Of a DNA stretch of 64,000 nucleotides, positions 1 to 64,000 are shown piece after piece; within the stretch, counting starts at the first letter, position 1; each line of letters starts with the position of its first letter. The notes beneath the pieces were generated by a model. It saw only the letters and a program-made list of their open reading frames with translations, did not search any database and had not been told where the DNA came from. Source of the DNA: Thermoleophilaceae bacterium (lineage in GTDB: Bacteria > Actinomycetota > Thermoleophilia > Solirubrobacterales > Thermoleophilaceae). A program made the translations under genes and the position numbers. Where the stretch lies: positions 1 to 64,000 of the forward strand of contig DASUWY010000061.1 in the NCBI GenBank assembly GCA_036378175.1, read 5' to 3'.

Positions 1-108
1 GTGTTGCTAACCGCCCATTCGGACGTTCGGCCATGCCCCTTGATCCACCCGTTAGGAGGGGTTAGCTTCACCATGCCAATCGCCCCACACAACAAGGAGG
101 ACGATCTG

Positions 109-897
109 ATGATCGACCACTCCGGCATGCCTCTCGGCAAGCAGCGCGCCCGTCACGACCCGCGCACCCTTCAACTTGCCGACTACCTCATCACCAGCGA
201 GCTGCCGCCGGCCCCCGCGAGCTGCGACTGGGGGAAGAAGATCCCAGACAAGAGCTGGGGGATGATGCTGAACGACGAGATCGGCGACTGCACCTGTGCC
301 GCGGCGGCGCACATGGTGCAGGACTGGACCTCGAACAGCGGCCGCGAGTTCACGATCAGCGACGCCGACGTGCTCAAGGCGTACGAGAAGCTGAGCGGCT
401 ACGACCCGGTGACGAAGGAGAACGACAACGGGTGCGTGGAGCTCGACGTGCTCAAGTACTGGCGCAAGAAGGGAATCGGTCGCCACAAGTTCGACGCCTT
501 CGTGTCGCTCGAGCCGAAGAACCACCAGCACATCCGCGATGCGATCCACCTGTTCGGCGGCGCCTACATCGGGGTGGCGCTCCCGATCTCAGCGCAGCGG
601 CAGACCACCTGGACGGTGCCGCCGGGCGGTGCCACCGGCCAGGGCGCGCCGGGTTCCTGGGGCGGCCACGCCGTGATCCTCACCGGCTACAACCCGCGCC
701 GGGTGACCTGCGTGACCTGGGGCGAGGAGAAGCAGATGACGTGGGAGTTCCTCGACGCCTACTGCGACGAGGCCTACGCGCTGTTGAGCGTGAAGGACTG
801 GACGCCGGCGAAGCACTCGCCGGACGGGTTCGACGTGGACGCGCTGAGGCGGGACCTCGAGGCGATCAAGGGACACGCCGCGGTCGTTCACGCATAA
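109..897 (+). CDS. Papain/C39-like cysteine-peptidase-fold protein
   Basis: Predicted soluble protein of 262 aa with the layout of a papain-fold enzyme: a Cys pair in GDCTCAA (Cys61, Cys63) and a downstream His in GGHAVILTGY (His187), as in C39-like domains. No signal peptide or membrane segment is visible, so substrate and role are unknown. I chose ATG 109 because AAGGAGG sits at 94-100 with ideal spacing. An in-frame ATG at 73 also has an AGGAGGGG upstream (54-61), so a form 12 residues longer is possible. The gene is convergent to the pca operon and separated from it by strong hairpins. The family call is inference from motifs only. Confidence 0.6.
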   Translation: MIDHSGMPLGKQRARHDPRTLQLADYLITSELPPAPASCDWGKKIPDKSWGMMLNDEIGDCTCAAAAHMVQDWTSNSGREFTISDADVLKAYEKLSGYDPVTKENDNGCVELDVLKYWRKKGIGRHKFDAFVSLEPKNHQHIRDAIHLFGGAYIGVALPISAQRQTTWTVPPGGATGQGAPGSWGGHAVILTGYNPRRVTCVTWGEEKQMTWEFLDAYCDEAYALLSVKDWTPAKHSPDGFDVDALRRDLEAIKGHAAVVHA

Positions 898-909
898 CGG
901 CAGTTGGGA

Positions 910-997
910 GCAGGGGTAGGGAGTAAGGAGCTCTCTACCCCTGCGCGCCGCCTCACGCAGCGGCGCACGCACGGAACGCCTTCTCCGCAAGAAGGCG
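910..997. terminator. Three tandem hairpins between convergent genes
   Basis: Three perfect stems follow one another: GCAGGGGTAG (910-919) with CTACCCCTGC (935-944); GCGCCGC (945-951) with GCGGCGC (960-966); CGCCTTCT (977-984) with AGAAGGCG (990-997). They lie between the stop of the peptidase-like gene and the end of pcaC, so they probably end transcription from both sides. No U-tract follows any of them, which is common in high-GC actinobacteria. Confidence 0.6.
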
Positions 998-1029
998 GCC
1001 CCCTCAACCGTCCTTCCTACTCCGCCTCC

Positions 1030-1392
1030 CTACCCCTCAAGCACTTTCTTCGCGATAGCGAAAGCGCTGTTGGCGCGCGGTACTCCCGCGTATATCGCGG
1101 TGTGCAGGATCACCTCGGCGATCTCGTCTGGCGTGAGGCCGTTCGTTATCGCCGCCTTCACGTGCATCCCGATCTCGTTCTCCGCGCCGAGGCTCACCAG
1201 GGCGGCGAGGGTGATGCAGCTTCTGGTCCTGCGGTCGAGGCCGGGGCGGGACCAGATCTCGCCCCACGCGTAGCGGGTGATGAAGTCCTGGAAGGGCTCG
1301 GTGAAGGGGGTGGTGTTCTCCACGGCGCGGTCCACGTGCTCGTCGCCGAGCACCTCGCGGCGCACCTTCATTCCCTGCTCGCGGTCGCTCAT
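1030..1392 (-). CDS. pcaC: 4-carboxymuconolactone decarboxylase (PcaC)
   Basis: Small cytoplasmic enzyme of 120 aa that decarboxylates gamma-carboxymuconolactone to beta-ketoadipate enol-lactone in the protocatechuate branch. Family features are the central TRSCITLAALVSLG segment and the following EIGMHVKAAITNG with its catalytic His, then HTAIYAGVPRA; length matches single-domain PcaC. It is the last gene of the pca operon and overlaps pcaD by 4 bases (ATGA), implying translational coupling. Many actinobacteria fuse PcaD and PcaC into one protein (PcaL); here they are separate but in the same order. Confidence 0.93.
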   Translation of the reverse strand: MSDREQGMKVRREVLGDEHVDRAVENTTPFTEPFQDFITRYAWGEIWSRPGLDRRTRSCITLAALVSLGAENEIGMHVKAAITNGLTPDEIAEVILHTAIYAGVPRANSAFAIAKKVLEG

Positions 1393-2168
1393 TCTTGGTC
1401 CTTCGCCTCCAGGTGATCGAGGATGAGGTCGGTGACGACGTCCGCGCGCTCGACATTGGCGAGGTGCGCCGCGGGATCGAGCACCTCGAAGCGGGCGCCC
1501 GGGATGGCCTCCGCGATCAGCCTGCCGTGCTGCTCCGGCGGGGTGGACGGGTCCTGTGCTCCAGAGATGACAAGCGTGGGCGCCCCGATACGCGGGAGGT
1601 CATTGCGGAGGTCGAGCCGCTCGAGCACCCCGCACAGCTCCGCGTAGCCGTCGTCCGGCTGCGACTCGAGCATTGCCTTGAAGCGCGCCACCACGCCCGG
1701 CTGGCTCTCGCGGAAATCGTCGGTGAACCAGCGCTCCATCGTCGCTTCCGCCAGCCCCGCGGTGCCGTGCTCGCGAACAGCCGCCGCGCGCTCCACCCAC
1801 ATGCTCGGGTCGCCGAAGCGGGGACTCGTGCAGATGAGGGCGAGCCGGTCGATCCGCTCCGGCGCGTTCGCGGCGAGCCACATGCCGGTGGCGCCGCCGA
1901 GCGACACTCCGCAGAAGTGCGCGCGCTCGATGCCGTTCAGGTCGAGCAGGTGGAGCACGTCGTGCCCGAGATCGGCGAGCTCATACGGGCCCGGCGGGAC
2001 AGACGACGCACCGTGGCCGCGCTGGTCGTAGCGCAGCACGCGGAAGCCCACGGACAGTGCTGGCACCTGTGTGGCCCACATTTCCATCGACGTGCCGAGC
2101 GAGTTCGACAGCACCACCACAGGGGCATCGTGAGGGCCGTTGATGCGGTGGTTCAGCTCGACACTCAT
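1389..2168 (-). CDS. pcaD: 3-oxoadipate enol-lactonase (PcaD)
   Basis: Alpha/beta hydrolase of 259 aa that opens beta-ketoadipate enol-lactone to beta-ketoadipate. The nucleophile elbow is GVSLGG (Ser89); the acid is the Asp of SGAQDPSTP and the base the His of DPAAHLANVE near the C-terminus; SNSLGTS and YDQRGHG supply the oxyanion-hole side. It starts inside the end of pcaB (4-base ATGA overlap) and overlaps pcaC the same way. Length and context leave little doubt about the role. Confidence 0.93.
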   Translation of the reverse strand: MSVELNHRINGPHDAPVVVLSNSLGTSMEMWATQVPALSVGFRVLRYDQRGHGASSVPPGPYELADLGHDVLHLLDLNGIERAHFCGVSLGGATGMWLAANAPERIDRLALICTSPRFGDPSMWVERAAAVREHGTAGLAEATMERWFTDDFRESQPGVVARFKAMLESQPDDGYAELCGVLERLDLRNDLPRIGAPTLVISGAQDPSTPPEQHGRLIAEAIPGARFEVLDPAAHLANVERADVVTDLILDHLEAKDQE

Positions 2169-3394
2169 GACCGGTGTGCTTCCAGTGCGCGGTCTATCAG
2201 GTCGGAAGCTGCGCCCAGATACGACTCCGGCGCGAGCACGGCGTCGTCTAGCTCCGGGAGGGCGTCACGTAGCTCCACGCCGTCGTCCATCACCTTCCGG
2301 GCGGCGTGCTCGACGAGCTCCTGCGCCTTCGCGCGGCCGAGCGACGGCGTGAGAGCTGTGACCACGCCCTCGGTCATCAGCAGACCGCCGGTGACGTCCA
2401 GGTTCGCGCGCATGCGCTCGGTGTCCACCTCGAGTCCTTCGAGCAGCTCGCGCAGCGTCGCGGCGGCGGAGCCGGTCAGGCGCAGCAGGTCGGACAGCGT
2501 CTCCGATTCGGCCTGCCATGCGCCGGCCGCGCGTTCGTGCTCCTGCGCCATCGACGCCAGCATGGTCGCCACCAGGCCCGGCACTCGAGCCGCGCACGCG
2601 CGCACGGCAACAGCGCCAACGGGGTTGCGCTTGTGCGGCAGCGTGGACGAGCCGCCGCGACCGGCGGCCCCAGCCTCGGCCACCTCCCCCACCTCGGTCT
2701 GCGCGAGCAGCTCGATGTCCAGCGCGATCTTGCCCATCACGCCCGCGGCCGCGCCGAGCGCGCACGCCAGCCGCGCCGGCTGGGTGCGGATGGTGTGCCA
2801 CGGAAGCGTCGGCTCGGCCAGCTCGAGGGCGCGTGCCACCTCGGCCACCGCTCTCAGGCCGTCGTCACCAAGCGCCGCCAGCGTTCCCACCGCGCCGCCG
2901 AGCTGCACAGTCAGGCCCGCCCGTACACCGGCAAGCGCTCCCCGCACCTCGTCGAGGCCGCTGAGCCAGCCCGCCGCCCTGAGCCCGAACGTCACCGGCG
3001 CGGCCTGCTGCAGGAGGGTGCGGCCGGCCATTGGCGCGTGGCGATAGCGCTCCGCCAGGACCGCGCAACCGTCGGCGGCGCCGCCCAGATCCTCGAGTAG
3101 CGGTCCAAGCGCGCGCTTGGACACGAGCATCGCCGCACTGTCCACCACGTCCTGGCTCGTGGCGCCGCGGTGCACGTGGGCGGCGGCGTCCTCCGGCAGC
3201 CTTGCCCGCAGCTGCTTCAGCAGACCCGGCACCGGGGTGCCGTAATCGGCTGTGGAGATGCCGAGGTCCTCGAGGTCGAAGCGGTCCGCCACGCACGCGG
3301 CGGCGATCGCATCTGCCGCGCCAGAAGGCGCCACGGCGCGCGCCAGCGCCGCCTCGAAGTCGAGCATCGCCTGCAGCCAGGCGCGGTCGTCCAC
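2165..3394 (-). CDS. pcaB: 3-carboxy-cis,cis-muconate cycloisomerase (PcaB)
   Basis: Member of the fumarase/aspartase superfamily converting 3-carboxymuconate to 4-carboxymuconolactone. The superfamily signature GGSSTLPHKRNPVG and the HRGATSQDVVDSA motif are clear. The first conventional start is GTG 3394 (409 aa), but it falls inside conserved sequence: the upstream codons of the same frame read LFSRGRVAAEV, as in homologues. A CTG at 3448 with AAGGGG nine bases before it would give 427 aa and a 20-base overlap with pcaG. The true start is therefore probably CTG 3448 rather than the coordinate given. Confidence 0.92.
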   Translation of the reverse strand: MDDRAWLQAMLDFEAALARAVAPSGAADAIAAACVADRFDLEDLGISTADYGTPVPGLLKQLRARLPEDAAAHVHRGATSQDVVDSAAMLVSKRALGPLLEDLGGAADGCAVLAERYRHAPMAGRTLLQQAAPVTFGLRAAGWLSGLDEVRGALAGVRAGLTVQLGGAVGTLAALGDDGLRAVAEVARALELAEPTLPWHTIRTQPARLACALGAAAGVMGKIALDIELLAQTEVGEVAEAGAAGRGGSSTLPHKRNPVGAVAVRACAARVPGLVATMLASMAQEHERAAGAWQAESETLSDLLRLTGSAAATLRELLEGLEVDTERMRANLDVTGGLLMTEGVVTALTPSLGRAKAQELVEHAARKVMDDGVELRDALPELDDAVLAPESYLGAASDLIDRALEAHRS

Positions 3395-3428
3395 TTCCGC
3401 GGCTACACGGCCGCGCGAGAAGAGACCG

Positions 3429-3995
3429 CTATAAATCGAAGAAGACAGTTTCGTTTTCCCCTTGGAGGTGGATGTCGAAGCTGTAGCCGTCGTCGGACTT
3501 GATGGCCATCAGCGTCTCAGACGCGGCGGTCGCCGGGAGTGACGACAGCACCGGGTCCGCCGCATTTGCGGCTTCCTCCTCGGGGAAATAGATGCGGGTG
3601 ACGAGCCGCTTGAGCATGCCGCGCGCCATCACGGTCACGTCGATGTGCGGCGCCTGCGTCGTGCCGTTCTGTCCGGGAACCCTGCCCGGTTTGATCGTGT
3701 AGATCCCGTAGCGGCCGTCATCATCCGTGCCGCTGCGGCCCAGCCCGCGGAAGACGCCCCAGTCCACCGCGCCGCGCGGGTCGTCCGGGTGGGCGAAGCG
3801 GCCGTCGCGGTCCGCCTGCCACGTCTCCACCACCGCATCCGGGATGGGGGCGCCGTTGCCGTCGGTCACCCGGCCGCGGATCCAGAAGGCGCCGTCCGTG
3901 CCCTGCGGCACCACGTCGGCACCGTCGTCCCAGGTGAGGCCGATCGCGAAATACGGCCCGACCGTCTGCGAGGGAGTCACTCCGAGCTTGCTCAT
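3429..3995 (-). CDS. pcaG: Protocatechuate 3,4-dioxygenase alpha subunit (PcaG)
   Basis: Alpha subunit (188 aa) of the intradiol dioxygenase that cleaves protocatechuate to 3-carboxy-cis,cis-muconate; it forms the heteromer with PcaH and lacks the iron ligands. Family marks are TPSQTVGPYFAIGL at the N-terminus, the DGNGAPIPDAVVETWQAD turn, and RIYFPEE near residue 145. ATG 3995 overlaps the pcaH stop by 4 bases (ATGA). The last 20 bases probably also encode the start of pcaB. Confidence 0.95.
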   Translation of the reverse strand: MSKLGVTPSQTVGPYFAIGLTWDDGADVVPQGTDGAFWIRGRVTDGNGAPIPDAVVETWQADRDGRFAHPDDPRGAVDWGVFRGLGRSGTDDDGRYGIYTIKPGRVPGQNGTTQAPHIDVTVMARGMLKRLVTRIYFPEEEAANAADPVLSSLPATAASETLMAIKSDDGYSFDIHLQGENETVFFDL

Positions 3996-4729
3996 GCGTG
4001 GGGCTCCTCGAACACCACGGAGTCGGGTCCGCGCAGCACGATGTCCCACTTGTAGCCGAGCTGCCAGTGGTCCTCAGTGGTGTCCCAGTCGAAGCGGGAG
4101 ACCATCCGCTCGCGCACCTTCGGGTCGGGCACCGAGTTGAAGATCGGGTCCTCGGAGAAGAGCGGATCGTCCGGGAAGTACATCTGCGTGACGAGCCGCT
4201 GAGTGAACGCATGGCCGAACAGCGAGAAGTGGATGTGGGCCGGCCGCCAGGCGTTGTGGTGGTTCTTCCACGGATACGCGCCCGGCTTGATCGTGACGAA
4301 GCGGTAGTTGCCCTCGGAGTCCGTGAAGCAGCGGCCCACACCGTCGAAGTTCGGGTCGAGCGGCGCCGGCCAGTCGTCGACGTGGTGGCGGTAGCGGCCG
4401 GACGCGTTGGCCTGCCAGCACTCCACGAGCGTGTTCGGCACCGGGCGGCCATCTGAGTCGAGCACGCGGCCCGACACCTGGATGCGCTGCCCGATCGGCA
4501 TCTCCTCGTGCTGGCGCGTGAGGTCGTAGTCGAGCGGGCCGAGGCGGCTCTCGCCCAGCACAGGGCCCGTGACCTCCGTGAGCATGTGAGGCAGGAGCAC
4601 GAGCGGGTTCTTCGGGTGGCGGAACTCGGTGCTCCGGTAGCCGGGGTAGTCGAGCGGCGGATCGATGTCCGCGTTCTCGCGCGTGTATGAGGGGAGAACG
4701 ATCCCGCTCTCTGTCTGCTGTTCGGTCAT
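3992..4729 (-). CDS. pcaH: Protocatechuate 3,4-dioxygenase beta subunit (PcaH)
   Basis: Iron-bearing beta subunit (245 aa) of protocatechuate 3,4-dioxygenase. The Tyr/Tyr/His/His Fe(III) ligand set is recognisable: Tyr in ASGRYRHH, Tyr in KPGAYPW, and both His of RPAHIHFSLFG. The N-terminal half carries the LVECWQAN motif shared with PcaG. The gene begins 4 bases inside the end of pcaF and ends overlapping pcaG, so the two subunits are made in a coupled way. Confidence 0.96.
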   Translation of the reverse strand: MTEQQTESGIVLPSYTRENADIDPPLDYPGYRSTEFRHPKNPLVLLPHMLTEVTGPVLGESRLGPLDYDLTRQHEEMPIGQRIQVSGRVLDSDGRPVPNTLVECWQANASGRYRHHVDDWPAPLDPNFDGVGRCFTDSEGNYRFVTIKPGAYPWKNHHNAWRPAHIHFSLFGHAFTQRLVTQMYFPDDPLFSEDPIFNSVPDPKVRERMVSRFDWDTTEDHWQLGYKWDIVLRGPDSVVFEEPHA

Positions 4730-5913
4730 GCCGCCTCCAGTACGACTGCGAGTCCCTGTCCGACGCCTATGCAGATCGCCGCGAGGCCGTAGCCTCCGCC
4801 GCGCCTCTTCAGCTCATGGGCCAGCGAGCCGAGGATGCGCGCGCCCGAGCAGCCGAGCGGATGCCCGATGGCGATGGCGCCGCCGTTCACGTTCACGATC
4901 TCGGGGTCCAGCTCCCGCCACTCGGCGAGGCACGCGAGCGACTGCGCGGCGAAGGCCTCGTTCAGCTCCACCACGTCGATGTCGCCCCAGCCGATCCCTG
5001 CCTTCTCGAGCGCCTTGTTCGCCGCCTCCACCGGGCCGATGCCGAACAGGTGCGGCTCGACGCCGTGCGACGCGCGCGACACGATCCGTGCGAGCGGGTC
5101 GCGCCCAAGTTTCTCGGCGCCCTTCTCGTCGCCGATGAAGAGCGCGGCCGCGCCGTCGTTGAGCGGCGAGGAGTTGCCGGCCGTCACGGTGCCGTCCTTG
5201 CGGAAGACGGGCCTGAGCTTGCCGAGCTTCTCGAGCGATGTGTCTGCGCGGATGCCCTCGTCGCGCTCGAGCTCCACGCCGTCCGGAGGCGGGACGATCT
5301 CGTCCTCGTACACGCCGGCGTCCCACGCGGCGGCGGCGCGCTGATGGCTCTTCAGCGCGAACTCGTCCTGCTCCTCGCGCGAGATCTCGAAGCGCTCCGC
5401 CAGGATCTCGGCGCCCTCGCCGAGAGCCACCGTCCACTGCTCTGGCATCTCCGGGTTGACCATGCGCCAGCCGAGCGTGGTGGAGTGAAGCGTCTCGTGA
5501 CCCCGCGGAAGCGGCTTCTCGGGCTTGAGCAGAACCCACGGGGCGCGGCTCATCGACTCCACGCCGCCGGCGATCAGCAGTGAGCTGTCGCCAACGGACA
5601 CCGCGCGGCTCGCGTCGATCGCCGCCTCGAGGCCCGAGCCGCAGAGGCGGTTGACCGTCGCCCCCGGCACGCTCGTGGGCAGGCCGGCGAGGAGCACGGC
5701 CATGCGCGCGACGTCGCGGTTGTCCTCCCCCGCCTGGTTCGCGTCCCCCATGTACACGTCCTCGATGTCCGCGGGATCGAGCTTGGGGCTGCGCTCCACG
5801 AGCTTCTTCACCACGTGCGCGGCGAGGTCGTCCGGGCGCACGCCGCTGAGCGCTCCGCCGTGGCGGCCGATGGGCGTGCGAATCGCATCGAGCACGTAGC
5901 TGCCGTTAACCAT
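4726..5913 (-). CDS. pcaF: Beta-ketoadipyl-CoA thiolase (PcaF)
   Basis: Thiolase of 395 aa that splits beta-ketoadipyl-CoA into succinyl-CoA and acetyl-CoA, the last pathway step. Nucleophilic Cys91 is in NRLCGSGLEA; NEAFAAQSLA, the GHPLGCSGAR His and the C-terminal AAICIGVGQG Cys complete the active site. I chose ATG 5913, which overlaps the pcaJ stop by 8 bases; a TTG two codons earlier is also possible. A general acetyl-CoA acyltransferase role cannot be excluded by sequence, but the operon makes PcaF the natural call. Confidence 0.92.
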   Translation of the reverse strand: MVNGSYVLDAIRTPIGRHGGALSGVRPDDLAAHVVKKLVERSPKLDPADIEDVYMGDANQAGEDNRDVARMAVLLAGLPTSVPGATVNRLCGSGLEAAIDASRAVSVGDSSLLIAGGVESMSRAPWVLLKPEKPLPRGHETLHSTTLGWRMVNPEMPEQWTVALGEGAEILAERFEISREEQDEFALKSHQRAAAAWDAGVYEDEIVPPPDGVELERDEGIRADTSLEKLGKLRPVFRKDGTVTAGNSSPLNDGAAALFIGDEKGAEKLGRDPLARIVSRASHGVEPHLFGIGPVEAANKALEKAGIGWGDIDVVELNEAFAAQSLACLAEWRELDPEIVNVNGGAIAIGHPLGCSGARILGSLAHELKRRGGGYGLAAICIGVGQGLAVVLEAA

Positions 5914-6673
5914 GAGCAACCTTCTGCGTCTCGAGCAGGTCGCGCAGGGCGCTGAGCTCCTCTTCGCTCGGCGGCTCCGTGGTGATGAGCTCGTCGGCCA
6001 CCTTCAGGTCCCAGCCGGTGGCCTCGTGCGCCTGCTCGATGTCCACGCCCTCGTGGAGCTGCGTCATGGTCAGCTCGCAGGTCTCCGGGTCCGGTTCGAG
6101 CACGCCCAGGTCCGTGATCACCTTGACCGGTCCTCTGCCGCGCAGCCCGAGCTTCTCGCGCGAGCCCGCACCGCTGCCGTACCCGACCGAGGTGACGAAG
6201 TCCACCTTCTCGCGGAACGTGCGCGGGTTCTGGCGCACGATCACGATCACCTCGCCGCACAGCGCCGCGATCTCGGGCGCGCCGCCCGCGCCGGGCAGCC
6301 GCACCTTCGGCTTGTCGTAGTCGCCGCCGATCACGGTGGTGTTGATGTTGGCGTAGCGGTCGATCTGCGCGGCGCCGAGGAAGCCCACCTCGATGCGTCC
6401 GGGCTGCAGCCAGTAGTTGAAGATCTCGGCCACGCTCACCACCGAGTCGGCCGTGACGGCCAGCTCGCCGTCGCCGATCGAGAGCGGCAGGGTGCTCGGC
6501 TTCGACCCGATGCAACCGGACTCGTAGATCAGGACCATGTTCGGCGCGTGCGTGCGCCGGGCGAGGTTGGCCGCGGTCGACGGCAGGCCGATGCCGACGA
6601 AGAGGGTCACGCCGTCCCGCAGCGCGCGGGCGGCCGCGACTGTCATGAAGTCATCAGGACTGAACTGCCCCAT
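5906..6673 (-). CDS. pcaJ: 3-oxoadipate CoA-transferase subunit B (PcaJ)
   Basis: Beta subunit (255 aa) of the class I CoA-transferase that moves CoA from succinyl-CoA to beta-ketoadipate. The catalytic Glu lies in LIYESGCIG near residue 52, in the place of the ENG-type motif of the family, and a conserved Gly-rich loop GYGSGAGSRE follows. The 20-base overlap with pcaI suggests translational coupling of the two subunits. Confidence 0.92.
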   Translation of the reverse strand: MGQFSPDDFMTVAAARALRDGVTLFVGIGLPSTAANLARRTHAPNMVLIYESGCIGSKPSTLPLSIGDGELAVTADSVVSVAEIFNYWLQPGRIEVGFLGAAQIDRYANINTTVIGGDYDKPKVRLPGAGGAPEIAALCGEVIVIVRQNPRTFREKVDFVTSVGYGSGAGSREKLGLRGRGPVKVITDLGVLEPDPETCELTMTQLHEGVDIEQAHEATGWDLKVADELITTEPPSEEELSALRDLLETQKVAHG

Positions 6674-7469
6674 AGATCTCTTCCTCTAGCCACGCTTCGA
6701 ACTTCTCTCTGTCGCGCGCGATCGGGTCCCAGGCACGGTAGGCCTCGTTGTCGCGGTCGTAGTAGCCCTGCGCGTATGACGGGTGAGCGCCACGTGGCGC
6801 CACGGCCACGCAGGTAACGGTCCAATGTGGCAGCACGATCGCGCCCGGCAGGGGCTCGAGCTCGTCAACGATCTCCTCGACCGTCACGAGCGAGCGCGTG
6901 GAGGCCAGCACGGTCTCCTTCTGCACGCCCACGATTCCCCAGAGCTGGACGTTGCCGTCGCGGTCCGCGCGCTGGGCGTGGATCACGCCGACGTCCGGAT
7001 TCACGGCGGACACCGCAGTGAGCTTCTCGCCGGTGAACGGGCACTCGATTGGCTTGATCGACGGCGTGCGCGCCGGTAGGTCGGTGCCGGTGTAGCCGCG
7101 CATCACGGCGAACGGCAGGTTCGACGCGCCGGCGGCGAAGCGGTTCGCCATGCCCGCGTGGCTGTGCTCCTCCAGCTCGAGCGGCGCCGGCCAGTCGTTC
7201 TCCACCGCGTCGCGGAAGCGGTGAAGCGAACCGACGCCGGGGTTGCCGCCCCACGAGAACACCAGCTTGCGTACGCAGCCGGCGCCGATCAGCTGGTCGA
7301 AGATCACGTCGGGCGTGAGGCGGATCACGGTGAGGTCGCGGCGGCGCTGCCGGATCACCTCGTGCGCGGCCGCGAACGGGATCAGGTGGGTGAAGCCCTC
7401 GAACGCCACCGAGTCGCCATCGTGAATCACGTTCGCGACCGCATCCTGGAGTGAGAGCAGTTCGGCCAT
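6654..7469 (-). CDS. pcaI: 3-oxoadipate CoA-transferase subunit A (PcaI)
   Basis: Alpha subunit (271 aa) of beta-ketoadipate:succinyl-CoA CoA-transferase and first gene of the pca operon. Family features include DGDSVAFEGFTHLIP at the N-terminus and FSWGGNPGVGSLHRF. The start is ATG 7469. The short leader upstream carries an operator-like dyad, so regulation of the whole operon is likely exerted here. Confidence 0.92.
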   Translation of the reverse strand: MAELLSLQDAVANVIHDGDSVAFEGFTHLIPFAAAHEVIRQRRRDLTVIRLTPDVIFDQLIGAGCVRKLVFSWGGNPGVGSLHRFRDAVENDWPAPLELEEHSHAGMANRFAAGASNLPFAVMRGYTGTDLPARTPSIKPIECPFTGEKLTAVSAVNPDVGVIHAQRADRDGNVQLWGIVGVQKETVLASTRSLVTVEEIVDELEPLPGAIVLPHWTVTCVAVAPRGAHPSYAQGYYDRDNEAYRAWDPIARDREKFEAWLEEEIYGAVQS

Positions 7470-7479
7470 GGCCCTAATT

Positions 7480-7502
7480 CGGTTCGCGATATGAACGAAC
7501 GG
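7480..7502 (-). promoter_or_regulatory. Candidate PcaR operator at pcaI
   Basis: The 33 bases between pcaI and the end of the GntR gene contain GTTCGCGATATGAAC (7482-7496), a dyad with GTTC/GAAC ends, preceded by CGGTTCG and followed by CGAACGG. The same CGGTTCG half-site recurs in the dyad in front of pcaR. As I recall it, the Pseudomonas PcaR site is GTTCGATAATCGCAC, which shares the GTTCG start and A/T-rich centre. Binding is inferred. Confidence 0.5.
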
Positions 7503-7536
7503 TCACATCGCGCACCTTAGCGCACGGTCTGGCGCG

Positions 7537-8280
7537 TCAGCGGGCGCCGGCCTCGTACCTCCTGAGCACCTCCACGAGGTAGTCCAGGTGCTTGCGCATG
7601 GCGAGTTCGGCTCCCGCCACGTCGTTGGCTCGCACGGCGGTCGCGATCGCGCGATGCTGCGCCAGGATGCTGCGCTTGCTCGTGCGCGCGCCCACGTGCT
7701 TGATGAGGGACGGCTGCAGAACGTCGAGCACCCAGCGCATGAACGCCATGAGCAGGTCGTTGCCCGTTGCCTTGGCGAGCGTCTCGTGGAAGGACGTGTC
7801 GGCCGCGTTGAACACCCTGTCGCCCGGCTCGGCCTTGCTTGCGCGGGCGATGCAGTCGTCCAGCGTGTTGGCCGTGTCCTCAGTGGCCGCGGCAGCGGCA
7901 AGGCCGGCTATCGGCACCTCGAGCACGATCCGAGCCTCGAGCAGCTCGCAGAACGACACGCTCTCGGTGGAGATCATCGCCGCGATCGAGTCGCTGATGT
8001 TGCGGCCGATGCCCTCGTTCGGCGTGCTGGCCACGAAGATCCCGCCGCCGCGGCCCTGGGTCGAGCGGATGAGGTGGTTGCCCGCGAGCAGCCGCAGGCC
8101 CTCGCGCAGCGTCGGCCGGCTCACGCCGAACTGCGAGGCGAGCTCCTGCTCGGTGCCGATCCGGTCGCCGGGCTTGAGCCCCTTGCGGTCCACGTAGCGG
8201 CGTATCTCGGTGGCCACGTGCCGCGAGGAGTCGGTCCGCGGCGGAATCCTGCGGCGCGGCTGTTGGGCGCGCGGGGGCAT
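7537..8280 (-). CDS. GntR-family (FadR/FCD-type) transcriptional regulator
   Basis: DNA-binding regulator of 247 aa: N-terminal winged helix (PGDRIGTEQELASQFGVSR, about residues 38-56, then TLREGLRLLAGNHLIRSTQGRG), then an all-helical FCD ligand domain with the family's Asp/His metal positions (ADTSFHETLAKATGN, LAQHRAIATAV). The longer upstream open frame is not needed because ATG 8280 gives the normal family length. It lies head-on behind the pca operon start and is divergent from pcaR across 228 bases rich in repeats. FCD regulators often sense aromatic or carboxylic acids; the ligand here is unknown. Confidence 0.85.
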   Translation of the reverse strand: MPPRAQQPRRRIPPRTDSSRHVATEIRRYVDRKGLKPGDRIGTEQELASQFGVSRPTLREGLRLLAGNHLIRSTQGRGGGIFVASTPNEGIGRNISDSIAAMISTESVSFCELLEARIVLEVPIAGLAAAAATEDTANTLDDCIARASKAEPGDRVFNAADTSFHETLAKATGNDLLMAFMRWVLDVLQPSLIKHVGARTSKRSILAQHRAIATAVRANDVAGAELAMRKHLDYLVEVLRRYEAGAR

Positions 8281-8340
8281 GAGCGGCGTCCAGTGTATGG
8301 GCGGGCCGCCGGTCGTGGGGAATCGGATCCGCCTGCAAGC

Positions 8341-8390
8341 AACGCTCTTCACGTTTTCCACGCATAGCGTGAAGAACGTGAAGCGCGTGA
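8341..8390. promoter_or_regulatory. Nested dyads and 9-bp-phased repeats before GntR gene
   Basis: A compact repeat cluster 60-110 bases upstream of the GntR start. CGTGAAG occurs at 8367-8373 and 8376-8382, followed in phase by CGTGAG at 8385-8390; the reverse form CTTCACG is at 8346-8352. CACGC-ATA-GCGTG (8358-8370) is a perfect central dyad. The 13-base arms CGCTCTTCACGTT and AACGTGAAGCGCG match with one mismatch. This is what an autoregulatory operator of an FCD regulator could look like; no promoter was firmly placed. Confidence 0.5.
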
Positions 8391-8468
8391 GCTCCACCCT
8401 CATTGCTGCCGTTGGTGCCTGGCAATGAGGCGCGCCGCCACCGCCCGGCCTCAGGTAGCGTTCGCATA

Positions 8469-8502
8469 CCGAACCGCTGTGCATTTCAGCGCCGCGGTTC
8501 GG
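8469..8502 (+). promoter_or_regulatory. Perfect 9-bp inverted repeat before pcaR
   Basis: CCGAACCGC (8469-8477) and GCGGTTCGG (8494-8502) form a perfect dyad with a 16-base spacer. The right arm overlaps the ribosome-binding GGAGG of the IclR-type regulator, so a bound protein would block its own expression. The half-site also occurs at the pcaI promoter. Confidence 0.6.
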
Positions 8503-8508
8503 AGGGGA

Positions 8509-9309
8509 ATGACTGAGGAACGGCCTCGCAACTCCGACTTCGTGCAGTCCCTCGAGCGGGGCCTGGCGGTGATCCGCGCCTTCGACGCCGAGCATCGCGA
8601 GCTCGGGCTGAGCGACGTGGCGCGCGCCACCGGGCTCACTCGCGCGGCGGCGCGCCGCTTCCTGCTCACGCTCGTGAAGCTGGGCTACGTGCACTTCGCG
8701 GACGGCCGCTTCTCGCTCCGCCCTCGCGTGCTCGACCTCGGCTACGCGTACCTCTCGAGCCTGAGCCTCCCGGAGGTGGCGCAGCCGCACATGGAGGCGC
8801 TCGTGGCGAAGGTGAACGAGTCCTCGTCGGTCTCGGTGCTGGACGACACCGACGTGGTCTACGTGGTGCGGGTGCCCACGCGCCGCATCATGAGCATCAC
8901 GCTCGCGGTGGGCACACGGCTGCCGGCCTACGCCACGTCGATGGGCCGCGTGCTGCTTGCCGGGCTCGCTGACGAGGCACTTGACGAGCGGTTGTCGCGC
9001 ATCGAGGTGCGCCCGCTCACGTCGCATACGGTGAAGAACAGCGCCGCGCTGCGCGAGGCGCTGATGTCCACCCGGAAGACCGGCTACGCGATGGTCGATC
9101 AGGAGCTCGAGGAGGGGCTGCGCTCGGCCGCGGTGCCGATCCGAGGCGCTTCAGGTGACGTGACGGCGGCGCTGAACGTGTCCGTACACGCCAGCCGCGC
9201 GTCGATGTCGGCGCTGCGGCGGGAGTTCCTGCCGCATGCTCTCGAGGCCGCCGCCGCGATCGAAGAGGACCTGCGCGGCACCGCTCACGCCACTCTGGCC
9301 AGGGCGTAG
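8509..9309 (+). CDS. pcaR: IclR-family Pca regulon regulator (PcaR/PcaU type)
   Basis: Regulator of 266 aa with an N-terminal IclR winged helix (FVQSLERGLAVIRAF, then SDVARATGLTRAAARRFLLT) and a C-terminal effector domain (YATSMGRVLLAGL, GYAMVDQELEEGLRSAAVPI). These phrases are characteristic of the PcaR/PcaU/PobR subgroup that responds to beta-ketoadipate, protocatechuate or 4-hydroxybenzoate. Start ATG 8509 has GGAGGGG just upstream; the upstream extension of the frame is not conserved. It probably controls the nearby pca operon and itself through the shared CGGTTCG half-sites. PobR specificity (control of pobA) is an alternative. Confidence 0.82.
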   Translation: MTEERPRNSDFVQSLERGLAVIRAFDAEHRELGLSDVARATGLTRAAARRFLLTLVKLGYVHFADGRFSLRPRVLDLGYAYLSSLSLPEVAQPHMEALVAKVNESSSVSVLDDTDVVYVVRVPTRRIMSITLAVGTRLPAYATSMGRVLLAGLADEALDERLSRIEVRPLTSHTVKNSAALREALMSTRKTGYAMVDQELEEGLRSAAVPIRGASGDVTAALNVSVHASRASMSALRREFLPHALEAAAAIEEDLRGTAHATLARA

Positions 9310-9319
9310 ACTCCTGGTG

Positions 9320-9353
9320 CGAGTGGCGGATTGTTGTCCGCATTGCGAACTCG
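9320..9353 (+). promoter_or_regulatory. Nested dyad upstream of aldehyde dehydrogenase
   Basis: CGAGT (9320-9324) pairs with ACTCG (9349-9353), and inside it GCGGA (9326-9330) pairs with TCCGC (9337-9341) around a 6-base loop. The element lies between pcaR and the dehydrogenase start at 9372, so it may be a terminator for pcaR or an operator for the dehydrogenase. Confidence 0.3.
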
Positions 9354-9371
9354 ACTTGGAGAGGAGCGCTT

Positions 9372-10838
9372 ATGGCCACCGTGGAGCTTGCCCAGCAGGA
9401 GCTTCTGATCGGAGGGCGCTGGACCGGCGCCGCCGCGGGCGCGACGTACGAGAAGACTTTTCCCTTCACCGGCGAGCCGGTGGGAATGGCCGCCGCGGCG
9501 AAACGCGAGGATGCCCGCGCCGCCATTGAGGCCGCGCACGAAGCCTTCGGCGAGTGGTCGCGCAGCGCGCCCGCGATGCGCCGCGAGATCCTGCTGAAGG
9601 CGGCCGACATCCTTCAGAGCCGCGCGGAGGACATCGCGCGCACAGTCACCGAGGAAACCGGAGCCACGTTCGGCTGGGGCATGTTCAACGTGCAGCTCGC
9701 CTCCGGCATGCTGCGCGAGGCCGGCGCGCAGGCGTACGGGCTCGTGGGCGAGGTGATCCCCTCCGACGTGCCCGGCAAGCTCGCGATGGGCGTACGCGCG
9801 CCCGCGGGAGTGGTGGTGGCGATCGCGCCGTGGAACGCGCCCGTGATCCTCTCCACCCGCGCCGTGGCCACGCCGATCGCGTTCGCCAACACCGTGGTGC
9901 TCAAGGCCTCCGAGGAGTGCCCGCGCACGCACGCCGCCGTGGTGAACGCGCTCGTTGACGCCGGCCTTCCCGACGGCGTTATCAACCTGATCACGAACGA
10001 CCCGGCCGACGCCGCCGACGTTGTCGACGAGCTCATCGCCCACCCGCTCACGCGCCGCATCAACTTCACGGGCTCGACGAAGGTCGGCCGCATCATCGCC
10101 GAGAAGGCGGGCAAGCACCTGAAGCGCGTGCTGCTCGAGCTCGGCGGCAAGGCGCCGATGGTCGTGCTGCCCGACGCGGACGTGGACCAGGCCGTGAAGG
10201 CCGCCAACTTCGGCGCCTTCTTCCACCAGGGCCAGATCTGCATGTCCACCGAGCGGGCGATCGTGGACAGGTCGCTCGTGGACTCCTTCTCGGAGAAGCT
10301 CGCCGAGCGCGCGAGCGGCATGAAGGTGGGCGACCCTCGCGAGCCGGACACGGTGATCGGGCCCCTGATCAACAAGGCGGCGATGGAGCGCGTGAACGAG
10401 CTGGTGGCGGACGCAGCGTCGAAGGGCGCGCAGATCCTCTCCGGTGGCGCGCCGGAGGGCGCGTGCTTCCCGCCCACCGTGGTGAAGGGCGTGACGCCCG
10501 AGATGCGGCTCTACAGCGAAGAGTCGTTCGGGCCGGTGCTCGCCGTGATGGCGGCCGACAGCCCGGATCAGGCGGTGGAGATGGCGAACGACACCGAATA
10601 CGGGCTCTCGGCCGCGGTCTTTGGGAACGACGTACCGGCCGCGCTCGAGATCGCCCAGCGCATCGAGAGCGGCATCTGCCATGTGAACGACACCACCGTG
10701 CACGATGAGCCGCAGATGCCGTTCGGCGGCGTTAAGGCGAGCGGCTTCGGACGCTTCGGGGGCCGCGCCGCGCTCGAGGAGTTCACCGAGCTCCGCTGGA
10801 TCACGGTTCAAGAGCTGGCGCGGGACTACCCGATCTGA
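9372..10838 (+). CDS. Aldehyde dehydrogenase, vanillin/benzaldehyde type
   Basis: NAD(P)-dependent aldehyde dehydrogenase of 488 aa. NAD-binding FTGSTKVG, catalytic Glu in LLELGGKAP and catalytic Cys in GQICMSTERAIV are intact. The Cys motif and the segment VAIAPWNAPVILSTRAVATP resemble the vanillin / salicylaldehyde / benzaldehyde dehydrogenase subgroup, which feeds vanillate or hydroxybenzoate into protocatechuate. Start ATG 9372 follows GGAGAGGAG. Its stop TGA overlaps a CTG that may start the next gene, suggesting coupling with the transporter. Substrate is inferred from family and neighbourhood. Confidence 0.82.
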   Translation: MATVELAQQELLIGGRWTGAAAGATYEKTFPFTGEPVGMAAAAKREDARAAIEAAHEAFGEWSRSAPAMRREILLKAADILQSRAEDIARTVTEETGATFGWGMFNVQLASGMLREAGAQAYGLVGEVIPSDVPGKLAMGVRAPAGVVVAIAPWNAPVILSTRAVATPIAFANTVVLKASEECPRTHAAVVNALVDAGLPDGVINLITNDPADAADVVDELIAHPLTRRINFTGSTKVGRIIAEKAGKHLKRVLLELGGKAPMVVLPDADVDQAVKAANFGAFFHQGQICMSTERAIVDRSLVDSFSEKLAERASGMKVGDPREPDTVIGPLINKAAMERVNELVADAASKGAQILSGGAPEGACFPPTVVKGVTPEMRLYSEESFGPVLAVMAADSPDQAVEMANDTEYGLSAAVFGNDVPAALEIAQRIESGICHVNDTTVHDEPQMPFGGVKASGFGRFGGRAALEEFTELRWITVQELARDYPI

Positions 10839-10900
10839 GCCAGACCGCGGCTCAGACAGGCGCGGCGGCCGCTCGCGAGGGGCGACGGGAGTGGCCGCTC

Positions 10901-12055
10901 GTGCTCGCGGTGCTCGCCACCGCGCTCAACCTGCGCATGGCGGTGGCGAGCGTGCCGCCGCTGCTCGACGAGCTCCGCAGCTCCGTGCCGCTGTCGGGCA
11001 CCGCGGCCGGGGCGCTCACCACGCTGCCCGTGGTGTGCATGGCGTTCGGGGCGACGTTCGTCCCGCGGCTCTCGCGGCGGCTCGGCCACGAGCTGCCGCT
11101 CGTGCTCGTGGGTCTGGCGATGGCCGCCGGCATCGTCGTGCGCGTGATTCCGGGCGTCGCGGCGCTCTACATCGGCACCACGATCGCGGGCATCGGCATC
11201 GCGCTCGGCAACGTGCTGGTGCCGAGCCTCGTGAAGCGCGACTTCCACGAGCGCGCCGGCTTCATGACGGGTGTCTACACGATGGCGATCGGCACGAGCG
11301 CGGGACTCGCCGCGGGGCTGACGGTGCCCATCGAGAACGCCATCGGCCACGGCTGGCGGCCGGCGCTCGCGGTGTGGGCGCTGCCGGCGCTTGTGGCGGC
11401 GGCGATCTGGGTGCCGTTCGCGCGCCACCCCACCGCCGTGGCGGACCGCCGGGTGCGGACGCGCCACGAGTCGTCCGGCCTTCTGCGCGACCGCCTCGCG
11501 TGGGAGGTCGCCCTCTTCATGGGCGTGCAGTCGCTGATGTTCTACAGCCTGCTGTCCTGGCTGCCGTCGATCCTCCGGGACAACGGAATGTCGAAGGGCA
11601 CGGCCGGCGCGTACCTGTCGCTGTTCACGCTGCTCGGGATCCCGGTGTCCTTCGCGGTGCCGGTGATTGCGGCCCGGATGCGCGACCAGCGGGCGCTCGC
11701 GGTGGTGTCGGTGCTCTGCCTCGCTCTTGGCGTGGCCGGCCTGGTGGTGTCCCCGGGGAGCGCCGCGATCGTGTGGACGGTGTTCCTGGGGATCTCCCAG
11801 GCGGCCACCCTCTCGCTGTCGTTCCTCTACTTCGTGCTGCGCACGCGCAGCCAGGCACAGTCGGCTGAGCTGTCGAGCATGTCGCAGAGCATCGGCTACT
11901 CGCTCGCCGCGGTGGGCCCGATCATCATGGGCGCCCTGCACCAAGCCACCGGGAGCTGGACCTGGCCGCTCGTGTTCCTGCTCGTGCTGATGGTGCCGGA
12001 GCTTGTTTTCGGCGTGGCCGCCGGGCGTGATCGCCAGGTGGCCGGGCAGGGCTAG
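10901..12055 (+). CDS. MFS transporter (CynX/NimT-like)
   Basis: Integral membrane protein of at least 384 aa with about 12 hydrophobic helices; motifs [17 protein letters not shown] and [17 protein letters not shown] are typical of the CynX/NimT branch of the major facilitator superfamily. Given the neighbours it may carry an aromatic acid or aldehyde. GTG 10901 lies within helix 1; the frame is open upstream and reads into a CTG at 10835 that overlaps the preceding stop as CTGA and would add 22 residues, completing helix 1 (EWPLVLAVL). The start is therefore uncertain. Confidence 0.85.
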
Positions 12056-12059
12056 TGGC

Positions 12060-12533
12060 CTAGAAACCGGCGCCCAGGCTGCGCACGCAGCTCTTCAGGC
12101 CGGCATTGAGCGCATCGCGCTCGGCAGGCGAGAGCTCCTCCAGCATCTTCGCCTCCACCTGGGCGGCCACGCGATCGCACGCGTCGAGCACGTCCTGGCC
12201 ATTCGGCGTGAGCAGCGTGCGCAGGATCCGGCCGTGGTCAGGGTCCGGCACCCGCGTGATGAGACCCTTGGCCTCAAGCGCGGCGATCACCTTGATCGTG
12301 GACTGCGGGGTGATCAGCACGCGGCGCGCGAGCTGCGCGTTGGAGAGCGCGCCGCGGTCGCGCAGAACCGACAGCGCGGTGTACTGCGGCAACGTGACTC
12401 CCACCGAGGCGAGCCCCTCCGACAGGTTGCGCCGGAGGGCGAGCTCGAGCCTGCCCATCACGTAGCTGATGGTGGGTTCCCTCGTCGGCCGGCCCGGCGC
12501 CGCCACGGCGCCCGCGCGAGTTGCCTTGGCCAT
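12060..12533 (-). CDS. MarR-family transcriptional regulator
   Basis: Winged-helix regulator of 157 aa: VTLPQYTALSVLRDRG, NAQLARRVLITPQSTIKVIAALEAKGLI (recognition helix) and the wing VPDPDHGRILRTLLT. ATG 12533 was chosen because the upstream residues are not conserved. It is convergent with the MFS gene (4 bases apart) and divergent from the DUF1326 gene, whose promoter carries a 5-3-5 dyad; it likely represses that cassette and itself. The ligand is unknown. Confidence 0.85.
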   Translation of the reverse strand: MAKATRAGAVAAPGRPTREPTISYVMGRLELALRRNLSEGLASVGVTLPQYTALSVLRDRGALSNAQLARRVLITPQSTIKVIAALEAKGLITRVPDPDHGRILRTLLTPNGQDVLDACDRVAAQVEAKMLEELSPAERDALNAGLKSCVRSLGAGF

Positions 12534-12566
12534 TGAGCGACCGTACCAGCGAGGCCGGGAGAAAGC

Positions 12567-12596
12567 TTGACTCGCCCGCTCCGAGCGGACGAGAAT
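12567..12596 (+). promoter_or_regulatory. Promoter with MarR-like dyad for DUF1326 cassette
   Basis: TTGACT (12567-12572) and GAGAAT (12591-12596) are spaced by 18 bases, giving a plausible -35/-10 pair about 30 bases before the DUF1326 start. Between them lies CCGCT-CCG-AGCGG (12576-12588), a perfect dyad suited to a MarR dimer that would block the promoter. Confidence 0.45.
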
Positions 12597-12624
12597 CGAC
12601 GCACACTCGAGTGAGGAGAAGGCA

Positions 12625-13233
12625 ATGGCGTGGAGCATCGAGGGACGCTATTTCGAGAACTGCTCGTGCGAGGTGGTGTGTCCGTGCACCGCTTCCCTCG
12701 CGCTGGGGGCCGACAACGACTACTGCCGGGCCGCGCTCGTGTTCCACATCGACTCGGGTGAGGTCGACGGCGTGGACGTGAGCGGCCTCACCGTGGCGGC
12801 GGTCGCCGAGTCCGGCAAGTACATGCACGAGGGCAACTGGCGGCTGGGCGTGCTGATGGACGATGCCGCGTCCGACGAGCAGGCGGAGAAGCTGGGCGCC
12901 GTGTTCAGCGGACAGCTCGGAGGTCCCATGGAGGCGCTCGGTCCGCTGGTGAGCGAGCCGCTGGGGGTGGAGCGGGTGCCGCTCGAGTTCTCCTCGGAGG
13001 GCGGCCACCACAGGCTCACCGTCGGGGACAGGGGGCAGCTCGAGGTGGACGACGTGGTGTCGTTCGGCTCGGAGACCGGCCAGGCGGCGCAGCTCGCGAA
13101 CATCTTCCACCCGGCCGGCTCGACCCTCACGGTGGGCAAGGCGAGCGACGCGTCCGGACTCAGTGTGTTCGGCGTGGACGCGGGCGGCGGCGGGAAGTCG
13201 GGCTTCTCCGCTCCCTTCGCCTGGTCGGGCTAG
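12625..13233 (+). CDS. DUF1326 family protein (first copy)
   Basis: Cytoplasmic protein of 202 aa beginning with the hallmark of DUF1326, GRYFENCSCEVVCPC: an N-terminal Cys cluster CxCxxxCPC that suggests metal or thiol chemistry. The biochemical role of the family is not established as far as I know. GAGGAGAAGG precedes ATG 12625. It is followed after 5 bases by a DUF2182 membrane protein and then a second DUF1326 gene, so the three form one operon, controlled probably by the divergent MarR. Confidence 0.85.
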   Translation: MAWSIEGRYFENCSCEVVCPCTASLALGADNDYCRAALVFHIDSGEVDGVDVSGLTVAAVAESGKYMHEGNWRLGVLMDDAASDEQAEKLGAVFSGQLGGPMEALGPLVSEPLGVERVPLEFSSEGGHHRLTVGDRGQLEVDDVVSFGSETGQAAQLANIFHPAGSTLTVGKASDASGLSVFGVDAGGGGKSGFSAPFAWSG

Positions 13234-13238
13234 CGGAG

Positions 13239-14045
13239 GTGGGCGGGCTCGCAGTAGCGGCGCCGGGTGCCCGCTCGGCCGGGCAGCTGCTCTTACGCTG
13301 GCAGCTCGCAATCGTGGGCGCCCTGATCGTCCTCGCGGCGCTCGCCTGGTGGTCCACCGGCGCGCGGATGGCGGGAATGGATGCGGGGCCGGGCACCGAT
13401 CCCGGCGCGCTCGGCTTCTACGTGACCACGTGGCTGGTGATGATGGCGGCGATGATGTTTCCGTCGATCGCGCCGATGGTTCTGACGTACGCCAGGCTGC
13501 AGCGGCGCCGGCGCGGCGGCATCGCCTTCTTCGTCGCTGGCTATCTGCTGGTGTGGACCGCGGCCGGCCTGCTGGGCTACGCGGTCATCAAGCTCGGGCG
13601 TGACCTGGACGGCGGCTTCTTCGCCTGGCACAACGCCGGGCGCTGGACGGCGGCAGGCGTGCTGGCCGCCGCCGCGATCTATGAGTTCACGCCGGCGAAG
13701 TACGCATGCCTCGGCCGTTGCCGTTCGCCATTTGGGTTCCTCGTGACGGAGTGGCGAGATGGTCTGGGAGGGGCGCTCCGCATGGGCGTCGTGCACGGCG
13801 GCTGGTGTCTCGGCTGCTGCTGGCTGCTGATGGCCGGCCTCTTCGCCCTCGGCGCGATGAGCGTGCCGTGGATGATCGTGATCGGCGTGCTCATCACCGT
13901 GGAGAAGCTGCTGCCCTGGCGCGGCGCGGCCACCGGAGTGGTGGCGGCCACTCTCGTCGCCCTTGCGATTGGCGTGGCGGCAGCTCCCGCGCGCGTGCCC
14001 GGGCTGACCATTCCCTCCTCGCACGCGATGGAGATGATGCGCTGA
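13239..14045 (+). CDS. DUF2182 predicted metal-binding membrane protein
   Basis: Integral membrane protein of 268 aa with about six helices. Family marks are WLVMMAAMMFPSIAPMV, the KYACLGRCRSPFGF loop and GVVHGGWCLGCCWLLM, where clustered Cys, His and Met could bind a soft metal such as copper. GTG 13239 is the only conventional start, but the Shine-Dalgarno-like GGAGG overlaps it, so the real start may lie slightly downstream. The pairing of DUF2182 with DUF1326 is recurrent in bacteria; here DUF1326 genes sit on both sides. Confidence 0.85.
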   Translation: MGGLAVAAPGARSAGQLLLRWQLAIVGALIVLAALAWWSTGARMAGMDAGPGTDPGALGFYVTTWLVMMAAMMFPSIAPMVLTYARLQRRRRGGIAFFVAGYLLVWTAAGLLGYAVIKLGRDLDGGFFAWHNAGRWTAAGVLAAAAIYEFTPAKYACLGRCRSPFGFLVTEWRDGLGGALRMGVVHGGWCLGCCWLLMAGLFALGAMSVPWMIVIGVLITVEKLLPWRGAATGVVAATLVALAIGVAAAPARVPGLTIPSSHAMEMMR

Positions 14046-14647
14046 GCTGGCACATCTCCGGCAGCTACCTCGAAGCCTGCAACTGCGAAGCCATCTGCCC
14101 CTGCCGGAGGATCGGCGGCCGCAGCGGCGGACGGTCCACGTACGGCGAATGTCTCGGCGCCCTTTCCTGGATCGTCGAAGACGGGCAGGCGGACGGCGTG
14201 GACCTCGCCGGGATGCGGGCGGTTCTCGTGAGCCGCTACCACGACGACGAGCCGGGCTCGCCGTGGACCTTCGCGCTCTTCGTGGACGCGCGCGGAGACG
14301 AGCCCCAGCGCCAGGCGATGGCGGACATCCTCACCGGCCGGCTCGGCGGCACCCCACACGAGCAGTTCCCGTGGGTCTTCAAGCCGGCGCACCTCGCCTG
14401 CGTGGAGGCCCTCGACATCGAGATCGACCACACACCAGGGCGCGGCTGGTTCAGAGGAGGCGGGAACTTCGAGGTCCGGATTCGCGAGCCGGTGGCGGAC
14501 CAGGAGCCCGTCACCTGCATCATCCCCGGCCATCACCGGCAGGGACGCGAGCTGCTCAGCGACTCGATCGATGTGGCGGCAGGCCCCCTGGAGTTCTCGG
14601 TGAAGGGGCGATGCGGATACGAGTCGACGTTCGCGTACGCCGGCTAG
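14042..14647 (+). CDS. DUF1326 family protein (second copy, CTG start)
   Basis: Protein of 201 aa whose N-terminus reads xSWHISGSYLEACNCEAICP, the exact pattern of DUF1326 proteins that start MSW. The codon at the Met position is CTG (14042-14044), overlapping the DUF2182 stop as CTGA, with GGAG at 14030-14033 eight bases upstream. No ATG, GTG or TTG lies near in this frame; the next ones upstream are deep inside DUF2182. I therefore annotate a CTG start. The CNCEAICPC cluster parallels the first copy; the remaining sequence differs, so the two may bind each other or different partners. Confidence 0.85.
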   Translation: MSWHISGSYLEACNCEAICPCRRIGGRSGGRSTYGECLGALSWIVEDGQADGVDLAGMRAVLVSRYHDDEPGSPWTFALFVDARGDEPQRQAMADILTGRLGGTPHEQFPWVFKPAHLACVEALDIEIDHTPGRGWFRGGGNFEVRIREPVADQEPVTCIIPGHHRQGRELLSDSIDVAAGPLEFSVKGRCGYESTFAYAG

Positions 14648-15321
14648 GACACCAGCTGGCCGGCCTCGAGCGACCACACGGCGCCGTTCGCGCTGGTCCA
14701 CGGCGAGGCGAGGAAACAGACCACCTCCGCCACCTCGTCCGGGCAGCCGCTGTGCCCGCCGCCGTCGAGGCAGATCGCGTTCACGCGCACACCCGCGGGC
14801 GCCGCCTCCACCGCGGCCGCCCGGGTGAGGCCGAGCACGGCCTGCCGGCTTGCGGCATAGGGGCCGCCGGCCGCGTCCTCGTCGCCGTCCGCAGCGGAGG
14901 AGAAGTTCACAATGGCTCCTGAGCGCTGCTCCACGAGCCGCGGCAGCACGTGCTTGAGTCCGAGGAAGGTACCGCGCACGTTCACGGCCATCATCCGGTC
15001 GAATTCGGCAACCGGGCAGCCGCCGAAGTCAGCGCAGGGAGCTTCCACCGCCGCGTGATTGACGAGGATGTCGATCCGCCCGAAGGTACGCAGCGCATGT
15101 TCCACCGCGTACTCGAAGGTGGCCTCCCTGCTCGCATCGCCGGCCACGGTCTCCACGCGCCCGCCCGCGGCCTCCACCTCGGCGGCCGTCTCGTCGAGCG
15201 CTTCACGGTCGAGGTCGATCGCGATCACGCTCGCGCCCGCCCGTGCGAGCGCGAGGCACACCGCCCGTCCGATGCTCGGCGCCGCCCCGGTGACCAGCGC
15301 CACTCGACCCTGCAGGTTCAT
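14644..15321 (-). CDS. SDR-family protein with altered catalytic Lys
   Basis: Short-chain dehydrogenase of 225 aa. The Rossmann start TGAAPSIGRA and the NVRGTFLGLKH helix are present, but the catalytic YxxxK reads YAASR, with Arg for Lys, and NNAG reads NHAA. The C-terminus is short after AICLDGGG. It may be a non-catalytic or altered SDR. Its stop overlaps the DUF1326 stop by 4 bases (convergent) and it is divergent from the next SDR across 56 bases, so the two SDR genes share a promoter region. Confidence 0.75.
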   Translation of the reverse strand: MNLQGRVALVTGAAPSIGRAVCLALARAGASVIAIDLDREALDETAAEVEAAGGRVETVAGDASREATFEYAVEHALRTFGRIDILVNHAAVEAPCADFGGCPVAEFDRMMAVNVRGTFLGLKHVLPRLVEQRSGAIVNFSSAADGDEDAAGGPYAASRQAVLGLTRAAAVEAAPAGVRVNAICLDGGGHSGCPDEVAEVVCFLASPWTSANGAVWSLEAGQLVS

Positions 15322-15377
15322 CGCGGGGCAAGATAGACCCGCTCGGGAAAATTGGCAAACACTTTGACAGGTACGCT

Positions 15378-16145
15378 ATGCGACCAATGGACCGCGTAGC
15401 GAACAAAATCGCCCTCGTCACGGGCGGCGCGCAGGGCCTCGGCCGTGCCATTGCGGAGCTGCTCGCGCGCGAGGGCGCGCACGTCGTGATCAGCGACATC
15501 CAGGAGGAGCTGGGCGCCTCGGTGGCACAGCAGATCGGCAACGCTTCCTTCCTCCAGCACGATGTGGCGAGAGAGGACGAGTGGCAGCGCGTGATCGCCG
15601 AGGTGCTGTCGGCGCGCGGCGCGCTCCACATCCTCGTGAACAACGCCGGGATCGCGCTTCAGAAGAACGTGGTGGATACGACGCTCGAGGAGTGGCGCCA
15701 CCTCCAGTCGATCAACCTCGACGGCGTGTTCCTGGGCGTGAAGCACGGGATTCCGGCGATCGCCCGATCCGGCGGCGGCTCGATCGTGAACATGTCCTCG
15801 ATGGAGGGCATCATCGCCCACCCGGAGATGGCGGCCTACAACGCGAGCAAGGGCGGCGTGCGGCTGCTCACGAAATCCGCGGCCTTGTATTGCGGCAGGC
15901 AGCGCAACGGTGTGCGGGTGAACTCGGTGCATCCGGCCTTCGCCTGGGGGCCGCTGCTCGAGGAGTATCTCGACGCGCAGCCCGACCGGGAGAAGGCGCT
16001 CGCGGAGCTGCAGGACGCCCACCCGATCGGCAATCTCGGCGACCCGGAGGACGTGGCCTACGGCGTGCTGTACCTCGCCTCCGACGAGTCCAAGTGGGTG
16101 ACGGGCACAGAGCTCGTGCTGGATGGAGGCTGGACGGCGGCTTAG
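15378..16145 (+). CDS. Short-chain dehydrogenase/reductase upstream of pobA
   Basis: Classical SDR of 255 aa: TGGAQGLGRA cofactor loop, NNAG, catalytic Ser in NMSSMEG, YNASK catalytic Tyr/Lys, and the C-terminal GTELVLDGGWTA. The residues resemble cyclopentanol / 3-alpha(beta)-hydroxysteroid dehydrogenase-like enzymes, so an alcohol or cyclic ketone substrate is plausible. ATG 15387 (MDRVANK) is an alternative start. It runs directly into pobA with a 10-base gap, suggesting a shared transcript and a role in funnelling an aromatic or alicyclic substrate. Confidence 0.8.
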   Translation: MRPMDRVANKIALVTGGAQGLGRAIAELLAREGAHVVISDIQEELGASVAQQIGNASFLQHDVAREDEWQRVIAEVLSARGALHILVNNAGIALQKNVVDTTLEEWRHLQSINLDGVFLGVKHGIPAIARSGGGSIVNMSSMEGIIAHPEMAAYNASKGGVRLLTKSAALYCGRQRNGVRVNSVHPAFAWGPLLEEYLDAQPDREKALAELQDAHPIGNLGDPEDVAYGVLYLASDESKWVTGTELVLDGGWTAA

Positions 16146-16155
16146 GATGGCGGCG

Positions 16156-17328
16156 ATGCGGACTCAGGTGGGAATCGTCGGCGCCGGGCCGGCCGGGCTC
16201 GTGCTCGCACAGCTCCTCGACCGGGCGGGGATCGAGTCCGTGATCCTCGAGGCCCGCGACCGTGAGTACGTCACGCAGCGTGTGCGCGCAGGGGTGCTGG
16301 AGCAGGGCACCGCCGACCTGCTCGACTCGATGGGCCTCGGCGAGCGCATGCACCGCGAGGGCATCGTGCATCACGGGATCTACCTGCGCTTCCGGCGCCA
16401 GAGCCATCACATCCCGATGAGCGACCTCACCGGCGGGCGCTCGATCTGGATCTACGGGCAGCAGGAGGTGGTGAAGGACCTGATCGACGCGCGGCTCGCG
16501 GCCGGCCAGCAGCTCTACTTCGAGGCGTCGGACGTGAGCGTGCACGACTTCGAGTCCGACGAGCCGCGGATCGAGTTCGCGCACGATGGCGAGCGGCACG
16601 AGCTGCGCTGCGACGTGATCGCCGGCTGCGACGGCTTCCATGGCGTCTGCCGGCCGGCTATCGAGAAGGTGCTCACCATCCACAACCACGAGTACCCCTT
16701 CGGCTGGCTCGGGATCCTGGCGCAGGTGGCCCCCTCCACGGACGAGCTCATCTACACGAACCACGAGCGCGGCTTCGCGCTGCACTCGCTCCGCTCACCC
16801 GAGCTCTCGCGCCTGTACATCCAGTGCGATCCGCACGACGACATCGCGCGCTGGTCGGATGAGGCGATCTGGGAGGAGATGCACCGGCGCTTCGAGACCG
16901 ACGACGGCTGGGAGCTGAAGGAAGGCCCGATCGTCGACAAGGGCATCACGCCGATGCGCAGCTTCGTGGCCGAGCCGATGCAGCACGGCCGCCTCTACCT
17001 GGCCGGCGACGCCGCGCACATCGTTCCGCCCACCGGCGCGAAGGGACTCAACCTCGCGGTGCACGACGTGAAGGTCCTTGCGGAGGCACTCACCAAGTGG
17101 TTCGGCGACGGAGACGGCTCGCTGCTCGAGGCCTACTCCGGCACGTGCCTGCGGCGGGTCTGGCGCGTGCAGCACTTCTCCTGGTGGATGACCTCCATGC
17201 TCCACCTGATCGGCGATGCCGACGACTTCGAGCATCGCCTCCAGCTCGCGCAGCTCGACTACGTGACGTCGTCCGAGGCCGCGGCCAAGACGCTCGCCGA
17301 GAACTACGTGGGGCTCGAAAAGGTCTGA
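16156..17328 (+). CDS. pobA: 4-hydroxybenzoate 3-monooxygenase (PobA)
   Basis: FAD monooxygenase of 390 aa that hydroxylates 4-hydroxybenzoate to protocatechuate, the substrate of PcaGH. The match with known PobA runs end to end: MRTQVGIVGAGPAG, RVRAGVLEQG, CDVIAGCDGFHG, YPFGWLGILA, MRSFVAEPMQHGRLYLAG, DAAHIVPPTGAKGLNLA and FSWWMTSMLH. I chose ATG 16156 (AGGA 6 bases upstream; family N-terminus) over ATG 16147. The 3' end overlaps the convergent LysR gene by 25 bases. Confidence 0.95.
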   Translation: MRTQVGIVGAGPAGLVLAQLLDRAGIESVILEARDREYVTQRVRAGVLEQGTADLLDSMGLGERMHREGIVHHGIYLRFRRQSHHIPMSDLTGGRSIWIYGQQEVVKDLIDARLAAGQQLYFEASDVSVHDFESDEPRIEFAHDGERHELRCDVIAGCDGFHGVCRPAIEKVLTIHNHEYPFGWLGILAQVAPSTDELIYTNHERGFALHSLRSPELSRLYIQCDPHDDIARWSDEAIWEEMHRRFETDDGWELKEGPIVDKGITPMRSFVAEPMQHGRLYLAGDAAHIVPPTGAKGLNLAVHDVKVLAEALTKWFGDGDGSLLEAYSGTCLRRVWRVQHFSWWMTSMLHLIGDADDFEHRLQLAQLDYVTSSEAAAKTLAENYVGLEKV

Positions 17329-18209
17329 CCCGCCACCTCGGCGGCAAGCTCGCGGAGCCGCACGACGGTGGGGAGCGGATCATCGCGCCGCCAGGCGATT
17401 GCGATGCCCATCGTGGGCTCGGGCTGCGCGAAGCGACGGTACACGGCGCCCGGGATCCGCAGGCTCTTCGAGCGCTCGAGCATGATGAAGGAGATGCCCG
17501 CGCCCTCGGCCACGGCCGAGACGATGCGCTCCTCCTCCGGCTCCACGCGGTCAATCGGCGGCCACGGCGGCTCGCCCATCACCTCGCGGCGCACCTCGCG
17601 CCACGCCCCGGGCCCGTGCTCCTCGGGCCACCACACGAGCGGCAGCCCGCGCAGGTCGCGCGTGCGCACGCGGTTGCGCCTCGCGAGCGGATGCCCCTTC
17701 GGTAGCACGCACACCAGCGGCTCGCGTCCGAGCACGAGCTCCTCGAGCCCGTCGACCTCGAGCGGCGGCCGCACGAAGCCCACGTCGATGTCCCCCGCGA
17801 GAAGCTGCTCCATGTGGAGCATCGTGTTGCCGACCGTGAGGTGGAGGTGAACGTCCGGATAGCGCGCGCGGTACTCCCCCACGATCGCGCCCGCAACTCC
17901 GCCGGTGAGCGAGCGGGTGAGGCTGAGCCTCAGGCGGCCGCGCTCACCGCTGCCGGTGGCACGCGCGACGGCCGCCGCCTCGTCCGCCCGGCTGAGCAGC
18001 TCGCGCGCCTCGGGAAGCAGCGCCTCACCGGCGGCCGTGAGCGTGGCGCCGCGACGGTTGCGGTGGAAGAGCTGCACGCCAAGCTCCGCCTCGAGCGTGC
18101 GGATCTGCTGGCTCACGCTCGGCTGCGCGAGGTGCAGCCGCTCGGCCGCGCGGCGGAAGTGCAGCTCCTCGGCCACGGCCACGAACGAGGAGAGCTGGCG
18201 CAGCTCCAT
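17304..18209 (-). CDS. LysR-family transcriptional regulator
   Basis: Regulator of 301 aa: N-terminal LysR helix-turn-helix (ELRQLSSFVAVAEELHFRR, then LHLAQPSVSQQIRTLEAELG) and a periplasmic-binding-fold effector domain. It starts at ATG 18209 and is divergent from the PEP-mobile-domain operon, with a CCTTTC-N6-GAAAGG box between, the usual arrangement for a LysR protein and its target. It is convergent with pobA, so control of pobA is less likely. Confidence 0.87.
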   Translation of the reverse strand: MELRQLSSFVAVAEELHFRRAAERLHLAQPSVSQQIRTLEAELGVQLFHRNRRGATLTAAGEALLPEARELLSRADEAAAVARATGSGERGRLRLSLTRSLTGGVAGAIVGEYRARYPDVHLHLTVGNTMLHMEQLLAGDIDVGFVRPPLEVDGLEELVLGREPLVCVLPKGHPLARRNRVRTRDLRGLPLVWWPEEHGPGAWREVRREVMGEPPWPPIDRVEPEEERIVSAVAEGAGISFIMLERSKSLRIPGAVYRRFAQPEPTMGIAIAWRRDDPLPTVVRLRELAAEVAGQTFSSPT

Positions 18210-18228
18210 AGCGCCATGATAGGCGCCG

Positions 18229-18284
18229 CCTTTCACAGAAGAAAGGATTGGGACTTGAACTGAGCGCCGCGCGGCGCGTACCTT
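18229..18284 (+). promoter_or_regulatory. LysR box and promoter of the PEP-mobile-domain operon
   Basis: CCTTTC (18229-18234) and GAAAGG (18241-18246) form a perfect dyad, a typical LysR box. Downstream TTGAAC (18255-18260) and TACCTT (18279-18284) are spaced by 18 bases and could be the -35/-10 of the operon; the spacer holds the palindrome GCGCCGCGCGGCGC. The box sits just upstream of -35, as expected for activation. Confidence 0.5.
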
Positions 18285-18308
18285 CGGCTCTCAACGAGGA
18301 GGGTGGAG

Positions 18309-20141
18309 ATGGCAGATACCGAGGTGGCGGCCGCGCGCTTCCCAAGCCCGTTCGAGGTGGAGGAGCCCGCGGGCTGCGAGGGCTGGGAGTCGATGTTCCC
18401 GTACTACGCGCTGTTCAGCGAGGAGCGGCGCGCAAACGAGGAGCAGCGCGGGTGGTTCCGCGACGGCATGCACTTCCCCGAGCCGATGTTCCCGTTCGAC
18501 TTCGTCACCGCGGACTCGCCGTACATGTCGCTCGGCCAGGCGAACTCGCGCATCTTCCTCGTGCCACCCGCCCTCGGCATCGACCACCGCGTGCTGTACG
18601 GCTGGGTCTACATGAGCCCCAACGGCGTGGCCGACGACGCCGAGATCGGCCGCCGGGCGGAGGAGTTCCAGCAGCGCGCGGGCTACTACTTCCAGAACTG
18701 GGACGAGCTCTACGGGCGCTGGCAGGCGAAGGTCGAGGAGGCGATCCGGGAGATCGACACGCTCGAGGTGCCGGACCTGCCGCGCGAGGAGGAGCTCGCG
18801 GTGGTGACAGAGGGGCGCGGTCTCGGCTCAACCCACACCCTGCTCGTGGCCTACAACCGGCTGCTCGAGTCCGTCGACCGCATCTGGCAGTACCACTTCG
18901 AGTTCCTCAACCTCGGCTACGCGGCCTACCTCGCCTTCTACCAGCTGTGCAAGGAAGCGTTCCCGGACATCGCCGATCAGACGATCGCGCAGATGGTGTC
19001 CGGCATCGACGTGGTGCTGTTCCGGCCGGACGAGGAGCTCAAGCGGCTGGCGCGGACGGCGATCGGCATGGGGATCGCGGCCCACGTGAAGGCGGCGGCC
19101 GACGAGGACGCGCTGCGTGCGGCGCTATCTGGAAGCGCCGAAGGCCGCGACTGGCTCGCGGATTGGGACGGCACGAAGGTGCCCTGGTTCAACTACTCGA
19201 ACGGCAACGGCTTCTATCACCACCACCGTTCCTGGATCGACGACGCCGCGATCCCGCTCGGCGGCGTGCGCTCGTACATCGAGCGGCTCGAGGCGGGCGA
19301 GGACATCGCGCGGCCGCTCGAGGCGGTGTCTGCCGAGCGCGATCGCCTCGCGGCGGAACACCGCGACCTGCTCCCGGACGACGCCACGCGCGCCGCTTTC
19401 GATGAGAGCCTCGGCCTATCGCGCGTGGTCTTCCCGTACGTGGAGAGCCACAACTTCTACGTCGAGCACTGGTACCACACGCTGTTCTGGAACAAGGTGC
19501 GCGAGTTCGGCGACCTGTTGGTGCGCCATGGGTTCATCGCCGAGACCGACGACATCTTCTATCTCCAGCGGCACGAGATCTCGGACGCGCTCGTGGACCT
19601 GCGGCTGGCGTGGGCGGCCGGCTCCGAGGCACGCGGGCCCGGCTACTGGCCGCCGATCGTGGCCCGCCGAAAGGAGATCATGGAGGCGATGCGGCGCTGG
19701 TCTCCCCCGCCCGCGCTCGGCGCGGTGCCCGAGGCGATCACCGAGCCGATGACGATCATGCTTTGGGGGATCACGACCGAGCGGGTGCGAGAGTGGGCCG
19801 CGGGGCCTGGCACTGACGGCGCATCGCTCACCGGCTTCGCCGGTTCTCCGGGGGTGGTTGAAGGCGTCGCGCGCGTGATACGCGACGTGCGCGACGTCGG
19901 CAGCCTCGAGGAGGGCGAGATCCTGGTGGCGCCGGTGACCTCTCCGAGCTGGACTCCCGTGTTCGGCAAGGTGGCCGCCGCGGTGTCGGACATCGGCGGC
20001 ATCATGTCCCACGCCGCCATCGTCGCGCGCGAGTACGGGATGCCCGCCGTGGTGGGCACCGGCAACGCCACTGCGCGCATCTCCAACGGCGATCGGATCC
20101 GCGTGGACGGCGACGCCGGCGTCGTCACGATCCTGCGGTGA
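18309..20141 (+). CDS. PEP-synthase mobile-domain protein, phenylphosphate synthase subunit 1-like
   Basis: Protein of 610 aa. The C-terminal 100 residues are the phosphohistidine swivel domain of PEP-utilising enzymes: TSPSWTPVFGKVAAAVSDIG then GGIMSHAAIVAREYGMPAVV, with the phosphorylatable His at about residue 568. The N-terminal 490 residues are not an ATP-grasp. This layout (about 70 kDa, His near 569) is that of subunit 1 of phenylphosphate synthase, which transfers phosphate to a phenol; its ATP-grasp partner subunit is not in this window. AGGAGGG precedes ATG 18309. It is the first gene of a coupled trio with an FAD oxidoreductase and an SDR. Phenol-type phosphorylation is inference. 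Confidence 0.75.
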   Translation: MADTEVAAARFPSPFEVEEPAGCEGWESMFPYYALFSEERRANEEQRGWFRDGMHFPEPMFPFDFVTADSPYMSLGQANSRIFLVPPALGIDHRVLYGWVYMSPNGVADDAEIGRRAEEFQQRAGYYFQNWDELYGRWQAKVEEAIREIDTLEVPDLPREEELAVVTEGRGLGSTHTLLVAYNRLLESVDRIWQYHFEFLNLGYAAYLAFYQLCKEAFPDIADQTIAQMVSGIDVVLFRPDEELKRLARTAIGMGIAAHVKAAADEDALRAALSGSAEGRDWLADWDGTKVPWFNYSNGNGFYHHHRSWIDDAAIPLGGVRSYIERLEAGEDIARPLEAVSAERDRLAAEHRDLLPDDATRAAFDESLGLSRVVFPYVESHNFYVEHWYHTLFWNKVREFGDLLVRHGFIAETDDIFYLQRHEISDALVDLRLAWAAGSEARGPGYWPPIVARRKEIMEAMRRWSPPPALGAVPEAITEPMTIMLWGITTERVREWAAGPGTDGASLTGFAGSPGVVEGVARVIRDVRDVGSLEEGEILVAPVTSPSWTPVFGKVAAAVSDIGGIMSHAAIVAREYGMPAVVGTGNATARISNGDRIRVDGDAGVVTILR

Positions 20142-21781
20142 GCGACGCGCGCTTCGACGCGGTGGTCTGCGGAGGCGGCCACCACAGCACGATCGTCGCG
20201 TGCTACCTGGCGCGCGCCGGGATGAGCGTGGGCGTGTTCGAGCGGAGCGTTCACTTCGGCGGCGGCGCGCAGACCAGCGAGGGGCCGGCGCCCGGCTTCC
20301 TCATGAATCACTGCAGCCACTGGACGCGCTTCTACGGCCACCCCGCCTACCGCGACTTCGACCTCGCGGCCGAGGGCCTCCGCTACGTCTTCCCCGAGCA
20401 GAACGAGGGGATGATCTTCGACGACGGCTCGTCCTTCATCGGCTACTCGGCGGCAACGGTGGTGGACGCCGCCACCGGCCGGGTGGAGCGCTCCGACGCG
20501 AACGTGCAGCGTACCTACGAGCAGATCGGGCGCTTCTCGGCACGCGACGCGGAGACGTACCTCGTGCTGCTCGAGGCCTACGAGAAGCACTGGAAGCAGG
20601 CGTTTCGCCGCCACCGCTTCAGCCCGCCGCGGCCGTGGGGCACGCCGGATCCGCTCGAGGAGCTGCTCGACGTGCCCGGCTCGCGGATCGAGCCGGTGCA
20701 CCAGTTCATGACGCTCCGCCAGCTCGCGTTCGACTTCTTCGAGAGCGTGGAGATGCGCATCCTCTTCATGCGCGCGGCCACCACCTCCACCGGCTGCTAT
20801 CCGGACGACGTGCCGGGCTTGCAGGGGCTTATCCACGTTCTGCCCTTGACCCTTTCGTTCGAGCCGGCCGCGATTGCGGTGGGCGGCAGCCAGGCGATCA
20901 CGGACGCGCTGATGTCAGCGGGCCGTCGGATGGGCGTGGAGTACGTGAATCACGCCGACATCGACCGCATCGCGGTGGACGGCCGGCGGGCTTCCGGCGT
21001 CGTGCTCGCGGATGGCTCGAGCGTCGCGGCCGATGTGGTGATCAGCGGGCTGGGTCTCCCCCAGACCGTTCTGCGTCTGCTGCGGGATCTGCCCGTGGAT
21101 CCGGAGTTCACGCGGCGGCTGCGGAACATCAACTACGACCGCGGCCAGCTGCTCTGGGCGAACCTCGCGCTGGGCGAGGCGCCGGCGTACAGCGCGGACG
21201 CCGGAAACCCGGGTGTCGGGGAGCAGCCGCGTCTCTACTGGGGGCCGAAGGACCTCGACTACCTGACGCTGCGCTACCAGCCCGAGATCTTCATGAACGG
21301 GTTCGCGAGCCAGCCGTACGTGCTCTGCTCGGTGGACAGCCTGTGGGACGGCACGCGCGCTCCCGGCGGCAGCCACATCGTGGGCGTGGAGGAATTCACG
21401 GCGCCGCGGCGCCTTTTCAGCGACGAGCGCTGGAAGGAGATCAGGGGCCGCTTCATCGCGAACCTGCTCCACGAGTGGTCGCACTACGCGCCGAACATGA
21501 CGTGCGACAACGTGATCGCGTCGCGCGTGTACACACCCGCTGACATCGAGCGGGAGCGCCCGGACATGGCCGAGGGCGGATACTCGGCCGGCGCGACCAT
21601 CGCCTCGCAGCTCGGCCGCTTCCGCCCCGTGGCCGGGATCGGCGGCTACAAGCTGCTGCTCGACAACCTCTACAACTGCTCGTCCAATCTGCACTCGGGG
21701 CCGGGCATCGGCCGCGGCTCGAGCTGGAACTGCTTCCAGGAGATCGCTAGGGACCTGGCGCTCGAAGGCATCGCGGCGTGA
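20138..21781 (+). CDS. Phytoene-dehydrogenase-like FAD oxidoreductase
   Basis: FAD-dependent oxidoreductase of 547 aa of the CrtI/phytoene-desaturase-like (COG1233) group. The dinucleotide-binding N-terminus reads VVCGGGHHSTIVACYLARAG with an acidic end (VFERS); the C-terminus has the family's GPGIGRGSSWN. GTG 20138 overlaps the preceding stop (GTGA). No carotenoid genes are nearby, so the substrate is probably not a carotene; in this context it may dehydrogenate an alicyclic or phosphorylated intermediate. That role is inferred from the operon. Confidence 0.8.
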   Translation: MSDARFDAVVCGGGHHSTIVACYLARAGMSVGVFERSVHFGGGAQTSEGPAPGFLMNHCSHWTRFYGHPAYRDFDLAAEGLRYVFPEQNEGMIFDDGSSFIGYSAATVVDAATGRVERSDANVQRTYEQIGRFSARDAETYLVLLEAYEKHWKQAFRRHRFSPPRPWGTPDPLEELLDVPGSRIEPVHQFMTLRQLAFDFFESVEMRILFMRAATTSTGCYPDDVPGLQGLIHVLPLTLSFEPAAIAVGGSQAITDALMSAGRRMGVEYVNHADIDRIAVDGRRASGVVLADGSSVAADVVISGLGLPQTVLRLLRDLPVDPEFTRRLRNINYDRGQLLWANLALGEAPAYSADAGNPGVGEQPRLYWGPKDLDYLTLRYQPEIFMNGFASQPYVLCSVDSLWDGTRAPGGSHIVGVEEFTAPRRLFSDERWKEIRGRFIANLLHEWSHYAPNMTCDNVIASRVYTPADIERERPDMAEGGYSAGATIASQLGRFRPVAGIGGYKLLLDNLYNCSSNLHSGPGIGRGSSWNCFQEIARDLALEGIAA

Positions 21782-22464
21782 AGCGAGTGCTGATCACGGG
21801 CGCGGCCCGCGGGTTGGGGCTCGAGCTCGCTAGGCATTTGCTCCGGTCCGGCTTCCGGGTTGCGGGTGCCGATCTGCTCGACGCGGACGTGGAGTTCCCC
21901 CTCGTCCGCGCTGACGTGACTGCTCCCGACGGCCTTACCGAAGCAATAACGGCGGAGCTCGGAGGGCTTGATGCACTGGTCAACAACGCGGCCGTTGTGG
22001 ACCTGGCCCGCCGGCCGTTCTGGGAGATCGAACCGGAGGAATGGGACCGCGTGATGTCGGTGAACGTGAAGGGCGCCTGGCTCGTAACGCGCGCCGTGCT
22101 GCCGCTGCTCCGCGAATCCGGCGCCGCTTCGATCGTGAACGTGTCCTCGGAAACCGCGTACTCGGGCTCCCCGGGGCTCGCGCACTACGTTGCGTCGAAG
22201 GGAGCCGTGATCTCCCTCACCCGTGTGATGGCTCGCGAGCTGGGTCCCGAGGGGATGAGGGTGAACGCCATCGCCCCCGGCTACATCCCCACCGAGGCGT
22301 CAACCACGATGGCGCCCGACGGCTACGACGCGAGCCGCACTCCACTCGGCCGCGTGGGCACACCGAACGACCTCTTCGGCACCGTGGAGTTCCTCATCTC
22401 AGACGCAAGCGCCTTCGTCACCGGCCAGACGCTGCTGGTGAACGGCGGCCGCACGATGAACTAA
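21778..22464 (+). CDS. Short-chain dehydrogenase, third gene of PEP-mobile operon
   Basis: SDR of 228 aa with all key positions: ITGAARGLGLELA, NNAAV, NVSSETAYSG (Ser), YVASK (Tyr/Lys), and the C-terminal GQTLLVNGGRTMN. GTG 21778 overlaps the flavoprotein stop (GTGA), so the three proteins are made together. A hairpin directly behind the stop ends the operon. It likely acts on the product of the flavoprotein; cofactor preference is not evident. Confidence 0.85.
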   Translation: MKRVLITGAARGLGLELARHLLRSGFRVAGADLLDADVEFPLVRADVTAPDGLTEAITAELGGLDALVNNAAVVDLARRPFWEIEPEEWDRVMSVNVKGAWLVTRAVLPLLRESGAASIVNVSSETAYSGSPGLAHYVASKGAVISLTRVMARELGPEGMRVNAIAPGYIPTEASTTMAPDGYDASRTPLGRVGTPNDLFGTVEFLISDASAFVTGQTLLVNGGRTMN

Positions 22465-22471
22465 GCGGACG

Positions 22472-22512
22472 TGGACCATATTTTCCGTGAGGAGCACGGA
22501 ACATATGGTCCA
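22472..22512. terminator. 41-bp bidirectional terminator hairpin
   Basis: TGGACCATAT (22472-22481) pairs with ATATGGTCCA (22503-22512), and TTCCGTG (22483-22489) with CACGGAA (22495-22501) around the loop AGGAG; only one T/C mismatch interrupts the stem. It lies between convergent genes (SDR on plus, SAP-like protein on minus), so it can serve both. No U-tract. Confidence 0.75.
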
Positions 22513-22519
22513 GGTCGGG

Positions 22520-22774
22520 CTATTTCGCGCGGGCGACGGCTCGCTTCAGCTCGTCCTTCCCCATCTTCGACCGGCCGCTGATCTTCAGCCGCCGCGCCTC
22601 CGCCTCGAGCTCCTTGCGCGTGGGCGACTCACCGCGGTTCACCGCCGCCGCCTCCTTGCCAAGTGCGCTACGCGTGGACTTGGGCAGGTTCTTGAGCGTC
22701 TGCTTGCTGCGCGCGCCCGCCTGCGCCTTCTTCACGTTCCTGCGGGCGGCCTGACGTTGTTTGGTGGTAGCCAT
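22520..22774 (-). CDS. Small basic protein with SAP/Rho-N-like C-terminus
   Basis: Very basic protein of 84 aa. The N-terminal half is Lys/Arg/Ala-rich (KQRQAARRNVKKAQAGARSK); the C-terminal half (TRKELEAEARRLKISGRSKM, then GKDELKRAVARAK) has the helix-turn-helix spacing of SAP or Rho N-terminal motifs, which bind nucleic acid. A chromatin or stress-related DNA-binding role is a guess. CCCGGGTAGCCG lies 7 bases before ATG 22774, an alternative-sigma -10-like motif shared with two other small genes here. Confidence 0.7.
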   Translation of the reverse strand: MATTKQRQAARRNVKKAQAGARSKQTLKNLPKSTRSALGKEAAAVNRGESPTRKELEAEARRLKISGRSKMGKDELKRAVARAK

Positions 22775-22780
22775 ACGCCT

Positions 22781-22792
22781 CGGCTACCCGGG
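22781..22792 (-). promoter_or_regulatory. GGGTA-type -10 element (SigB/SigF-like)
   Basis: On the minus strand this reads CCCGGGTAGCCG. GGGTA is the -10 core of the general-stress sigma factors of actinobacteria. TGTCTA lies 14 bases further upstream, a weak match to the GTTT-type -35. The distance to the start codon would make a nearly leaderless mRNA. Confidence 0.4.
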
Positions 22793-22802
22793 GAGCGGCA
22801 GG

Positions 22803-24773
22803 CTAGACAGACTCGGTCGTGAGCTTGTAGCGGCCCGTGAGCTCGTCGAGCTCGCGCGCCACCTCGTTGAGGCTCGTGGCCACGGCCCGCGACTGCTCGG
22901 CCTCGCTCGCGAGGCTGGACGTGACAACCTCGGTCTGCTTCATCGCCTGGGCGATCTGATCCATGCCGACGCTCTGCTGGGTTGCGCTGGAGGTGATCTC
23001 CTCCGCAGCGGTGGCCGCCGCGCCGATCGTCTCGGCGAGCTGAGCGATGATCTCGCCCGCCTGAGCGGCGAGCTCGTGCCCCACTCTCACCACCTCTGTG
23101 CCCTGGCCGGACTTCGACACCGCGGCATCGGTGGCCGCCTGGATGTCCGAGAGGATCGCCTCCACTTGCGCGGTGGCCTGCTTGGACTGCTCGGCCATCT
23201 TGCGCACCTCGTCGGCGACGACGGCGAAGCCCTTGCCCTGCTCACCCGCCCTGGCCGCCTCGATGGCCGCGTTCAGCGCGAGCAGCGAGGACTGATCGGC
23301 GAGCTCGTTCACCGTGCTCGTGATCTCGGAGATCTGCTCCGTACGCTCCGAAAGCGCGCGGATGTCGTCCGCGATCTCGCTGACCTTCACGCTGATGTCG
23401 GCCATGCCGCCGGCGATCGCCTCCACGGCCCTGGCCCCCTCGCCGGACGCTTCCATCGAGCGGCGCGCCTGGTCAGCCACCTCCTCCGCCTTGCGGGCGG
23501 ACTGCTCGGCGTTCGCGCGCACCTGCTCCACCGCCGTGGTCACCTGCGCGACCGCCGCCGACTGCTCGTTGGCGCTCTGGCTGTTCTGCTCGACGCTGGC
23601 GAGGATGCCCGTGGTGCTCTCGCCGATGCGCTCGGCGCCCGCACGCACGTCGCTGGAGATCTGCGCGAGGCCCTCGACCATGTGGTTGAGGCTCGACGCG
23701 AGCGCCGTGAGCTCGTCGCTGCCCGACTCGTCGAGACGGACCGTCAGATCCCCGCCCGTCACCTGCTCCGCGAAATCCGCGTAGGAGCGAATGCGGCGGA
23801 CGAGCTTGCGAATCAGCGTGGCCACAAAGCCGAGTCCAGCCAGGGCCATCAGCGCCGCGAGGATGAGGATGCCCTTGCTCGAGCCGCCCGCGGTGGGCGC
23901 CGGCGCGCCGGCGTGCTGCGTCGCCACCACATACCAGTCGTTCTTGTTGTGGGCCATGCGCGGCAGACGGGTGAAGGCCGCCGGCTTGCCCCCGACCTTC
24001 ATGACTCCTGACGCCTTGGCCTGCTTCACGAGCGAGACGAAGCGATGGTCTCCGGGCCTGCCGAGCTTGCCGCCGTTCTTCAGCGGGTAGCGGCTGTCGA
24101 ACACCACACGGCCGGTCTTGGCGTCCACAGCGGCGATGTCGACCGTCTTGTTGCGCGCGGCCTCCTGACGGAAGCTGTCGAGCGACACCTCGAAGTGCAC
24201 GAGGGCTGCCCCGCGCGGCGACGCCAGCGGGGTGGAGTTGGAGATCACCCACTCGTTCGTGTCGGGCGAGAGGTACGGGCTCGCCTGGTACACCTGGCCG
24301 GGCTGGAGCGCGAACGTCGGCTTGAAGAAGGGGTTGCCGGACTCATCGGGCGAGAGGTCGCTAACCGGCGCGCGCTTGCCCTTCACCATGCGCGCGTCCT
24401 CGGGACCTGAGCGGTCGATGAAGCAGGCCTCGCTGATGATGCCCGGGAACAGATGCTCGAGGTAGCCGAGCGCGCCGTTCACCTGGTTCACCACCGTGCT
24501 GGTGGAGCGGACACGCTGGGCGTGCGTGCCGGGAAGCGAATAGAACTCGCTGAACGCCGGGTTGTTGGCCGCGATGAGGGTGACCGAGCGCGCGCGGTCG
24601 AAGTAGTTCTCGAGGGCGGCGGACTCCTGATCGGATGCCTGCTGCAGCGAGCGCTCGAGCGCCTTCTCCGAGTTGAGCTTCGACTGATGCTCGAAGGCGT
24701 ATCCGAGCGGGACGAGGCTGATGCCGAGTATCCCGACGGCAAATTCGGCTCCGGCGGGTGTGAGAAGCTGGTC
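22803..24773 (-). CDS. Methyl-accepting chemotaxis protein (dCache sensor); 5' end defective or non-canonical
   Basis: Chemoreceptor: membrane helix ([17 protein letters not shown]), an extracellular double-Cache-like sensor (about 250 aa), second helix ([20 protein letters not shown]), HAMP linker ([18 protein letters not shown]) and a signalling domain with the tip [20 protein letters not shown]. The first ATG/GTG/TTG in frame is GTG 24494, which would delete helix 1 and part of the sensor. The frame is open to 24773 with no conventional start. In the -1 frame a TTG preceded by GGAG, or ATG 24781, would serve if one base were added to the CCC at 24732-24734. So a single-base deletion (pseudogene or sequence error) or a non-canonical start is likely. 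No che genes are nearby. Confidence 0.8.
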
Positions 24774-24779
24774 TCAGCC

Positions 24780-26447
24780 ATGGCGAGCACGGATTCCTCC
24801 ATCGATGTGGCGGAGGTGCTGGCATCCGCAGGAAGGGCGTTGGGCCGGCGGGCGTGGGCGGATGCTCGCGAGCTGTATGCGCAGGCGCTCGCGGCCGGGG
24901 AGACCGCGGAGGCGCTGGAGGGTCTCGCGGTGGCGGATTGGTGGCTGGACGACGTGGACGCGGCGATCGCGGCTCGCGAGCGGGCGTACGTCCTGCGCCG
25001 GGAGCGCGGTGAGACGGTCGAGGCCGCGCGTGTGGCCGGCTTCCTCGCGTGGGACTACGGCGCGATGCGAGGCGCCAACGCGGTGGCCAACGGCTGGCTG
25101 CAGCGGGCGCGCCGGCTGATCGAGGGCCTGCCGCCGTCGGCGGAGCAGGCGTGGCTGCCACTGATCGAGGCCTCGTTTCACCTCGACACCGATCCGCGTG
25201 CTGTCCTGCGGCTGAGCACCGAAGCCGCCGAGCAGGCGGAAGCGCACCACGCGCTCGACATCGAGATGACCGCGCGGACGCTGCAGGGCCTCGCCCTGGT
25301 GAGCCTTGGGCACGTGGAAGACGGCACGCGTCTGCTCGACGAGGGCACCGCCGCCGCCACCGCGGGCGAGCTCTATGACCCGATCGCGATCGGCTCGTGC
25401 TGCTGCAACATGATCATCGCCTGCGAGCGCTCGCGCGACTTCGACCGCGCCGGGCAGTGGTGCCAGCAGCTCGAGGCCTTCTGCGAGCGGACGGGACAGC
25501 GCCCGCTGCTCGCGCTGTGCCGCGCTCATCACGGCACGGTGCTGATGATGCGCGGCGAGTGGGCCGAGGCAGAGGAGAAGCTCGCCTGGGCGGCCGACTC
25601 ACTCACCGTCCTCAGACCGCCGCTGGCCGGCTACGCCCGCGCCCGCTTCGCGCAGCTCCGGAGGCGCCAGGGCCGGCCCCGGGAGGCTCGCTCGCTGCTC
25701 GAGCAGAGCGGCACGCACGTGCTTGCGCACCTCGCGTGGGCAGAGCTGGCGCTCGATGAGGACGATCCCGCAGCGGCGCTCGGGTACGCCGAGCGCTACC
25801 TCCGCGGACTGGGAAGCGAGCAGCCGATCGAGAGCGCGGCGGCGCTCGAGTTGCTGGTGCCCATCCGGATCCGGAGCGACGACGTGCCGGCCGCGCGCAC
25901 GGCGCACGCCCAACTCGCCGCGATAGCGGACGCGGTGCGCACCGACCAGCTGCGAGCGGCGGAGCGCGGCGCGGCAGCGCGAATTGCTGCCGCCGAGGGC
26001 GAGCTCGATTCCGCGCGCCAGGCGTTCGAGGACGCGATCGACCTGCACGTGCGGAGCGCTGCCCCCTTTGAGGCCGCGCAGGCGCGGCTCGAGCTGGCCC
26101 GCACACTCGAGGCTCAGGACCGCCCGGTGTCGGGGCTCGAGCAGGCGGAGGCCGCGCGAGCCACGTTTGAGGCGCTCGGCGCGGGGCGCGCGCTCAAGCA
26201 GGCCGACAGGTTCGTCGCCCGGCTCGGCGGGCGCAGCACGGCCGCCGCCCGCGCGGGGATGACGCGGCGCGAGGGGGAGGTTCTGTCACTCGTGGCCGAG
26301 GGACTTTCCAACCGTCAGATCGCCGAGCGATTGGTGGTCAGCGAGCACACCGTGCACCGCCACCTCGCCAACATCTACGTGCGCCTCGGAGTGTCGTCGC
26401 GCGCCGCGGCGGTGGCGCTGGCGTCCGAGCGCAACCTGCTCGCCTGA
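24780..26447 (+). CDS. LuxR-family regulator with helical-repeat N-terminus
   Basis: Protein of 555 aa. Residues 1 to about 480 are Ala/Leu/Glu-rich helical repeats of TPR type (for example ARELYAQALAAGETAEALEG), with no P-loop, so this is not a full MalT/LAL-type ATPase. The C-terminal 65 residues are a LuxR helix-turn-helix: TRREGEVLSLVAEGLSNRQI, then AERLVVSEHTVHRHLANIYV. ATG 24780 sits in CCATGG, which also holds a possible start codon of the divergent chemoreceptor. Targets and signal are unknown. Confidence 0.8.
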   Translation: MASTDSSIDVAEVLASAGRALGRRAWADARELYAQALAAGETAEALEGLAVADWWLDDVDAAIAARERAYVLRRERGETVEAARVAGFLAWDYGAMRGANAVANGWLQRARRLIEGLPPSAEQAWLPLIEASFHLDTDPRAVLRLSTEAAEQAEAHHALDIEMTARTLQGLALVSLGHVEDGTRLLDEGTAAATAGELYDPIAIGSCCCNMIIACERSRDFDRAGQWCQQLEAFCERTGQRPLLALCRAHHGTVLMMRGEWAEAEEKLAWAADSLTVLRPPLAGYARARFAQLRRRQGRPREARSLLEQSGTHVLAHLAWAELALDEDDPAAALGYAERYLRGLGSEQPIESAAALELLVPIRIRSDDVPAARTAHAQLAAIADAVRTDQLRAAERGAAARIAAAEGELDSARQAFEDAIDLHVRSAAPFEAAQARLELARTLEAQDRPVSGLEQAEAARATFEALGAGRALKQADRFVARLGGRSTAAARAGMTRREGEVLSLVAEGLSNRQIAERLVVSEHTVHRHLANIYVRLGVSSRAAAVALASERNLLA

Positions 26448-26568
26448 GCGGCGGGCCATCACACCCACGGCCGCGAAAGATGGCCCGATCGGGTGATGAA
26501 CCGCCGGTGCCGTGTGACGCATTGTCTTCCTGGCACTTCTTCACCCACCAGAAGAGAGGAGACACACC

Positions 26569-26940
26569 ATGCCATCCGTCGACACCCGGCAGGAGACCGA
26601 GCACAAGACCTTCGACAACCCCGACGAGGTCCGCGAGTTCCCCAACGGCCGCGCAGAGATCCTCAAGATCGGCGGCGGGGAGGTCGGCAGGTACGTGTTC
26701 GAGCCCGGCTGGCGCTGGTCCAACGACGTCAAGCCGATCGCGGGAACCCACAGCTGCCAGGCGCCGCACTTCCAGTACCACGTGAGTGGCCGCGTGGCGA
26801 TCCGCATGGACGACGGCACCGAGCTGATCGCCGGCCCCGGCGACATCACCTCGCTGCCCAGCGGCCACGACGGCTGGGTGGTCGGCGACGAGCCCGCGGT
26901 GGTGATCGACTGGTACGGCGCGAGCAACTACGCCAAGTAG
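26569..26940 (+). CDS. Cupin-domain protein
   Basis: Single-domain beta-barrel protein of 123 aa. A cupin core is seen: CQAPHFQYHVSGRVAIRMDDG (motif-1 His residues, spacing typical), PGDITSLPSGHDGWV (motif-2 region with His) and VVIDWYG. Start ATG 26569 follows AGAGGAGACACACC. Small cupins of this type may bind a metal or act as isomerases or sensors; no specific function can be given. It is the only gene on its transcript, convergent with the STAS gene. Confidence 0.75.
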   Translation: MPSVDTRQETEHKTFDNPDEVREFPNGRAEILKIGGGEVGRYVFEPGWRWSNDVKPIAGTHSCQAPHFQYHVSGRVAIRMDDGTELIAGPGDITSLPSGHDGWVVGDEPAVVIDWYGASNYAK

Positions 26941-26963
26941 AGGTCCCCGCGCCGCGCCGGCGC

Positions 26964-27398
26964 TCAGACGGGATGGCCTCGCTCGTTCAGCACGCGCAGC
27001 CAGCGCCTCGTGCCCGATCGCGTCGCGGGTTTGTTTTCCGCGGACCCGCGACGCAGCCGGATTGCCATGACGGCGTCCTCGACCGATTCATGCATCGGCA
27101 CCACGCGATCGAGGCCCACCATCTCGAAGATCTCGACGATGGCCGTGGACGGGCACGCCACCCTGATGGATCCTCCCTCCGGCTCGAGCCGCTTCCTGGC
27201 CTGCACCATCACGCCCAGCGCGGTGGAATCGATGAAGGTCACCGCGGAAAGGTCAACGACCAGATCCGTGTTCCCCGCTCGAATGGCCTCGAAGATCAGG
27301 TCCTTGAGTTCGGGCGCCACATAGAGATCGATGTCACCGCCGAGCCAGATGATGCTCGCCGACTTGTCTATCGAGTCTCGCTCGATGAGGACGGTCAT
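26964..27398 (-). CDS. STAS-domain anti-anti-sigma factor
   Basis: Protein of 144 aa with a STAS fold as in SpoIIAA/RsbV: GGDIDLYVAPELKD, DLSAVTFIDSTALGVMVQAR (the Ser of DSTALG is the usual phosphorylation site) and LDRVVPMHESVEDA. It would bind an anti-sigma kinase and release a stress sigma factor. A basic tail of about 30 aa (TRSGTRRWLRVL) is extra. ATG 27398 is preceded by a strong GGAGGAGGGGGTGAGGG. No partner kinase or sigma factor is in the window; GGGTA-type promoters nearby fit a stress-sigma circuit. Confidence 0.85.
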   Translation of the reverse strand: MTVLIERDSIDKSASIIWLGGDIDLYVAPELKDLIFEAIRAGNTDLVVDLSAVTFIDSTALGVMVQARKRLEPEGGSIRVACPSTAIVEIFEMVGLDRVVPMHESVEDAVMAIRLRRGSAENKPATRSGTRRWLRVLNERGHPV

Positions 27399-27565
27399 TC
27401 CCTCACCCCCTCCTCCAACTTTGGGGCGACGGACCATAGGGAGTCGGCGCGGCATTTCTTCACCGTGCACAAACCTTGCGCGAGTTTCCGTGCCCACATG
27501 GAAGGAGATTGGCGCCGACACCCAAGTGAAAGCGGCCGAGGCGCCTGCATGCCATCCTGCGGGGC

Positions 27566-28555
27566 GTGACTCGCGTTGACGGTGTTCGGCTCCGGCTCGA
27601 TCGGATTCGCGCTGCGGCCAAGGAGATCGACCCGGCATTCCTCGACACGCCTTCCCTCCCATGCGGCCCGCTGGGCCAGGCGCTTGGGGCCACCGTCAAG
27701 CTGAAGGTGGAGACGCTCAACCCGGTGCGGAGCTTCAAGGGGCGGGGCACGGAGACGGTCGCGGCCGTGGCGCGCCAGCAGGGGTCCTCCCGCATGCTGT
27801 GCGCGAGCGCCGGGAACCTCGGGCAGGCACTTGCCTACAGCGGCGGGCGCCGGGGCCTGCCGGTTACCGTCGTGGCGGCGGAGACCGCCAACCCGCTCAA
27901 GCTGCGCCAGATCGCCGCCCTCGGCGCGGACGTGCGGCTCATTGGCGAGGACATCGAACACGCCCGCTTGCACGCGCGCGAGATCGCCGAGGCGGACGGC
28001 GCCTATCTGGTCGAGGACAGCTTGGATCTGGCCACCTGCGAAGGCGCCGCCACCATCGGACTCGAGCTGGTCCGCGACGATCCCGAGCTCGACGTCGTGC
28101 TCGTGGCCCTGGGTGGCGGCGCGATGGCGACCGGCGTGGGTTACGCCATGCGCTCTCTCGCCGATCACGTGGAGGTGATCGGGATCCAGCCGGTGGGCGC
28201 GCCCGCCATGGCGCTGTCGTGGCGTGAGGGAACGGTGTTGGAGACCGACCGCATCGACACCATCGCCGACGGCGTGGCCGGCCGCTGCCCGATCCCGGAG
28301 GTGTTGGACGACCTGCTCGTGCTGCTCGACGACGTGATGCTCGTTCGCGAGGATTCGATCAAGGCCGGGATGCGAATGCTCTACCAGCACGCGGGACTCG
28401 TGGTGGAGCCGTCGGCAGCGCTTGGCATCGCTGCCATGATCGAGGAACCTGAGCGATTCGCCGGGCGGCGGGTGACCACGATCCTGTGCGGTAGCAACGT
28501 CGATCCCGCCGACTTCGCGCACTGGGTGCTGGAACCCGTCGTCCAAGGATCATGA
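27566..28555 (+). CDS. PLP-dependent threonine dehydratase/serine racemase-like enzyme
   Basis: Fold-type II PLP enzyme of 329 aa. The PLP Lys is in NPVRSFKGRGT, the substrate loop is SAGNLGQALA, and the phosphate cup is GGGAMATG. This is the pattern of threonine/serine dehydratases and related racemases; no ACT domain is present, so it is a catabolic-type rather than feedback-controlled biosynthetic form. The start is GTG 27566. It overlaps the following hypothetical gene by 4 bases (ATGA). Exact substrate is open. Confidence 0.82.
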   Translation: MTRVDGVRLRLDRIRAAAKEIDPAFLDTPSLPCGPLGQALGATVKLKVETLNPVRSFKGRGTETVAAVARQQGSSRMLCASAGNLGQALAYSGGRRGLPVTVVAAETANPLKLRQIAALGADVRLIGEDIEHARLHAREIAEADGAYLVEDSLDLATCEGAATIGLELVRDDPELDVVLVALGGGAMATGVGYAMRSLADHVEVIGIQPVGAPAMALSWREGTVLETDRIDTIADGVAGRCPIPEVLDDLLVLLDDVMLVREDSIKAGMRMLYQHAGLVVEPSAALGIAAMIEEPERFAGRRVTTILCGSNVDPADFAHWVLEPVVQGS

Positions 28556-29034
28556 GAGGAGAATGCGACTTGTCGTACGCCGTGGATTTCAAAGATGTCT
28601 CGACGGTCGGCCTCGAGTCGTCACCGGTGGCGCCCGCGCTCGCCGGGCTGCGGGCGAACGAGGCGCGCTACTTCAAGAACAAGTACGACCACGTCTTCAC
28701 CGTGGAGCCCGCGAGCGAAGCACAGGCCACGATCGACTGGATTCACCGGATCCTCAAGGAAGAACGCGACATCGAGATCTCGTCTCGGCCGCTCGAGGCC
28801 ACGGCCTTCCAGGTCGAGAACATCCGCATGGCCTACGTCTTCTACGAGAGCGGCCTGTCGATCAACGTGATGTACACGGTCGACGATCCCAAGAGGCGGG
28901 CGGTCGGGTTCAAGCTCTCCGATGGGATGGAGGTTCCCGCGGAGCTCGCCGAGCGGTTCAAGTTCGCGCGGCAGAAGTCGAAGCTGGCCGGGACCATTCG
29001 CGGTTCCTACTTCACCTTCAAGAACGACTACTGA
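28552..29034 (+). CDS. Conserved-looking hypothetical protein (160 aa)
   Basis: Soluble mixed alpha/beta protein I do not recognise; no signal peptide or membrane helix. Notable stretches are ANEARYFKNKYDHVFTVEP, STVGLESSPVAPALAG and a C-terminal IRGSYFTFKNDY. ATG 28552 overlaps the upstream PLP-enzyme stop (ATGA); TTG 28570, nine bases after AGGAG, is an alternative that gives LSYAVDF as the start. Translational coupling to the PLP enzyme suggests a shared task, but no function can be assigned. Confidence 0.7.
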   Translation: MRGECDLSYAVDFKDVSTVGLESSPVAPALAGLRANEARYFKNKYDHVFTVEPASEAQATIDWIHRILKEERDIEISSRPLEATAFQVENIRMAYVFYESGLSINVMYTVDDPKRRAVGFKLSDGMEVPAELAERFKFARQKSKLAGTIRGSYFTFKNDY

Positions 29035-29057
29035 CGGCGGGGTTCTACGATGGACCT

Positions 29058-29324
29058 GTGAGCGGTCCGAGAGTTCCCGGTGGAGTTGTCCACGAGCTGC
29101 CAGCAGACCTGCGCGACGCGCTGGCTGCCAACGCCACCGCGCTCGAGGCGTGGAACGACATCACGCCCCTGGCCCGCAACGAGTTCATCTGCTGGGTGGA
29201 GGATGCGAAGAAGGAGGCCACCCGCGAGCGCCGCATCCGCCGGACCCAGGAGGAGCTCGAGGACGGCATGCGCCGGCCCTGCTGCTGGCCGGGCTGCAAG
29301 CACCGCGAGCGCAACGGCCGGTAG
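29058..29324 (+). CDS. YdeI/OmpD-associated family protein (short form)
   Basis: Protein of 88 aa corresponding to the C-terminal domain of YdeI/OmpD-associated proteins: LPADLRDALAANATALEAW, LARNEFICWVEDAKK and a run of Arg-rich helix, ending in the unusual Cys-rich CCWPGCKHRERNGR. GTG 29058 is the start: the ATG a few bases earlier in another frame stops at once. The Cys/His tail (CC-x3-C-x-H) could bind zinc. Function is not established. Confidence 0.72.
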   Translation: MSGPRVPGGVVHELPADLRDALAANATALEAWNDITPLARNEFICWVEDAKKEATRERRIRRTQEELEDGMRRPCCWPGCKHRERNGR

Positions 29325-29333
29325 CAACGGGAC

Positions 29334-29441
29334 CTAGTGAAGTTGCAGCACGCCTGTGGCGAGCAGGATGAGCGCCGTGATCACCAGCGAGACCACGAGC
29401 GAGCCAAAGCAGCCCAGACCGTTGGAGAAGAAGAGAAACAT
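29334..29441 (-). CDS. 35-aa single-pass membrane protein
   Basis: Small open frame starting MFLFFSNGLGCFGSL and continuing with VVSLVITALILLATGVLQLH, i.e. one hydrophobic helix with a Cys near the membrane entry. The pattern FFSNxxGCxGS followed by a helix resembles tiny membrane proteins I know from other actinobacteria, so I consider it real. ATG 29441 lies 24 bases below a CCGGGTAGCCG motif. Function unknown. Confidence 0.6.
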   Translation of the reverse strand: MFLFFSNGLGCFGSLVVSLVITALILLATGVLQLH

Positions 29442-29454
29442 CGGTAGGTCGGCG

Positions 29455-29465
29455 CGGCTACCCGG
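29455..29465 (-). promoter_or_regulatory. GGGTA-type -10 element before small membrane protein
   Basis: Minus-strand CCGGGTAGCCG, the same 11 bases as at 47921-47931 and one base different from nothing but flanks at 22781-22792. The -35 region has no clear GTTT. Assigned because of recurrence before three small genes. Confidence 0.4.
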
Positions 29466-29481
29466 ACTCCCTACTCCTTAC

Positions 29482-29515
29482 TCCCGCAGTCACGGCGAAG
29501 GCCGTAACTGCGGGA
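29482..29515 (-). terminator. Hairpin across the stop codon of the last mce gene
   Basis: TCCCGCAGT (29482-29490) pairs with ACTGCGGGA (29507-29515), extended inward by ACGGC/GCCGT around a GAAG loop. It contains the stop codon of the last mce gene at 29490-29492. Probable terminator of the mce operon, without U-tract. Confidence 0.6.
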
Positions 29516-30959
29516 ACTGCGTCCCGCCCGGATAGAGGCCCTGCTGGCGGCACGGCGGCGCCGGGATGTTGCGGTCCGTCGTGCGGAACACGTACTGCTG
29601 GATAAGCGGCACGAGCCCGTCCGGGATGGAGCTCGTCGGCGGCGCCGGGTTGCCGTTCGAACAGTTTTGCGAGTCGAACACCGGCAGGCCCTGGCGCAGC
29701 TGGTCGAAGTTGCCCGGCAGCGCGTACGCGTTCTGGCGCGCGAAGCCCGGGATGTGCGGGTAGAACGCGAGCGACAGCGGGCTCAGCGGGTTCTCCGTGC
29801 GAAGGTACTGCAGGGCGGGCTTGCCGTCGCGCGGCGGCGTCTTTGCCTCGGTCGCGGCCACCACGTTGGCGAAGAACGCGGTGAGCTCACGCTTGTAGAA
29901 GCCGAGGCCCTCGAAGATCGGGTTGGCGTTACGAAGGAAGGGATCCACCTGGGCGAGCAGCGGGCGGAGGTGGTCGAGGAAGCTCGACAGCGCCGGGAGC
30001 CCCTCGCGGGAGGCGTCGATCAGCGGGCCGAGGCGCGCGAACAGGCCGTGCAGGTCCGGCGCCAGCACGCGCACCTGCTCGAGCGTCGGGCTGAGCTGCT
30101 GCGCCACGGGCTGAAGCTGCGTTATCAGCGGGTTGGTGGTGTGGGAGAAGCGCGTGAGCCGGTCGAGCGTGAGGCTGCTCTCGCGCTCGAAGGTGGGCAG
30201 CGCGGTGAACGCTGCAGCGAGCTCGCGGTTGCGCTGAGCCGTCACACGGAACACCTCGTTCGATGCCGAGATCAGGTTGCGCAGCGCACCCTGGCGCTGC
30301 GTGATCGCATCGAACACCACGCCGGTGTTCGACACGAGCCGTTGCACTGCGCCCTGCTGCGCGTTGAGGTCGTCGAGCAGCCGCGTGGTCTTGTCCGTGA
30401 AGTCGGGCAGGTTGCCGAGCGCCGCATTCAGATCGGCGCCGCGTCCCGCGCCGGCGCCCGCCTGCGCCTGCATCCACGTCTGGAAGGCGGCGCGCGTGCT
30501 CGGGTTGAACGCGCGGAAGATCTCGTCGAGCTGCACCGTGGGTGACACGTGCGCCGGCGGCAGCGTGCCGCCATCGGCGATGTAGTTGCCCGGCCGCCGC
30601 GTGCCGGGCGAGAGCTCGACGTAGGTCTCGCCCAGCAGCGTCTTCTGGCGCAGGATCGCGTGAGCATCGCGTGGCAGCGGCGCGTAGCGCGACTTCAGCT
30701 CGATCGTGGCTGCGGTGGTGTTGCCGGGGCCGAGCTTCATGCCCACCACGTGGCCCACCGGCACGCCCGAGATCCGCACGTCCGCGTTCGAGGCGAGCGA
30801 CACCGCCTCCGGGAAGTCCACCTTCACGCGGTAGCCCTTGGCGGCCAGCGGAATCGCGCCGCCGAACGACACCCACAGATACAGCAGCGCGGCGATGCAG
30901 GAGAGCGTGAAGCCCACCATGATCGCGATGCGCGCCACGCTTGGCCGCTGCTTGATCAC
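29490..30959 (-). CDS. Mce-family MlaD-domain protein 6 (MceF-like)
   Basis: Last of six mce genes, 489 aa. N-terminal signal-anchor helix (IAIMVGFTLSCIAALLYLWV), then the MlaD beta-barrel domain (YRVKVDFPEAVSLASNADVR, ISGVPVGHVVGMKL), a long helical region predicted to form the lipid tunnel, and a Pro-rich tail. Such proteins assemble as hexamers that carry lipids or sterols across the cell envelope. GTG 30959 overlaps the upstream stop (GTGA). It is called sixth by position only; MceE/F subclass assignment is not attempted. Confidence 0.88.
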   Translation of the reverse strand: MIKQRPSVARIAIMVGFTLSCIAALLYLWVSFGGAIPLAAKGYRVKVDFPEAVSLASNADVRISGVPVGHVVGMKLGPGNTTAATIELKSRYAPLPRDAHAILRQKTLLGETYVELSPGTRRPGNYIADGGTLPPAHVSPTVQLDEIFRAFNPSTRAAFQTWMQAQAGAGAGRGADLNAALGNLPDFTDKTTRLLDDLNAQQGAVQRLVSNTGVVFDAITQRQGALRNLISASNEVFRVTAQRNRELAAAFTALPTFERESSLTLDRLTRFSHTTNPLITQLQPVAQQLSPTLEQVRVLAPDLHGLFARLGPLIDASREGLPALSSFLDHLRPLLAQVDPFLRNANPIFEGLGFYKRELTAFFANVVAATEAKTPPRDGKPALQYLRTENPLSPLSLAFYPHIPGFARQNAYALPGNFDQLRQGLPVFDSQNCSNGNPAPPTSSIPDGLVPLIQQYVFRTTDRNIPAPPCRQQGLYPGGTQFPQLRPSP

Positions 30960-32293
30960 GGCGCACCTCCGCAGGCCTGCTCCTTGGTGGGTGGGTTGAG
31001 CAGCGAGATGATCGTCGCGAGCGTGGGGTTGGTGGTGGGGTTCGCGAGCGCGCTCAGCAGACCCAGCCCGTCGCACGACACCAGCACGATCCCCCGCCGC
31101 ACCGGGCCGAGCGCATCCTGGCCGCTGAAGATCTCGTTGGTGTTGTGGTTCGCCCAGGGCAGGTAGAAGAGGTAGCCCTGGTCCGCGATGCCCTGCCCGC
31201 CGGGCGGCCTGTACGCCAGCTCGTTGAGCAGGTAGTTGAGCACGCTGCCGACCGTGGTGAGCTTGGGCGTGGCGGCCGCCAGGTTCGACGCCGCGGGCGC
31301 GAGCGCCTTCACCGCCGGCTGAGCCCTCCGTGTGAACGGCCGCAGCTGGTCACGGATGATCGGAGTGGTGCCGCGCAGGAACGGCTGGCTCGCCTTGAGC
31401 GACGGCCCGAGAGCGCGGGCCGCCGGCCGCAGCTCCTCGAGCGTGGGGCCGAGCGTGCGGGCGAGGCGGTCGGTCTTCACGAGCGCGGTGTTGGCCGCGC
31501 TCAGCGCAGCGGGCAGCAGCGCGACGGTCTGTCCAAGGTTCTGGTTCTGCGCGGCGAAGCGCTTGAACACGCCGTTCGAGTTCACGACGAACTGCGACAG
31601 CTGCCTGTCGTTCTTGCCGAGGGCCGTGGCGAGCAGCTGGAAGTTGTGGATCACGCGGCGCAGGTTCTGCCGCCGCTGCGCCACCAGCGAAGTGGCACGC
31701 TCGAGGTCGCGCGCCGTCGGGTCGAAGCGGCGGAGCACGGATGCCAGCTTGCGCCCGTTGCCCCCAAGCCCCTGCCCGCCCGCCGACACGAGCAGTTGCA
31801 GGTAGTCGCGGCTGTCGGCGTCGAGGCTTGCCAGCACCTCGTCGAGGTTCACGTCGGGCAGCGTGTTCGACACGGGAATGGTGGCGCCGCTCCTGAGCTC
31901 CGCGCCGGACGAGCGCGAGCCCGGATCGAGCTCGAGCACCATGTCCTTCAGACCCGTCTTCGGCCGCAGCAACACCGTCGCGTTCGGGTACACGTGCGCG
32001 AAGCGCGGCTTGATCTCGGTGGACACCACGGCGCGGCCGCCCCGCAGGCTCACGCCCGTCACGCGTCCCACGGTCACGCCGGAGATGACCACCGTCTGGC
32101 CCTGGCCGGGTGTGACCGCCTGCGCGGTGGTGAACTCCACGTTGAGCGCGAACTGCTTGTGCACGCCGGGCACCCACGTCGGCAGCGCGAGCCGCTCGTG
32201 CGACGCGATGTAGATCGCGACGGCCACGGCCAGCACCATCATCGCCAGGATCGTGGCGAACTCGCCCGCGTGCTTTCGGATCGCACGTCTCAT
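30956..32293 (-). CDS. Mce-family MlaD-domain protein 5
   Basis: Mce protein of 445 aa: signal-anchor helix (FATILAMMVLAVAVAIYIAS), MlaD domain (ALNVEFTTAQAVTPGQGQTV, VISGVTVGRVTGVSL), long amphipathic helices with LGPTLEELRPAARALGPSL, and a C-terminal part with a conserved Cys pair region (LVSCDGLG, KEQACGG). ATG 32293 overlaps the previous stop (ATGA). The open frame reads further upstream but the extension lies inside the previous gene and is not conserved. Confidence 0.88.
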   Translation of the reverse strand: MRRAIRKHAGEFATILAMMVLAVAVAIYIASHERLALPTWVPGVHKQFALNVEFTTAQAVTPGQGQTVVISGVTVGRVTGVSLRGGRAVVSTEIKPRFAHVYPNATVLLRPKTGLKDMVLELDPGSRSSGAELRSGATIPVSNTLPDVNLDEVLASLDADSRDYLQLLVSAGGQGLGGNGRKLASVLRRFDPTARDLERATSLVAQRRQNLRRVIHNFQLLATALGKNDRQLSQFVVNSNGVFKRFAAQNQNLGQTVALLPAALSAANTALVKTDRLARTLGPTLEELRPAARALGPSLKASQPFLRGTTPIIRDQLRPFTRRAQPAVKALAPAASNLAAATPKLTTVGSVLNYLLNELAYRPPGGQGIADQGYLFYLPWANHNTNEIFSGQDALGPVRRGIVLVSCDGLGLLSALANPTTNPTLATIISLLNPPTKEQACGGAP

Positions 32294-33708
32294 CGCGTGT
32301 GGTCTGGCGGGCCGTTCGAGGCCGGGCCGTTCACGTCGGGGACGGGGCTGCGGTAGCACGGAGTGCTCGACACGTACGGCGGCCGGCGGCCCGGATAGGC
32401 GGGCCGCGTGCCCGCAGGCGCCGACACCGCGTTGCCGAAGAACGGCGCGCCGAGGTTCGAAGAGCTGCCGGTCTGGATCAGGTGGCCGCCGCCGCCCGTG
32501 GCGAGCCGCAGGAACTGGCCGTTGCCGTCGAAGTTCTGGCCTTCGCCGGCAAGGCCGACCATCGAGTACCAGAACTCCTTGTAGTTCTCGGCTCCGCTCG
32601 AGAAGGACCCGTCGTTCACCCTGACGTTGCCGGTGGGGATGATCGTGTGGGTGATGCAGCGGTCGAGCAGGTCGAGCTGCTGGAGCAGCGCCGGTGTGCG
32701 GGCGGTGAGCGTGGCGAGATCCTGCGTGGCCGGCGCGAGCTGCTTCGTGAGGCCGCCCAGCTCGCTCGCCGAGAGGAACGGCTTCATCTGCGTGAGCCAC
32801 GGCCGCGCGGCGGCGATCGTGGCGGGCGTGGCCTGAACGCCAGGGATGATCTCGAGCGCGAACGCGCGTGTGGAGGGCAGCGCGCGGTCGAGGTCGAGGA
32901 ACGCGGTGTGCGCGTGCGTGAGGGTCGGGCCGAGCAGCGCCACCGCGCGCTGGAGCGCTGGCGCCTGCGCCGCGGTTGCGGCCATCGTGGTGTTGAAGTT
33001 CGAGATCAGGTCCTGCAGCGTGGGCTCGTCACGGTCGAGAGCCGCGCTCACCTTCCCGGCGGATGCGATCAGCTTCGACAGGTCGTGCGGCTGGCTGCCG
33101 AGCAGCCCGAGGTTCACGAGCGCGGAGTAGCGGAAGGCGTTCGCGCTGTGGTTGAACGTCCTGTGGAGCGACTGCGCCGCCGTGAGGCCGCGCACCCGCG
33201 TGGTGAGGGCGGTGCCGTAGCCCTGGAGCAGCTTCTGGAGGTCCCCGCGCGTGCCGGACTGGAGGGTGGTGAGCACCTGGTCGAGCTGCACCGGGTCGTT
33301 CGTCTGCGTCACGGGGATCACGTCGCCCGAATGCACGCTCTGCGCCGAGGGGCTACCGGGCTGCACATCCACGAAGAAGTTGTCCTCGAGGAACAGCCGC
33401 GGCCGGATCTTCAGCGTGGCGTCGCGCTTGATCGGCAGCCCGCCCTTGTCGATCTCCATCTTCACGAGCGCCAGCTGCGTGTTCCGGTAGTGGCTCACCG
33501 AGGTCACCTGGCCCACGTTCACTCCCGCGATCCGCACGGGCGTGCCCTTGCGCACGTTCACCCCCGAGCGGAACACGGCCTCGAGCTTGAACGGGTGGCG
33601 GAACGGCAGCTGCTTGGCGAAGCCGAAGTACGCGCCGATCGCGATCAGCACGATGGCGATCAGGCCGGCGCGCAAGGCGCTCATCCCCCTGTGGTGCGCG
33701 CGTGCCAT
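32290..33708 (-). CDS. Mce-family MlaD-domain protein 4
   Basis: Mce protein of 472 aa: helix ALRAGLIAIVLIAIGAYFGF, MlaD domain (KLEAVFRSGVNVRKGTPVRI, AGVNVGQVTSVS), helical stretch, and a Gly/Pro-rich C-terminus ending in NGPASNGPPDHTR. Start ATG 33708 shares one base with the upstream stop (TGATG). Expected to be one ring subunit of the hexameric lipid channel. Confidence 0.88.
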   Translation of the reverse strand: MARAHHRGMSALRAGLIAIVLIAIGAYFGFAKQLPFRHPFKLEAVFRSGVNVRKGTPVRIAGVNVGQVTSVSHYRNTQLALVKMEIDKGGLPIKRDATLKIRPRLFLEDNFFVDVQPGSPSAQSVHSGDVIPVTQTNDPVQLDQVLTTLQSGTRGDLQKLLQGYGTALTTRVRGLTAAQSLHRTFNHSANAFRYSALVNLGLLGSQPHDLSKLIASAGKVSAALDRDEPTLQDLISNFNTTMAATAAQAPALQRAVALLGPTLTHAHTAFLDLDRALPSTRAFALEIIPGVQATPATIAAARPWLTQMKPFLSASELGGLTKQLAPATQDLATLTARTPALLQQLDLLDRCITHTIIPTGNVRVNDGSFSSGAENYKEFWYSMVGLAGEGQNFDGNGQFLRLATGGGGHLIQTGSSSNLGAPFFGNAVSAPAGTRPAYPGRRPPYVSSTPCYRSPVPDVNGPASNGPPDHTR

Positions 33709-35141
33709 CAGCGGGACTTGTCCACCTTCGTGACCTCGTGGAGCGTGCTCTGGTTGCCCGGCACATTCCCTATCACGGACTGGTTCTGGAGGTACTTCTC
33801 GTTGCCCGCCTCGCACTCGTGCGGCTGGCCCGGCGCCGCAGTGTTCGGATAGGGGTTCGAGTGCAGGAAGCTGTTCTTTGTGAGTGGCTCCGACGTCTGC
33901 GGCCCATTTGCCGGACCGCTCGATGGCCCGGCCTCGCTGTTGGCGATCTGCGGCGGCGCCACGATGATGAAGCGCTGCCAGGTGCCGATGTTGTCGCCCT
34001 CCGACAGCACCGCGGACCCGTTACGGAAGAACAGCGCGAGGTAGTTGCACACCGTCTGCGCCGGCTTCACGAAAGCCACCGTTGGGCGCAGCAGCGTGGC
34101 CGCCGTGCTGAGCTGGTTGATGCCGCGCGGCAACAGCGGGTCCTGCGAGAACTCCTGCAGCGAGTTGAGCGCACCGCTCAGACGGCGGTCGAGTGCGGCG
34201 GACCGCTGTAGCGCGGGCGTGCCCTTTGTGACGGTGCCCGCGAGGTCGGGTGCGGCCTGGCCGAAGGCGGCGAAGCCCGGCCGCAGGCGCTTGAACAGCA
34301 CCTCGCTGTTGCGCAGGAACGGAAGCTGCTGCGGCAGGTCCCGCGTTGCGGTGTCGAGCGAGGGCGGGCCGCCGCTGATCGAGTCCTGTATCGCGCGCGT
34401 GACGGTGGCGAGGGAGCTGAATGTGGTGTCGAGGTTGGCGAACAGCTCGCCCTGCGCCTCGGCCACGGGAGCCACCTCGCTCGCGCCGCGGCCCAGCGCC
34501 TGGAAGAACGTGGCGAGTCCGGTGCGCGGCGCGGCCAGGTTGGCGGCCACCGGCGTGAGCGTGCCGAGCAGGTGCGGGAACTGCGCGATCGCCTGGTTCA
34601 GCCCCAGGCCGCGCCCCGCAAGAGCGTCGCCGAACGTGGTGAGGTTCCCGCGCTCGGCCGTCCGCGTGGGCTGGTCGAACATGTTGAACACGTCGTCGAT
34701 CTCCACGGGCAGGGGATGCGCGGCGGACGCCGGCAGCGTTGCGCCGTTCACGAATCCGCGGGCGGCGTGTCCGCGCGTGATCTCCACGTACTTCAGCCCG
34801 AGAGCCGAGCGCGGCCGCACGATCACCGTGGAATCCACCGGCAGCGGCTCGAGCGAGCGCTGCAGCTTGAGTGTGAGCACCGCCTGCGCGGATCCGTTCG
34901 GAAGCGCCCGCGCGCCGATGTGGCTCACCAGGCCCACGCGCGTGCCGCCCACGCGCACCTCGTCACCCTTCACCAGGTTGGCCGCGTCCGGGAGCTGCAC
35001 CCTGAGGTCGTAGGTGGGCACGAACGGAAGTCCGTTGTTCGCGTTGTAGGCGAGGAACACGGCCACCACGACCACGAGCGTCGTCACCGCGCCGATCAGC
35101 ACCGGAGAGCTCGCCAGAGATGCCCCGCCCCGCGACCTCAC
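33708..35141 (-). CDS. Mce-family MlaD-domain protein 3
   Basis: Mce protein of 477 aa: helix LIGAVTTLVVVVAVFLAYNA, MlaD domain (DLRVQLPDAANLVKGDEVRV, GGTRVGLVSHIG), then helices and a hydrophilic tail with one Cys pair (TVCNYL, HECEAGNEKY). GTG 35141 overlaps the upstream stop (GTGA). Part of an operon whose six members each differ, as expected for a hetero-hexamer. Confidence 0.88.
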   Translation of the reverse strand: MRSRGGASLASSPVLIGAVTTLVVVVAVFLAYNANNGLPFVPTYDLRVQLPDAANLVKGDEVRVGGTRVGLVSHIGARALPNGSAQAVLTLKLQRSLEPLPVDSTVIVRPRSALGLKYVEITRGHAARGFVNGATLPASAAHPLPVEIDDVFNMFDQPTRTAERGNLTTFGDALAGRGLGLNQAIAQFPHLLGTLTPVAANLAAPRTGLATFFQALGRGASEVAPVAEAQGELFANLDTTFSSLATVTRAIQDSISGGPPSLDTATRDLPQQLPFLRNSEVLFKRLRPGFAAFGQAAPDLAGTVTKGTPALQRSAALDRRLSGALNSLQEFSQDPLLPRGINQLSTAATLLRPTVAFVKPAQTVCNYLALFFRNGSAVLSEGDNIGTWQRFIIVAPPQIANSEAGPSSGPANGPQTSEPLTKNSFLHSNPYPNTAAPGQPHECEAGNEKYLQNQSVIGNVPGNQSTLHEVTKVDKSR

Positions 35142-36562
35142 CGGGCGCTCCCGTTGCCGAGGAGGAAGTTGAGCAGCTGCCCGTTTACATTGCTCGGCTG
35201 CGGCGTGCCCACCGCCTTCGTCACCAGCGGCGACACCTGTGGCTGCTGCTTGGGAGCGGCGGCGGTGGCCGTGGCCGCTGCGGACGGCGACGCCGCCGAG
35301 CCAGCCGTCTTCTGCGTGCTCTTGTCGAAGAACGAGTAACAGCCGGGGGACGGCGTGGCGAAATACGACGAGCAGAGGTTCACCACAAGCCCGGCGCGGA
35401 GGTAGTGGCTGATCGAGTCGTAGCCGTTCTCCGAGGACGTGAGGTAGAAGACGGTGTCGAGCGCCCGCTCCACCCCGCCGGCGTTCTTGAAGCTGGACGC
35501 CACCGCCGCGAGGTCGGAGGCGAGCGGCGCCACGTTCTTGCCGAACGTCGCGAGGTCCTCGATCACGAGCTGCGACTTCGTGAGCGCCCGGCTGCCCACG
35601 TCGGCCGTCCTACCGAGCTCGCGGAAGGCCGGAAGGCCGGCGGTGGAGAACGGGCCGAGGCCGCGCACGAACGTGTTGATGTCGCTCGCGTGCGCGTGGA
35701 GGCTGTTCAGCGCGGGCGTCATCTGATCGGCGGTACGGCCGAGCTGCCGCGCGGTGGGCGTGAGCGTGCGCAGGAAGCCGGGCAGCTTCTGGAGGGTGAG
35801 CTCGAGGTCGCCGCCGCGCGATGCGGTGGCGGCGCCGGTGGCACTCGCCTTGGCTATGAAATCGGCCGCGCGCGCCCGCTCGCGCGCGAGCGGAGCGAGC
35901 GCGATGTCCGAGTTGCGCGCGAGGTCGGCGAGCGTGCGGTTCTGGCTCGCCAGGATCGCGAGCACCCGATCCGTCTGCTGCAACGCGGGATCCGCCCGGT
36001 GGATCGCCTGCGACAGCGCCGTGCCGTTCCCGGCCAGCCCCGCCCCCAGCTCGTTGATGATCAGCGTGAGCCGCTGGCGGTACGGCAGCCGCAGCGTGTC
36101 GCCCACGAGATCGATCGCCACGGGCGTGGTGGTGTTCTGCACGGGCAGCAGGTACTGCCCCTTGCCGCGGCCGGACTGGATGCGCGCGAGCGGAGGCGGC
36201 ACGGGCGCCCCCGCGGCGCGCGGCTGCGTGGGCGAGCACTCCACGAACTGCTCGCCGATCAGCGACTGCGGCCTGATCCGGCAGTGAGCGTCGCGCCGGA
36301 AGGGCTTGAATGCGGGGTCGTTGATCCGCAGCACGACCACGGCCTTGTTCTGGGCGGTGAGGTCGAGCGAGTCGATCGCCCCCACCTTCACGCCGGCCAC
36401 CTTCACGTCCTCGCCCGGGGTGACGAAGTTCGCGTTGTCGAACACCGCGCGCACGAGGTAGCTGCCGCTCGAGCCGCCACTGCCGCCCGCGGCCATGAAC
36501 AGCGCGGCAGCCGCCACGAGCGCCACCGCCACAAGCGCGCCCATCACCCGCCGCCGCCTCAT
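35138..36562 (-). CDS. Mce-family MlaD-domain protein 2
   Basis: Mce protein of 474 aa: helix VMGALVAVALVAAAALFMAA, MlaD domain (YLVRAVFDNANFVTPGEDVK, VAGVKVGAIDSLDL), helical tunnel region and an Ala/Thr/Ser-rich linker near the C-terminus (AGSAASPSAAATATAAAPKQ), probably flexible. ATG 36562 overlaps the upstream stop (ATGA). Confidence 0.88.
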   Translation of the reverse strand: MRRRRVMGALVAVALVAAAALFMAAGGSGGSSGSYLVRAVFDNANFVTPGEDVKVAGVKVGAIDSLDLTAQNKAVVVLRINDPAFKPFRRDAHCRIRPQSLIGEQFVECSPTQPRAAGAPVPPPLARIQSGRGKGQYLLPVQNTTTPVAIDLVGDTLRLPYRQRLTLIINELGAGLAGNGTALSQAIHRADPALQQTDRVLAILASQNRTLADLARNSDIALAPLARERARAADFIAKASATGAATASRGGDLELTLQKLPGFLRTLTPTARQLGRTADQMTPALNSLHAHASDINTFVRGLGPFSTAGLPAFRELGRTADVGSRALTKSQLVIEDLATFGKNVAPLASDLAAVASSFKNAGGVERALDTVFYLTSSENGYDSISHYLRAGLVVNLCSSYFATPSPGCYSFFDKSTQKTAGSAASPSAAATATAAAPKQQPQVSPLVTKAVGTPQPSNVNGQLLNFLLGNGSAR

Positions 36563-37905
36563 CGGCTCGGCACCTGCGAGGGGTCGCAATCCGGGTTCGC
36601 GAACTGCCCGGAGTCCACGAACGGCGCCGAGCCGTCGGCGGGAGGCGCGGTGGCCGCGCCCGGGCAGCGACGAAGGTTGCCGAACTTCAGGGCGGGCGAC
36701 ACTCCGCGCTGGTCCGGCGGCTTGGGGTCGAGCTTCCCTCCCTTGCCGTCGTCGGTGAGGTTGAAGGCGTCGAAGATCGGCGTGACGCGCACGTAGTGCC
36801 CGTTGGCGTCGTATGGCGCGGCGCCCTGGCCGAAGTCGCGCAGGAAGCCCACGAGGTCGGGCGCGTACGGCCGGATGAACTCGATGATGGGCTGCGACTG
36901 GCGCAGCGTGTCCACGGCGCGCGGGAAGACCGTGTCCGTGAGCTTCGCGAGATGCGGCAGCTGCAGCAGCTGGTCCGTGAGGTCGTTGCTCGCGCCCGGG
37001 CGATAGATGATCTGGCGAAGCTGCTTCACGGTCGGCACCGCCTCGGTCACCACCGGCCGCAGCTGCCTGAGGAACGGAGCGAGGCCCTTCGTGCCCACCT
37101 TCGAGGCCGCCACGAGCTTGTCGAGATCGCCGAGCGCCGAGCGCAGGTCGACGAACGTGCTGTTGCCCTGCCGCAGGGCGCCCGGCAGCGCCGCCAGCCC
37201 CTGCGACAGCGACTGGCTCTGTGCGGCCACCGCGCCGGCGGTCCGGCCGGAGTTCGACACGAGGTCGGTGAGCTGCGCGCGCCGCGAGGACAGCGCGGTG
37301 ACGAGGTTCGACGTGTTCACCAGGAAGTCGGTGAACGCCTGGTTGTCGCTCGCGATCTCGTCCTCCACCTGCGTGGTGGTGGCCAGCGCGGGGCTGAAGT
37401 AATGGGCGGTGAGGTTGGCCAGCCGCTCCTTGCCGGCGTACTGCGTGGCTGAGCCCTGGATCACCTGCTGGAGTGCGCGGCGGGTGGGCGCGCCCAGAGT
37501 GTTGAAGAGCTGGTCGAGGTCGACGATCGACGTCGTGCTGTCACCGCTGAGCGTCGCGCCTGCGCCGAGCTTGGGCTTGAAGTTCGGGCCTGGGCTGAGC
37601 GAGATGTAGCGGCTGGCCACGCCGCTCAGCGACGGCGCGCGGATCACCGCGGTGGTGCCCTCGTGCAGGGGCGCGTACGGCTTGTCCACCGAGATGGTGA
37701 CCTCCGCGCGGTTGTCGCGCGTGAGCTCGATGTCCTTCACGCTGCCCGCGGGCACGCCGCCGATCTGCACCTGGTCGCCCGTGACGAGCTGGCCGGCGTT
37801 CTGGAAGACGAGCTTGTAGGTGGTGCCGCCCCCGGAGGAGGTGAGCACGACCACGAGAACGATCAACGCCCCGAGGAGAGCGGCGAAGGCCAGGCCGCGT
37901 CTCAT
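36559..37905 (-). CDS. Mce-family MlaD-domain protein 1 (first gene)
   Basis: First mce gene, 448 aa: helix LAFAALLGALIVLVVVLTSS, MlaD domain (YKLVFQNAGQLVTGDQVQIG, GVPAGSVKDIEL), helical region and a C-terminus with CPGAATAPP and NPDCDPS. Upstream is a 240-base divergent region shared with padR. In known mce operons two YrbE/MlaE permease genes precede this position; none is here, the neighbour being a PadR/ABC-2 exporter cassette on the other strand. Confidence 0.88.
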   Translation of the reverse strand: MRRGLAFAALLGALIVLVVVLTSSGGGTTYKLVFQNAGQLVTGDQVQIGGVPAGSVKDIELTRDNRAEVTISVDKPYAPLHEGTTAVIRAPSLSGVASRYISLSPGPNFKPKLGAGATLSGDSTTSIVDLDQLFNTLGAPTRRALQQVIQGSATQYAGKERLANLTAHYFSPALATTTQVEDEIASDNQAFTDFLVNTSNLVTALSSRRAQLTDLVSNSGRTAGAVAAQSQSLSQGLAALPGALRQGNSTFVDLRSALGDLDKLVAASKVGTKGLAPFLRQLRPVVTEAVPTVKQLRQIIYRPGASNDLTDQLLQLPHLAKLTDTVFPRAVDTLRQSQPIIEFIRPYAPDLVGFLRDFGQGAAPYDANGHYVRVTPIFDAFNLTDDGKGGKLDPKPPDQRGVSPALKFGNLRRCPGAATAPPADGSAPFVDSGQFANPDCDPSQVPSR

Positions 37906-38030
37906 CTAGCCGTCCGTGGTTCAGAGGTGTCTTGCATCCAGCATCGATCGCCGTCGGCGCATCCCAAACACGCGTCTTCGACGCGAGGTGCGCGAGTCCG
38001 CAACGCCGCCGTCTCCTCCGGTTATCGATC

Positions 38031-38049
38031 CTACATCCGCTTTATGTAG
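38031..38049. promoter_or_regulatory. 19-bp dyad between mce operon and padR
   Basis: CTACAT (38031-38036) and ATGTAG (38044-38049) form a perfect inverted repeat with a 7-base centre, about 125 bases before the first mce start and 100 before padR. It may be an operator for a TetR/PadR-type repressor acting on the mce operon. Confidence 0.45.
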
Positions 38050-38083
38050 CGCCGCCAGCGCACGGATTGAGTTCCTGTTGCCG

Positions 38084-38112
38084 TTGACGACCGTATGTTG
38101 CCGATATATCGT
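38084..38112 (+). promoter_or_regulatory. padR promoter with overlapping palindrome
   Basis: TTGACG (38084-38089) and TATCGT (38107-38112) are separated by 17 bases, a good housekeeping-type promoter. The perfect palindrome CGATATATCG (38102-38111) overlaps the -10, so PadR bound there would shut its own promoter and the ABC exporter genes. Confidence 0.55.
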
Positions 38113-38149
38113 TATGCATCGTCGAGTTCTCGAACACAAGGAGAAGACG

Positions 38150-38788
38150 ATGAACGCGACATATGCGATCTCAGGCTTCCCGCCGCACCAGCGCGGCTGG
38201 CGCGGCGCGATGCGGGCCATGGCCGGCGGAGGCGGGCACGGCCGTGGACGGCACCGCCACGGCGGCGGCTTTCCGTTCTTCATGGGCTTCGGCGGGCCGC
38301 CCTTCGGGCCCGGCGGCCCGGGCGGACCCAAGGCACGGCGAGGCGACGTTCGCACGGCGGCACTCCTGCTGCTCAACGAAGGCCCGCGGAACGGCTACCA
38401 GATCATGCAGGACATCGAGGAGCGCAGCGGCGGCATGTGGCGGCCGAGCCCAGGCTCGGTCTACCCCGCGCTCCAGCAGCTCGAGGACGAGGGGCTCGTG
38501 CGCACCACCGAGGCCGATGGCCGCAAGCAGTACGAGCTCACCGACGCCGGCAGGGCCCACGTGGCCGAGCGTGGGGAGGACGTTCCCCCGCCCTGGGAGG
38601 AGATGACCGGCGGCTTCAGCGACGAGGTGAAGACCGCGGCCGGACTTATGCGCGAGGTGGCCCTAGCCTTCAGTCAAGTGGTCCGTGCCGGCAGCCCATC
38701 CCAGGTCGCGCAAGCGTCGAAGATCCTCGCCGATACCAGGCGTTCGCTCTACCGCATCCTTGCCGAGGGCGAGGGAGACGAGGCTTGA
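38150..38788 (+). CDS. PadR-family transcriptional regulator
   Basis: Regulator of 212 aa. A Gly/Arg/His-rich, probably disordered N-terminus (residues 10-65; GGGGHGRGRHRHGGG) precedes the PadR winged helix (DVRTAALLLLNEGPRNGYQI, RPSPGSVYPALQQLEDEGLV, KQYELTDAG) and a short C-terminal helical domain. ATG 38150 follows AAGGAG. It is translationally coupled to the ABC ATPase gene (TTGA overlap), the usual layout of PadR-controlled multidrug exporters; it should repress its own operon. Confidence 0.88.
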   Translation: MNATYAISGFPPHQRGWRGAMRAMAGGGGHGRGRHRHGGGFPFFMGFGGPPFGPGGPGGPKARRGDVRTAALLLLNEGPRNGYQIMQDIEERSGGMWRPSPGSVYPALQQLEDEGLVRTTEADGRKQYELTDAGRAHVAERGEDVPPPWEEMTGGFSDEVKTAAGLMREVALAFSQVVRAGSPSQVAQASKILADTRRSLYRILAEGEGDEA

Positions 38789-39807
38789 CTCAGACTGTCG
38801 AGCAGCGGGGCGCCCACACAACCACGCGCGAGCCCGCGGTGTGGACGCGCGGACTGGCAAAGAACTACGGCGAGGTGGAGGCGGTGCGCGGCATCGACTT
38901 CGAGGTGGCTGCCGGCGAGGTGTTCGGCTTCCTCGGGCCGAACGGCGCCGGCAAGACCACCACGATCGCGATGCTGTGTACGCTCGCGCTGCCCACGAGC
39001 GGCGACGCGCGCGTGGCTGGTTACGACGTGGTGCGCGAGCGCGACCAGGTGCGCCGCAACATCGGGCTCGTGTTCCAGGACCCCACGCTCGACGGATACC
39101 TCACCGCCGAGGAGAACCTCCGCTTCCACGCCGACCTCTACGGGGTGCCGCGCGCGGACCTCCGCGACCGGATGCGCGAGGTGCTCGAGATGGTGGGCCT
39201 ATGGGAGCGCCGCGAGAGCCTCGTGAACACGTACTCGGGCGGCATGCGGCGGCGGCTCGAGATCGGGCGCGGCCTGCTGCATTCGCCCCGCGTGCTGTTC
39301 CTCGACGAGCCCACGATCGGGCTCGACCCGCAGACGCGCAGCTCGATCTGGACCTACATCCAGGAGCTGAAGGCGCGCGAGGAGACCACCATCTTCCTCA
39401 CCACGCACTACATGGACGAGGCCGAGTACTGCGACCGCATCGCGATCATGGACCAGGGCCGGATCGTGGCGCTGGACACGCCGGAGGCTCTCAAGGCGAG
39501 CGTGGGCCGCGACCGCGTGCAGATCAGGACCGGGGACGACGATTCCGCCATCGCGGCGCTCAGGGAACGCTTCGAGATCGACGCCGTGATCGCCGAGGGC
39601 GAGGTCACGTTCTCGGTTGCCGAGGGCGAGCAGTTCGTGCCGCGCCTGTTCGCGGAGCTGGGCGTGCCCATCACCGGCGTGAGCGTGGCGCGGCCGTCGC
39701 TCGACGACGTGTTCATGTCCTACACCGGCACCACGATCCGCGACGCCGAGGCCTCCACCACGGACCAGCAGCGCGTGATGCGCTCGATGATGACGGGGAG
39801 GCACTAG
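38785..39807 (+). CDS. DrrA-type ABC exporter ATPase
   Basis: ATP-binding subunit of 340 aa with all ABC motifs: Walker A GPNGAGKTT, signature YSGGMRRRLEIGRG, Walker B VLFLDEPTIGLDP and switch LTTHYMDEAEY. The C-terminal 90 residues form the extra domain typical of daunorubicin-resistance-type ATPases (SLDDVFMSYTG). TTG 38785 overlaps the padR stop. It pairs with the permease gene that follows and probably exports a hydrophobic drug or lipid. Confidence 0.9.
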   Translation: MTQTVEQRGAHTTTREPAVWTRGLAKNYGEVEAVRGIDFEVAAGEVFGFLGPNGAGKTTTIAMLCTLALPTSGDARVAGYDVVRERDQVRRNIGLVFQDPTLDGYLTAEENLRFHADLYGVPRADLRDRMREVLEMVGLWERRESLVNTYSGGMRRRLEIGRGLLHSPRVLFLDEPTIGLDPQTRSSIWTYIQELKAREETTIFLTTHYMDEAEYCDRIAIMDQGRIVALDTPEALKASVGRDRVQIRTGDDDSAIAALRERFEIDAVIAEGEVTFSVAEGEQFVPRLFAELGVPITGVSVARPSLDDVFMSYTGTTIRDAEASTTDQQRVMRSMMTGRH

Positions 39808-40691
39808 TGGAGAGCTCCTCGGCGGTCACGGGCACCGCTCAGCCGCGCGTGGCGCGCGTGCGCGTGCCGGGTGCCGGATTGCGCAGCGACCTGCGCGCCG
39901 TGCGCGTGGTGTGGCAGCGGGAGCTGATCCGCTTCTCGCGCGATCGCGCGCGCATGGTCACCTCGCTGGTGCAGCCGGTGCTGTTTTTGTTCGTGCTCGG
40001 TACCGGTCTTTCGCGCCTCGCGTCGGCGGGCACGCACGGCGTGAATCTGCGCACGTTCGTCTATCCGGGCGTGCTGGCCATGGCGGTGCTCTTCACCGCG
40101 ATGTTCTCCGCAGCCTCCATCGTGTGGGACCGCGAGTTCGGCTTCCTTCGCGAGATGCTCGTGGCGCCCGTGAGCCGCGGCGCCATCGTGATCGGCAAGT
40201 GCTTCGGCGGCGCCACCGTGGCCGGCTTCCAGGGCGTGATCATGATCGCGATCGCCGGCCTCGTGGGGGTGCCGTACTCGCCGGTGATGATCATCGAGGT
40301 GCTGATACTGCAGCTCCTGCTCGCATTCGCGCTCACGGCGTTCGGCGTGATGATGGCCGCGCGCATGAACCAGATGCAGTCGTTCATGGCGCTGATGCAG
40401 ATGGTGATCATGCCGCTCTTCTTCATCTCGGGAGCGCTCTTCCCGGTGGTCGGGCTCCCGATGTGGCTGAACGTGCTGAACAGGCTCGACCCGATCACCT
40501 ATGCCGTCGACCCGATCCGGCGCGCGGTGTTCGCGCACCTCCATGTGAGCGAGGCCGCGCGGCACGCTCTCGCCCCCGGCGTCACCTGGTGGGGCTGGCA
40601 CCTGCCCGGCGTGTTCGAGGCGGCGCTCGTGGCGATGATGGGCGTGGGGCTCCTGAGCGTGGCGATCGCGCGCTTCAGCCGCGCGGAGTAG
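39807..40691 (+). CDS. ABC-2 type exporter permease (DrrB-like)
   Basis: Integral membrane protein of 294 aa with six helices and the ABC-2 signature FRFGF-like segment WDREFGFLREMLVAPVSRGA; MPLFFISGALFPVVGLPMWL is also typical of DrrB proteins. GTG 39807 shares one base with the ATPase stop (TAGTG). With the preceding ATPase it forms a complete exporter of two half-size subunits. Confidence 0.9.
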   Translation: MESSSAVTGTAQPRVARVRVPGAGLRSDLRAVRVVWQRELIRFSRDRARMVTSLVQPVLFLFVLGTGLSRLASAGTHGVNLRTFVYPGVLAMAVLFTAMFSAASIVWDREFGFLREMLVAPVSRGAIVIGKCFGGATVAGFQGVIMIAIAGLVGVPYSPVMIIEVLILQLLLAFALTAFGVMMAARMNQMQSFMALMQMVIMPLFFISGALFPVVGLPMWLNVLNRLDPITYAVDPIRRAVFAHLHVSEAARHALAPGVTWWGWHLPGVFEAALVAMMGVGLLSVAIARFSRAE

Positions 40692-40775
40692 CCCTCCTCC
40701 GTAGTAATCCGCAGCGCGATTCCGGGCCATGCACCGATGCCGCGCCGCTGCAGGTCGGCCATGGTGCGTGTGGCG

Positions 40776-42218
40776 ATGGCAACCGTTGCACCCAGATACC
40801 CCGTCGACGTCGAGGGCAGGCTCGACCCGCAGCTGAGCCGCTGGCTCTGGCTCGTCAAGTGGCTGCTCGCGATCCCCCACTTCGTCGTGCTCGCCTTCCT
40901 GTGGGTCGCGTTCTTCGTGCTCAGCGTCGTCGCCTTCTTCGCGATCCTGTTCACGCGGCGCTACCCGCGCGGCCTGTTCGACTTCAACGTGGGCGTGCTG
41001 CGGTGGTCCTGGCGGGTGAGCTTCTACTCGTACGGCACGCTCGGTACCGACCGCTATCCGCCGTTCACGCTCGCCGACGTGGAGGACTACCCCGCGCGGC
41101 TCGAGATCAACTATCCCGACCGGCTCAACCGCTGGCTGCCGTTCGTGAAGTGGCTGCTCGCGATTCCGCATCTCCTGCTCGTGGGGATCTTCATCGGCGG
41201 CAGCGGCTTCTTCGCCTGGGAGTCCACCCACTGGGTGTGGCGCACGGGTGGCCCCGGCCTGATTCGGCTGCTCGTGTTCATCGCGGCCGTGATCCTGCTC
41301 TTCACCGGCAAGTACCCGCGCAGCATCTTCGACTTCGTACTTGGCCTCAACCGTTGGGCCCTGCGTGTGGCCGCGTACGTGGGGCTGATGACAGACCGCT
41401 ATCCGCCCTTCCGGCTCGACAGCGGCGGCAGTGAGCATCCAAGTGGCGGGCAGATGGCTCTCGATCTACCCGGGCCCGAGCCATCGCCCGCGGCGCCGAC
41501 GGCGCCTGCGATGCCCCAGGCGCGCCGCCGCTGGACCGCCGGGCGGATCGCGATGCTCGTGATCGGCAGCCTGCTCGCGCTGATCGGCCTCGGCTTCGCG
41601 GCCGGCGGCGGCTTCGGCCTCTGGCTGCACACCACGCAGCGCGACTCGGACGGCTACCTGATGACCAACACCCATCAGTTCGCCACCCCCAGCTACGCGA
41701 TGGCCACCAGGAGCCTGCACATCAGCAGCGAGGTGCCGAGCTTCCTGTACGGGCAGAGCTGGCTGGGAACCGTGCGCGTGCGGGGCGAGAGCCTCAACCC
41801 CAGCCGCCCGCTGTTCATCGGCATCGCCCGTCGCAGCGACGTTCAGGCATATCTCGCCCGGGTGGCGCACGCCGACGTGATCGACGTGCAGGAGCACCCG
41901 TTCAAGGCCAGCTACCGGCCGCAGCCCGGCGGGGCGCCGGCGGTGCCGCCCGAGCGTGCGCGCTTCTGGGTGGCGAGCGTGAGCGGTCCCGGCAAGCAGG
42001 TCCTGAGCTGGCATGTGAAATCGGGCAGCTGGTCCGTGGTGGTGATGCGCCCGGGCGGCACGCGCGGCGTGGCCGCGGACATGGCCGTGGGCGCCAAGGC
42101 GCCGGCCCTGCTCGGCGTGTCGCTGGGGCTGCTCGGACTTGGATTGATCTTCCTGGCAGGCGGGGCCGCGCTCATCTACTTCGGCGGGCGCGAGCCACGA
42201 AAGGAGCTACAGCCATGA
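40776..42218 (+). CDS. DUF4389 multi-pass membrane protein
   Basis: Membrane protein of 480 aa with a tandem DUF4389 domain: YPVDVEGRLDPQLSRWLWLV ... LFTRRYPRGLFDFNVGVLRW is repeated as NYPDRLNRWLPFVKWLLAIP ... LFTGKYPRSIFDFVLGLNRW, about 120 residues apart. Then a Pro-rich linker, a membrane helix (MLVIGSLLALIGLGFAAGGG), a beta-rich extracellular domain and a last helix. ATG 40776 fits the usual family start; ATG 40761 is an alternative. Role unknown. It overlaps the next gene by 4 bases. Confidence 0.8.
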   Translation: MATVAPRYPVDVEGRLDPQLSRWLWLVKWLLAIPHFVVLAFLWVAFFVLSVVAFFAILFTRRYPRGLFDFNVGVLRWSWRVSFYSYGTLGTDRYPPFTLADVEDYPARLEINYPDRLNRWLPFVKWLLAIPHLLLVGIFIGGSGFFAWESTHWVWRTGGPGLIRLLVFIAAVILLFTGKYPRSIFDFVLGLNRWALRVAAYVGLMTDRYPPFRLDSGGSEHPSGGQMALDLPGPEPSPAAPTAPAMPQARRRWTAGRIAMLVIGSLLALIGLGFAAGGGFGLWLHTTQRDSDGYLMTNTHQFATPSYAMATRSLHISSEVPSFLYGQSWLGTVRVRGESLNPSRPLFIGIARRSDVQAYLARVAHADVIDVQEHPFKASYRPQPGGAPAVPPERARFWVASVSGPGKQVLSWHVKSGSWSVVVMRPGGTRGVAADMAVGAKAPALLGVSLGLLGLGLIFLAGGAALIYFGGREPRKELQP

Positions 42219-42691
42219 CCAAGATCAAGGACGCGGCAGCGGACTTCCTCAGCCACAAGCGCGTGGCGGTGACCGGGGTATCGCGGAGCCCGAAGGATCA
42301 CGGCGCGAACGTGGTGTTCAAGCGCATGCGCGATCGCGGCTATGAGGTGTTCCCCGTAAACCCGAACGCGGACGAGGTGGAGGGAACACGCTCCTACCAC
42401 GACCTGCGCGAGATCGCCGGCGGCGTGGAGGCCGTGGTGATAGGCACCAGGCCCGAATTTGCCGAACAGACGATGCGCGACTGCGCGGAGCTCGGCATAA
42501 AGCATGTGTGGATGCACCGCGGGCCGGGCGCCGGAAGCGTGTCGAAGGAGGCGGCGGATTTCGGTCGTGAGCAGGGCATCGCCGTGATCGACGGCGGCTG
42601 CCCGTGCATGTTCGGACCGACCGCGGATCCCGGCCACAAGGCCATGCGCGTGGTGCTCAGCCTCGGCGGCAACGTGCCGCGGAGGGTCTGA
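42215..42691 (+). CDS. CoA-binding (Rossmann) domain protein
   Basis: Protein of 158 aa of the CoA-binding YccU-type family: HKRVAVTGVSRSPKDHGANV, YEVFPVNPNADEVEG, VVIGTRPEF and the C-terminal VIDGGCPCMF. The domain binds CoA or a related nucleotide; no catalysis is known. It is coupled to the DUF4389 gene (ATGA) and is followed after 35 bases by an enoyl-CoA hydratase. Confidence 0.85.
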   Translation: MTKIKDAAADFLSHKRVAVTGVSRSPKDHGANVVFKRMRDRGYEVFPVNPNADEVEGTRSYHDLREIAGGVEAVVIGTRPEFAEQTMRDCAELGIKHVWMHRGPGAGSVSKEAADFGREQGIAVIDGGCPCMFGPTADPGHKAMRVVLSLGGNVPRRV

Positions 42692-42726
42692 GCGGCACAA
42701 TCCGCGCTCCCCGACAAGGAGCGCGC

Positions 42727-43584
42727 ATGCAGTTCGAGGAGATTCTCTACGAGGTCGAGGACCACGTCCTCACGATCACGCTCAACCGGCCCGACCGCCT
42801 GAACGCCTTCACCGTGACGATGGGCCAGGAGCTGATCGCGGCGTTTGATGCCGCGGATGCCGACGACGACGTGCGCGCCATCGTGGTCACGGGCGCCGGC
42901 CGCGGCTTCTGCGCGGGCGCAGACCTCGAGCGCGGCGGCAGCACGTTCGACTGGACCGAGCGCCAGGCGGCCGGCGAGGAGGTGCCGCGCGACGGCGGCG
43001 GGCGCATCTCTCTGCGCATCTTCCAGTGCGTGAAGCCGGTGATCGCCGCGATCAACGGCCCGGCCGTGGGCGTGGGCATCACGATGACGCTGCCGATGGA
43101 CGTGCGGCTCGCCGCCGAGGGGGCGAAGATCGGCTTCGTGTTCGCGCGCCGCGGCATCGTGCCGGAGGCGTGCTCGAGCTGGTTCCTGCCGCGGATCGTC
43201 GGGATCTCGCAGGCGATGGAGTGGGTGGCCACGGGACGCGTGTTCGACTCATCCGAGGCGCTTCGCGGCGGGCTGGTGCGAAGCGTTCACGCTCCGGACG
43301 ACGTGCTCGGGGCGGCCCGCGACCTCGCGAACGAGATCGCCGGCAACGCGGCGCCCGTGTCGGTGGCTCTGGCCCGGCGGATGATGTGGACGATGCTCGG
43401 CGCGCCGCACCCGATGGACGGGCACCGCGCCGACTCACGCGCGATGTTCGCCCGCGGCCGCTCAGCCGACGCGCGCGAGGGCGTGACCTCGTTCCTCGAG
43501 AAGCGCCCGGCTGAGTTCAGCGATCGGGTGAGCGACGGTCTGCCGGACATCATGCCGTGGGTCGAGGAGCCGCAGTTCTCCTGA
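42727..43584 (+). CDS. Enoyl-CoA hydratase/isomerase family protein
   Basis: Crotonase-fold enzyme of 285 aa: NRPDRLNAFTVTMGQEL, TGAGRGFCAGADLERGG (oxyanion-hole loop), INGPAVGVGITMTLPMDVRL and FVFARRGIVPEACSSWFLPR. The Glu in GIVPEACS occupies the catalytic position of hydratases. ATG 42727 follows AAGGAGC. Likely acts in fatty-acid or aromatic acyl-CoA breakdown; the exact reaction is not evident. Confidence 0.85.
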   Translation: MQFEEILYEVEDHVLTITLNRPDRLNAFTVTMGQELIAAFDAADADDDVRAIVVTGAGRGFCAGADLERGGSTFDWTERQAAGEEVPRDGGGRISLRIFQCVKPVIAAINGPAVGVGITMTLPMDVRLAAEGAKIGFVFARRGIVPEACSSWFLPRIVGISQAMEWVATGRVFDSSEALRGGLVRSVHAPDDVLGAARDLANEIAGNAAPVSVALARRMMWTMLGAPHPMDGHRADSRAMFARGRSADAREGVTSFLEKRPAEFSDRVSDGLPDIMPWVEEPQFS

Positions 43585-43587
43585 GCG

Positions 43588-44925
43588 CTACGCCCCGCCC
43601 AGGAAGCGCATGAACACATTGGGCACCGCTCCGCCGCCACCCCCGGCGGCACCGGCGCCCGCGCTGGTGGTGAACGCGACGTAGTTGCCGTGCGCGCTCG
43701 TGGCCGGGTCCACGCTCGGCGTGGAGAAGGCGTCGCTCGACGGCGGCCGCGACTCGCGGGACACGTTGCCGTAGCCCCGGCTCAGGGAGAAGTTCCACAG
43801 GAACACGTCGCGCACGTGGCCGTTCGGATCGGTGCCGACGAAGCTGCCCTTGGGCCGCAGGTTGGTTGCCGCCGAGTCGAACAGGATGAACTGCCCGGCG
43901 CTCGAGATCACCGGGTCGTTGCTCGGCCCGTTGCCCTGCGCGTGCGCGCCGTAGGAGAAGCTGGCCATCTCCATGCGGTCGTGCGTGGGAGCGTGGCGGC
44001 TCATGGTGCGGCGGAAGACGTCGCTTGTGGCGCCGTTGCGGTCGGCTGAAACGCCCCTGCAGAGCCCCCGGCAGAGGTTCGTGGCGGCCGACTCGAACGC
44101 GATGTACTCGCCGTTGGCGTTCACCGACGGGTGCGCGCTCGGGCCGTTGCCCGCGCCGCCCAGCCCGGCGCTCACGAGCCGCTCGGGGCCGTGCTTGCGC
44201 AGGCCGTGCCTACCCCGCCCGAAGCGCTGGTACCAGATCTGGCCGGCCCTGACGTAGGTCACGCCGCGGCCGTCGGTCTCCTGGTCCGGCTGGTCACCCT
44301 GCGCGATGGCGAGCGGCTTGCCGCTGTCCACCTTTGCCACGAACACGGTGCCGCCCGCGGCAAAGGTCACGAAGCGGCAGGCGCCGTCGATCGTCGGGTG
44401 CACCGCATCGGTGGCGCCGGGCGCGACCACGTGAGTGGTGCCGTGCGCGAGGTTGCGCACGTAGACGTCGGAGTCCGGGCTCGCGTCGCGCGGATCGAGG
44501 TTCGTCGCGTTCGACTGGAAGGCCACGCAGTGCGGGCTGCGGCCGTTGGTGCCGTCCACGGACGGGCTCGAGCTGCTGCCGTTCGCCTGCGCCCCGCCGC
44601 TCGCCACGCTCACGCGCTCGATCGAGCCACCCATCCCGTTGCGGTGGAGCACGAAGACGTCGGTCACGCCGTTGCTGTCCCCGCCCACCAGGTTCGACGC
44701 CGCGCTCGTGAAGGCGTAGAGGGACGCCGTGCGTCCATCCTGGCTGAACGCGCCACCGGTGCTGGGACCGTTCGCGTTGCGGCTGATCAGCGCGGTGACG
44801 CGGGTGCCGTGCACGCCCGCGCGCGCGTCGGCGGCGAGGCATGTGATCGCAAGCAGAGTGGTGAGCCCAAGCAGGCTGAATGCACGCAGGTTGCACGCAG
44901 CGCCAGCAGCGGTACGTTTCTGCAC
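43588..44925 (-). CDS. Secreted beta-propeller (TolB/PD40-like) protein
   Basis: Protein of 445 aa with a signal peptide (FSLLGLTTLLAITCLAADARA) and no other membrane segment. At least four repeats share the core NGPS..PSV...G.YIAFESAATNL (clear copies around 90-130, 255-290 and 320-350), the pattern of TolB/WD40-like propeller blades. A Gly/Ala-rich stretch near residue 425 precedes the end. Start GTG 44925. The leader contains a c-di-AMP riboswitch, so its expression should drop or rise with cell-wall/osmotic signalling. Function unknown; carbohydrate or protein binding at the surface is possible. Confidence 0.8.
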   Translation of the reverse strand: MQKRTAAGAACNLRAFSLLGLTTLLAITCLAADARAGVHGTRVTALISRNANGPSTGGAFSQDGRTASLYAFTSAASNLVGGDSNGVTDVFVLHRNGMGGSIERVSVASGGAQANGSSSSPSVDGTNGRSPHCVAFQSNATNLDPRDASPDSDVYVRNLAHGTTHVVAPGATDAVHPTIDGACRFVTFAAGGTVFVAKVDSGKPLAIAQGDQPDQETDGRGVTYVRAGQIWYQRFGRGRHGLRKHGPERLVSAGLGGAGNGPSAHPSVNANGEYIAFESAATNLCRGLCRGVSADRNGATSDVFRRTMSRHAPTHDRMEMASFSYGAHAQGNGPSNDPVISSAGQFILFDSAATNLRPKGSFVGTDPNGHVRDVFLWNFSLSRGYGNVSRESRPPSSDAFSTPSVDPATSAHGNYVAFTTSAGAGAAGGGGGAVPNVFMRFLGGA

Positions 44926-44939
44926 CGGTTCGCCCCTTC

Positions 44940-45095
44940 TTTCTGACGCCTACGGGGTGAGCTGACGGGCTCGCGCGAGAAAGAACGCGCTACGCCGCGC
45001 TATGGCGTGCGATTCGCCCCAGGGACCAGGAACGACTCCGGCCCCTAAATTGGTTCCCCCGCTCCCCGCCACCTGAACGGCAGGGACTCGGCTGG
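44940..45095 (-). promoter_or_regulatory. Cyclic di-AMP riboswitch (ydaO/yuaA type)
   Basis: Reading the minus strand, the leader holds the conserved pieces of this class in order: GGGGGAACCAATTT (45060-45047), GGGGCGAATC (45020-45011), and CCCGTCAGCTCACCCC then GTAGGCGTC (44969-44945), separated by pairing segments. In actinobacteria this riboswitch typically precedes genes for secreted cell-wall hydrolases; here it precedes a secreted beta-propeller. Boundaries are approximate. Confidence 0.85.
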
Positions 45096-45107
45096 TTGTG
45101 GCACCGG

Positions 45108-45136
45108 AATAAAGCACATCCAGCGGTCGGATGTGC
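45108..45136 (-). terminator. Rho-independent terminator of the 155-aa gene
   Basis: On the minus strand GCACATCC (45136-45129) pairs with GGATGTGC (45121-45114), 7-base loop, followed directly by TTTATT. It lies just downstream of the 155-aa hypothetical gene and upstream of the riboswitch, so it also insulates the riboswitch from readthrough. Confidence 0.75.
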
Positions 45137-45160
45137 CGCAGCGGGGGTATGCGTTCTGAC

Positions 45161-45628
45161 CTACTCGGCCGGCCAGTGCTCCAGGACCCATTCGGGGCCC
45201 AGCGGAGTTCGGCGGTAGGAGCGGCCGCGAATCGGCACGTAGTCGCGCGTGCGGGGGTCGAGCGGCAGGCCCGACTCGATCGGGTACCAGTCGTTGTGCT
45301 CCTTGATCAGCTGGTTGATCTCGTCGAAGCGCCACTCGTGCGCGCGCTCGCGCCAGCGGCGGGCAAACTCCTCGCGGTCGTCGCCGCACGCCTCCTTCAG
45401 CGCGCGGTGAGCACGGCCGATGCGGCGGCGCAGGTTGGCGCGCTCGGCCTCGATGTCGCGGAGGCGCTCCATGTAGCGGGGCATGACGCCCGCCGCGAGG
45501 TACGCCTCCACGCTGCGCCGCGTCTGGCGCGCGCGACGCGACAGCGGCTTGCCCTCGCGGCTCTCGTCCACGCCGCTTCTCACGATGCGGCGTTCCACCA
45601 GCGAGCGGCGGCGTTCCTCCTCTGCCAT
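45161..45628 (-). CDS. Hypothetical basic helical protein (155 aa)
   Basis: Unrecognised soluble protein. N-terminal two thirds are strongly Arg/Glu-rich and helical (MERLRDIEAERANLRRRIGR), a likely coiled coil; the C-terminal part has a tryptophan-rich region (AHEWRFDEINQLIKEHNDWY) and YVPIRGRSYRRTPLG. No signal peptide. It follows the DUF1697 gene with a 21-base gap on the same strand and ends at a strong terminator, so the two are probably co-transcribed. Confidence 0.7.
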   Translation of the reverse strand: MAEEERRRSLVERRIVRSGVDESREGKPLSRRARQTRRSVEAYLAAGVMPRYMERLRDIEAERANLRRRIGRAHRALKEACGDDREEFARRWRERAHEWRFDEINQLIKEHNDWYPIESGLPLDPRTRDYVPIRGRSYRRTPLGPEWVLEHWPAE

Positions 45629-45649
45629 GCGAAAGACGATAGCCCCGGG

Positions 45650-46195
45650 CTAGGGCCCGAAGAACTTCTCGGCCAGGAGCTCCATCGTGCCCTTCGTCCT
45701 GCGCGTGCTGGGCCCGATGAGCTTCTCGATCGCGCCGAGGTCGAGCGCGGTGTCGAGGATGCCGCCGCTGGGGAGCCAGTAGAGCTCGCGCTCGCCGAAC
45801 ACCAGCCTGTCCTGGTCGGTGGCGAGCGCGAGCACCTGCTTGCGGGCGGACGCCGAGGGCTTCCCCGGCAGGATGGACACCTGCAGCTTGCCGTCGGACG
45901 CCTCCACGTGCTTCCTGGGGAACGGCTCGTGTGCCGCGATCGCGCGCACCTCGTCCTCGCTTCGGAGGAACACGGTCACGTCGAAGCCCACCGCCTTTGA
46001 CAGCTCGCGCTCCACGCGCTCCTTCAGCTTCGCCTCAGAGCCGCGCGCCCCGCCGAACACCACGTTGCCGCTCGTGCGGAAGGTGCCCACGTCCTCGAAG
46101 CCCATGTCGGTGAAGTGCGCGCGCAGCTCCGCGCTCGAGATCTTCCGGGTGCGACCGAGGTTGACCCCGCGCAGAAAGGCGGCGTAGCGAGCCAT
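45650..46195 (-). CDS. DUF1697 family protein
   Basis: Protein of 181 aa with the complete DUF1697 pattern: MARYAAFLRGVNLGRTRKIS, LRAHFTDMGFEDVGTFRTSG, NVVFGG, and the C-terminal TKGTMELLAEKF. The family is widespread and uncharacterised. ATG 46195 leaves only 19 bases to the divergent membrane-protein start at 46215. Confidence 0.88.
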   Translation of the reverse strand: MARYAAFLRGVNLGRTRKISSAELRAHFTDMGFEDVGTFRTSGNVVFGGARGSEAKLKERVERELSKAVGFDVTVFLRSEDEVRAIAAHEPFPRKHVEASDGKLQVSILPGKPSASARKQVLALATDQDRLVFGERELYWLPSGGILDTALDLGAIEKLIGPSTRRTKGTMELLAEKFFGP

Positions 46196-46214
46196 GCCCT
46201 TAGCCTACGCGCCA

Positions 46215-46868
46215 ATGGCCCTCTCACTGGCGGCGCGCACCGCGCCCACGCTCCAGGCGGAGCGGCTCGTGCGCGACCCGTCGCTCTTCAGGTGGTACGC
46301 CGTCGCGCTGCTCGCGCTCGTGATCTACGCGTACGCGAACGAGGTGGAGCGCGGCCGCTTCGACATCATCGCCGCCGGCTTCGCGATCTGGCTTGCGGAC
46401 TGGTTCAACGAAATCGTGAACGCGCTCGTGCTCCACGCGAGCGATACCGCCCCGCTCTGGGCCACCACCGGACCCACGGCCTACCAGTTCCTCATCGGGC
46501 TCAACGTCGAGATCACGTTCATGTTCGCGCTGGCCGGGATCGTCTACGTGAAGCTGCTCCCGGCTGACCGGCACGCGCGCATTCTCGGGATGCCCAACCG
46601 CTTCGCGGTCGCGCTCGGGCTCTCGCTCGTGAGCGTGGCGGTCGAGCTCTTCCTTCACGCCAGCGGCACCTTCCACTGGCACTGGTGGTGGTGGAACGTG
46701 GCGTCGTGGCCGGTGATCGTGATCTTCGGCTACCTCTGGTTCTACCTGTTCGCGGCGTGGGTCTACGACGCCCCCACCTCACGCGCCCGCTGGACGCGCG
46801 TGGGCGGACTGGCGATGATCGACCTCGTGATGGGGCTCGTGTTCGGAGTCGCGCTCGGATGGTTGTAG
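46215..46868 (+). CDS. Multi-pass membrane protein (217 aa)
   Basis: About five to six hydrophobic helices: WYAVALLALVIYAYA, IIAAGFAIWLADWFNEIVNAL, LNVEITFMFALAGIVYV, ALGLSLVSVAVELFLHA and PVIVIFGYLWFYLFAAWVY. Trp/His-rich loop TFHWHWWWWN is striking. I do not recognise the family. ATG 46215 is preferred; ATG 46194 would overlap the divergent DUF1697 start. Confidence 0.72.
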   Translation: MALSLAARTAPTLQAERLVRDPSLFRWYAVALLALVIYAYANEVERGRFDIIAAGFAIWLADWFNEIVNALVLHASDTAPLWATTGPTAYQFLIGLNVEITFMFALAGIVYVKLLPADRHARILGMPNRFAVALGLSLVSVAVELFLHASGTFHWHWWWWNVASWPVIVIFGYLWFYLFAAWVYDAPTSRARWTRVGGLAMIDLVMGLVFGVALGWL

Positions 46869-46905
46869 AGGAGGTCGTGGACGCCACCCGCGGCAGGGCG
46901 CGCTA

Positions 46906-47550
46906 CTAGTGCCCCGTTGAGGAGAAGTGCATGTAGTCCTTGGTGTTCCCGGCCCAGGATCCGCCCCAGCCCCAGCCGATTGAGCGGAACGCCCTGATCA
47001 CCCTGGCGGTGACCATCCCCGGCCGGTGCTTCGAGCGGTTGAAGTAGGGCCTCGTGCCGGGATCGCGCGACTGGCCGCAGCCCACGTACGGGTTCTCCCG
47101 CGGGTTGATGTCCACCGCCAGGCCGTACGCGTGCATCGACCACGAGCCGGTGCCGTTCCCTCCCACGCACGGTGACGGCACCGCCTGGCGGCAGTCAAAG
47201 GAGCCGGTCACGTCGTTGTCTTTCGGGATCGTGCTGTTCGGCCCGTACATCTGGACGAGCCGCATGTGCCGGATCGGGAAGTGCAGCAGGTAGAGCTTGT
47301 GGAACACCTTCGCGAGCCCTGGCGCGGCGCTCGCGTTCACCACGAGCTGGCCGGTGTGGGTGTGGTGGTCGAAGCCGCGCGTTGTGACGGTGAGCACGCG
47401 TAGCTGAGAGAGCCTCACGGGACAGTTGGAGTGGTAGAAGCCGTGCTTCTTCATCTCCGTCCGCACCGATGGCGGCACGGGCTTGATCGACGAGTGGAAG
47501 GCGGTGGACGGCACCGCCAGGGCGAGCGCAAGCGCAAGGACGCGAAGCAC
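46906..47550 (-). CDS. Secreted M15-type (D-Ala-D-Ala carboxypeptidase/VanY-like) peptidase
   Basis: Protein of 214 aa: short signal peptide (MLRVLALALALAVPSTAF) and an M15_4-type zinc peptidase domain with metal/catalytic motifs SMHAYGLAVDINP (His and Asp ligands) and DYMHFS (third His). Extra Cys pair FDCRQAVPSPC may form a disulfide. It would trim peptidoglycan cross-links. GTG 47550 gives the signal peptide start; the longer frame upstream is not conserved. Confidence 0.82.
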   Translation of the reverse strand: MLRVLALALALAVPSTAFHSSIKPVPPSVRTEMKKHGFYHSNCPVRLSQLRVLTVTTRGFDHHTHTGQLVVNASAAPGLAKVFHKLYLLHFPIRHMRLVQMYGPNSTIPKDNDVTGSFDCRQAVPSPCVGGNGTGSWSMHAYGLAVDINPRENPYVGCGQSRDPGTRPYFNRSKHRPGMVTARVIRAFRSIGWGWGGSWAGNTKDYMHFSSTGH

Positions 47551-47688
47551 GGCATCACATTGTTGCGCGCTGGCGGCGGACCACGGACTCAACCACCAGG
47601 CTCGTGCGCCGCACCGCCTCGCCGTACGCGCGCCGCAGCGGCTTCAGCGGCAGCGGATTGCGCAGCGCGCCATGGCGGAGGAGCTAGC

Positions 47689-47913
47689 TCACTGGTTCCA
47701 CTTGTCGGCGGTCTTCTTGCCGTGCCCGGCGTTCTTCTTGCGCTCGTCGCGCACCTCCTGCGGGCGCCCATGCTCGATGAGCGACTCCTCGTCGCCCTCG
47801 ATGGAGGAGCCGCCCCCGCTCTCGGGCGGTGGCGTCCTCTCAGACGCCTCCTTCGCCTTGCGCTTCTTCTCCTCTACCGCCTCTTCGAACTGCTCGAGTT
47901 GTCGATCGTCCAT
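47689..47913 (-). CDS. Small acidic/basic hydrophilic protein (74 aa)
   Basis: Charged, probably disordered protein: EQFEEAVEEKKRKAKEASER, a Gly/Ser linker, and ERKKNAGHGKKTADKWNQ. No known family. ATG 47913 lies 7 bases below a CCGGGTAGCCG motif, as seen before two other small genes, so stress-sigma control is possible. Confidence 0.6.
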   Translation of the reverse strand: MDDRQLEQFEEAVEEKKRKAKEASERTPPPESGGGSSIEGDEESLIEHGRPQEVRDERKKNAGHGKKTADKWNQ

Positions 47914-47920
47914 GGCGGCG

Positions 47921-47931
47921 CGGCTACCCGG
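47921..47931 (-). promoter_or_regulatory. GGGTA-type -10 element before 74-aa protein
   Basis: Minus-strand CCGGGTAGCCG, identical to 29455-29465. The start codon follows 11 bases after GGGTA, so the mRNA would be nearly leaderless. No clear -35. Confidence 0.4.
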
Positions 47932-47981
47932 ATCGCCTGGGGCGCATGCGGGAGATGTAGGCTGGCCGCCGGAGGAGGGCA

Positions 47982-48359
47982 ATGGCAGTCGACCTGGTCA
48001 TCGACGTCGAGAACACCCCCGGAGCGCTGGCGGCGGTGGCCGCCGCGATCAGCGACGCAGGCGTGAACATCGCCGCGGCCACATGCGTGGGCGCGGGCGA
48101 CCGCGCCGAGCTGCACATCCTCGTGAAGCACGCGGAAGCGGTGAGGCACGCGCTGTCGATCTCGCATTCGGTCACCGTCACGCGCGAGCGCGAGGTGGTG
48201 GTGGTGGACGTGGAGGACCGGCCGGGCGTGCTCGCGGACCTCACGCGCAAGATCGCGAAGGCGGGCGTGGACCTCGACCTCGTCTACATCGCCACGCGCA
48301 ACCGCGTGGTGTTCGGCGCGCACGACCTCGACGCGCTGCGCACCGCGCTCGAGTCCTAG
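47982..48359 (+). CDS. Double ACT-domain protein
   Basis: Protein of 125 aa consisting of two ACT domains: VIDVENTPGALAAVAAAISD and VVDVEDRPGVLADLTRKIAK. Such stand-alone proteins bind amino acids and act as small allosteric regulators or partners of biosynthetic enzymes. GGAGGAGGG precedes ATG 47982. Ligand unknown. Confidence 0.85.
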   Translation: MAVDLVIDVENTPGALAAVAAAISDAGVNIAAATCVGAGDRAELHILVKHAEAVRHALSISHSVTVTREREVVVVDVEDRPGVLADLTRKIAKAGVDLDLVYIATRNRVVFGAHDLDALRTALES

Positions 48360-48361
48360 GG

Positions 48362-49249
48362 CTACGTGAGCACGGCGGACTCGTACGCGGGCGTGCCCGC
48401 CGCGCTCGGGTCGAACAGCTCCCAGCTCTCCATCCACCGGTGGGTGCGCTCGAACATCTCGCGCGTGTAGGGCTCGAACACGATCCGCTCGCCAGGCCCG
48501 AAGCGGCGGACGTCAACCACCTCGGCGAAGTCGTCCGGCATCTCGCGGGTCCAGTAGTGCTTGTACGGCTCGGGCTCGAGGTCCAGCTCGGCCTGAGCAC
48601 GGCGCAGCGCCCTGAAGTAACGCTCGAGGTCCTCCGTGTCCGCCTCGGACGCAACCAGGAAGCCCATGATGAAGGTGCTGTCCGCGAGCTTCCGGAAGCC
48701 CTGCTGCTCGAGGATGTAGTACTGCGCGCCGAACACGTTCGCAGCCTCGATCACGCGCTTCTGCATCTGGCGCACGCGGTCGAACGGCAGGCCGACGAAG
48801 TCGAGCGCGATCTGGTCGCGGTCGAGGAACGGCTCGAGCGCCTGGATCGCCGAGTAGTGGCTGCCCGAGTGATAACCCACGCCGACCTTCACGCCTGCGA
48901 GGTCCTCCGGGCGCTGATACGGGGACTCCGGCGCCACGAAGATCCCCGACTCGCAGATGGAGTACGCCTTGCCCCACATCTTCCCGTGCTGTGAAGAGGC
49001 CGCCGCGTTCACGGCCCAGTGGCAGGCAGCGGACACGTCGCACGAACGTCCCTTCGCCATGTCCTCGAACGCGCCGCTGCGAACGGCAAGGGGCGCGGAG
49101 TCGCCGCGCCCCACGGACGGCGCGGTCGATCCGCTGGAGAAGCCCGTTACCTCGAACTCGTAATCCAGGCCCTCGTCACGGAAGAACCCCAGTTCCTCGG
49201 CGACCCACTCCTGAAGACGGACGTGCGGCTGGATGCGGAATTTGGCCAT
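48362..49249 (-). CDS. Cytoplasmic NMT1/substrate-binding-like protein
   Basis: Protein of 295 aa with the periplasmic-binding fold of NMT1/TauA-like proteins: EWVAEELGFFRDEGLDYEFE, HWAVNAAA, ICESGIFVAPESPYQRPEDL, AGVKVGVGYHSGSHYSAIQA. It has no signal peptide or lipobox and no transporter genes beside it, so it may be an enzyme or sensor rather than a transport protein. GGGAGGAGAAGG precedes ATG 49249. Convergent with the ACT gene. Confidence 0.75.
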   Translation of the reverse strand: MAKFRIQPHVRLQEWVAEELGFFRDEGLDYEFEVTGFSSGSTAPSVGRGDSAPLAVRSGAFEDMAKGRSCDVSAACHWAVNAAASSQHGKMWGKAYSICESGIFVAPESPYQRPEDLAGVKVGVGYHSGSHYSAIQALEPFLDRDQIALDFVGLPFDRVRQMQKRVIEAANVFGAQYYILEQQGFRKLADSTFIMGFLVASEADTEDLERYFRALRRAQAELDLEPEPYKHYWTREMPDDFAEVVDVRRFGPGERIVFEPYTREMFERTHRWMESWELFDPSAAGTPAYESAVLT

Positions 49250-49311
49250 GACCTTCTCCTCCCGGCGTTACCTGGACACCAGGAAAGGCTACGCCGCGAC
49301 GTACGCCAGCA

Positions 49312-50967
49312 CTAGCCCAGGAGCGCGAAGCTCCAGGTCGGGCCCGCGCCCACGCCGATCCCGCTGCGCCCGTTCGGCAGAAGCGTCGAGAAAGGCGTAT
49401 GACGTTCGTTTCGCGTGCCGTCGCCGAGCTGCCCGGCCACGTTCCAGCCCCACGCCCAAATCGTCCGCTGGCCCTCGAGCGCGAGGCTGTGGGCGTCGCC
49501 CACCGCAAGAGCCCGGATGGACTTTCCGTGAAGGGCGGAGATCTTGACGGGCGTCAGGCGATTTGCCGTGCCGCCGTCGCCGACCTGGCCGTCGCCACCG
49601 GCTCCCCACGCCCACACGTCACCGGCAATGTCCCGCGCGAGCACGTGCCGGCTTGCGCTGATCTGCTGGATGTAGGTGAGGCCCGGCACCTGCACCGGCG
49701 TGAGCTTGTCGTTCACGGGCCCGAAACCGCCAGTCCCGCCGACACCGAGATTGCCTCCGTCTCCCAGGCCCCAGGCAAATACGTCGCCGGTGACCCTCAC
49801 GGCGAAGGACGAGGCCGCCGCCGCAGCGATCGATTGCACCGCGGTGAGGTTTGGCACGAGAGCCGGAGCCGAGCGGAATGTCCTCGACCCGTCCCCCAGC
49901 TGACCGCGCGAGTTGTCCCCCCACGACCACACACGGCCGTCCCGCGTGAGCACCAGGTTGAAGTCGTCTCCCGCGGCGGCCGCAACCGCATCACTGAGGC
50001 CGGCGACCTTGACCGGCTGCATGTCGAAGCCGCCCCCGGAAACGTCGCGCCCCCATTTCCACACGCTCCCGTCCGAACGCACGGCGAGCGCATGCGAGCC
50101 ACGCGCCGCTATGTCCACAATCCCCGTGAGGTTCGGTACGCGGCCAGGGCTCAATCTCGGCATGGTGGAGCCGTCGTCACCCCACGACCAGACCGTGCCG
50201 TCGGCGCTGAGGGCCACCGTCATGGCGGCGGCGCCCACGATCTTCCTGGCATCCAGCCCGGGCACCCAAACCGCCGTGTCACGCTCGGTCGTCGACCCGT
50301 CGCCAAGGGTGCCGCCGATGTTCTGGCCCCAGCCGAGGATGCTGGGCGTACCGGGAGGAGCAGGCGGCGGCGGCTCCAGGTGGCCCGGGTAGGCCCGGAG
50401 CGGCGGCTGGCGCTCCAGCAGAAGCTTGTCCGGCAGCTTGCCGTACGAGGGGTCGAGGTTGAGGCACTGCGCGCAGACGTCGCCGATCGGGCCGCCTCCC
50501 CACTTGGTCGGGTCGTCGCAGAGGATCAGACCGCAAATGCGGTCCTGCAACCCGTGCTCGCCGAGCTCCCTTTCCTCGAGCAGCTGCGGCCCGAAGCGGT
50601 CGAGCAGGCGGAGCGTCTCGAGCAGGGCGGGGTGCTTCGGCAAGCCGATGGCGCCGTAGGTGCCGGGGTGGTCTATCCACGCCGCCACCTCCGCGCCGTC
50701 CACGTCCACGATCGAGCTCTCGATCAGCGTGAACGTGCGAGACTCGACGTCCAGCTCGAAGATCGCGAGGGTCCACGGGTCCACATGCTCGACCTGCTTC
50801 TCGTCGAACGTGAGCACAAGACGTTGCGGCACGAACGACTCGGTCCGCGCGCCCGGCCGGCTCACCTTCACATAGCGGCCGATACTCCCGAAGGTCGCAT
50901 CCGGCAACGGATCCTCGATCTCGGTGACCCGGATCTTGAGGGGCTTGGGGCGCTTGACCTCGGCCAT
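49312..50967 (-). CDS. RCC1-repeat beta-propeller protein
   Basis: Protein of 551 aa. The C-terminal 330 residues hold six to seven RCC1-type repeats (VWSWGDDG, VWKWGRDVSG, VWSWGDNSRGQLGDGSR, VFAWGLGDGGNLGVGG, VWAWGAGGDGQVGDGG, IWAWGWNVAGQLGDGT). The first 200 residues are a mixed domain with a Cys pair (ICGLILCDD, DVCAQCLNLD). A Pro-rich linker joins the two. No signal peptide. RCC1 repeats mediate binding; the partner is unknown. Confidence 0.82.
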   Translation of the reverse strand: MAEVKRPKPLKIRVTEIEDPLPDATFGSIGRYVKVSRPGARTESFVPQRLVLTFDEKQVEHVDPWTLAIFELDVESRTFTLIESSIVDVDGAEVAAWIDHPGTYGAIGLPKHPALLETLRLLDRFGPQLLEERELGEHGLQDRICGLILCDDPTKWGGGPIGDVCAQCLNLDPSYGKLPDKLLLERQPPLRAYPGHLEPPPPAPPGTPSILGWGQNIGGTLGDGSTTERDTAVWVPGLDARKIVGAAAMTVALSADGTVWSWGDDGSTMPRLSPGRVPNLTGIVDIAARGSHALAVRSDGSVWKWGRDVSGGGFDMQPVKVAGLSDAVAAAAGDDFNLVLTRDGRVWSWGDNSRGQLGDGSRTFRSAPALVPNLTAVQSIAAAAASSFAVRVTGDVFAWGLGDGGNLGVGGTGGFGPVNDKLTPVQVPGLTYIQQISASRHVLARDIAGDVWAWGAGGDGQVGDGGTANRLTPVKISALHGKSIRALAVGDAHSLALEGQRTIWAWGWNVAGQLGDGTRNERHTPFSTLLPNGRSGIGVGAGPTWSFALLG

Positions 50968-51078
50968 GGCAGCCTCCGATCTCGTTGGCTGCGCGAGTCG
51001 GGTGCGAGCCTACTTTCGGCACCTTCCGAGAGCAACCCCGGGGAGACCGCAGGAAGGAAGCGGTGGAGCCGCGCGAGC

Positions 51079-51486
51079 TCAGCGGCGCCCGCGCTGAGCC
51101 GGAGTGGAGTCGCCGAGTTCGGTTACAGCCGCAACAGCCACCATCTCAGGTGTGATCTCCACGGCGAGCCGTGCCGCGTCTCGCGCCGCGAGCAGCGCGA
51201 GGGCAGCGGCATGCAGGCGGCGGCCGCTCTCGCTGCTGGCGCGCTCCAGGAGCTCCTCCCTCTCGTGGGCCGGCAGCTCGGCCAGGTGCGCTACTGCCAT
51301 CGCGGCCCCACCATCAGGCGACTCGTCCACCCCTTCGAACACGGCCGCGTCCGCCTTCGGCGCGAGATCCCTGAGCGCGACCTGCCTCACGAGGAAGTCC
51401 TCGAACGCCTCCGAGGCGCTTGACTGAAGCACCCGCCTCATCAGCTCGGTGAGCTGCGTGGCACCTGGATTGTTGCTCTCGGTCAT
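51079..51486 (-). CDS. Hypothetical helical protein (135 aa)
   Basis: Ala/Leu/Glu-rich helical protein I do not recognise: QLTELMRRVLQSSASEAFED, HLAELPAHEREELLERASSE, LAVEITPEMVAVAAVTELGD. No signal or membrane segment. ATG 51486 was chosen because the upstream residues are Pro/Arg-rich and unlikely. The region between it and the next gene has no clear element. Confidence 0.65.
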   Translation of the reverse strand: MTESNNPGATQLTELMRRVLQSSASEAFEDFLVRQVALRDLAPKADAAVFEGVDESPDGGAAMAVAHLAELPAHEREELLERASSESGRRLHAAALALLAARDAARLAVEITPEMVAVAAVTELGDSTPAQRGRR

Positions 51487-51652
51487 GCCGGTCGAGTCCG
51501 TGCGTCCCGGGCGGGTCCATTCTCCCACGCTCGGCAAACCGGCCGGCGTGTGACCGATCTCACACGCCGTCCTGTCACTTCCCGCACTCCTGCTGCGTCA
51601 TATGAGCGATGACTTTGTAGCGACCCCCGGGTCTTCCTAGACGAAACAACTG

Positions 51653-51859
51653 ATGACCACGACCACAACAAACGAGACCCAAGTCCGCGAACTGGACCGC
51701 AGGACGAGCGATGGCATCGAGGTGCGCCTGCTCTGGAACTCGCAAACCGATCGGGTGTCGGTCACGGTGCGAGATCAGCGCTCCGGCGAAGGCTTCGAGC
51801 TCGAGGTCGATTCGACCGACGCGCTCGCCGCATTCAACCACCCCTACACCTACGCGTAG
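51653..51859 (+). CDS. Small hypothetical protein (68 aa)
   Basis: Short soluble protein with clear coding character: DGIEVRLLWNSQTDRVSVTV and GEGFELEVDSTDALAAFNHP, ending PYTYA. Beta-strand-rich. Similar short proteins with a conserved FNHPYxYA end occur in actinobacteria, as I recall; the function is unknown. It is followed after 4 bases by the PAP2 gene. Confidence 0.65.
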   Translation: MTTTTTNETQVRELDRRTSDGIEVRLLWNSQTDRVSVTVRDQRSGEGFELEVDSTDALAAFNHPYTYA

Positions 51860-51863
51860 TCCC

Positions 51864-52796
51864 ATGGCGGTCGCGGTCCGTTGGGCAAGCAGCAAGTGGC
51901 GGGCGCAGCTCCTGATCTACCTGTCCGCCTACTGGGCTTACAGCGCCACGCGCTGGATAGCCGCCGGCGAGGTGCCGAAGGCCACCGCGCACGCGCACTG
52001 GATCGTCAACCTCGAGAAAGGTCTTCACGTGAGCGTGGAGCGATCGGTGCAGCAGGCGCTCGACAGCGGCGCGCCGATCTGGGTGTTGAATCACCTCTAC
52101 CTCGTCGCCCAGTTCGCGGTGGTGCCCGGCGCGCTGATCTTCCTGTACAGGTACTCGCGCCCGGTCTACCGCGCGCTGCGCAACACGCTGCTCGCCACCT
52201 GGCTGCTCGCGGTTCCGATCTACGCCCTCTTCCCCGTTGCACCGCCGCGCCTGGCCGGCGTGGGGATCGTGGACACGATCAGCGGCCAGTCCGAGGCGAG
52301 CCTCAACTCGCACGTGGCCACCAGCTTCTACAACCCCTTTGCCGCCGTGCCGAGCCTCCACGCCGGCTTTGCGTTCGCGGTGGGCATCGCGCTCGCCGTG
52401 GCGCTGCGGCCCCGCTGGGCCAAGGCGCTGGCGCTCTTGTGGGGGCCGCTCGTGAGCCTGGCCGTGGTGGCGACCGGCAACCACTATCTGTTCGACATAG
52501 CCGCCGGGGTGCTCGTCACCGCCGTGGGCTTCTGGGCGGGCCGCGTGGCTGATGGCCAGCTTCTACGATCGCGGCGGCGGAAGTGCGCGCTCTTGTCATC
52601 GAACACGAATCGGACATTCCCGGTGGCCACCTCACCGACTGGCTGGCCGCGCGTGCGATCGAGCGGGACGTCCTGCGCATCCAGCAAGAGGACCGCGAAG
52701 TCGATCCAGCGACGTACGACTTCGTCGTCGCCCTCGGCTCCTGGCACGGCGCATACGAGGACATTGGGTGGATCCACCGCGAAGAAGCTCTGCTGA
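51864..52796 (+). CDS. PAP2-superfamily membrane phosphatase/transferase
   Basis: Membrane protein of the PAP2_3 (Aur1/Ipt1-like) group: six helices with the active-site motifs FAAVPSLHAGFAF (catalytic His) and TGNHYLFDIAAG (second His and Asp). It would act on lipid phosphates or phosphoinositides at the membrane. ATG 51864. The last 75 codons (after VGFWAGRVADG) read through the start of the next gene in another frame, giving a Ser/Arg/Thr-rich tail that looks non-coding; the natural end is near 52570 and the stop has probably been lost. Confidence 0.82.
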   Translation: MAVAVRWASSKWRAQLLIYLSAYWAYSATRWIAAGEVPKATAHAHWIVNLEKGLHVSVERSVQQALDSGAPIWVLNHLYLVAQFAVVPGALIFLYRYSRPVYRALRNTLLATWLLAVPIYALFPVAPPRLAGVGIVDTISGQSEASLNSHVATSFYNPFAAVPSLHAGFAFAVGIALAVALRPRWAKALALLWGPLVSLAVVATGNHYLFDIAAGVLVTAVGFWAGRVADGQLLRSRRRKCALLSSNTNRTFPVATSPTGWPRVRSSGTSCASSKRTAKSIQRRTTSSSPSAPGTAHTRTLGGSTAKKLC

Positions 52797-53260
52797 GAGA
52801 GGCGCACGAGAGCGAGGTGCCGATCCTGGGCATCTGCTTTGGCGGTCAGCTGCTGGCCAAGGCGCTCGGCGGAGAGGCGTTCCGGCGCCCACAACCGGAG
52901 GTCGGATGGATGCGGGTCCGAAGCCGGGACGAAGCGCGCGTTCCTGAGGGGCCGTGGCTCGTGTGGCACTTCGACAGCTTCACGGTCCCGCCGGGCGCCG
53001 AGCTTCTTGCCGACACGCCTGACTCGCCGCAGGCGTACGCGATCGGCCGCAGCCTCGGGATTCAGTTCCACGCCGAGATCACGCCCCCCACGCTCGCGGA
53101 CTGGCTGGTGAAGCACTCGAACGAGCTCGCGCGGAACGGCGTGAACACGCGACGCCTCCTCGACGAGGCATCCGCCTGCGCGGATGAGGCGCGCGCCTCG
53201 GCGCTGCGGCTTTTCGACGCGTTCGCCGCGCTCCGCCCGCGACGTCCGCCTGCCGAGTAG
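52583..53260 (+). CDS. Class I glutamine amidotransferase-like protein
   Basis: Protein of 225 aa with the GATase triad: GICFGGQLLAKALGG (nucleophilic Cys) and GIQFHAEITP (His and Glu). Stand-alone members of this GuaA-like group include gamma-glutamyl hydrolases of amines. Start GTG 52583 lies 214 bases inside the PAP2 frame. Substrate unknown. Confidence 0.85.
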   Translation: MRALVIEHESDIPGGHLTDWLAARAIERDVLRIQQEDREVDPATYDFVVALGSWHGAYEDIGWIHREEALLREAHESEVPILGICFGGQLLAKALGGEAFRRPQPEVGWMRVRSRDEARVPEGPWLVWHFDSFTVPPGAELLADTPDSPQAYAIGRSLGIQFHAEITPPTLADWLVKHSNELARNGVNTRRLLDEASACADEARASALRLFDAFAALRPRRPPAE

Positions 53261-53297
53261 CGCATTCGCGCCAAACCACCCGTAGCCTGTCCGCGGT

Positions 53298-54950
53298 ATG
53301 GGGAGGCGCTGGATCGCGGCTGTCGCGCTCGCGGTGACGATGGTGGGCACGTGCGCCGCGCCCGCTCGCGCCCAAACCCCGTTGCCGCTTGCCCAGCTCG
53401 CCTACAGCTCGGGCGGGCGCATCTTCACCATCGCCGCCGACGGGTCGGGGCGGCGGCAGCTGAGTGGGCCGGCCGTACCGACGGACGGCGACTCGGGGGA
53501 CTTCTTCCCGCGCTGGTCTCCAGACGGATCCGCGATCGCGTTCACACGTGTGACGAACCTGTCCGGCGACAATCAGAGTGCGCAGTTGTTCGTGATGGCG
53601 GCCGACGGCAGCGCGCCGCACGCGCTCTCGCCGCAGAGCTCGAGCGCGGGCGACGTGACGCCCGTGTGGTCGCCGGACGGGCGGTCACTCGCGTTCGTGC
53701 ACATCCAGGAAGGGGCGCGCCGCATAGTCAGCACGCTCGAGGTGATGCCCGCGGCAGGCGGGCCCGCGCGATCGGTCACCCACGTGACCTTCACCGTCAG
53801 GCGGCCAGACTCGCTCTCCCAGCCCGCGTGGTCGCCCGACGGCAGCCGCATCGTCTACACGGTCACGCGGCTCGGGCGCGGAGGCAACTTCCACCCGTCG
53901 CTGTTCGTGGTTGCGGCCACCGGCGGCAAGCCGAAGCTGCTCGCGCGCGAGGCGGAGGCAGCCGCTTGGTCTCCGGACGGGTCGCGCATCGCGTTCGCCA
54001 GCGTCCGCGACCACCACGGTCAGACCTGTGGCGAGGACGAATGCGACTACAACGGCGAGATCTACGTGATGGATGCTAACGGCCGCAATCTGCGCCGCCT
54101 CACCCGCAACACCGGTGACGACAACGAGCCCGACTGGTCGCCGGACGGATCGCGGATCGTGTTCTCGAGCGACCGCAACTTCCCCGACGGCGAGAGCCCC
54201 GAGCTCTACTCCATCGCGCCCGACGGAAGCTGCCTCACATGGCTCACCAACGGCACGCCCGCGAGCGAGTCAGCCGACTGGCGGCCCGGCGGCGGATCAC
54301 CGGCCGCCGGCGGCTGCGGCGCGCTGGCCCGGCCCCCGCTAGTGGAGACCGACCTCACGCGCGCCTCGCGCTTCAGCGCGTTCCCGCTCTACTGGCTCGG
54401 CCGCTCGTTCGGCGGGATGCTGCTGTCGGATGCGTCCATCGACCACCGCGACAGCGGCTTCATCTACGACGACTGCGCATCCTTCACCCCGCGCGGGTGC
54501 GGGCCTCAACTGCAGGTGGACAACTCGCCGGTGTGCTCGCGCGTATCTCTGCTGGCTGCGGCCGCGGACCAGGTCGAGAGGTTCACGCGGACGCGCGGGG
54601 CGCTGATGCTCGAGTTCCCCGCGGACGGCGGCCTGGAGGTGGTGACAGGTCCCACCGAGATCCACATCATGGCCGACAGCGGCTCCCGCACGGACCACCG
54701 GCCGCTGCGGAGGGCGGTGGCCGCGCTCGCGCCGCTGTCTGCACAGGGCGCGCCCGGCCGGCTCCCGCCGCCCTCGATACCGCGCAGCCTGAAGCGAAAG
54801 CTCGACGCGACGAGGCGCGCGTTCCACCGTCTCGGCAGCGTGGACGCGGTGCACCGCAGGCTGCACGTGTCGCGGAGCACGGTGCGGGGGCGGCTGAGGC
54901 TGGCCCGCGCGCTGCGGCGGTTCGGGAAGCTGCGGACTCTGCCGTGCTAG
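53298..54950 (+). CDS. Secreted TolB/PD40 propeller protein
   Basis: Protein of 550 aa: signal peptide (IAAVALAVTMVGTCAAPARA), then five to six PD40 repeats with the signature RWSPDGSAIAF, VWSPDGRSLAF, AWSPDGSRIVY, AWSPDGSRIAF and DWSPDGSRIVF (residues about 70-340). The C-terminal 210 residues are distinct, with Cys residues (DDCASFTPRGCG, SPVCSRV) and a basic tail (KRKLDATRRAFHRLG). Likely an exported binding protein; ligand unknown. Its last 4 bases overlap the convergent LysR gene. Confidence 0.83.
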   Translation: MGRRWIAAVALAVTMVGTCAAPARAQTPLPLAQLAYSSGGRIFTIAADGSGRRQLSGPAVPTDGDSGDFFPRWSPDGSAIAFTRVTNLSGDNQSAQLFVMAADGSAPHALSPQSSSAGDVTPVWSPDGRSLAFVHIQEGARRIVSTLEVMPAAGGPARSVTHVTFTVRRPDSLSQPAWSPDGSRIVYTVTRLGRGGNFHPSLFVVAATGGKPKLLAREAEAAAWSPDGSRIAFASVRDHHGQTCGEDECDYNGEIYVMDANGRNLRRLTRNTGDDNEPDWSPDGSRIVFSSDRNFPDGESPELYSIAPDGSCLTWLTNGTPASESADWRPGGGSPAAGGCGALARPPLVETDLTRASRFSAFPLYWLGRSFGGMLLSDASIDHRDSGFIYDDCASFTPRGCGPQLQVDNSPVCSRVSLLAAAADQVERFTRTRGALMLEFPADGGLEVVTGPTEIHIMADSGSRTDHRPLRRAVAALAPLSAQGAPGRLPPPSIPRSLKRKLDATRRAFHRLGSVDAVHRRLHVSRSTVRGRLRLARALRRFGKLRTLPC

Positions 54951-55825
54951 ACGCTGATCGCCAGTTCTGCGAGCAGGTCCTCGTCGAGCGCCCGGGCTCC
55001 GCGATCTGGTAGCAGGGCGTAGAGGGTGCGCCGCGGTGGGGCGCCGCGGACGGTGAGGATCCGCACTCCGGGAAGCTGCCCGGCCAGCAACCGGGGCGTC
55101 AAGGTGACGGCCAGGCCGGCGCGCACCACGGCGCCGATCGCCAGCGGATCGCTCGTCTCAATCGTGATGCGCGGCTCAAAGCCGGCTTCGCGGCATGCGC
55201 GGGCCACGAGGCCGTCGCGCGACGGCGCGGTCCAGGGCTCGCCCGCGAGAGCATCCAGGGACAGTGACTTCCGGCGAGCGAGGCGGTGGCGCGGCGGGAG
55301 CGCGAGGACCATCGGCTCATCGAACAGGTCACGACGGAGAGCACCGTCGTATTCGCGGCGCTCCGCGTCCGCGTCCTGGAAGCAGACGGCGGCATGCAGC
55401 CCGCCGCTGCGCACGGCCGCGGGGAGCTCCGCGAGCCGGCCCTCGCGAAGGTGAACATCAAGACCGGGCACCCGCCTCGCGAGCCGGGCGACGGCGGCGG
55501 GCACGATGGTGGCCAGCGCGCTCGGGAAGGCGCCGATCCGCAGCTGCCGGTGATCCTCGGCAACCAGCTCGGCGAGCTGGACGCCGGCGAGCTCGACGCG
55601 ATCCGCGAGAGCCGCGGCGTGGTCGAGCAGCCGCTGCCCGGCAGCGGTGAGCCGCACTCCGCCACGGCCGCGCGCCATGAGCGAGACGCCGAGCTGCTGT
55701 TCGAGCGCGGCGATCTGCTGTGACACGGCGGACTGCGTCAGCGACAACGCGTCGGCCGCACGGGAGAACGACCCCTCGCGAGCCACCTCGCGGAAAGTCA
55801 ACATCCGGCGCGGGTCAAGTTGCAT
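54947..55825 (-). CDS. LysR-family transcriptional regulator
   Basis: Regulator of 292 aa: N-terminal helix-turn-helix (MLTFREVAREGSFSRAADAL, SLTQSAVSQQIAALEQQLGV) and the LysR substrate-binding domain (LRIGAFPSALATIVPAAVAR). ATG 55825. A gene divergent to it would be the usual target, but only a short doubtful frame is found there, so the target may have been lost when the flanking low-GC strip formed. Confidence 0.85.
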   Translation of the reverse strand: MQLDPRRMLTFREVAREGSFSRAADALSLTQSAVSQQIAALEQQLGVSLMARGRGGVRLTAAGQRLLDHAAALADRVELAGVQLAELVAEDHRQLRIGAFPSALATIVPAAVARLARRVPGLDVHLREGRLAELPAAVRSGGLHAAVCFQDADAERREYDGALRRDLFDEPMVLALPPRHRLARRKSLSLDALAGEPWTAPSRDGLVARACREAGFEPRITIETSDPLAIGAVVRAGLAVTLTPRLLAGQLPGVRILTVRGAPPRRTLYALLPDRGARALDEDLLAELAISV

Positions 55826-55884
55826 CAGCTCATCTTATGGATTTGTGGAACTTCTTGTTGCGCCTAATGCAACCGCCAGGAACC

Positions 55885-56070
55885 ATGACCTCCATGAATC
55901 CGATCGCAGCAATAGATATCGCCGCAGTTACCAAACGCGCGACCCTGGGGGCGCGTGCCAGCGACCCGACCATCCCGGCACAGCGGCCCACGCCACAAGC
56001 TGGAAGCACAGCGAACGACCGACGACGAGTGGCCCTCATCCTCCATCGCCTCCGGACGCTGTGCGTCTGA
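55885..56070 (+). CDS. Doubtful short ORF, possible truncated gene
   Basis: 61 codons starting MTSMNPIAAIDIAAVTKRAT, divergent from LysR with 60 bases between. The position is where a LysR target gene would be, and the frame breaks off 56 bases before the ssrA-like repeat, as if cut by an insertion. No family is recognised and the sequence is AT-richer than its neighbours. Confidence 0.3.
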   Translation: MTSMNPIAAIDIAAVTKRATLGARASDPTIPAQRPTPQAGSTANDRRRVALILHRLRTLCV

Positions 56071-56125
56071 GGCGGCTTCACGCGAGGGCGGGCGGCAACC
56101 TGGCCATTTGGCCTCTGACCAGAAG

Positions 56126-56140
56126 AGTGGAGACGGTGGG
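56126..56140 (-). repeat. Degenerate copy of the ssrA 3' end (relic attachment site)
   Basis: AGTGGAGACGGTGGG is identical to 57230-57244 in the tmRNA acceptor/T-arm. The similarity continues with gatcaacccac against aatcgaacccac, so the T-loop has lost one base. It is in the same orientation, 1104 bases away, and is not part of a tRNA: no matching 5' acceptor strand exists. This is what a site-specific insertion at ssrA would leave. Confidence 0.6.
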
Positions 56141-56221
56141 GATCAACCCACCTGTGAGAACTCCGCTTCCAAGAGGCACAGCCCAGCCGCTAACTTGAGC
56201 CGACTGGCGAGGCTGCGAAGG

Positions 56222-56932
56222 CTACGAATCTTCCGGCACGAACAGCGACTCGCCACCGGGCTGGATCTGTCCGTAGTAGCGAAGGATGGCGCTCCCGAAG
56301 CTCTTCGTCATGACGAAGTTGACACCGCCCCCAATCGTCGCTCCCACGCCGAACGGCAGCATCCGGCCGAGCGCTACCCCACCTCGCTTGGTGCCGTATT
56401 TGGTCAGCACCGTTGTGCCGAGCTTCATGTTGATCTTCTTGAGCATCGCCCCGCTGACGTGACGATTGAACTGCGCCACCGCAATCTTGGTGCCTACGCG
56501 CTTTCCGGCTTCCCGAGCCGGCAGAATCGCGCCTGACTGCAACCCCGCGACGATCAGCAGCTCGTCGATCCGCTGGGAAGCGTGTAGGTCGTGCCCGTAG
56601 AGGCCAGCGACTGTGTACTGGAGCTGCGCGACATTGCGCAGGAGGATCCCGGCCTCGCCGCCGGCGATTCCGAGTGTGGCGCACGCTTGCGCGAATGTCC
56701 CCACGCCGGGGATCGTTGCCGGGAGCCCGGCGACCACCCCGACTCCAGTGCAACGGAGAACAGTTGCATTGACCTCTCTAGTGGCGAGCCGTTCCGGCGG
56801 CGCTGCACGATCTTCGCTTCGAATCGCTTCGACATGCGCCTCGACAGCGTCAGGATCTGGGAGCAACCGGAGTCGCTCCAGGATTTCGACTAGGCCGTGC
56901 TCGCCACGGTCGGCGGCCAGGGAAGGCGTCAT
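56222..56932 (-). CDS. EcsC-like family protein
   Basis: Protein of 236 aa with Gly/Ala-rich amphipathic helices: GVGVVAGLPATIPGVGTFAQ, AQLQYTVAGLYGHDLHASQR, and GGVALGRMLPFGVGATIGGG, resembling EcsC-domain proteins (membrane-associated, function unknown). ATG 56932; a TTG at 56947 would add five residues. Counted GC is 60% (56281-56340) against 73% in core genes, and codon use looks more AT-tolerant. It is the only full gene between the two ssrA 3'-end copies, so it was probably brought by the lost element. Confidence 0.55.
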   Translation of the reverse strand: MTPSLAADRGEHGLVEILERLRLLPDPDAVEAHVEAIRSEDRAAPPERLATREVNATVLRCTGVGVVAGLPATIPGVGTFAQACATLGIAGGEAGILLRNVAQLQYTVAGLYGHDLHASQRIDELLIVAGLQSGAILPAREAGKRVGTKIAVAQFNRHVSGAMLKKINMKLGTTVLTKYGTKRGGVALGRMLPFGVGATIGGGVNFVMTKSFGSAILRYYGQIQPGGESLFVPEDS

Positions 56933-57231
56933 CTTTCTCGAGCTCAAATCAACCCCTCGCTATGAGCCATCCATGGCACTGCCGGATGCGCGGACGTTTT
57001 CGGGTCATCTCAGCGGCAGCGGATTCGGCAACCGAATTCGCGCACATCACGCGCCCCCATCCGCTCTCAACTCCGCCTATCGGCCGCGGCAGGTCGAGGC
57101 GGTGTAGCGGAACGGGTCCACCGCCGTGTTGATCGCCATCAATCCCAGGATCCGTCCACGCAAGGCGTTAGAGCTAGGTCCGATGCGGTGCGATGTCGCC
57201 ATCAACAGGATCGATTGGCTCTGAAAGCCAG
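56933..57231. other. Low-GC gap between EcsC-like gene and ssrA
   Basis: About 300 bases, 57% GC in the first 60 counted. It contains the dyad ATTCGG-CAA-CCGAAT near 57025 and a 41-codon minus-strand frame (57077-57202, MATSHRIGPSSNALRGRILG) that I cannot support as a gene. Just past the tmRNA 3' end, TGGCT/AGCCA with a 5-base loop (minus strand) may be a weak ssrA terminator. No integrase remnant is recognisable. Confidence 0.5.
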
Positions 57232-57244
57232 TGGAGACGGTGGG
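57230..57244 (-). repeat. ssrA 3'-end copy of the 15-bp direct repeat
   Basis: AGTGGAGACGGTGGG, covering the 3' acceptor strand and part of the T-stem of tmRNA; partner of 56126-56140. tmRNA 3' ends are well known integration targets of tyrosine recombinases. Confidence 0.6.
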
Positions 57245-57596
57245 AATCGAACCCACGTCCGCGGGCGCGTGATGGGCAGCTTCTACGAGCGTAGCCGGCG
57301 CTCTGTGTCTCGCCTCCCGATCGCCGCGCCGGCGGGGTTACGGGAGGCCAGCCCTCTTAGTGTCCCCGCGCCGCCGAGGGCACTCGGCGCGGGCTTGGCC
57401 TGCTAGCTGATGCCGGTGTTCTCGCCCGCAGGCCGAAGCGAGACCGACACCTCACTTACCTAAGTTTGGTTAGGCAGCGAGGGCGAACGTGTGGTTGTCC
57501 GCACTTATTGGTTTCCCGGTTGTTTAGCGAGGCCTACCGGGGACCTCGACTCGCAACTACCCACACGGAACGTCCACGTCGAAGCCTGTCGTCCCC
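57232..57596 (-). ncRNA. ssrA: Transfer-messenger RNA (tmRNA)
   Basis: One-piece tmRNA of about 365 nt that rescues stalled ribosomes with SmpB. The 5' end GGGGACG pairs with CGTCTCC at the 3' end (one G-U), followed by discriminator A; CCA is not encoded. The T-arm is GTGGG-TTCGATT-CCCAC. The tag frame starts at the resume codon GCG (57502-57500) and reads ADNHTFALAA before TAA, ending in the ALAA degradation signal. Pseudoknot-forming GC-rich repeats fill the middle. Its promoter must overlap the first codons of the divergent GNAT gene, only 32 bases away. Confidence 0.96.
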
Positions 57597-57628
57597 GTGT
57601 GTTCTGCATTAATCCTAGCTTCGAAAGC

Positions 57629-58126
57629 ATGCTGCTCACAGCACCACCGCTGAGGAGCGAGCGGCTCGATCTCGAGCCGCTGCGCGTCGAACACGCCACG
57701 GAGATGGTCCCGGTCCTGGCCGATCCCTCCATGTACGTCTTCATCGGCGGCGAGCCGCCGGCCGAAGAGGAGCTCGTGGCCCGCTACGTGAGGCAATCGC
57801 GCCGGCCCGGCTGGCTCAACTGGGTTCTCCGACTGCGGACGACCGGCGAGGCCGTGGGCACGGTGCAGGCCACGCAGAGAGACGGCCACGTGGCCGAGCT
57901 CGCCTGGGTCGTATCGAGCCGCTTCCAGGGTGCCGGCTATGCGAGCGAGGCCACGGCCGCGGTGATCGACTGGCTTGCCGCCCAGGGCATTCACACGTTC
58001 GAGGCCTACATCCATCCCGACCACATCGCGTCGAACAAGGTCGCCGAGCGCTCGGGGTTCCTGCCTACAGAGTCGATAAGAAATGGCGAAACCGGCTGGA
58101 AACTCCGCCGCCGCTGCCAGAATTGA
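57629..58126 (+). CDS. GNAT-family N-acetyltransferase (RimJ/RimL type)
   Basis: Protein of 165 aa: LRSERLDLEPLRVEHATEMV at the N-terminus, acetyl-CoA loop WVVSSRFQGAGYASEATAAV (Q/RxxGxG/A type) and EAYIHPDHIASNKVAERSGF. The pattern is that of RimJ/RimL-like acetyltransferases acting on protein N-termini or small amines. ATG 57629; the upstream extension of the frame runs through the ssrA 5' region and is not coding. Confidence 0.85.
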   Translation: MLLTAPPLRSERLDLEPLRVEHATEMVPVLADPSMYVFIGGEPPAEEELVARYVRQSRRPGWLNWVLRLRTTGEAVGTVQATQRDGHVAELAWVVSSRFQGAGYASEATAAVIDWLAAQGIHTFEAYIHPDHIASNKVAERSGFLPTESIRNGETGWKLRRRCQN

Positions 58127-58130
58127 TGTC

Positions 58131-58988
58131 ATGGAACAGACCAGCGAAGAGCTGCCGGTCTGGCGTCCCGTAGAGGCCGACCCCAGCTACGAGCCGCCGT
58201 CGCCCGTCAGGGAGGATCGCGGTCCGTTCAAGCGCATCGGTGCCGGCATCGCCGCGCTCGGCGCTTTGATCGCAAAGGCGGGGTCGTCCCTGAAGTTCCT
58301 GCTCGTGCTGCTGCCAAAGGCGAAGCTGTTCACCACGGCCGGCACGATGCTCGTGTCGATCGGCGCCTACGCACTCCTCTGGGGCTGGCAGTTCGGCGTG
58401 GGCTTCGTGCTGCTCCTGCTCGTGCACGAGCTGGGCCACGCGATACAGATGCGCCGCGAGGGCATGAAGACCACGGCGCCCGTGTTCATCCCTTTCATGG
58501 GCGCGGTGATCGGCATGAAGGACATGCCGAAGAACGCCGCGATGGAGGCGCGCGTGGGCCTGGCGGGGCCGGTGCTCGGCTCGATCGGCTGCCTGGTGCC
58601 GCTCGGGCTCTACGCGCTCACCGGCAACAACCTCTTCCGCGCGCTCGCCTTCATCGGCTTCTTTCTCAACCTCTTCAACCTGCTGCCGGTGGTGCCGCTC
58701 GACGGCGGCCGTGCGATGGCGGCGATCTCGCCGTTCATGTGGATCGTCGGGTTCGCGGGGCTGCTCGTGGCCGCGGTTCTCTTCCCCAACCCGATCATCT
58801 TCATCATCGTGCTCTTCGCCGGCCTCGAGGCCTGGCGGCGCTTCAAGCTCCGCAAGTCGCCCGAGCATCAGGCGTATCACGATGTGAGCCGCGGAACTCG
58901 AATCGCGGTGGCCGCGGTTTATCTCGGCCTCGCGCTGCTCCTGGTGGTGGGCATGCACTTCACCCACTTCCAGCGGACGATCGGCTAG
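58131..58988 (+). CDS. Site-2-protease-like M50 family membrane metalloprotease
   Basis: Membrane protein of 285 aa with the zinc-protease motif LLLVHELGHAIQM and the second motif NLLPVVPLDGGRAM, plus four to five helices. The family cleaves membrane-bound regulators such as anti-sigma factors, or acts in envelope control. A soluble N-terminus of about 40 residues is Pro/Glu-rich. ATG 58131 is preferred over ATG 58083. It overlaps the LLM gene end by 4 bases (convergent). Confidence 0.85.
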   Translation: MEQTSEELPVWRPVEADPSYEPPSPVREDRGPFKRIGAGIAALGALIAKAGSSLKFLLVLLPKAKLFTTAGTMLVSIGAYALLWGWQFGVGFVLLLLVHELGHAIQMRREGMKTTAPVFIPFMGAVIGMKDMPKNAAMEARVGLAGPVLGSIGCLVPLGLYALTGNNLFRALAFIGFFLNLFNLLPVVPLDGGRAMAAISPFMWIVGFAGLLVAAVLFPNPIIFIIVLFAGLEAWRRFKLRKSPEHQAYHDVSRGTRIAVAAVYLGLALLLVVGMHFTHFQRTIG

Positions 58989-59935
58989 CCCGAAACCAGC
59001 GGGATCAGCTCGCGGCCGATCAGCTCGACCTCGTCCACGTCGTCGTGGAGAAGGTGCTGGAGCATGAATCGCTGAACGCCGGCGGCCTCGTACTCGCGCA
59101 GCCGCTCGGCGGCCTCTGGGATCGTGCCCACCACGCCGCTCGAGCGGAGGCCGGGCAGCATGGAGTCCACGTCCACGCCGCGCAGCGCGGCCAGCCGCTC
59201 GGCACGCGCGCGCAGGTCGGCCTCATCGGCGCCCACGAGCACCACGCTCATCACCGAGAACAGGAGCGCGCCCGGATCGCGGCCCGCGTGGGCCCACGCC
59301 CGCGCCCACTTCTCGCGGCGTGCTCCCGCCTCCTCGGGCCCGACGAACACCGTGTTGTACTCGTCCGCCCAGCGCGCGGCGATGGCCATGCCTCTCGGGC
59401 CGCCCGCGCCGCCCATCACGATCGGCGGCCGGGGCCGCTGCACGGCCTTGGGCAGGGCGTTGAGGTTCTCGACGGTGTAGTGCTCGCCGCTGAACGAGAA
59501 CTGCTCGGCCTCGAGCGAGCGGGCGATGATCTCCGCCTGCTCGGCCATCACGCTCATTCGGGTTCCGAGGCGCTCGGGGAACTCGAAGCCGTACGAGCGG
59601 TGCTCGAGCTCGTTCCAGCCGGCGCCGAGGCCCAGCTCCACGCGGCCCCGGGAGATGTGATCGACCGTGACCGCTGACTTGGCGAGCACCGAGGGGTGCC
59701 TGAACGTGGCCGGCGACACCAGCGTGCCAAGCCGGATCCGCGAGGTGATCGCCGCGAGTCCCGCGAGCGTGGTCCACGCATCAAGGGAGCCGCGCTCGGT
59801 CTTGCCCTCCACCGACAGGTAGTGGTCCGAGCGGAACAGCGCCTCGAACCCGTGCTCCTCTGCCGCCAGAGCGAGAGCTCGCCACTGGTCCCAGGTCACA
59901 TCCTCCTGACCCTCGATCATCAGGCACACGCGCAT
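58985..59935 (-). CDS. LLM-class (F420-type) oxidoreductase
   Basis: TIM-barrel luciferase-like protein of 316 aa: FRSDHYLSVEGKTERGSLDA, RIRLGTLVSPATFRHPSVLA, GRVELGLGAGWNELEHRSYG and PPIVMGGAGGPRGMAIAARW. The pattern fits F420-dependent enzymes of actinobacteria rather than FMN luciferases. Substrate unknown. ATG 59935 follows GGCTCCCGCGCC without a strong ribosome-binding site; it is preceded by smpB after 15 bases on the same strand. Confidence 0.85.
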   Translation of the reverse strand: MRVCLMIEGQEDVTWDQWRALALAAEEHGFEALFRSDHYLSVEGKTERGSLDAWTTLAGLAAITSRIRLGTLVSPATFRHPSVLAKSAVTVDHISRGRVELGLGAGWNELEHRSYGFEFPERLGTRMSVMAEQAEIIARSLEAEQFSFSGEHYTVENLNALPKAVQRPRPPIVMGGAGGPRGMAIAARWADEYNTVFVGPEEAGARREKWARAWAHAGRDPGALLFSVMSVVLVGADEADLRARAERLAALRGVDVDSMLPGLRSSGVVGTIPEAAERLREYEAAGVQRFMLQHLLHDDVDEVELIGRELIPLVSG

Positions 59936-59950
59936 GGCGCGGGAGCCTAT

Positions 59951-60430
59951 CTAGCGCTGATGCTCGCGCAGCGCCCGCTCGATCTCGCGGCGCTGGTCCT
60001 TGTCGCGCAGGTCGCGGCGCTTGTCATGCATCTCCTTGCCCCGCGCAAGCGCGATCTCGACCTTCGCGTTGCGGCCCTTGAAGTACACCCGCGTGGGCAC
60101 GAGGGTGAGCCCCTTCTCCTGCGTCTTGCCGATCAGGCGCTCGATCTCGCGGCGGTGCAGCAGCAGCTTGCGCTGGCGCTCGGGCTCGTGGTTCTCGCGC
60201 GATGCGGCGGGATAGGGCGCGATGTGCATGTTCTGGAGCCACACCTCGCCGTCGTGCACGGTGGCGTAGGCGTCCTTCAGCTGCACCTTCCCATCGCGCA
60301 GCGACTTCACCTCGGAGCCCTGCAGCTCCATCCCCGCCTCCCATTTCTCGAGCAGGTGGTAGCGAAACGACGCCTGGCGGTTGGTCGCCACGTCGCCGGG
60401 AGCCGCCTTGCGCTTTCCCTTCTTGGCCAC
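59951..60430 (-). CDS. smpB: SsrA-binding protein SmpB
   Basis: Protein of 159 aa that binds tmRNA and brings it to stalled ribosomes. Conserved features: NRQASFRYHLLEKWEAGMEL, QGSEVKSLRDGKVQLKDAYA, LTLVPTRVYFKGRNAKVEIA and the basic tail RDLRDKDQRREIERALREHQ. Start GTG 60430. It lies 9 bases after rnr on the same strand and about 2.4 kb from ssrA, so the three trans-translation genes are clustered. Confidence 0.95.
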   Translation of the reverse strand: MAKKGKRKAAPGDVATNRQASFRYHLLEKWEAGMELQGSEVKSLRDGKVQLKDAYATVHDGEVWLQNMHIAPYPAASRENHEPERQRKLLLHRREIERLIGKTQEKGLTLVPTRVYFKGRNAKVEIALARGKEMHDKRRDLRDKDQRREIERALREHQR

Positions 60431-60439
60431 GCGGGGAGA

Positions 60440-62185
60440 CTAGTCCGCCGGCCGAAGATCCACGCGGCCTCGCGGAGCGTCCACACGCTCCACGCGGATG
60501 CCGATGCGGTCGCCCAAACGCAGCACCCCGCCGCGCCTCTCCCCGAGGAGCATCGTGCCCTCCTCGTTCAACTCCCACCAATCGCCCCGCATCCGGCGCA
60601 CCGGGAGGAAGCCCTCGAAGCCCTCGTCGCCGAACTCAACGAACGCGCCGGCGCCGATCAGCCCCACCACCTCGCCCTCGAACTCGAGCTCGTAGCCGGA
60701 CTCGAACAGGCGGCGCTCGAGCAGGAACGAGAGGCACACGTCCGCCGCGGCGCGCTCGATCTCCATCGCGTGCCGCTCGGAGGCTGAGCTCTCGAGCCCC
60801 GCCTCGTCGAGCTCGTCCGCACGCGGCGCGGCGTCATCGATGCCGAGCGAGCCGAGCAGCGCGCGGTGCACCACGAGGTCCGGGTAGCGCCGGATCGGCG
60901 AGGTGAAGTGGCAGTAGCGTGGGCTCGCGAGGCCGGCGTGGCCGAGGTTGCGCGGCGTGTAGTACGCCTGTTTGAGCGAGCGCAGCACGAGCGACGTCAG
61001 CGCCGCGCGGCCGCGGCCGGTACGCCGCACGTGCTCGGCCACCATGCGGCTGATCTCTCCGGCCAGCTCGCCCGCCTGCTGCGGCGTCATGTTCTTCGGC
61101 ACGGGCGGCGTGGGCACCTCGAGCGAGGCGAGCTGGTTCACCACCCACTCGATCGACTGCGGGTTGGGCCGTTCGTGCACGCGGTAGAGCGTGGGCACCT
61201 GGCGGTCCGCCAGATACGACGCCACCTGCTCGTTCGCCAGGATCATCAGCTGCTCGATGAGCGAGTGTGACTCGGTCTGCGCCTCGTGCCGCACGCCCAC
61301 CACGTGGCCGCGCTCGTCGAACTCGAACTGCGGCTCCGTGGACGTGACCTCGAGCGAGCCTCGCTGCCCGCGCCACTCGCGAAGCGCTCGCGCCGCCTCG
61401 CGCGCGGCCGCGAGCGGCTCGGCCCACGCCTCCTCGGCGCGCTCCTCGCCCGCGAAGACCCGATCCACCTGGTCGTAGTTCAGCCGAGCGTCGCTGCGTA
61501 TGAGGGAGCGGTAGAAGCTCGCGCTGCGCACCCGCTCCCCCAGCAGCTCCATCTCCACCGTCACCGCCAGCCGCTCGGCGCCGGGGACGAGAGAGCAGGC
61601 GCGGTTGGAGAGCGCCTCCGGCAGCATCGGCTCCACCGCGCCCGGCACGTACACGCTGGTGCCGCGGCGGAACGCCTCGCGCTCGAGCGTGCGGCCCGGC
61701 CGCACGAACGCGCTCACGTCCGCGATGTGCACCCACACGCGGATGGCATCGCCCTCGCACTGGGCGGAGATCGCATCATCGAAGTCCTTGGCCGTGGCGG
61801 GGTCGATCGTGAACGTGGTGAGGGAGGTGAGGTCGCGCCGCGCCTCCTCGCGGTGCACTGGCACGGCCTCGGCCGCCTCGTCGGCCTCGATCTCAACCGC
61901 GCGCGGGAAGGCGAGCCGCAGGCCGCGGTCGAGCATCAGAGCCTCGAGAACGTCGCGAGCCACGTCCGGCCTGCCGAGCGAGCGCACCACACGCGGCCCG
62001 CGCTTGCCGCCGCCGATCAGCACCATGTCGCCCACGCGCGCGCCTCCGGTCGCCTTGCCGGTGAGTGAGATGCGCCGGGTGCCGCGTTCGAACAGAGGCT
62101 CGGCCACGAGCAGCCGCCCGCGCTTCGACAGCACGGCCACCACCGGATCGAGCGCGGCGCCCGTGCGCCGTGGCTGCGTGCTCAA
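60440..62185 (-). CDS. rnr: Ribonuclease R / RNase II family exonuclease (short form)
   Basis: 3'-5' exoribonuclease of 581 aa. Catalytic RNB motif TIDPATAKDFDDAISA with the Asp cluster, HIADVSAFVRPG, and an S1 domain near the end (VVGLIGAGAFVEFGDEGFEG). It is shorter than typical RNase R (about 700-800 aa) and lacks full N-terminal cold-shock domains; only about 90 residues precede RNB. TTG 62185 overlaps the ctpA stop (TTGA). RNase R degrades tagged stalled mRNAs, so the place beside smpB is fitting. Confidence 0.9.
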   Translation of the reverse strand: MSTQPRRTGAALDPVVAVLSKRGRLLVAEPLFERGTRRISLTGKATGGARVGDMVLIGGGKRGPRVVRSLGRPDVARDVLEALMLDRGLRLAFPRAVEIEADEAAEAVPVHREEARRDLTSLTTFTIDPATAKDFDDAISAQCEGDAIRVWVHIADVSAFVRPGRTLEREAFRRGTSVYVPGAVEPMLPEALSNRACSLVPGAERLAVTVEMELLGERVRSASFYRSLIRSDARLNYDQVDRVFAGEERAEEAWAEPLAAAREAARALREWRGQRGSLEVTSTEPQFEFDERGHVVGVRHEAQTESHSLIEQLMILANEQVASYLADRQVPTLYRVHERPNPQSIEWVVNQLASLEVPTPPVPKNMTPQQAGELAGEISRMVAEHVRRTGRGRAALTSLVLRSLKQAYYTPRNLGHAGLASPRYCHFTSPIRRYPDLVVHRALLGSLGIDDAAPRADELDEAGLESSASERHAMEIERAAADVCLSFLLERRLFESGYELEFEGEVVGLIGAGAFVEFGDEGFEGFLPVRRMRGDWWELNEEGTMLLGERRGGVLRLGDRIGIRVERVDAPRGRVDLRPAD

Positions 62186-63336
62186 GCGCCCTTGGACAGC
62201 AGGGTCCGGAGCGCGGTGTTCAGCGCCTCGTCGGGCGTCGTCCGCGGGTTGTCCTGCGCCTTCACCTGGGGCACTATCCCGTGCCCGGCGAGGTTCTCGC
62301 CGTCCGGCAGGAAGAAGCGGCCGACCGTGAGGTCGAGCACTCCGCCGTTCGACAGCGGCTCGATCTGCTGGAACACGCCCTTGCCGAACGTCTTCTCGCC
62401 CACGACCGTGGCGCGGTCGTGATCGCGCAGCGCGCCGGTGACGATCTCGGACGCGCTCGCAGTGCCGCCGTCCACCAGCACCACCACCGGGATCTTCGGC
62501 GAGATCGCGCCGCCGGTGGCGTACAGCCTCTGCTCCGGGCTGGCGCGACCGTTTGTCGAGACGATGAGTCCCTTGTTCAGGAAGATGCTCGCCACGAGCC
62601 GGCCCTCCTGAAGCAGGCCGCCGCCGTTGCCGCGCAGGTCGAGCACGATCCCCTTCGCGCCTTCACCAAGCAGCTTGTCCACGTCTTCGCGGAGTTTTCC
62701 GTGCGCGCCCTCACCGAAGGTGGACAGCTCGGCCACGCCGAGCTTCACACCATGGCGCGTGACCAGGCGCGACTGGGTGAGCGGTGCCTGCAGCTTCGCG
62801 CGTTTCACCGTGAGCGTGCGCGTCTTCCCCGAAGGCGACGCGACCGTGAGCCGGACCGTGGTGCCCGGCTTGCCGCGGATCTTGTCGCTTGCGGTGCGTG
62901 CCGCGGCCCCCGCGATGGAGCTCCCGTTCACCGCGGTGATCACCTCCGCCTGCCGGATGCCGGCCTTCGCCGCCGGAGAACCCGGGATCACGTTCGTCAC
63001 GAGCAGCCCGCGTTTCTCGGGAACCACGGACACGCCCACGCCCGCGAACTCGCCACCGTTCAGCTCGGTGTTGAAGGCCTTGCTCTCGTCGGGGGTGAGG
63101 TAGCGCGAGAAGCGATCGCCGAGCGAGGCCACAATCCCCTTGAGCGACGCCGTTTCGAGATCGCCGCGCGGCACCTTCTTGTAGTAGTCCTGCTCGATGG
63201 TGTCGATCAGCTCGTTCTTCACGGCCACGTCCGACGCCACGAAGTGCTTGCGAATGCCCGTCGGCAGATCGTTCGGATGGCCGCCGAGCCAAAGGCCGGC
63301 GCCGAAGATGATGATCGCGCCGAGCAGGCCGATCAC
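62182..63336 (-). CDS. C-terminal processing protease (S41, CtpA-like)
   Basis: Protein of 384 aa: N-terminal signal anchor (MIGLLGAIIIFGAGLWL), PDZ domain (GVGVSVVPEKRGLLVTNVIP, GSPAAKAGIRQAEVITAVNG) and the S41 peptidase domain with catalytic Ser in GGTASASEIVTGAL and Lys in GEKTFGKGVFQ. It acts outside the membrane on protein C-termini. GTG 63336 is the first conventional start; the frame is open further (ISTTAYRLTV), so a few more residues are possible. It follows ftsX on the same strand. Confidence 0.9.
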   Translation of the reverse strand: MIGLLGAIIIFGAGLWLGGHPNDLPTGIRKHFVASDVAVKNELIDTIEQDYYKKVPRGDLETASLKGIVASLGDRFSRYLTPDESKAFNTELNGGEFAGVGVSVVPEKRGLLVTNVIPGSPAAKAGIRQAEVITAVNGSSIAGAAARTASDKIRGKPGTTVRLTVASPSGKTRTLTVKRAKLQAPLTQSRLVTRHGVKLGVAELSTFGEGAHGKLREDVDKLLGEGAKGIVLDLRGNGGGLLQEGRLVASIFLNKGLIVSTNGRASPEQRLYATGGAISPKIPVVVLVDGGTASASEIVTGALRDHDRATVVGEKTFGKGVFQQIEPLSNGGVLDLTVGRFFLPDGENLAGHGIVPQVKAQDNPRTTPDEALNTALRTLLSKGA

Positions 63337-63396
63337 GGTGAGGCGATACGCGGTGGTGCTGATTGCGAGAGGTTAGTAACGCGCGGTCGAGCGTTA

Positions 63397-64000
63397 CTAA
63401 ACCCTTAGGAACCTGCGTAGCGTGAGGCCGCTGCCCAGCGCGGACACAGCCACGCACGATGCGAGCAGCACCGCGATCAGTGCCGGGAACTGGATCGTGT
63501 TCGGCGCGGCTATGAGCGCGAACTTAGCCGACAGCGGATCCACCAGCGTGTCCTTGATCACCCACAACAGAAGGACCGCGAGCACGCCTCCCATGAAGCC
63601 CACCACCACGCCCTCGATCACGAACGGCCAGCGGATGAACCAGTTGGTCGCGCCCACGAGCTTCATCACCTCCACCTCGCGCCTGCGGGCGAAGATCGAG
63701 AGGCGAATCGTGTTCGCGATCAGCGCGATCGAGGCGAGGATGAGCAGCGCCGCGAGGCTCGCCGTGAGCGTCTTCACGAGGCTGGTGGCGGACAGGATCT
63801 TGTTCGTGTCCTGCTCACGGTTGCGGACGTCGCCGATGCCGGCCATCGCGAACGTGCGCTTGCCGGTGTTCGGGTCCACGCGCACGAGCGAGTTCACGAT
63901 CTTCTGCACCTGCCCGGGATCCTTCGGCACCACGCGATAGGTGGCGGGGAGCGGATTGCGGCCGAGAAGCTGAATCGCGTCCTTTGTGCTCGGCCGCTGC
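63397..64000 (-). CDS. ftsX: Cell-division protein FtsX, C-terminal part (runs off window)
   Basis: The window edge cuts the gene: the coding frame continues to 64000, and what is seen is the C-terminal 200 residues. Two or three helices and the conserved IFARRREVEVMKLVGATNWF, RWPFVIEGVVVGFMGGVLAV are typical of FtsX, which with FtsE controls peptidoglycan hydrolases at division. The order ftsX-ctpA is common in actinobacteria, so ftsE probably lies just beyond 64000. Confidence 0.9.
   Translation of the reverse strand, partial: QRPSTKDAIQLLGRNPLPATYRVVPKDPGQVQKIVNSLVRVDPNTGKRTFAMAGIGDVRNREQDTNKILSATSLVKTLTASLAALLILASIALIANTIRLSIFARRREVEVMKLVGATNWFIRWPFVIEGVVVGFMGGVLAVLLLWVIKDTLVDPLSAKFALIAAPNTIQFPALIAVLLASCVAVSALGSGLTLRRFLRV

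Follow-up and report, generated by a model that had tools for sequence, protein, structure and literature searches.

A kinase, flavoprotein and dehydrogenase cassette beside pobA that may oxidise the side chain of phosphorylated 4-alkylphenols

We analysed a window of 64,000 nucleotides (contig C61 of genome G000, a 4.29-Mb assembly of 89 contigs that is 95% complete) in which three co-directional ORFs, named here A, B and C, lie next to a divergent LysR gene. Our main reading, to which we give a probability of roughly 55%, is that the three gene products oxidise a 4-alkylphenol at its side chain once the phenol has been phosphorylated; we regard it as an even bet that LysR, A, B and C together form a cassette for breaking down a 4-alkylphenol by way of its phosphate ester. 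We think the pathway is best understood as one more version of the Cre and Hpe routes: phenol catabolism that starts with a kinase is already known (Pps, Cre, Hpe), and the part that may, apparently, be new is B in place of a P450. The family of A, its partner, the co-occurrence of the genes, the gene replacement and the complementary distribution described below are read from sequence. The features of the cassette are (positions in the window):

17304-18209, minus strand: divergent LysR regulator, part of the cassette (PF03466/PF00126; 79% in relative L008, position kept)
18210-18308, no strand: LysR/A divergent promoter region, conserved block and palindrome AGGCGCCGCCT (alignment with L008)
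18309-20141, plus strand: A, ATG start with AGGAGG upstream
20138-21781, plus strand: B, CrtI/CrtO-like FAD oxidoreductase
21778-22464, plus strand: C, SDR of the CreG type

Both junctions of the trio were GTGA overlaps, as the first-pass annotation had described; an alternative in-frame GTG for A was present at 18303. That annotation also placed the trio behind a LysR box. The divergent LysR gene was confirmed, but no clear classical T-N11-A box was found in both intergenic regions (window and L008); instead, the LysR/A intergenic alignment showed an imperfect palindrome, AGGCG-C-CGCCT, inside the block conserved with L008.

Pfam recognized in A the mobile (PEP-utilizers) domain alone (residues 533-604), and the PRK08296 family (NF006153, NCBIfam) spanned the whole protein with 870.9 bits. 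Over its full length A was 49% identical to PpsA, 49% to HpeH and 48% to CreH, reference names given on the basis of gene order and annotation rather than of assays on those very proteins: PpsA from the pps-ppc cluster of Azoarcus, the CreH type from a Rhodococcus cluster ordered P450-grasp-PEP-SDR-Fd-FdR-HD-ALDH, and the HpeH type from a kinase-biotin carboxylase-HAD cluster of R. leguminosarum. The comparison proposed earlier for residues 1-490 gave 45-52% identity to the same three types (scores of 1156-1402, as against about 10 for shuffled sequences), so that A resembles them outside the mobile domain as well. The phosphohistidine expected at about residue 568 was found as the catalytic His568 of the swivel motif SDIGGIMSH, and the corresponding residue of Azoarcus PpsA is His569. 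The motif fits T/SxxGGxxxH with Met, not Thr, two positions before His, and phenol kinases differ from PEP synthase by this Met (PMC12167813). Because of the full-length homology and the Met-containing motif, A is almost certainly the acceptor/swivel subunit of a two-component aryl dikinase of the PpsA/CreH/HpeH family. A drug-inactivating phosphotransferase similar to rifampin phosphotransferase would share the swivel and substrate-domain fold (PMC12167813), and the PDB entries 5HV1 and 5FBS did match the C-terminal part of A; however, the likeness of the N-terminal part to phenol kinases, the aromatic-catabolic setting and the lack of a fused ATP-grasp domain in A make that function extremely improbable.

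In the kinase tree A fell within the HPE clade (support 100/99; UFB 100), not in the CreH clade, and the A proteins of the window and L008 were sister to the HpeH group of Rhodococcus and Actinomadura (96/93). The reported resemblance to subunit 1 of phenylphosphate synthase thus held for the N-terminal 490 residues, but A as a phenylphosphate synthase proper was ruled out by the tree, which groups it with the hydroxyphenylethanone kinases (HpeH).

The window held no ATP-grasp partner for A, as had been noted before, and the search then suggested for the rest of the genome yielded one separate ATP-grasp (PPDK_N) protein, encoded at C73:24333-25372. This protein matched the HpeI crystal structure 9GOJ with 266 bits. 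Its gene lay directly behind A2, a paralogue of A, and was followed by genes for a biotin carrier, a biotin carboxylase, a carboxyltransferase and an HAD phosphatase, in the order of the Hpe-type cluster of R. leguminosarum (C73 / L088); the identities to that set were 48% (HpeH), 42% (HpeI), 39% (HpeB), 50% (HpeC), 49% (HpeA) and 30% (HpeD). By gene content and order, we read C73 as carrying a complete Hpe-type operon. The other protein with PPDK_N and mobile domains, on C47 (open frame of 885 aa), was a fused PEP-synthase-like enzyme. Since the 95%-complete assembly holds a single separate ATP-grasp gene, A probably shares the HpeI of C73. Among 80 relatives of A from other genomes, 76 were accompanied by an ATP-grasp gene within the fetched stretch, usually as a direct neighbour; the remaining four were L033, L037, L071 and L082, and among these are stretches that break off at A or close to it.

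Upstream of the cassette the window carried genes of 4-hydroxybenzoate metabolism:

16147-17328, plus strand: pobA, 4-hydroxybenzoate 3-monooxygenase (NF006091, 614.7 bits, cut-off 351)
15387-16145, plus strand: SDR2, adjoining pobA (SDR families; not in the L008 cassette)
8509-9309, plus strand: IclR regulator of the PcaR/PcaU/PobR type (TIGR02431, 329.8 bits, cut-off 284.75)
1030-7469, minus strand: pca region (NCBIfam; pcaC, D, G and H above cut-off)

The pca genes present were pcaC, D, B, G, H and F (NCBIfam), and two ORFs at 5906-7469 had no NCBIfam match at the limit used. Given pobA, where it had been placed by the first-pass annotation, the pca genes and the PcaR/PobR-type regulator, the end route from 4-hydroxybenzoate through protocatechuate to beta-ketoadipate adjoins the trio, and we propose PobA as the sink for its product. 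SDR2 is outside the conserved cassette. In other work, pobA was induced by 4-hydroxyacetophenone (PMC9618137).

The nearest relative locus of the window, L008, came from a Solirubrobacterales MAG. L008 conserved LysR (79%), A (76%), B (75%) and C (56%) as a block, which sits in an hpe operon with hpeH (A2) directly on one side and hpeI directly on the other; in our genome it adjoins pobA, and a separate contig carries the hpe operon. Comparing the two placements, the LysR-A-B-C block behaves as a unit that is tied in both genomes to hpe and 4-hydroxybenzoate metabolism. No Etf gene was beside the trio in the window or L008, and our genome encoded one EtfA, elsewhere than the trio.

B had been described as a CrtI-like flavoprotein, and NCBIfam did place it nearest to CrtO (96 bits, cut-off 1000) and the CrtI family (48.9 bits, cut-off 238). 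The FAD fold family is common to B and CrtI, CrtO and CrtP, enzymes that abstract hydride from an activated C-H, with CrtP and CrtO oxidising methyl or methylene groups. That these were its top families would suit a carotenoid or isoprenoid desaturase or ketolase with chance neighbours; yet the scores were a tenth to a fifth of the curated cut-offs, the operon contained no carotenoid genes, and B recurs beside a dikinase and a CreG-like SDR across phyla, so that we rejected a carotenoid function as highly improbable. An AlphaFold2 model of B with five orthologues reached a pLDDT of 45 and was set aside. Plasmid relatives of B at 25-29% identity (Shinella, Rhizobium and others) were left out of the survey; the one inspected was accompanied by CoA-linked genes and by no phenol kinases.

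Orthologues of B (at least 48% identity) were found in eight genomes. B is rare: it was present in 2 of 232 genomes of the order, in 1 of 396 (our own) of the phylum sample, in 2 of 400 Chloroflexota and in 2 of 113 genomes of the class of G239, further genomes with B being reached through A. The co-occurrence survey proposed earlier bore out the association: an SDR was in the same cluster as B in 8/8 genomes, and an aryl dikinase was encoded in all eight. Seven of them had it on the contig of B; G1031 had it on a different contig, in a Pps-type cluster that also encodes PpcB, UbiX and an HD protein. EtfBA adjoined B in 4/8 orthologous loci. The gene order was grasp-A-B-EtfB-EtfA-ALDH-(HD)-SDR in the Chloroflexota loci L022, L033 (whose contig begins at A) and L043 (without HD and with one ORF between A and B), divergent A-grasp-AOR-HD-B2-B-SDR in G650, and SDR-B-EtfB-EtfA-membrane FeS protein in G1031. 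The adjacency of A and B in L008, L022, L033 and L043 is biased, as these loci were first collected via A; only L008 (=G136/G235), G234 and G650 were recovered by B searches too, and several B loci come from fragmented MAGs. The neighbouring ETF and AOR genes, together with the Ppc/UbiX genes, suggest that these organisms may carry out the chemistry without oxygen.

C, identified before as an SDR and confirmed as such by its family matches, was 47% identical to CreG, as against 28-35% for unrelated SDRs, and among 1173 fetched proteins the nearest non-Cre relatives of CreG were the SDRs linked to B (G1031 excepted). We therefore propose that C is a CreG-type SDR that would act as a hydroxybenzyl or sec-alcohol dehydrogenase of aryl phosphates. 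This resemblance also bears on an alicyclic route, considered because the first-pass annotation had raised an alicyclic intermediate; in it B and C would aromatise a cyclohexane carboxylate or a similar compound to 4-hydroxybenzoate in a Chc-like manner, with A incidental. Its signs are the neighbouring pobA, a match of SDR2 to ChcB1 (204 bits, cut-off 400) and a weak one of B to ChcC1; but the last scored 24.6 bits against a cut-off of 1000, a similarity generic to flavoproteins, and B was found with dikinases in three phylum-level groups. We rejected Chc-type aromatisation as very improbable and found no support for an alicyclic substrate.

The HD proteins of the B loci were 34-38% identical to CreD, and their ALDHs hardly nearer to CreC than other ALDHs. 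By these CreG-like SDRs and CreD-like HDs, the Chloroflexota B loci are the 4-cresol (Cre) set in which B and ETF take the place of the P450, the ferredoxin and the reductase. In the window, CreJ, CreE and CreF had no match. CreD-like HD proteins were encoded in G232, G233, G239, G650 and G1031, with no close homologue in G234, that is, in 5 of 6 genomes with B outside Solirubrobacterales versus 0 of 2 within: G000 and G235 gave no match to the CreD HD phosphohydrolase at E 0.001. A close HpeA orthologue (73%) was present only in G000 and G235; HpeA matches in G650 and G239 were at 30-35%, and the other three genomes tested had none. In the kinase tree the A proteins of the Chloroflexota B loci grouped with the CreH and Rieske-linked side (100/100), and a single clade of the five B-linked kinases was rejected (p-AU 3.6e-71). 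On these comparisons, the constant core is B with a CreG-like SDR, and the kinase and the follow-up module vary together.

Two other readings were weighed against this distribution. In the first, which we think unlikely, though the least so of the alternatives, our organism also degrades 4-cresol: A would phosphorylate it, B oxidise the methyl group, C the alcohol and an ALDH the aldehyde, and HpeD or another phosphatase would free 4-hydroxybenzoate for PobA. In its favour, the Chloroflexota B loci match the Cre cluster gene for gene, C is CreG-like, HpeHI accepts cresol (PMC12167813), and the window has an ALDH gene at 9372-10838; but that gene is 7.5 kb away and at 35% no closer to CreC than any ALDH, our genome and G235 lack a CreD-like HD, A belongs to the HpeH clade, and the L008 cassette is placed inside the hpe operon. 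The second, somewhat less probable still, takes A as a second hydroxyphenylethanone kinase, with B and C acting either ahead of the phosphorylation or on a different lignin-derived ketone, at its acyl chain, so that the kinase and B steps are not consecutive. The HPE-clade position of A and the synteny of L008 with hpe genes would be expected from it. Against it, B and C of Chloroflexota accompany a kinase from the opposite part of the tree, in most cases alongside CreD and with HpeA absent, which argues that the constant partner of B is a phenol kinase and not a ketone pathway.

Returning to side-chain oxidation of a phosphorylated 4-alkylphenol, we infer as follows what B and C catalyse, on which substrate, and that A draws on HpeI. 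HpeI, the ATP-grasp protein of C73, would pass phosphate to His568 of A, which would phosphorylate the phenolic OH of the 4-alkylphenol. On the phosphate ester, B would then abstract a hydride at the benzylic carbon, water addition would give an alcohol, and the electrons would go to ETF, replacing the P450 system CreJEF of the Cre pathway; C would oxidise the resulting alcohol. The product in our genome would most likely be 4-phosphoacetophenone, from 4-ethylphenol or a like compound, which the resident HpeCBA would carboxylate and HpeD dephosphorylate and which would end as 4-hydroxybenzoate, to be consumed by PobA and the pca gene products of the window. HpeCBA is reported to carboxylate phosphorylated substrates only (PMC9618137), and HpeHI is promiscuous, turning over cresol at about a quarter of its rate with 4-hydroxyacetophenone (PMC12167813). 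We offer an ethylphenol-like substrate feeding Hpe only tentatively. In the Chloroflexota and Bacillota-type relatives, the B-C core with an ALDH or AOR and the CreD-like HD would convert 4-cresol to 4-hydroxybenzoate without oxygen. The idea in the first-pass annotation of a phosphorylated phenolic that is then dehydrogenated gains support, since neither of the two outcomes that the annotation had named against it was observed: A resembles aryl dikinases over its full length, and B occurs together with dikinases.

In this scheme B would oxidise aryl phosphates at the benzylic position of the side chain, in relatives with a link to ETF, and this is the weakest step, a demanding chemistry. p-Cresol methylhydroxylase proceeds with the help of a quinone methide; a phosphate ester cannot give one, so B would have to proceed through a benzylic cation or in some other way. 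Its true target could also be a different position or substrate, and the G1031 arrangement, with B, SDR and EtfBA apart from the dikinase, counts against the model, as does the lack of an Etf gene beside the trio in the window and L008. B may even represent a new enzyme class, which we suggest only tentatively: an O2-independent, ETF-linked flavoprotein of the CrtI fold that uses water to hydroxylate aryl phosphates at the benzylic carbon. A CrtI-like, ETF-associated flavoprotein replacing a P450 was not found in the open-access literature searched, where phenylphosphate with Rieske, and phytoene, cresol, phosphorylation and ETF combined, gave nothing relevant. The flavoprotein of anaerobic benzene degradation (2026, PMC13416013) is of the VAO/PCMH type and unrelated to B.

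Four known systems resemble parts of this scheme. The Cre pathway for 4-cresol in Corynebacterium glutamicum (CreHI, CreJEF, CreG, CreC and CreD) has in common with it the initial kinase, the side-chain oxidation, a CreG-type SDR and the product 4-hydroxybenzoate; it differs in its P450, ferredoxin and reductase, in place of which B stands (with ETF in the anaerobe-type loci), in having CreD and in its kinase clade. Roles of creC-J have been reported (PMC7764795). The Hpe/Acv pathway of Rhodococcus rhodochrous GD02 (HpeHI, HpeCBA and HpeD; PMC9618137, PMC12167813) agrees in the sister position of A to HpeH, the full Hpe-order operon in our genome and the flow of product through 4-hydroxybenzoate to PobA and pca, but A is here apart from its ATP-grasp partner; B and C were absent from the hpe-type cluster L112 and from the published Hpe gene list as far as it was available. 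The p-ethylphenol pathway of A. aromaticum EbN1 (EmhCF, Hped1, HacABC/Xcc; PMC10715001) follows the same order of benzylic hydroxylation, SDR dehydrogenation to an acetophenone and biotin-type carboxylation; EmhCF, however, is a methylenehydroxylase acting on the free phenol, whereas B resembles CrtI and would take the phosphate as its substrate. The EbN1 carboxylase genes are also clustered with hpeHI homologues (PMC9618137). The two-component dikinase, with its swivel His at about 568, likewise occurs in the phenylphosphate route, and some relatives that carry B have Ppc/UbiD/UbiX genes as well; that route differs in its ring carboxylation, and no PpcA/PpcB (UbiD-like) homologue was found in the window or the C73 stretch. 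The phenylphosphate synthase and carboxylase of this route (PpsAB, PpcABCD) are those of Thauera, Azoarcus and Aromatoleum.

Why cells spend ATP on phosphorylating phenols before breaking them down was left as an open question by the HpeHI authors (PMC12167813). If B acts only on the phosphate ester, that would answer the question in part: the phosphate would be the handle for a distinct side-chain oxidation that needs neither P450 nor oxygen. Were B the new enzyme class suggested above, Chloroflexota, Solirubrobacterales and Bacillota-type anaerobes would have in it an anaerobic counterpart of the Cre P450 step, and alkylphenols could be attacked kinase-first instead of by p-cresol methylhydroxylase or fumarate addition. 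The same B core would explain alkylphenol degradation by several uncultured anaerobes, and B would be a candidate biocatalyst for lignin-derived alkylphenols.

Among the relatives of A, the acceptor (swivel-His) subunit of a two-component aryl dikinase, the commonest class presented the gene order ATP-grasp subunit, A, Rieske oxygenase (L076:625-13189, L072, L047 and about 28 further loci of Actinobacteria/Acidimicrobiia). Genes for catechol 2,3-dioxygenase, hydratase, aldolase and acetaldehyde dehydrogenase were often found alongside, and the catechol 2,3-dioxygenase of L076 matched TIGR03211 with 386 bits (cut-off 320). The sampled kinases of this class formed a single clade in the tree. These loci likely encode an aerobic route, probably unreported, from phenol via phenylphosphate to catechol, the last step by the Rieske dioxygenase; aniline dioxygenation via gamma-glutamylanilide is an analogue.

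Other neighbourhoods were also observed. A three-subunit molybdenum hydroxylase repeatedly adjoined A and its ATP-grasp partner (L016, L027, L036, L039, L055, L075 and L111), a possible further kinase-first route. In an Anaerolineales locus (L038:8895-20508), ATP-grasp subunit, A, a tandem-HD CreD-like protein and an SDR were present, with a flavin hydroxylase, HpaB-like as judged from sequence only, farther downstream in place of the CrtI/CrtO-like flavoprotein B. A second CrtI-like flavoprotein, B2 (27% to B), adjoined B or a B-like protein, possibly as its heterodimer partner, and was accompanied by a conserved 79-aa protein with no Pfam match:

L107:6702-8582, B2 locus
L101:4572-6565, B2 locus
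L129:8422-12814, B2 locus

The regulator at L101:6907-9273, adjoining phenol-phosphate genes, combined XylR_N and V4R with a PucR-type HTH in place of the usual sigma-54 domain.

At 12625-14045 of the window, a gene for a PpoB2-type copper chaperone comes after a DUF1326 gene; this pair is unrelated to the trio of A, B and the CreG-type SDR. On contig C73 of the same genome, an amino-acid permease gene and a glutamine-synthetase-like gene (L088:11305-14774) lie upstream of the hpe (hydroxyphenylethanone pathway) operon, which holds A2, a paralogue of A. Two acceptor subunits with a single ATP-grasp gene were seen at several loci:

L039:10001-15765, two acceptors, one ATP-grasp gene
L055:10001-16754, two acceptors, one ATP-grasp gene
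L024:6911-11818, two acceptors, one ATP-grasp gene
the window's own genome, A and A2

This arrangement suggests that two substrate-specific acceptors are fed by one shared phosphate donor, the ATP-grasp subunit.

Follow-up and report, generated by a model that had tools for sequence, protein, structure and literature searches.

A c-di-AMP riboswitch with its pseudoknot strand on the Shine-Dalgarno region of a predicted secreted beta-propeller gene in a Thermoleophilaceae bacterium

Main finding

The leader of a gene encoding a 445-aa protein, located in the window (the whole 64,000-nucleotide stretch of Thermoleophilaceae DNA that was analysed), contains a complete aptamer of the ydaO/yuaA class, and probably constitutes a c-di-AMP riboswitch working as an OFF switch by direct repression of translation. 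In the mechanism proposed here the folded, c-di-AMP-bound aptamer would keep a pseudoknot between its loop UUCUUUCU and the tail AGAAAGAA; since this tail makes up the 5' half of the Shine-Dalgarno region, with the start codon 11 nt further on, the landing of the ribosome would be blocked. At low c-di-AMP the tail would be released and the protein, a predicted beta-propeller, would be made and exported, as would a group of wall-remodelling enzymes governed by the same type of switch.

The aptamer and its conservation, the pseudoknot pairing in the relatives, the Shine-Dalgarno overlap and the company of wall enzymes emerge directly from the sequence comparisons, whereas we infer that the aptamer binds its ligand and that the response goes in the OFF direction. 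The propeller is presumably active within the cell envelope or at its surface, and its regulon membership suggests a part in the cell-wall or osmotic response. Translational OFF control has already been proposed for the ydaO class, so that the mechanism itself is not new; the propeller is an atypical new target within a known type of regulon, and what the present analysis adds is comparative support for a pseudoknot placed on the ribosome binding site (RBS) and a large regulon.

The aptamer and its locus

The earlier note had recognized a ydaO/yuaA riboswitch at 44940-45095 and had called for a search with the RF00379 covariance model. When the whole window was run through cmscan against 4227 Rfam families, only two matches exceeded their gathering thresholds, namely a tmRNA and RF00379; the latter encloses the span that had been indicated, covers model positions 1-134 of 134 and scores far above the gathering value of 38 (E 5.7e-15), in full support of the assignment. 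The features of the locus are collected in Table 1.

Table 1. Features of the riboswitch-propeller locus (window coordinates)
Feature	Position	Strand	Evidence
Full-length RF00379 aptamer (c-di-AMP riboswitch, ydaO/yuaA class)	44932..45103	(-)	cmscan, 72.8 bits
Pseudoknot 5' strand UUCUUUCU, in the loop of the hairpin that follows GUAG	44978..44985	(-)	sequence; loop-tail pairing over 106 aptamers
Pseudoknot 3' strand AGAAAGAA, which overlaps with the Shine-Dalgarno	44937..44944	(-)	sequence; comparison of 106 aptamers
Shine-Dalgarno AGAAGGGG, start codon 7 nt downstream	44933..44940	(-)	strongest pairing to the 3' end of 16S rRNA
ORF of the predicted 445-aa secreted beta-propeller, GTG start, stop included	43588..44925	(-)	ORF list; ortholog 84% identical; dN/dS ~0.19; AlphaFold2 pLDDT 86.4
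N-terminal hydrophobic segment, residues 1-36, signal-peptide-like	44818..44925	(-)	sequence; helix 9-36 at low pLDDT in the model
TGTGCTTTATT box just 5' of the aptamer	45108..45118	(-)	also upstream of the aptamers of the G001 ortholog and of the own paralog L014

The last aptamer base lies 6 nt from the GTG of the ORF, and upstream, the nearest neighbour encoded on this strand reaches to 45161, so that the aptamer occupies most of the intergenic gap. The TGTGCTTTATT box might, speculatively, represent a promoter -10 region.

Elsewhere in the window the tmRNA gene (RF00023, 159.3 bits) occupies 57229-57596 (-), a gene of the Peptidase_M15_4 (D-Ala-D-Ala carboxypeptidase) type without a riboswitch is found about 2 kb upstream of the aptamer at 46906-47592 (-), and a 551-aa ORF at 49312-50967 (-) displays what by eye look like RCC1-like repeats, possibly representing a second propeller protein.

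The pseudoknot and the Shine-Dalgarno region

The loop and the tail are complementary over 8 bp, and the tail is followed in the 3' direction by GGGG, seven bases and the GTG. The 3' end of 16S rRNA, as read in six relatives, contains CACCTCCTTTCT; with the Shine-Dalgarno taken as AGAAGGGG, the 8-bp helix would occupy its first four bases, the GGGG core falling just outside the helix. Corresponding complementary strands are found in the sequence of the solved ydaO aptamer, for which the RNA-Puzzles paper, in the part drawn upon here, describes a stable pseudoknot; from our reading of the printed sequence the two helices appear to be one and the same.

To this aptamer and the 10 others of its own genome 95 mostly higher-scoring matches from relatives were added, yielding a set of 106, in 100 of which loop and tail can form an uninterrupted helix of 6 or more pairs. 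MAFFT left the tails of these aptamers unaligned and covariation of the pseudoknot was therefore evaluated by permutation instead of by column counts. Pairing with the aptamers' own tails exceeded that with permuted tails in 99 non-redundant aptamers (6.97 vs 6.33, z 8.4), in the 35 having non-consensus loops (6.24 vs 5.31, z 6.5) and in 62 aptamers representing each loop only once (z 8.2), with 0/2000 permutations reaching the observed value in each case, the shared ancestry of the aptamers being still contained in these figures. Compensatory loop/tail versions include GTGTTC/GAACAC, CTTCTTC/GAAGAAG and TCGTT/AACGA.

The position of the downstream gene was analysed in 105 aptamers, one of the 106 lacking downstream sequence. 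An ORF of at least 70 aa having a hydrophobic N-terminus and starting between -4 and +22 nt from the end of the pseudoknot follows 74 of them, whereas just 4 such cases occur in 735 control windows; from the pseudoknot end to such a secreted-type start the median distance is 9 nt. Among the 31 failing this test, 22 have a well-placed ORF whose start is not strongly hydrophobic and nine have no ORF. Within the 74 that passed, the 31 without a clear secreted start having been set aside beforehand, the pseudoknot strand and the best Shine-Dalgarno overlap in 70 cases, and by at least 3 nt in 63; the Shine-Dalgarno pairing score exceeds modestly that obtained in shuffled leaders (6.1 vs 5.1). According to the part of a 2024 review (PMC10907184) considered here, ydaO is among the riboswitches in which the aptamer, once it has bound its ligand, docks the RBS, and the arrangement expected of such a riboswitch, a pseudoknot strand lying over the Shine-Dalgarno of the next gene, is that seen by sequence both in the window and at these 70 starts.

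The regulon and the propeller protein

In the host genome (95% complete, 4.29 Mb in 89 contigs) RF00379 matches above the cut-off number 11, and a diadenylate cyclase domain is encoded there (PF02457, DAC, 96.4 bits); judging from its genes, the organism appears to be capable of c-di-AMP synthesis. RF00379 was found in 41/41 genomes of the nearest-relative search, the host included, with 2 to 12 copies each, the maximum of 12 belonging not to the host but to G006 (3.0 Mb, 72% complete). A draw from the whole phylum yielded RF00379 in 39/198 genomes, with a top count of 8 outside this order.

The earlier note had described a secreted beta-propeller controlled by a class of riboswitch whose known actinobacterial targets are mostly wall hydrolases, and both statements are borne out. 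Of the 10 further genes that the host keeps behind such riboswitches, eight are of the peptidoglycan-binding or wall-hydrolase type: six carry peptidoglycan-binding, transglycosylase, M23 or DPBB lytic-transglycosylase domains above the Pfam cut-off, whereas two are so classified solely on NlpC/P60 matches that fall below the curated cut-off. The remaining two are a glycosyl-hydrolase-like protein and a 79-aa ORF without a Pfam family, directly 3' of its riboswitch (L012, G000:C88:12430-16135, 3160-3396). Leaving out 17 aptamers whose ORFs were short, shadow or doubtful, Pfam was run on 89 of the 106 targets, the 445-aa ORF included, and returned PG_binding_1 in 33, M23 in 22, transglycosylase in 9, NlpC/P60 in 7, DPBB in 6 and CAP in 2, these tallies overlapping inasmuch as one protein can match several families. 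By eye, a short ORF seems to lie between the aptamer of L014 (G000:C41:51182-58340, ~3159-3240) and the point where the glycosyl-hydrolase-like gene likely starts with its signal peptide; the start of this short ORF corresponds to the position of the GTG in the window, and translational coupling is possible.

As to the propeller, an AlphaFold2 model built with 22 aligned homologs (mean pLDDT 86.4, pTM 0.85) is entirely beta after the N-terminal hydrophobic helix, and a beta-propeller fold is confidently predicted for the protein, which is presumably secreted. Propellers likewise dominate the results of both Foldseek, headed by TolB structures (E 9.4e-12), and VIA-align, headed by the propeller of CylK (Z 32.8, rmsd 2.7, 338 aligned residues, 13% identity; 23.7 for the next non-CylK row), and the model displays seven blades with CylK topology. 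Pfam and NCBIfam matched zero families in the 445-aa protein. Since PD40, found by Pfam in 10/22 aligned homologs, does not match it, the protein is regarded as a propeller by predicted fold and not as a member of PD40. A sequence route to CylK gave nothing, insofar as a profile search of the PDB returned designed Pizza propellers and weak S9-peptidase matches, with CylK absent. The protein contains one strict DxNGxxD loop and three looser repeats, on which basis stabilization by Ca2+ is a guess.

Distribution and origin of the riboswitch-propeller pair

Both the aptamer (72.5 bits) and the ORF are preserved in G001, a genome of the same genus, whose 84%-identical ortholog has dN 0.091 and dS 0.493, the propeller gene being under purifying selection. 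The record Thermoleophilaceae bacterium GZL_HY_2_bin.6, likewise having an 84%-identical ortholog and the riboswitch, is taken to be the same genome. Twenty propeller-homolog loci were scanned with Rfam and RF00379 was detected at L203, the G001 locus, and at no other; G005 and G014 have full-length homologs (43-48% identity) and no RF00379 in the stretches scanned. Altogether 34 other propeller-homolog loci were searched with a short motif, 16 of them also with Rfam, and among the loci searched the pair is limited to one genus.

For the hairpin that follows GGGGCGAATC, window and L014 form one of two identical pairs among 210 same-genome pairs, and 4 edits separate this hairpin from that of the G001 ortholog; the leaders of the window and of L014 also share a 35-nt exact stretch and the upstream TGTGCTTTATT box. 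This likeness hints at copying or conversion. An aptamer tree did not resolve a position of the window aptamer beside L014, firmly grouping only the former with the G001 ortholog, and the glycosyl-hydrolase gene behind L014 was discarded as an old donor, being present in 1/61 genomes, its own. A TGTGCTT box, possibly a shared promoter element, precedes by 5-20 nt the aptamers of the window, L014, L079, L011, L082, L015 and L083, and TGTGCT occurs in 12/106 cases within the 50 nt before the aptamer or its first bases.

Could the riboswitch have been copied so recently as to be a merely acquired leader, physiologically meaningless for the propeller gene? Its presence at a single other locus, that of the same genus, among the 20 scanned, and a hairpin identical to that of the paralog yet 4 edits away from that of the ortholog, speak in this sense. 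On the other hand, two species with 16% of the residues differing between their proteins have both retained aptamer core, pseudoknot, Shine-Dalgarno and reading frame, and a meaningless leader is highly improbable. A broader, tentative view is that the c-di-AMP regulon of this order may grow by the copying of a compact leader module (upstream box, aptamer and a pseudoknot strand coinciding with the Shine-Dalgarno) to unrelated genes for secreted proteins; the propeller would then be one such recruit, a Ca2+-stabilized, non-enzymatic protein of the wall or surface made only at low c-di-AMP, a scenario that we consider possible but doubtful.

Alternatives to direct translational repression

The main alternative is transcription attenuation, in which case the nearness of the aptamer to the start codon would be incidental. 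A precedent is offered by the c-di-AMP riboswitch of Streptomyces coelicolor rpfA, reported in the portion of PMC10117811 considered to end transcription early; furthermore, at several RF00379 loci elsewhere in the phylum the next secreted-type ORF is 78-312 nt away. Of 24 RF00379 loci sampled in other parts of the phylum and class, only two have a secreted-type start within 22 nt, such starts being tens to hundreds of bases off in the rest, or lacking by a start test that may miss Streptomyces proteins with long charged N-termini. However, no terminator-like structure was found between the aptamer and the 445-aa ORF, where just 6 nt are available, and the aptamer abuts the ORF in the same way in most of the 105 aptamers, so that attenuation is unlikely here.

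An ON switch can also be drawn, in that CCCC (44957-44954) and GGGG (44936-44933) are complementary and both present: in the ligand-free RNA they would pair and hide the Shine-Dalgarno, while the ligand would draw CCCC into an aptamer helix and free GGGG. Yet the pseudoknot of the ligand-bound structure described for the class would still cover the adjoining AGAAAGAA, the minimum-energy fold computed without the pseudoknot seems, by eye, to use the AGAAAGAA strand and not the GGGG-CCCC pairing, and the c-di-AMP switches of Corynebacterium glutamicum nlpC and Streptomyces rpfA are presented as OFF switches in the published accounts, as far as these were drawn upon. An inverse response is thus quite improbable, and repression of translation by the pseudoknot is the reading that we retain.

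Comparison with known systems

Among the closest known systems is the nlpC riboswitch of C. glutamicum, for which the consulted part of PMC9960051 reports reporter data pointing to regulation most likely at translation and proposes a pseudoknot on the RBS. The two have in common an RF00379 aptamer, a wall-related target, the lack of a canonical terminator and translational control, the last being inferred in our case; they differ in that the target is a peptidase in C. glutamicum and a propeller here, and in that the pseudoknot-RBS pairing, put forward there as a hypothesis, receives here comparative support from 106 aptamers at the level of sequence. These 106 natural variants, some with compensatory changes, are a resource for the study of the pseudoknot-on-RBS mechanism.

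In Streptomyces, again according to the text of PMC10117811 available to us, c-di-AMP riboswitches precede wall-hydrolase genes, there being seven in S. coelicolor and six in S. venezuelae. The presence of several such switches within one genome is shared, whereas the genome studied here has eleven in 4.3 Mb, one of them before a propeller gene, and the mechanism of rpfA is reported as transcriptional. All 41 sampled genomes of the order studied here have 2 to 12 such riboswitches, to be compared with the numbers for these two species.

As regards the protein, the best fold match of the model is the C-terminal, Ca2+-bridged seven-bladed propeller of CylK (PDB 7ron), characterized by long internal loops and blade-bridging Ca2+ sites in the section of PMC8916777 used here; the resemblance is one of predicted fold, with no sequence-profile match. 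In the CylK enzyme an N-terminal Ca2+-binding beta-roll is fused to the propeller and catalysis occurs at the interface, whereas the 445-aa protein, consisting of the signal-like segment and the propeller only, has no N-terminal Ca2+-binding domain and is not classed as a CylK enzyme. Compared with the TolB and PD40 propellers, to which its Foldseek matches and part of its homologs lead, the protein itself stands apart by having no Pfam match. The present finding assigns a testable place within the c-di-AMP response of the cell envelope to a protein that is no hydrolase.
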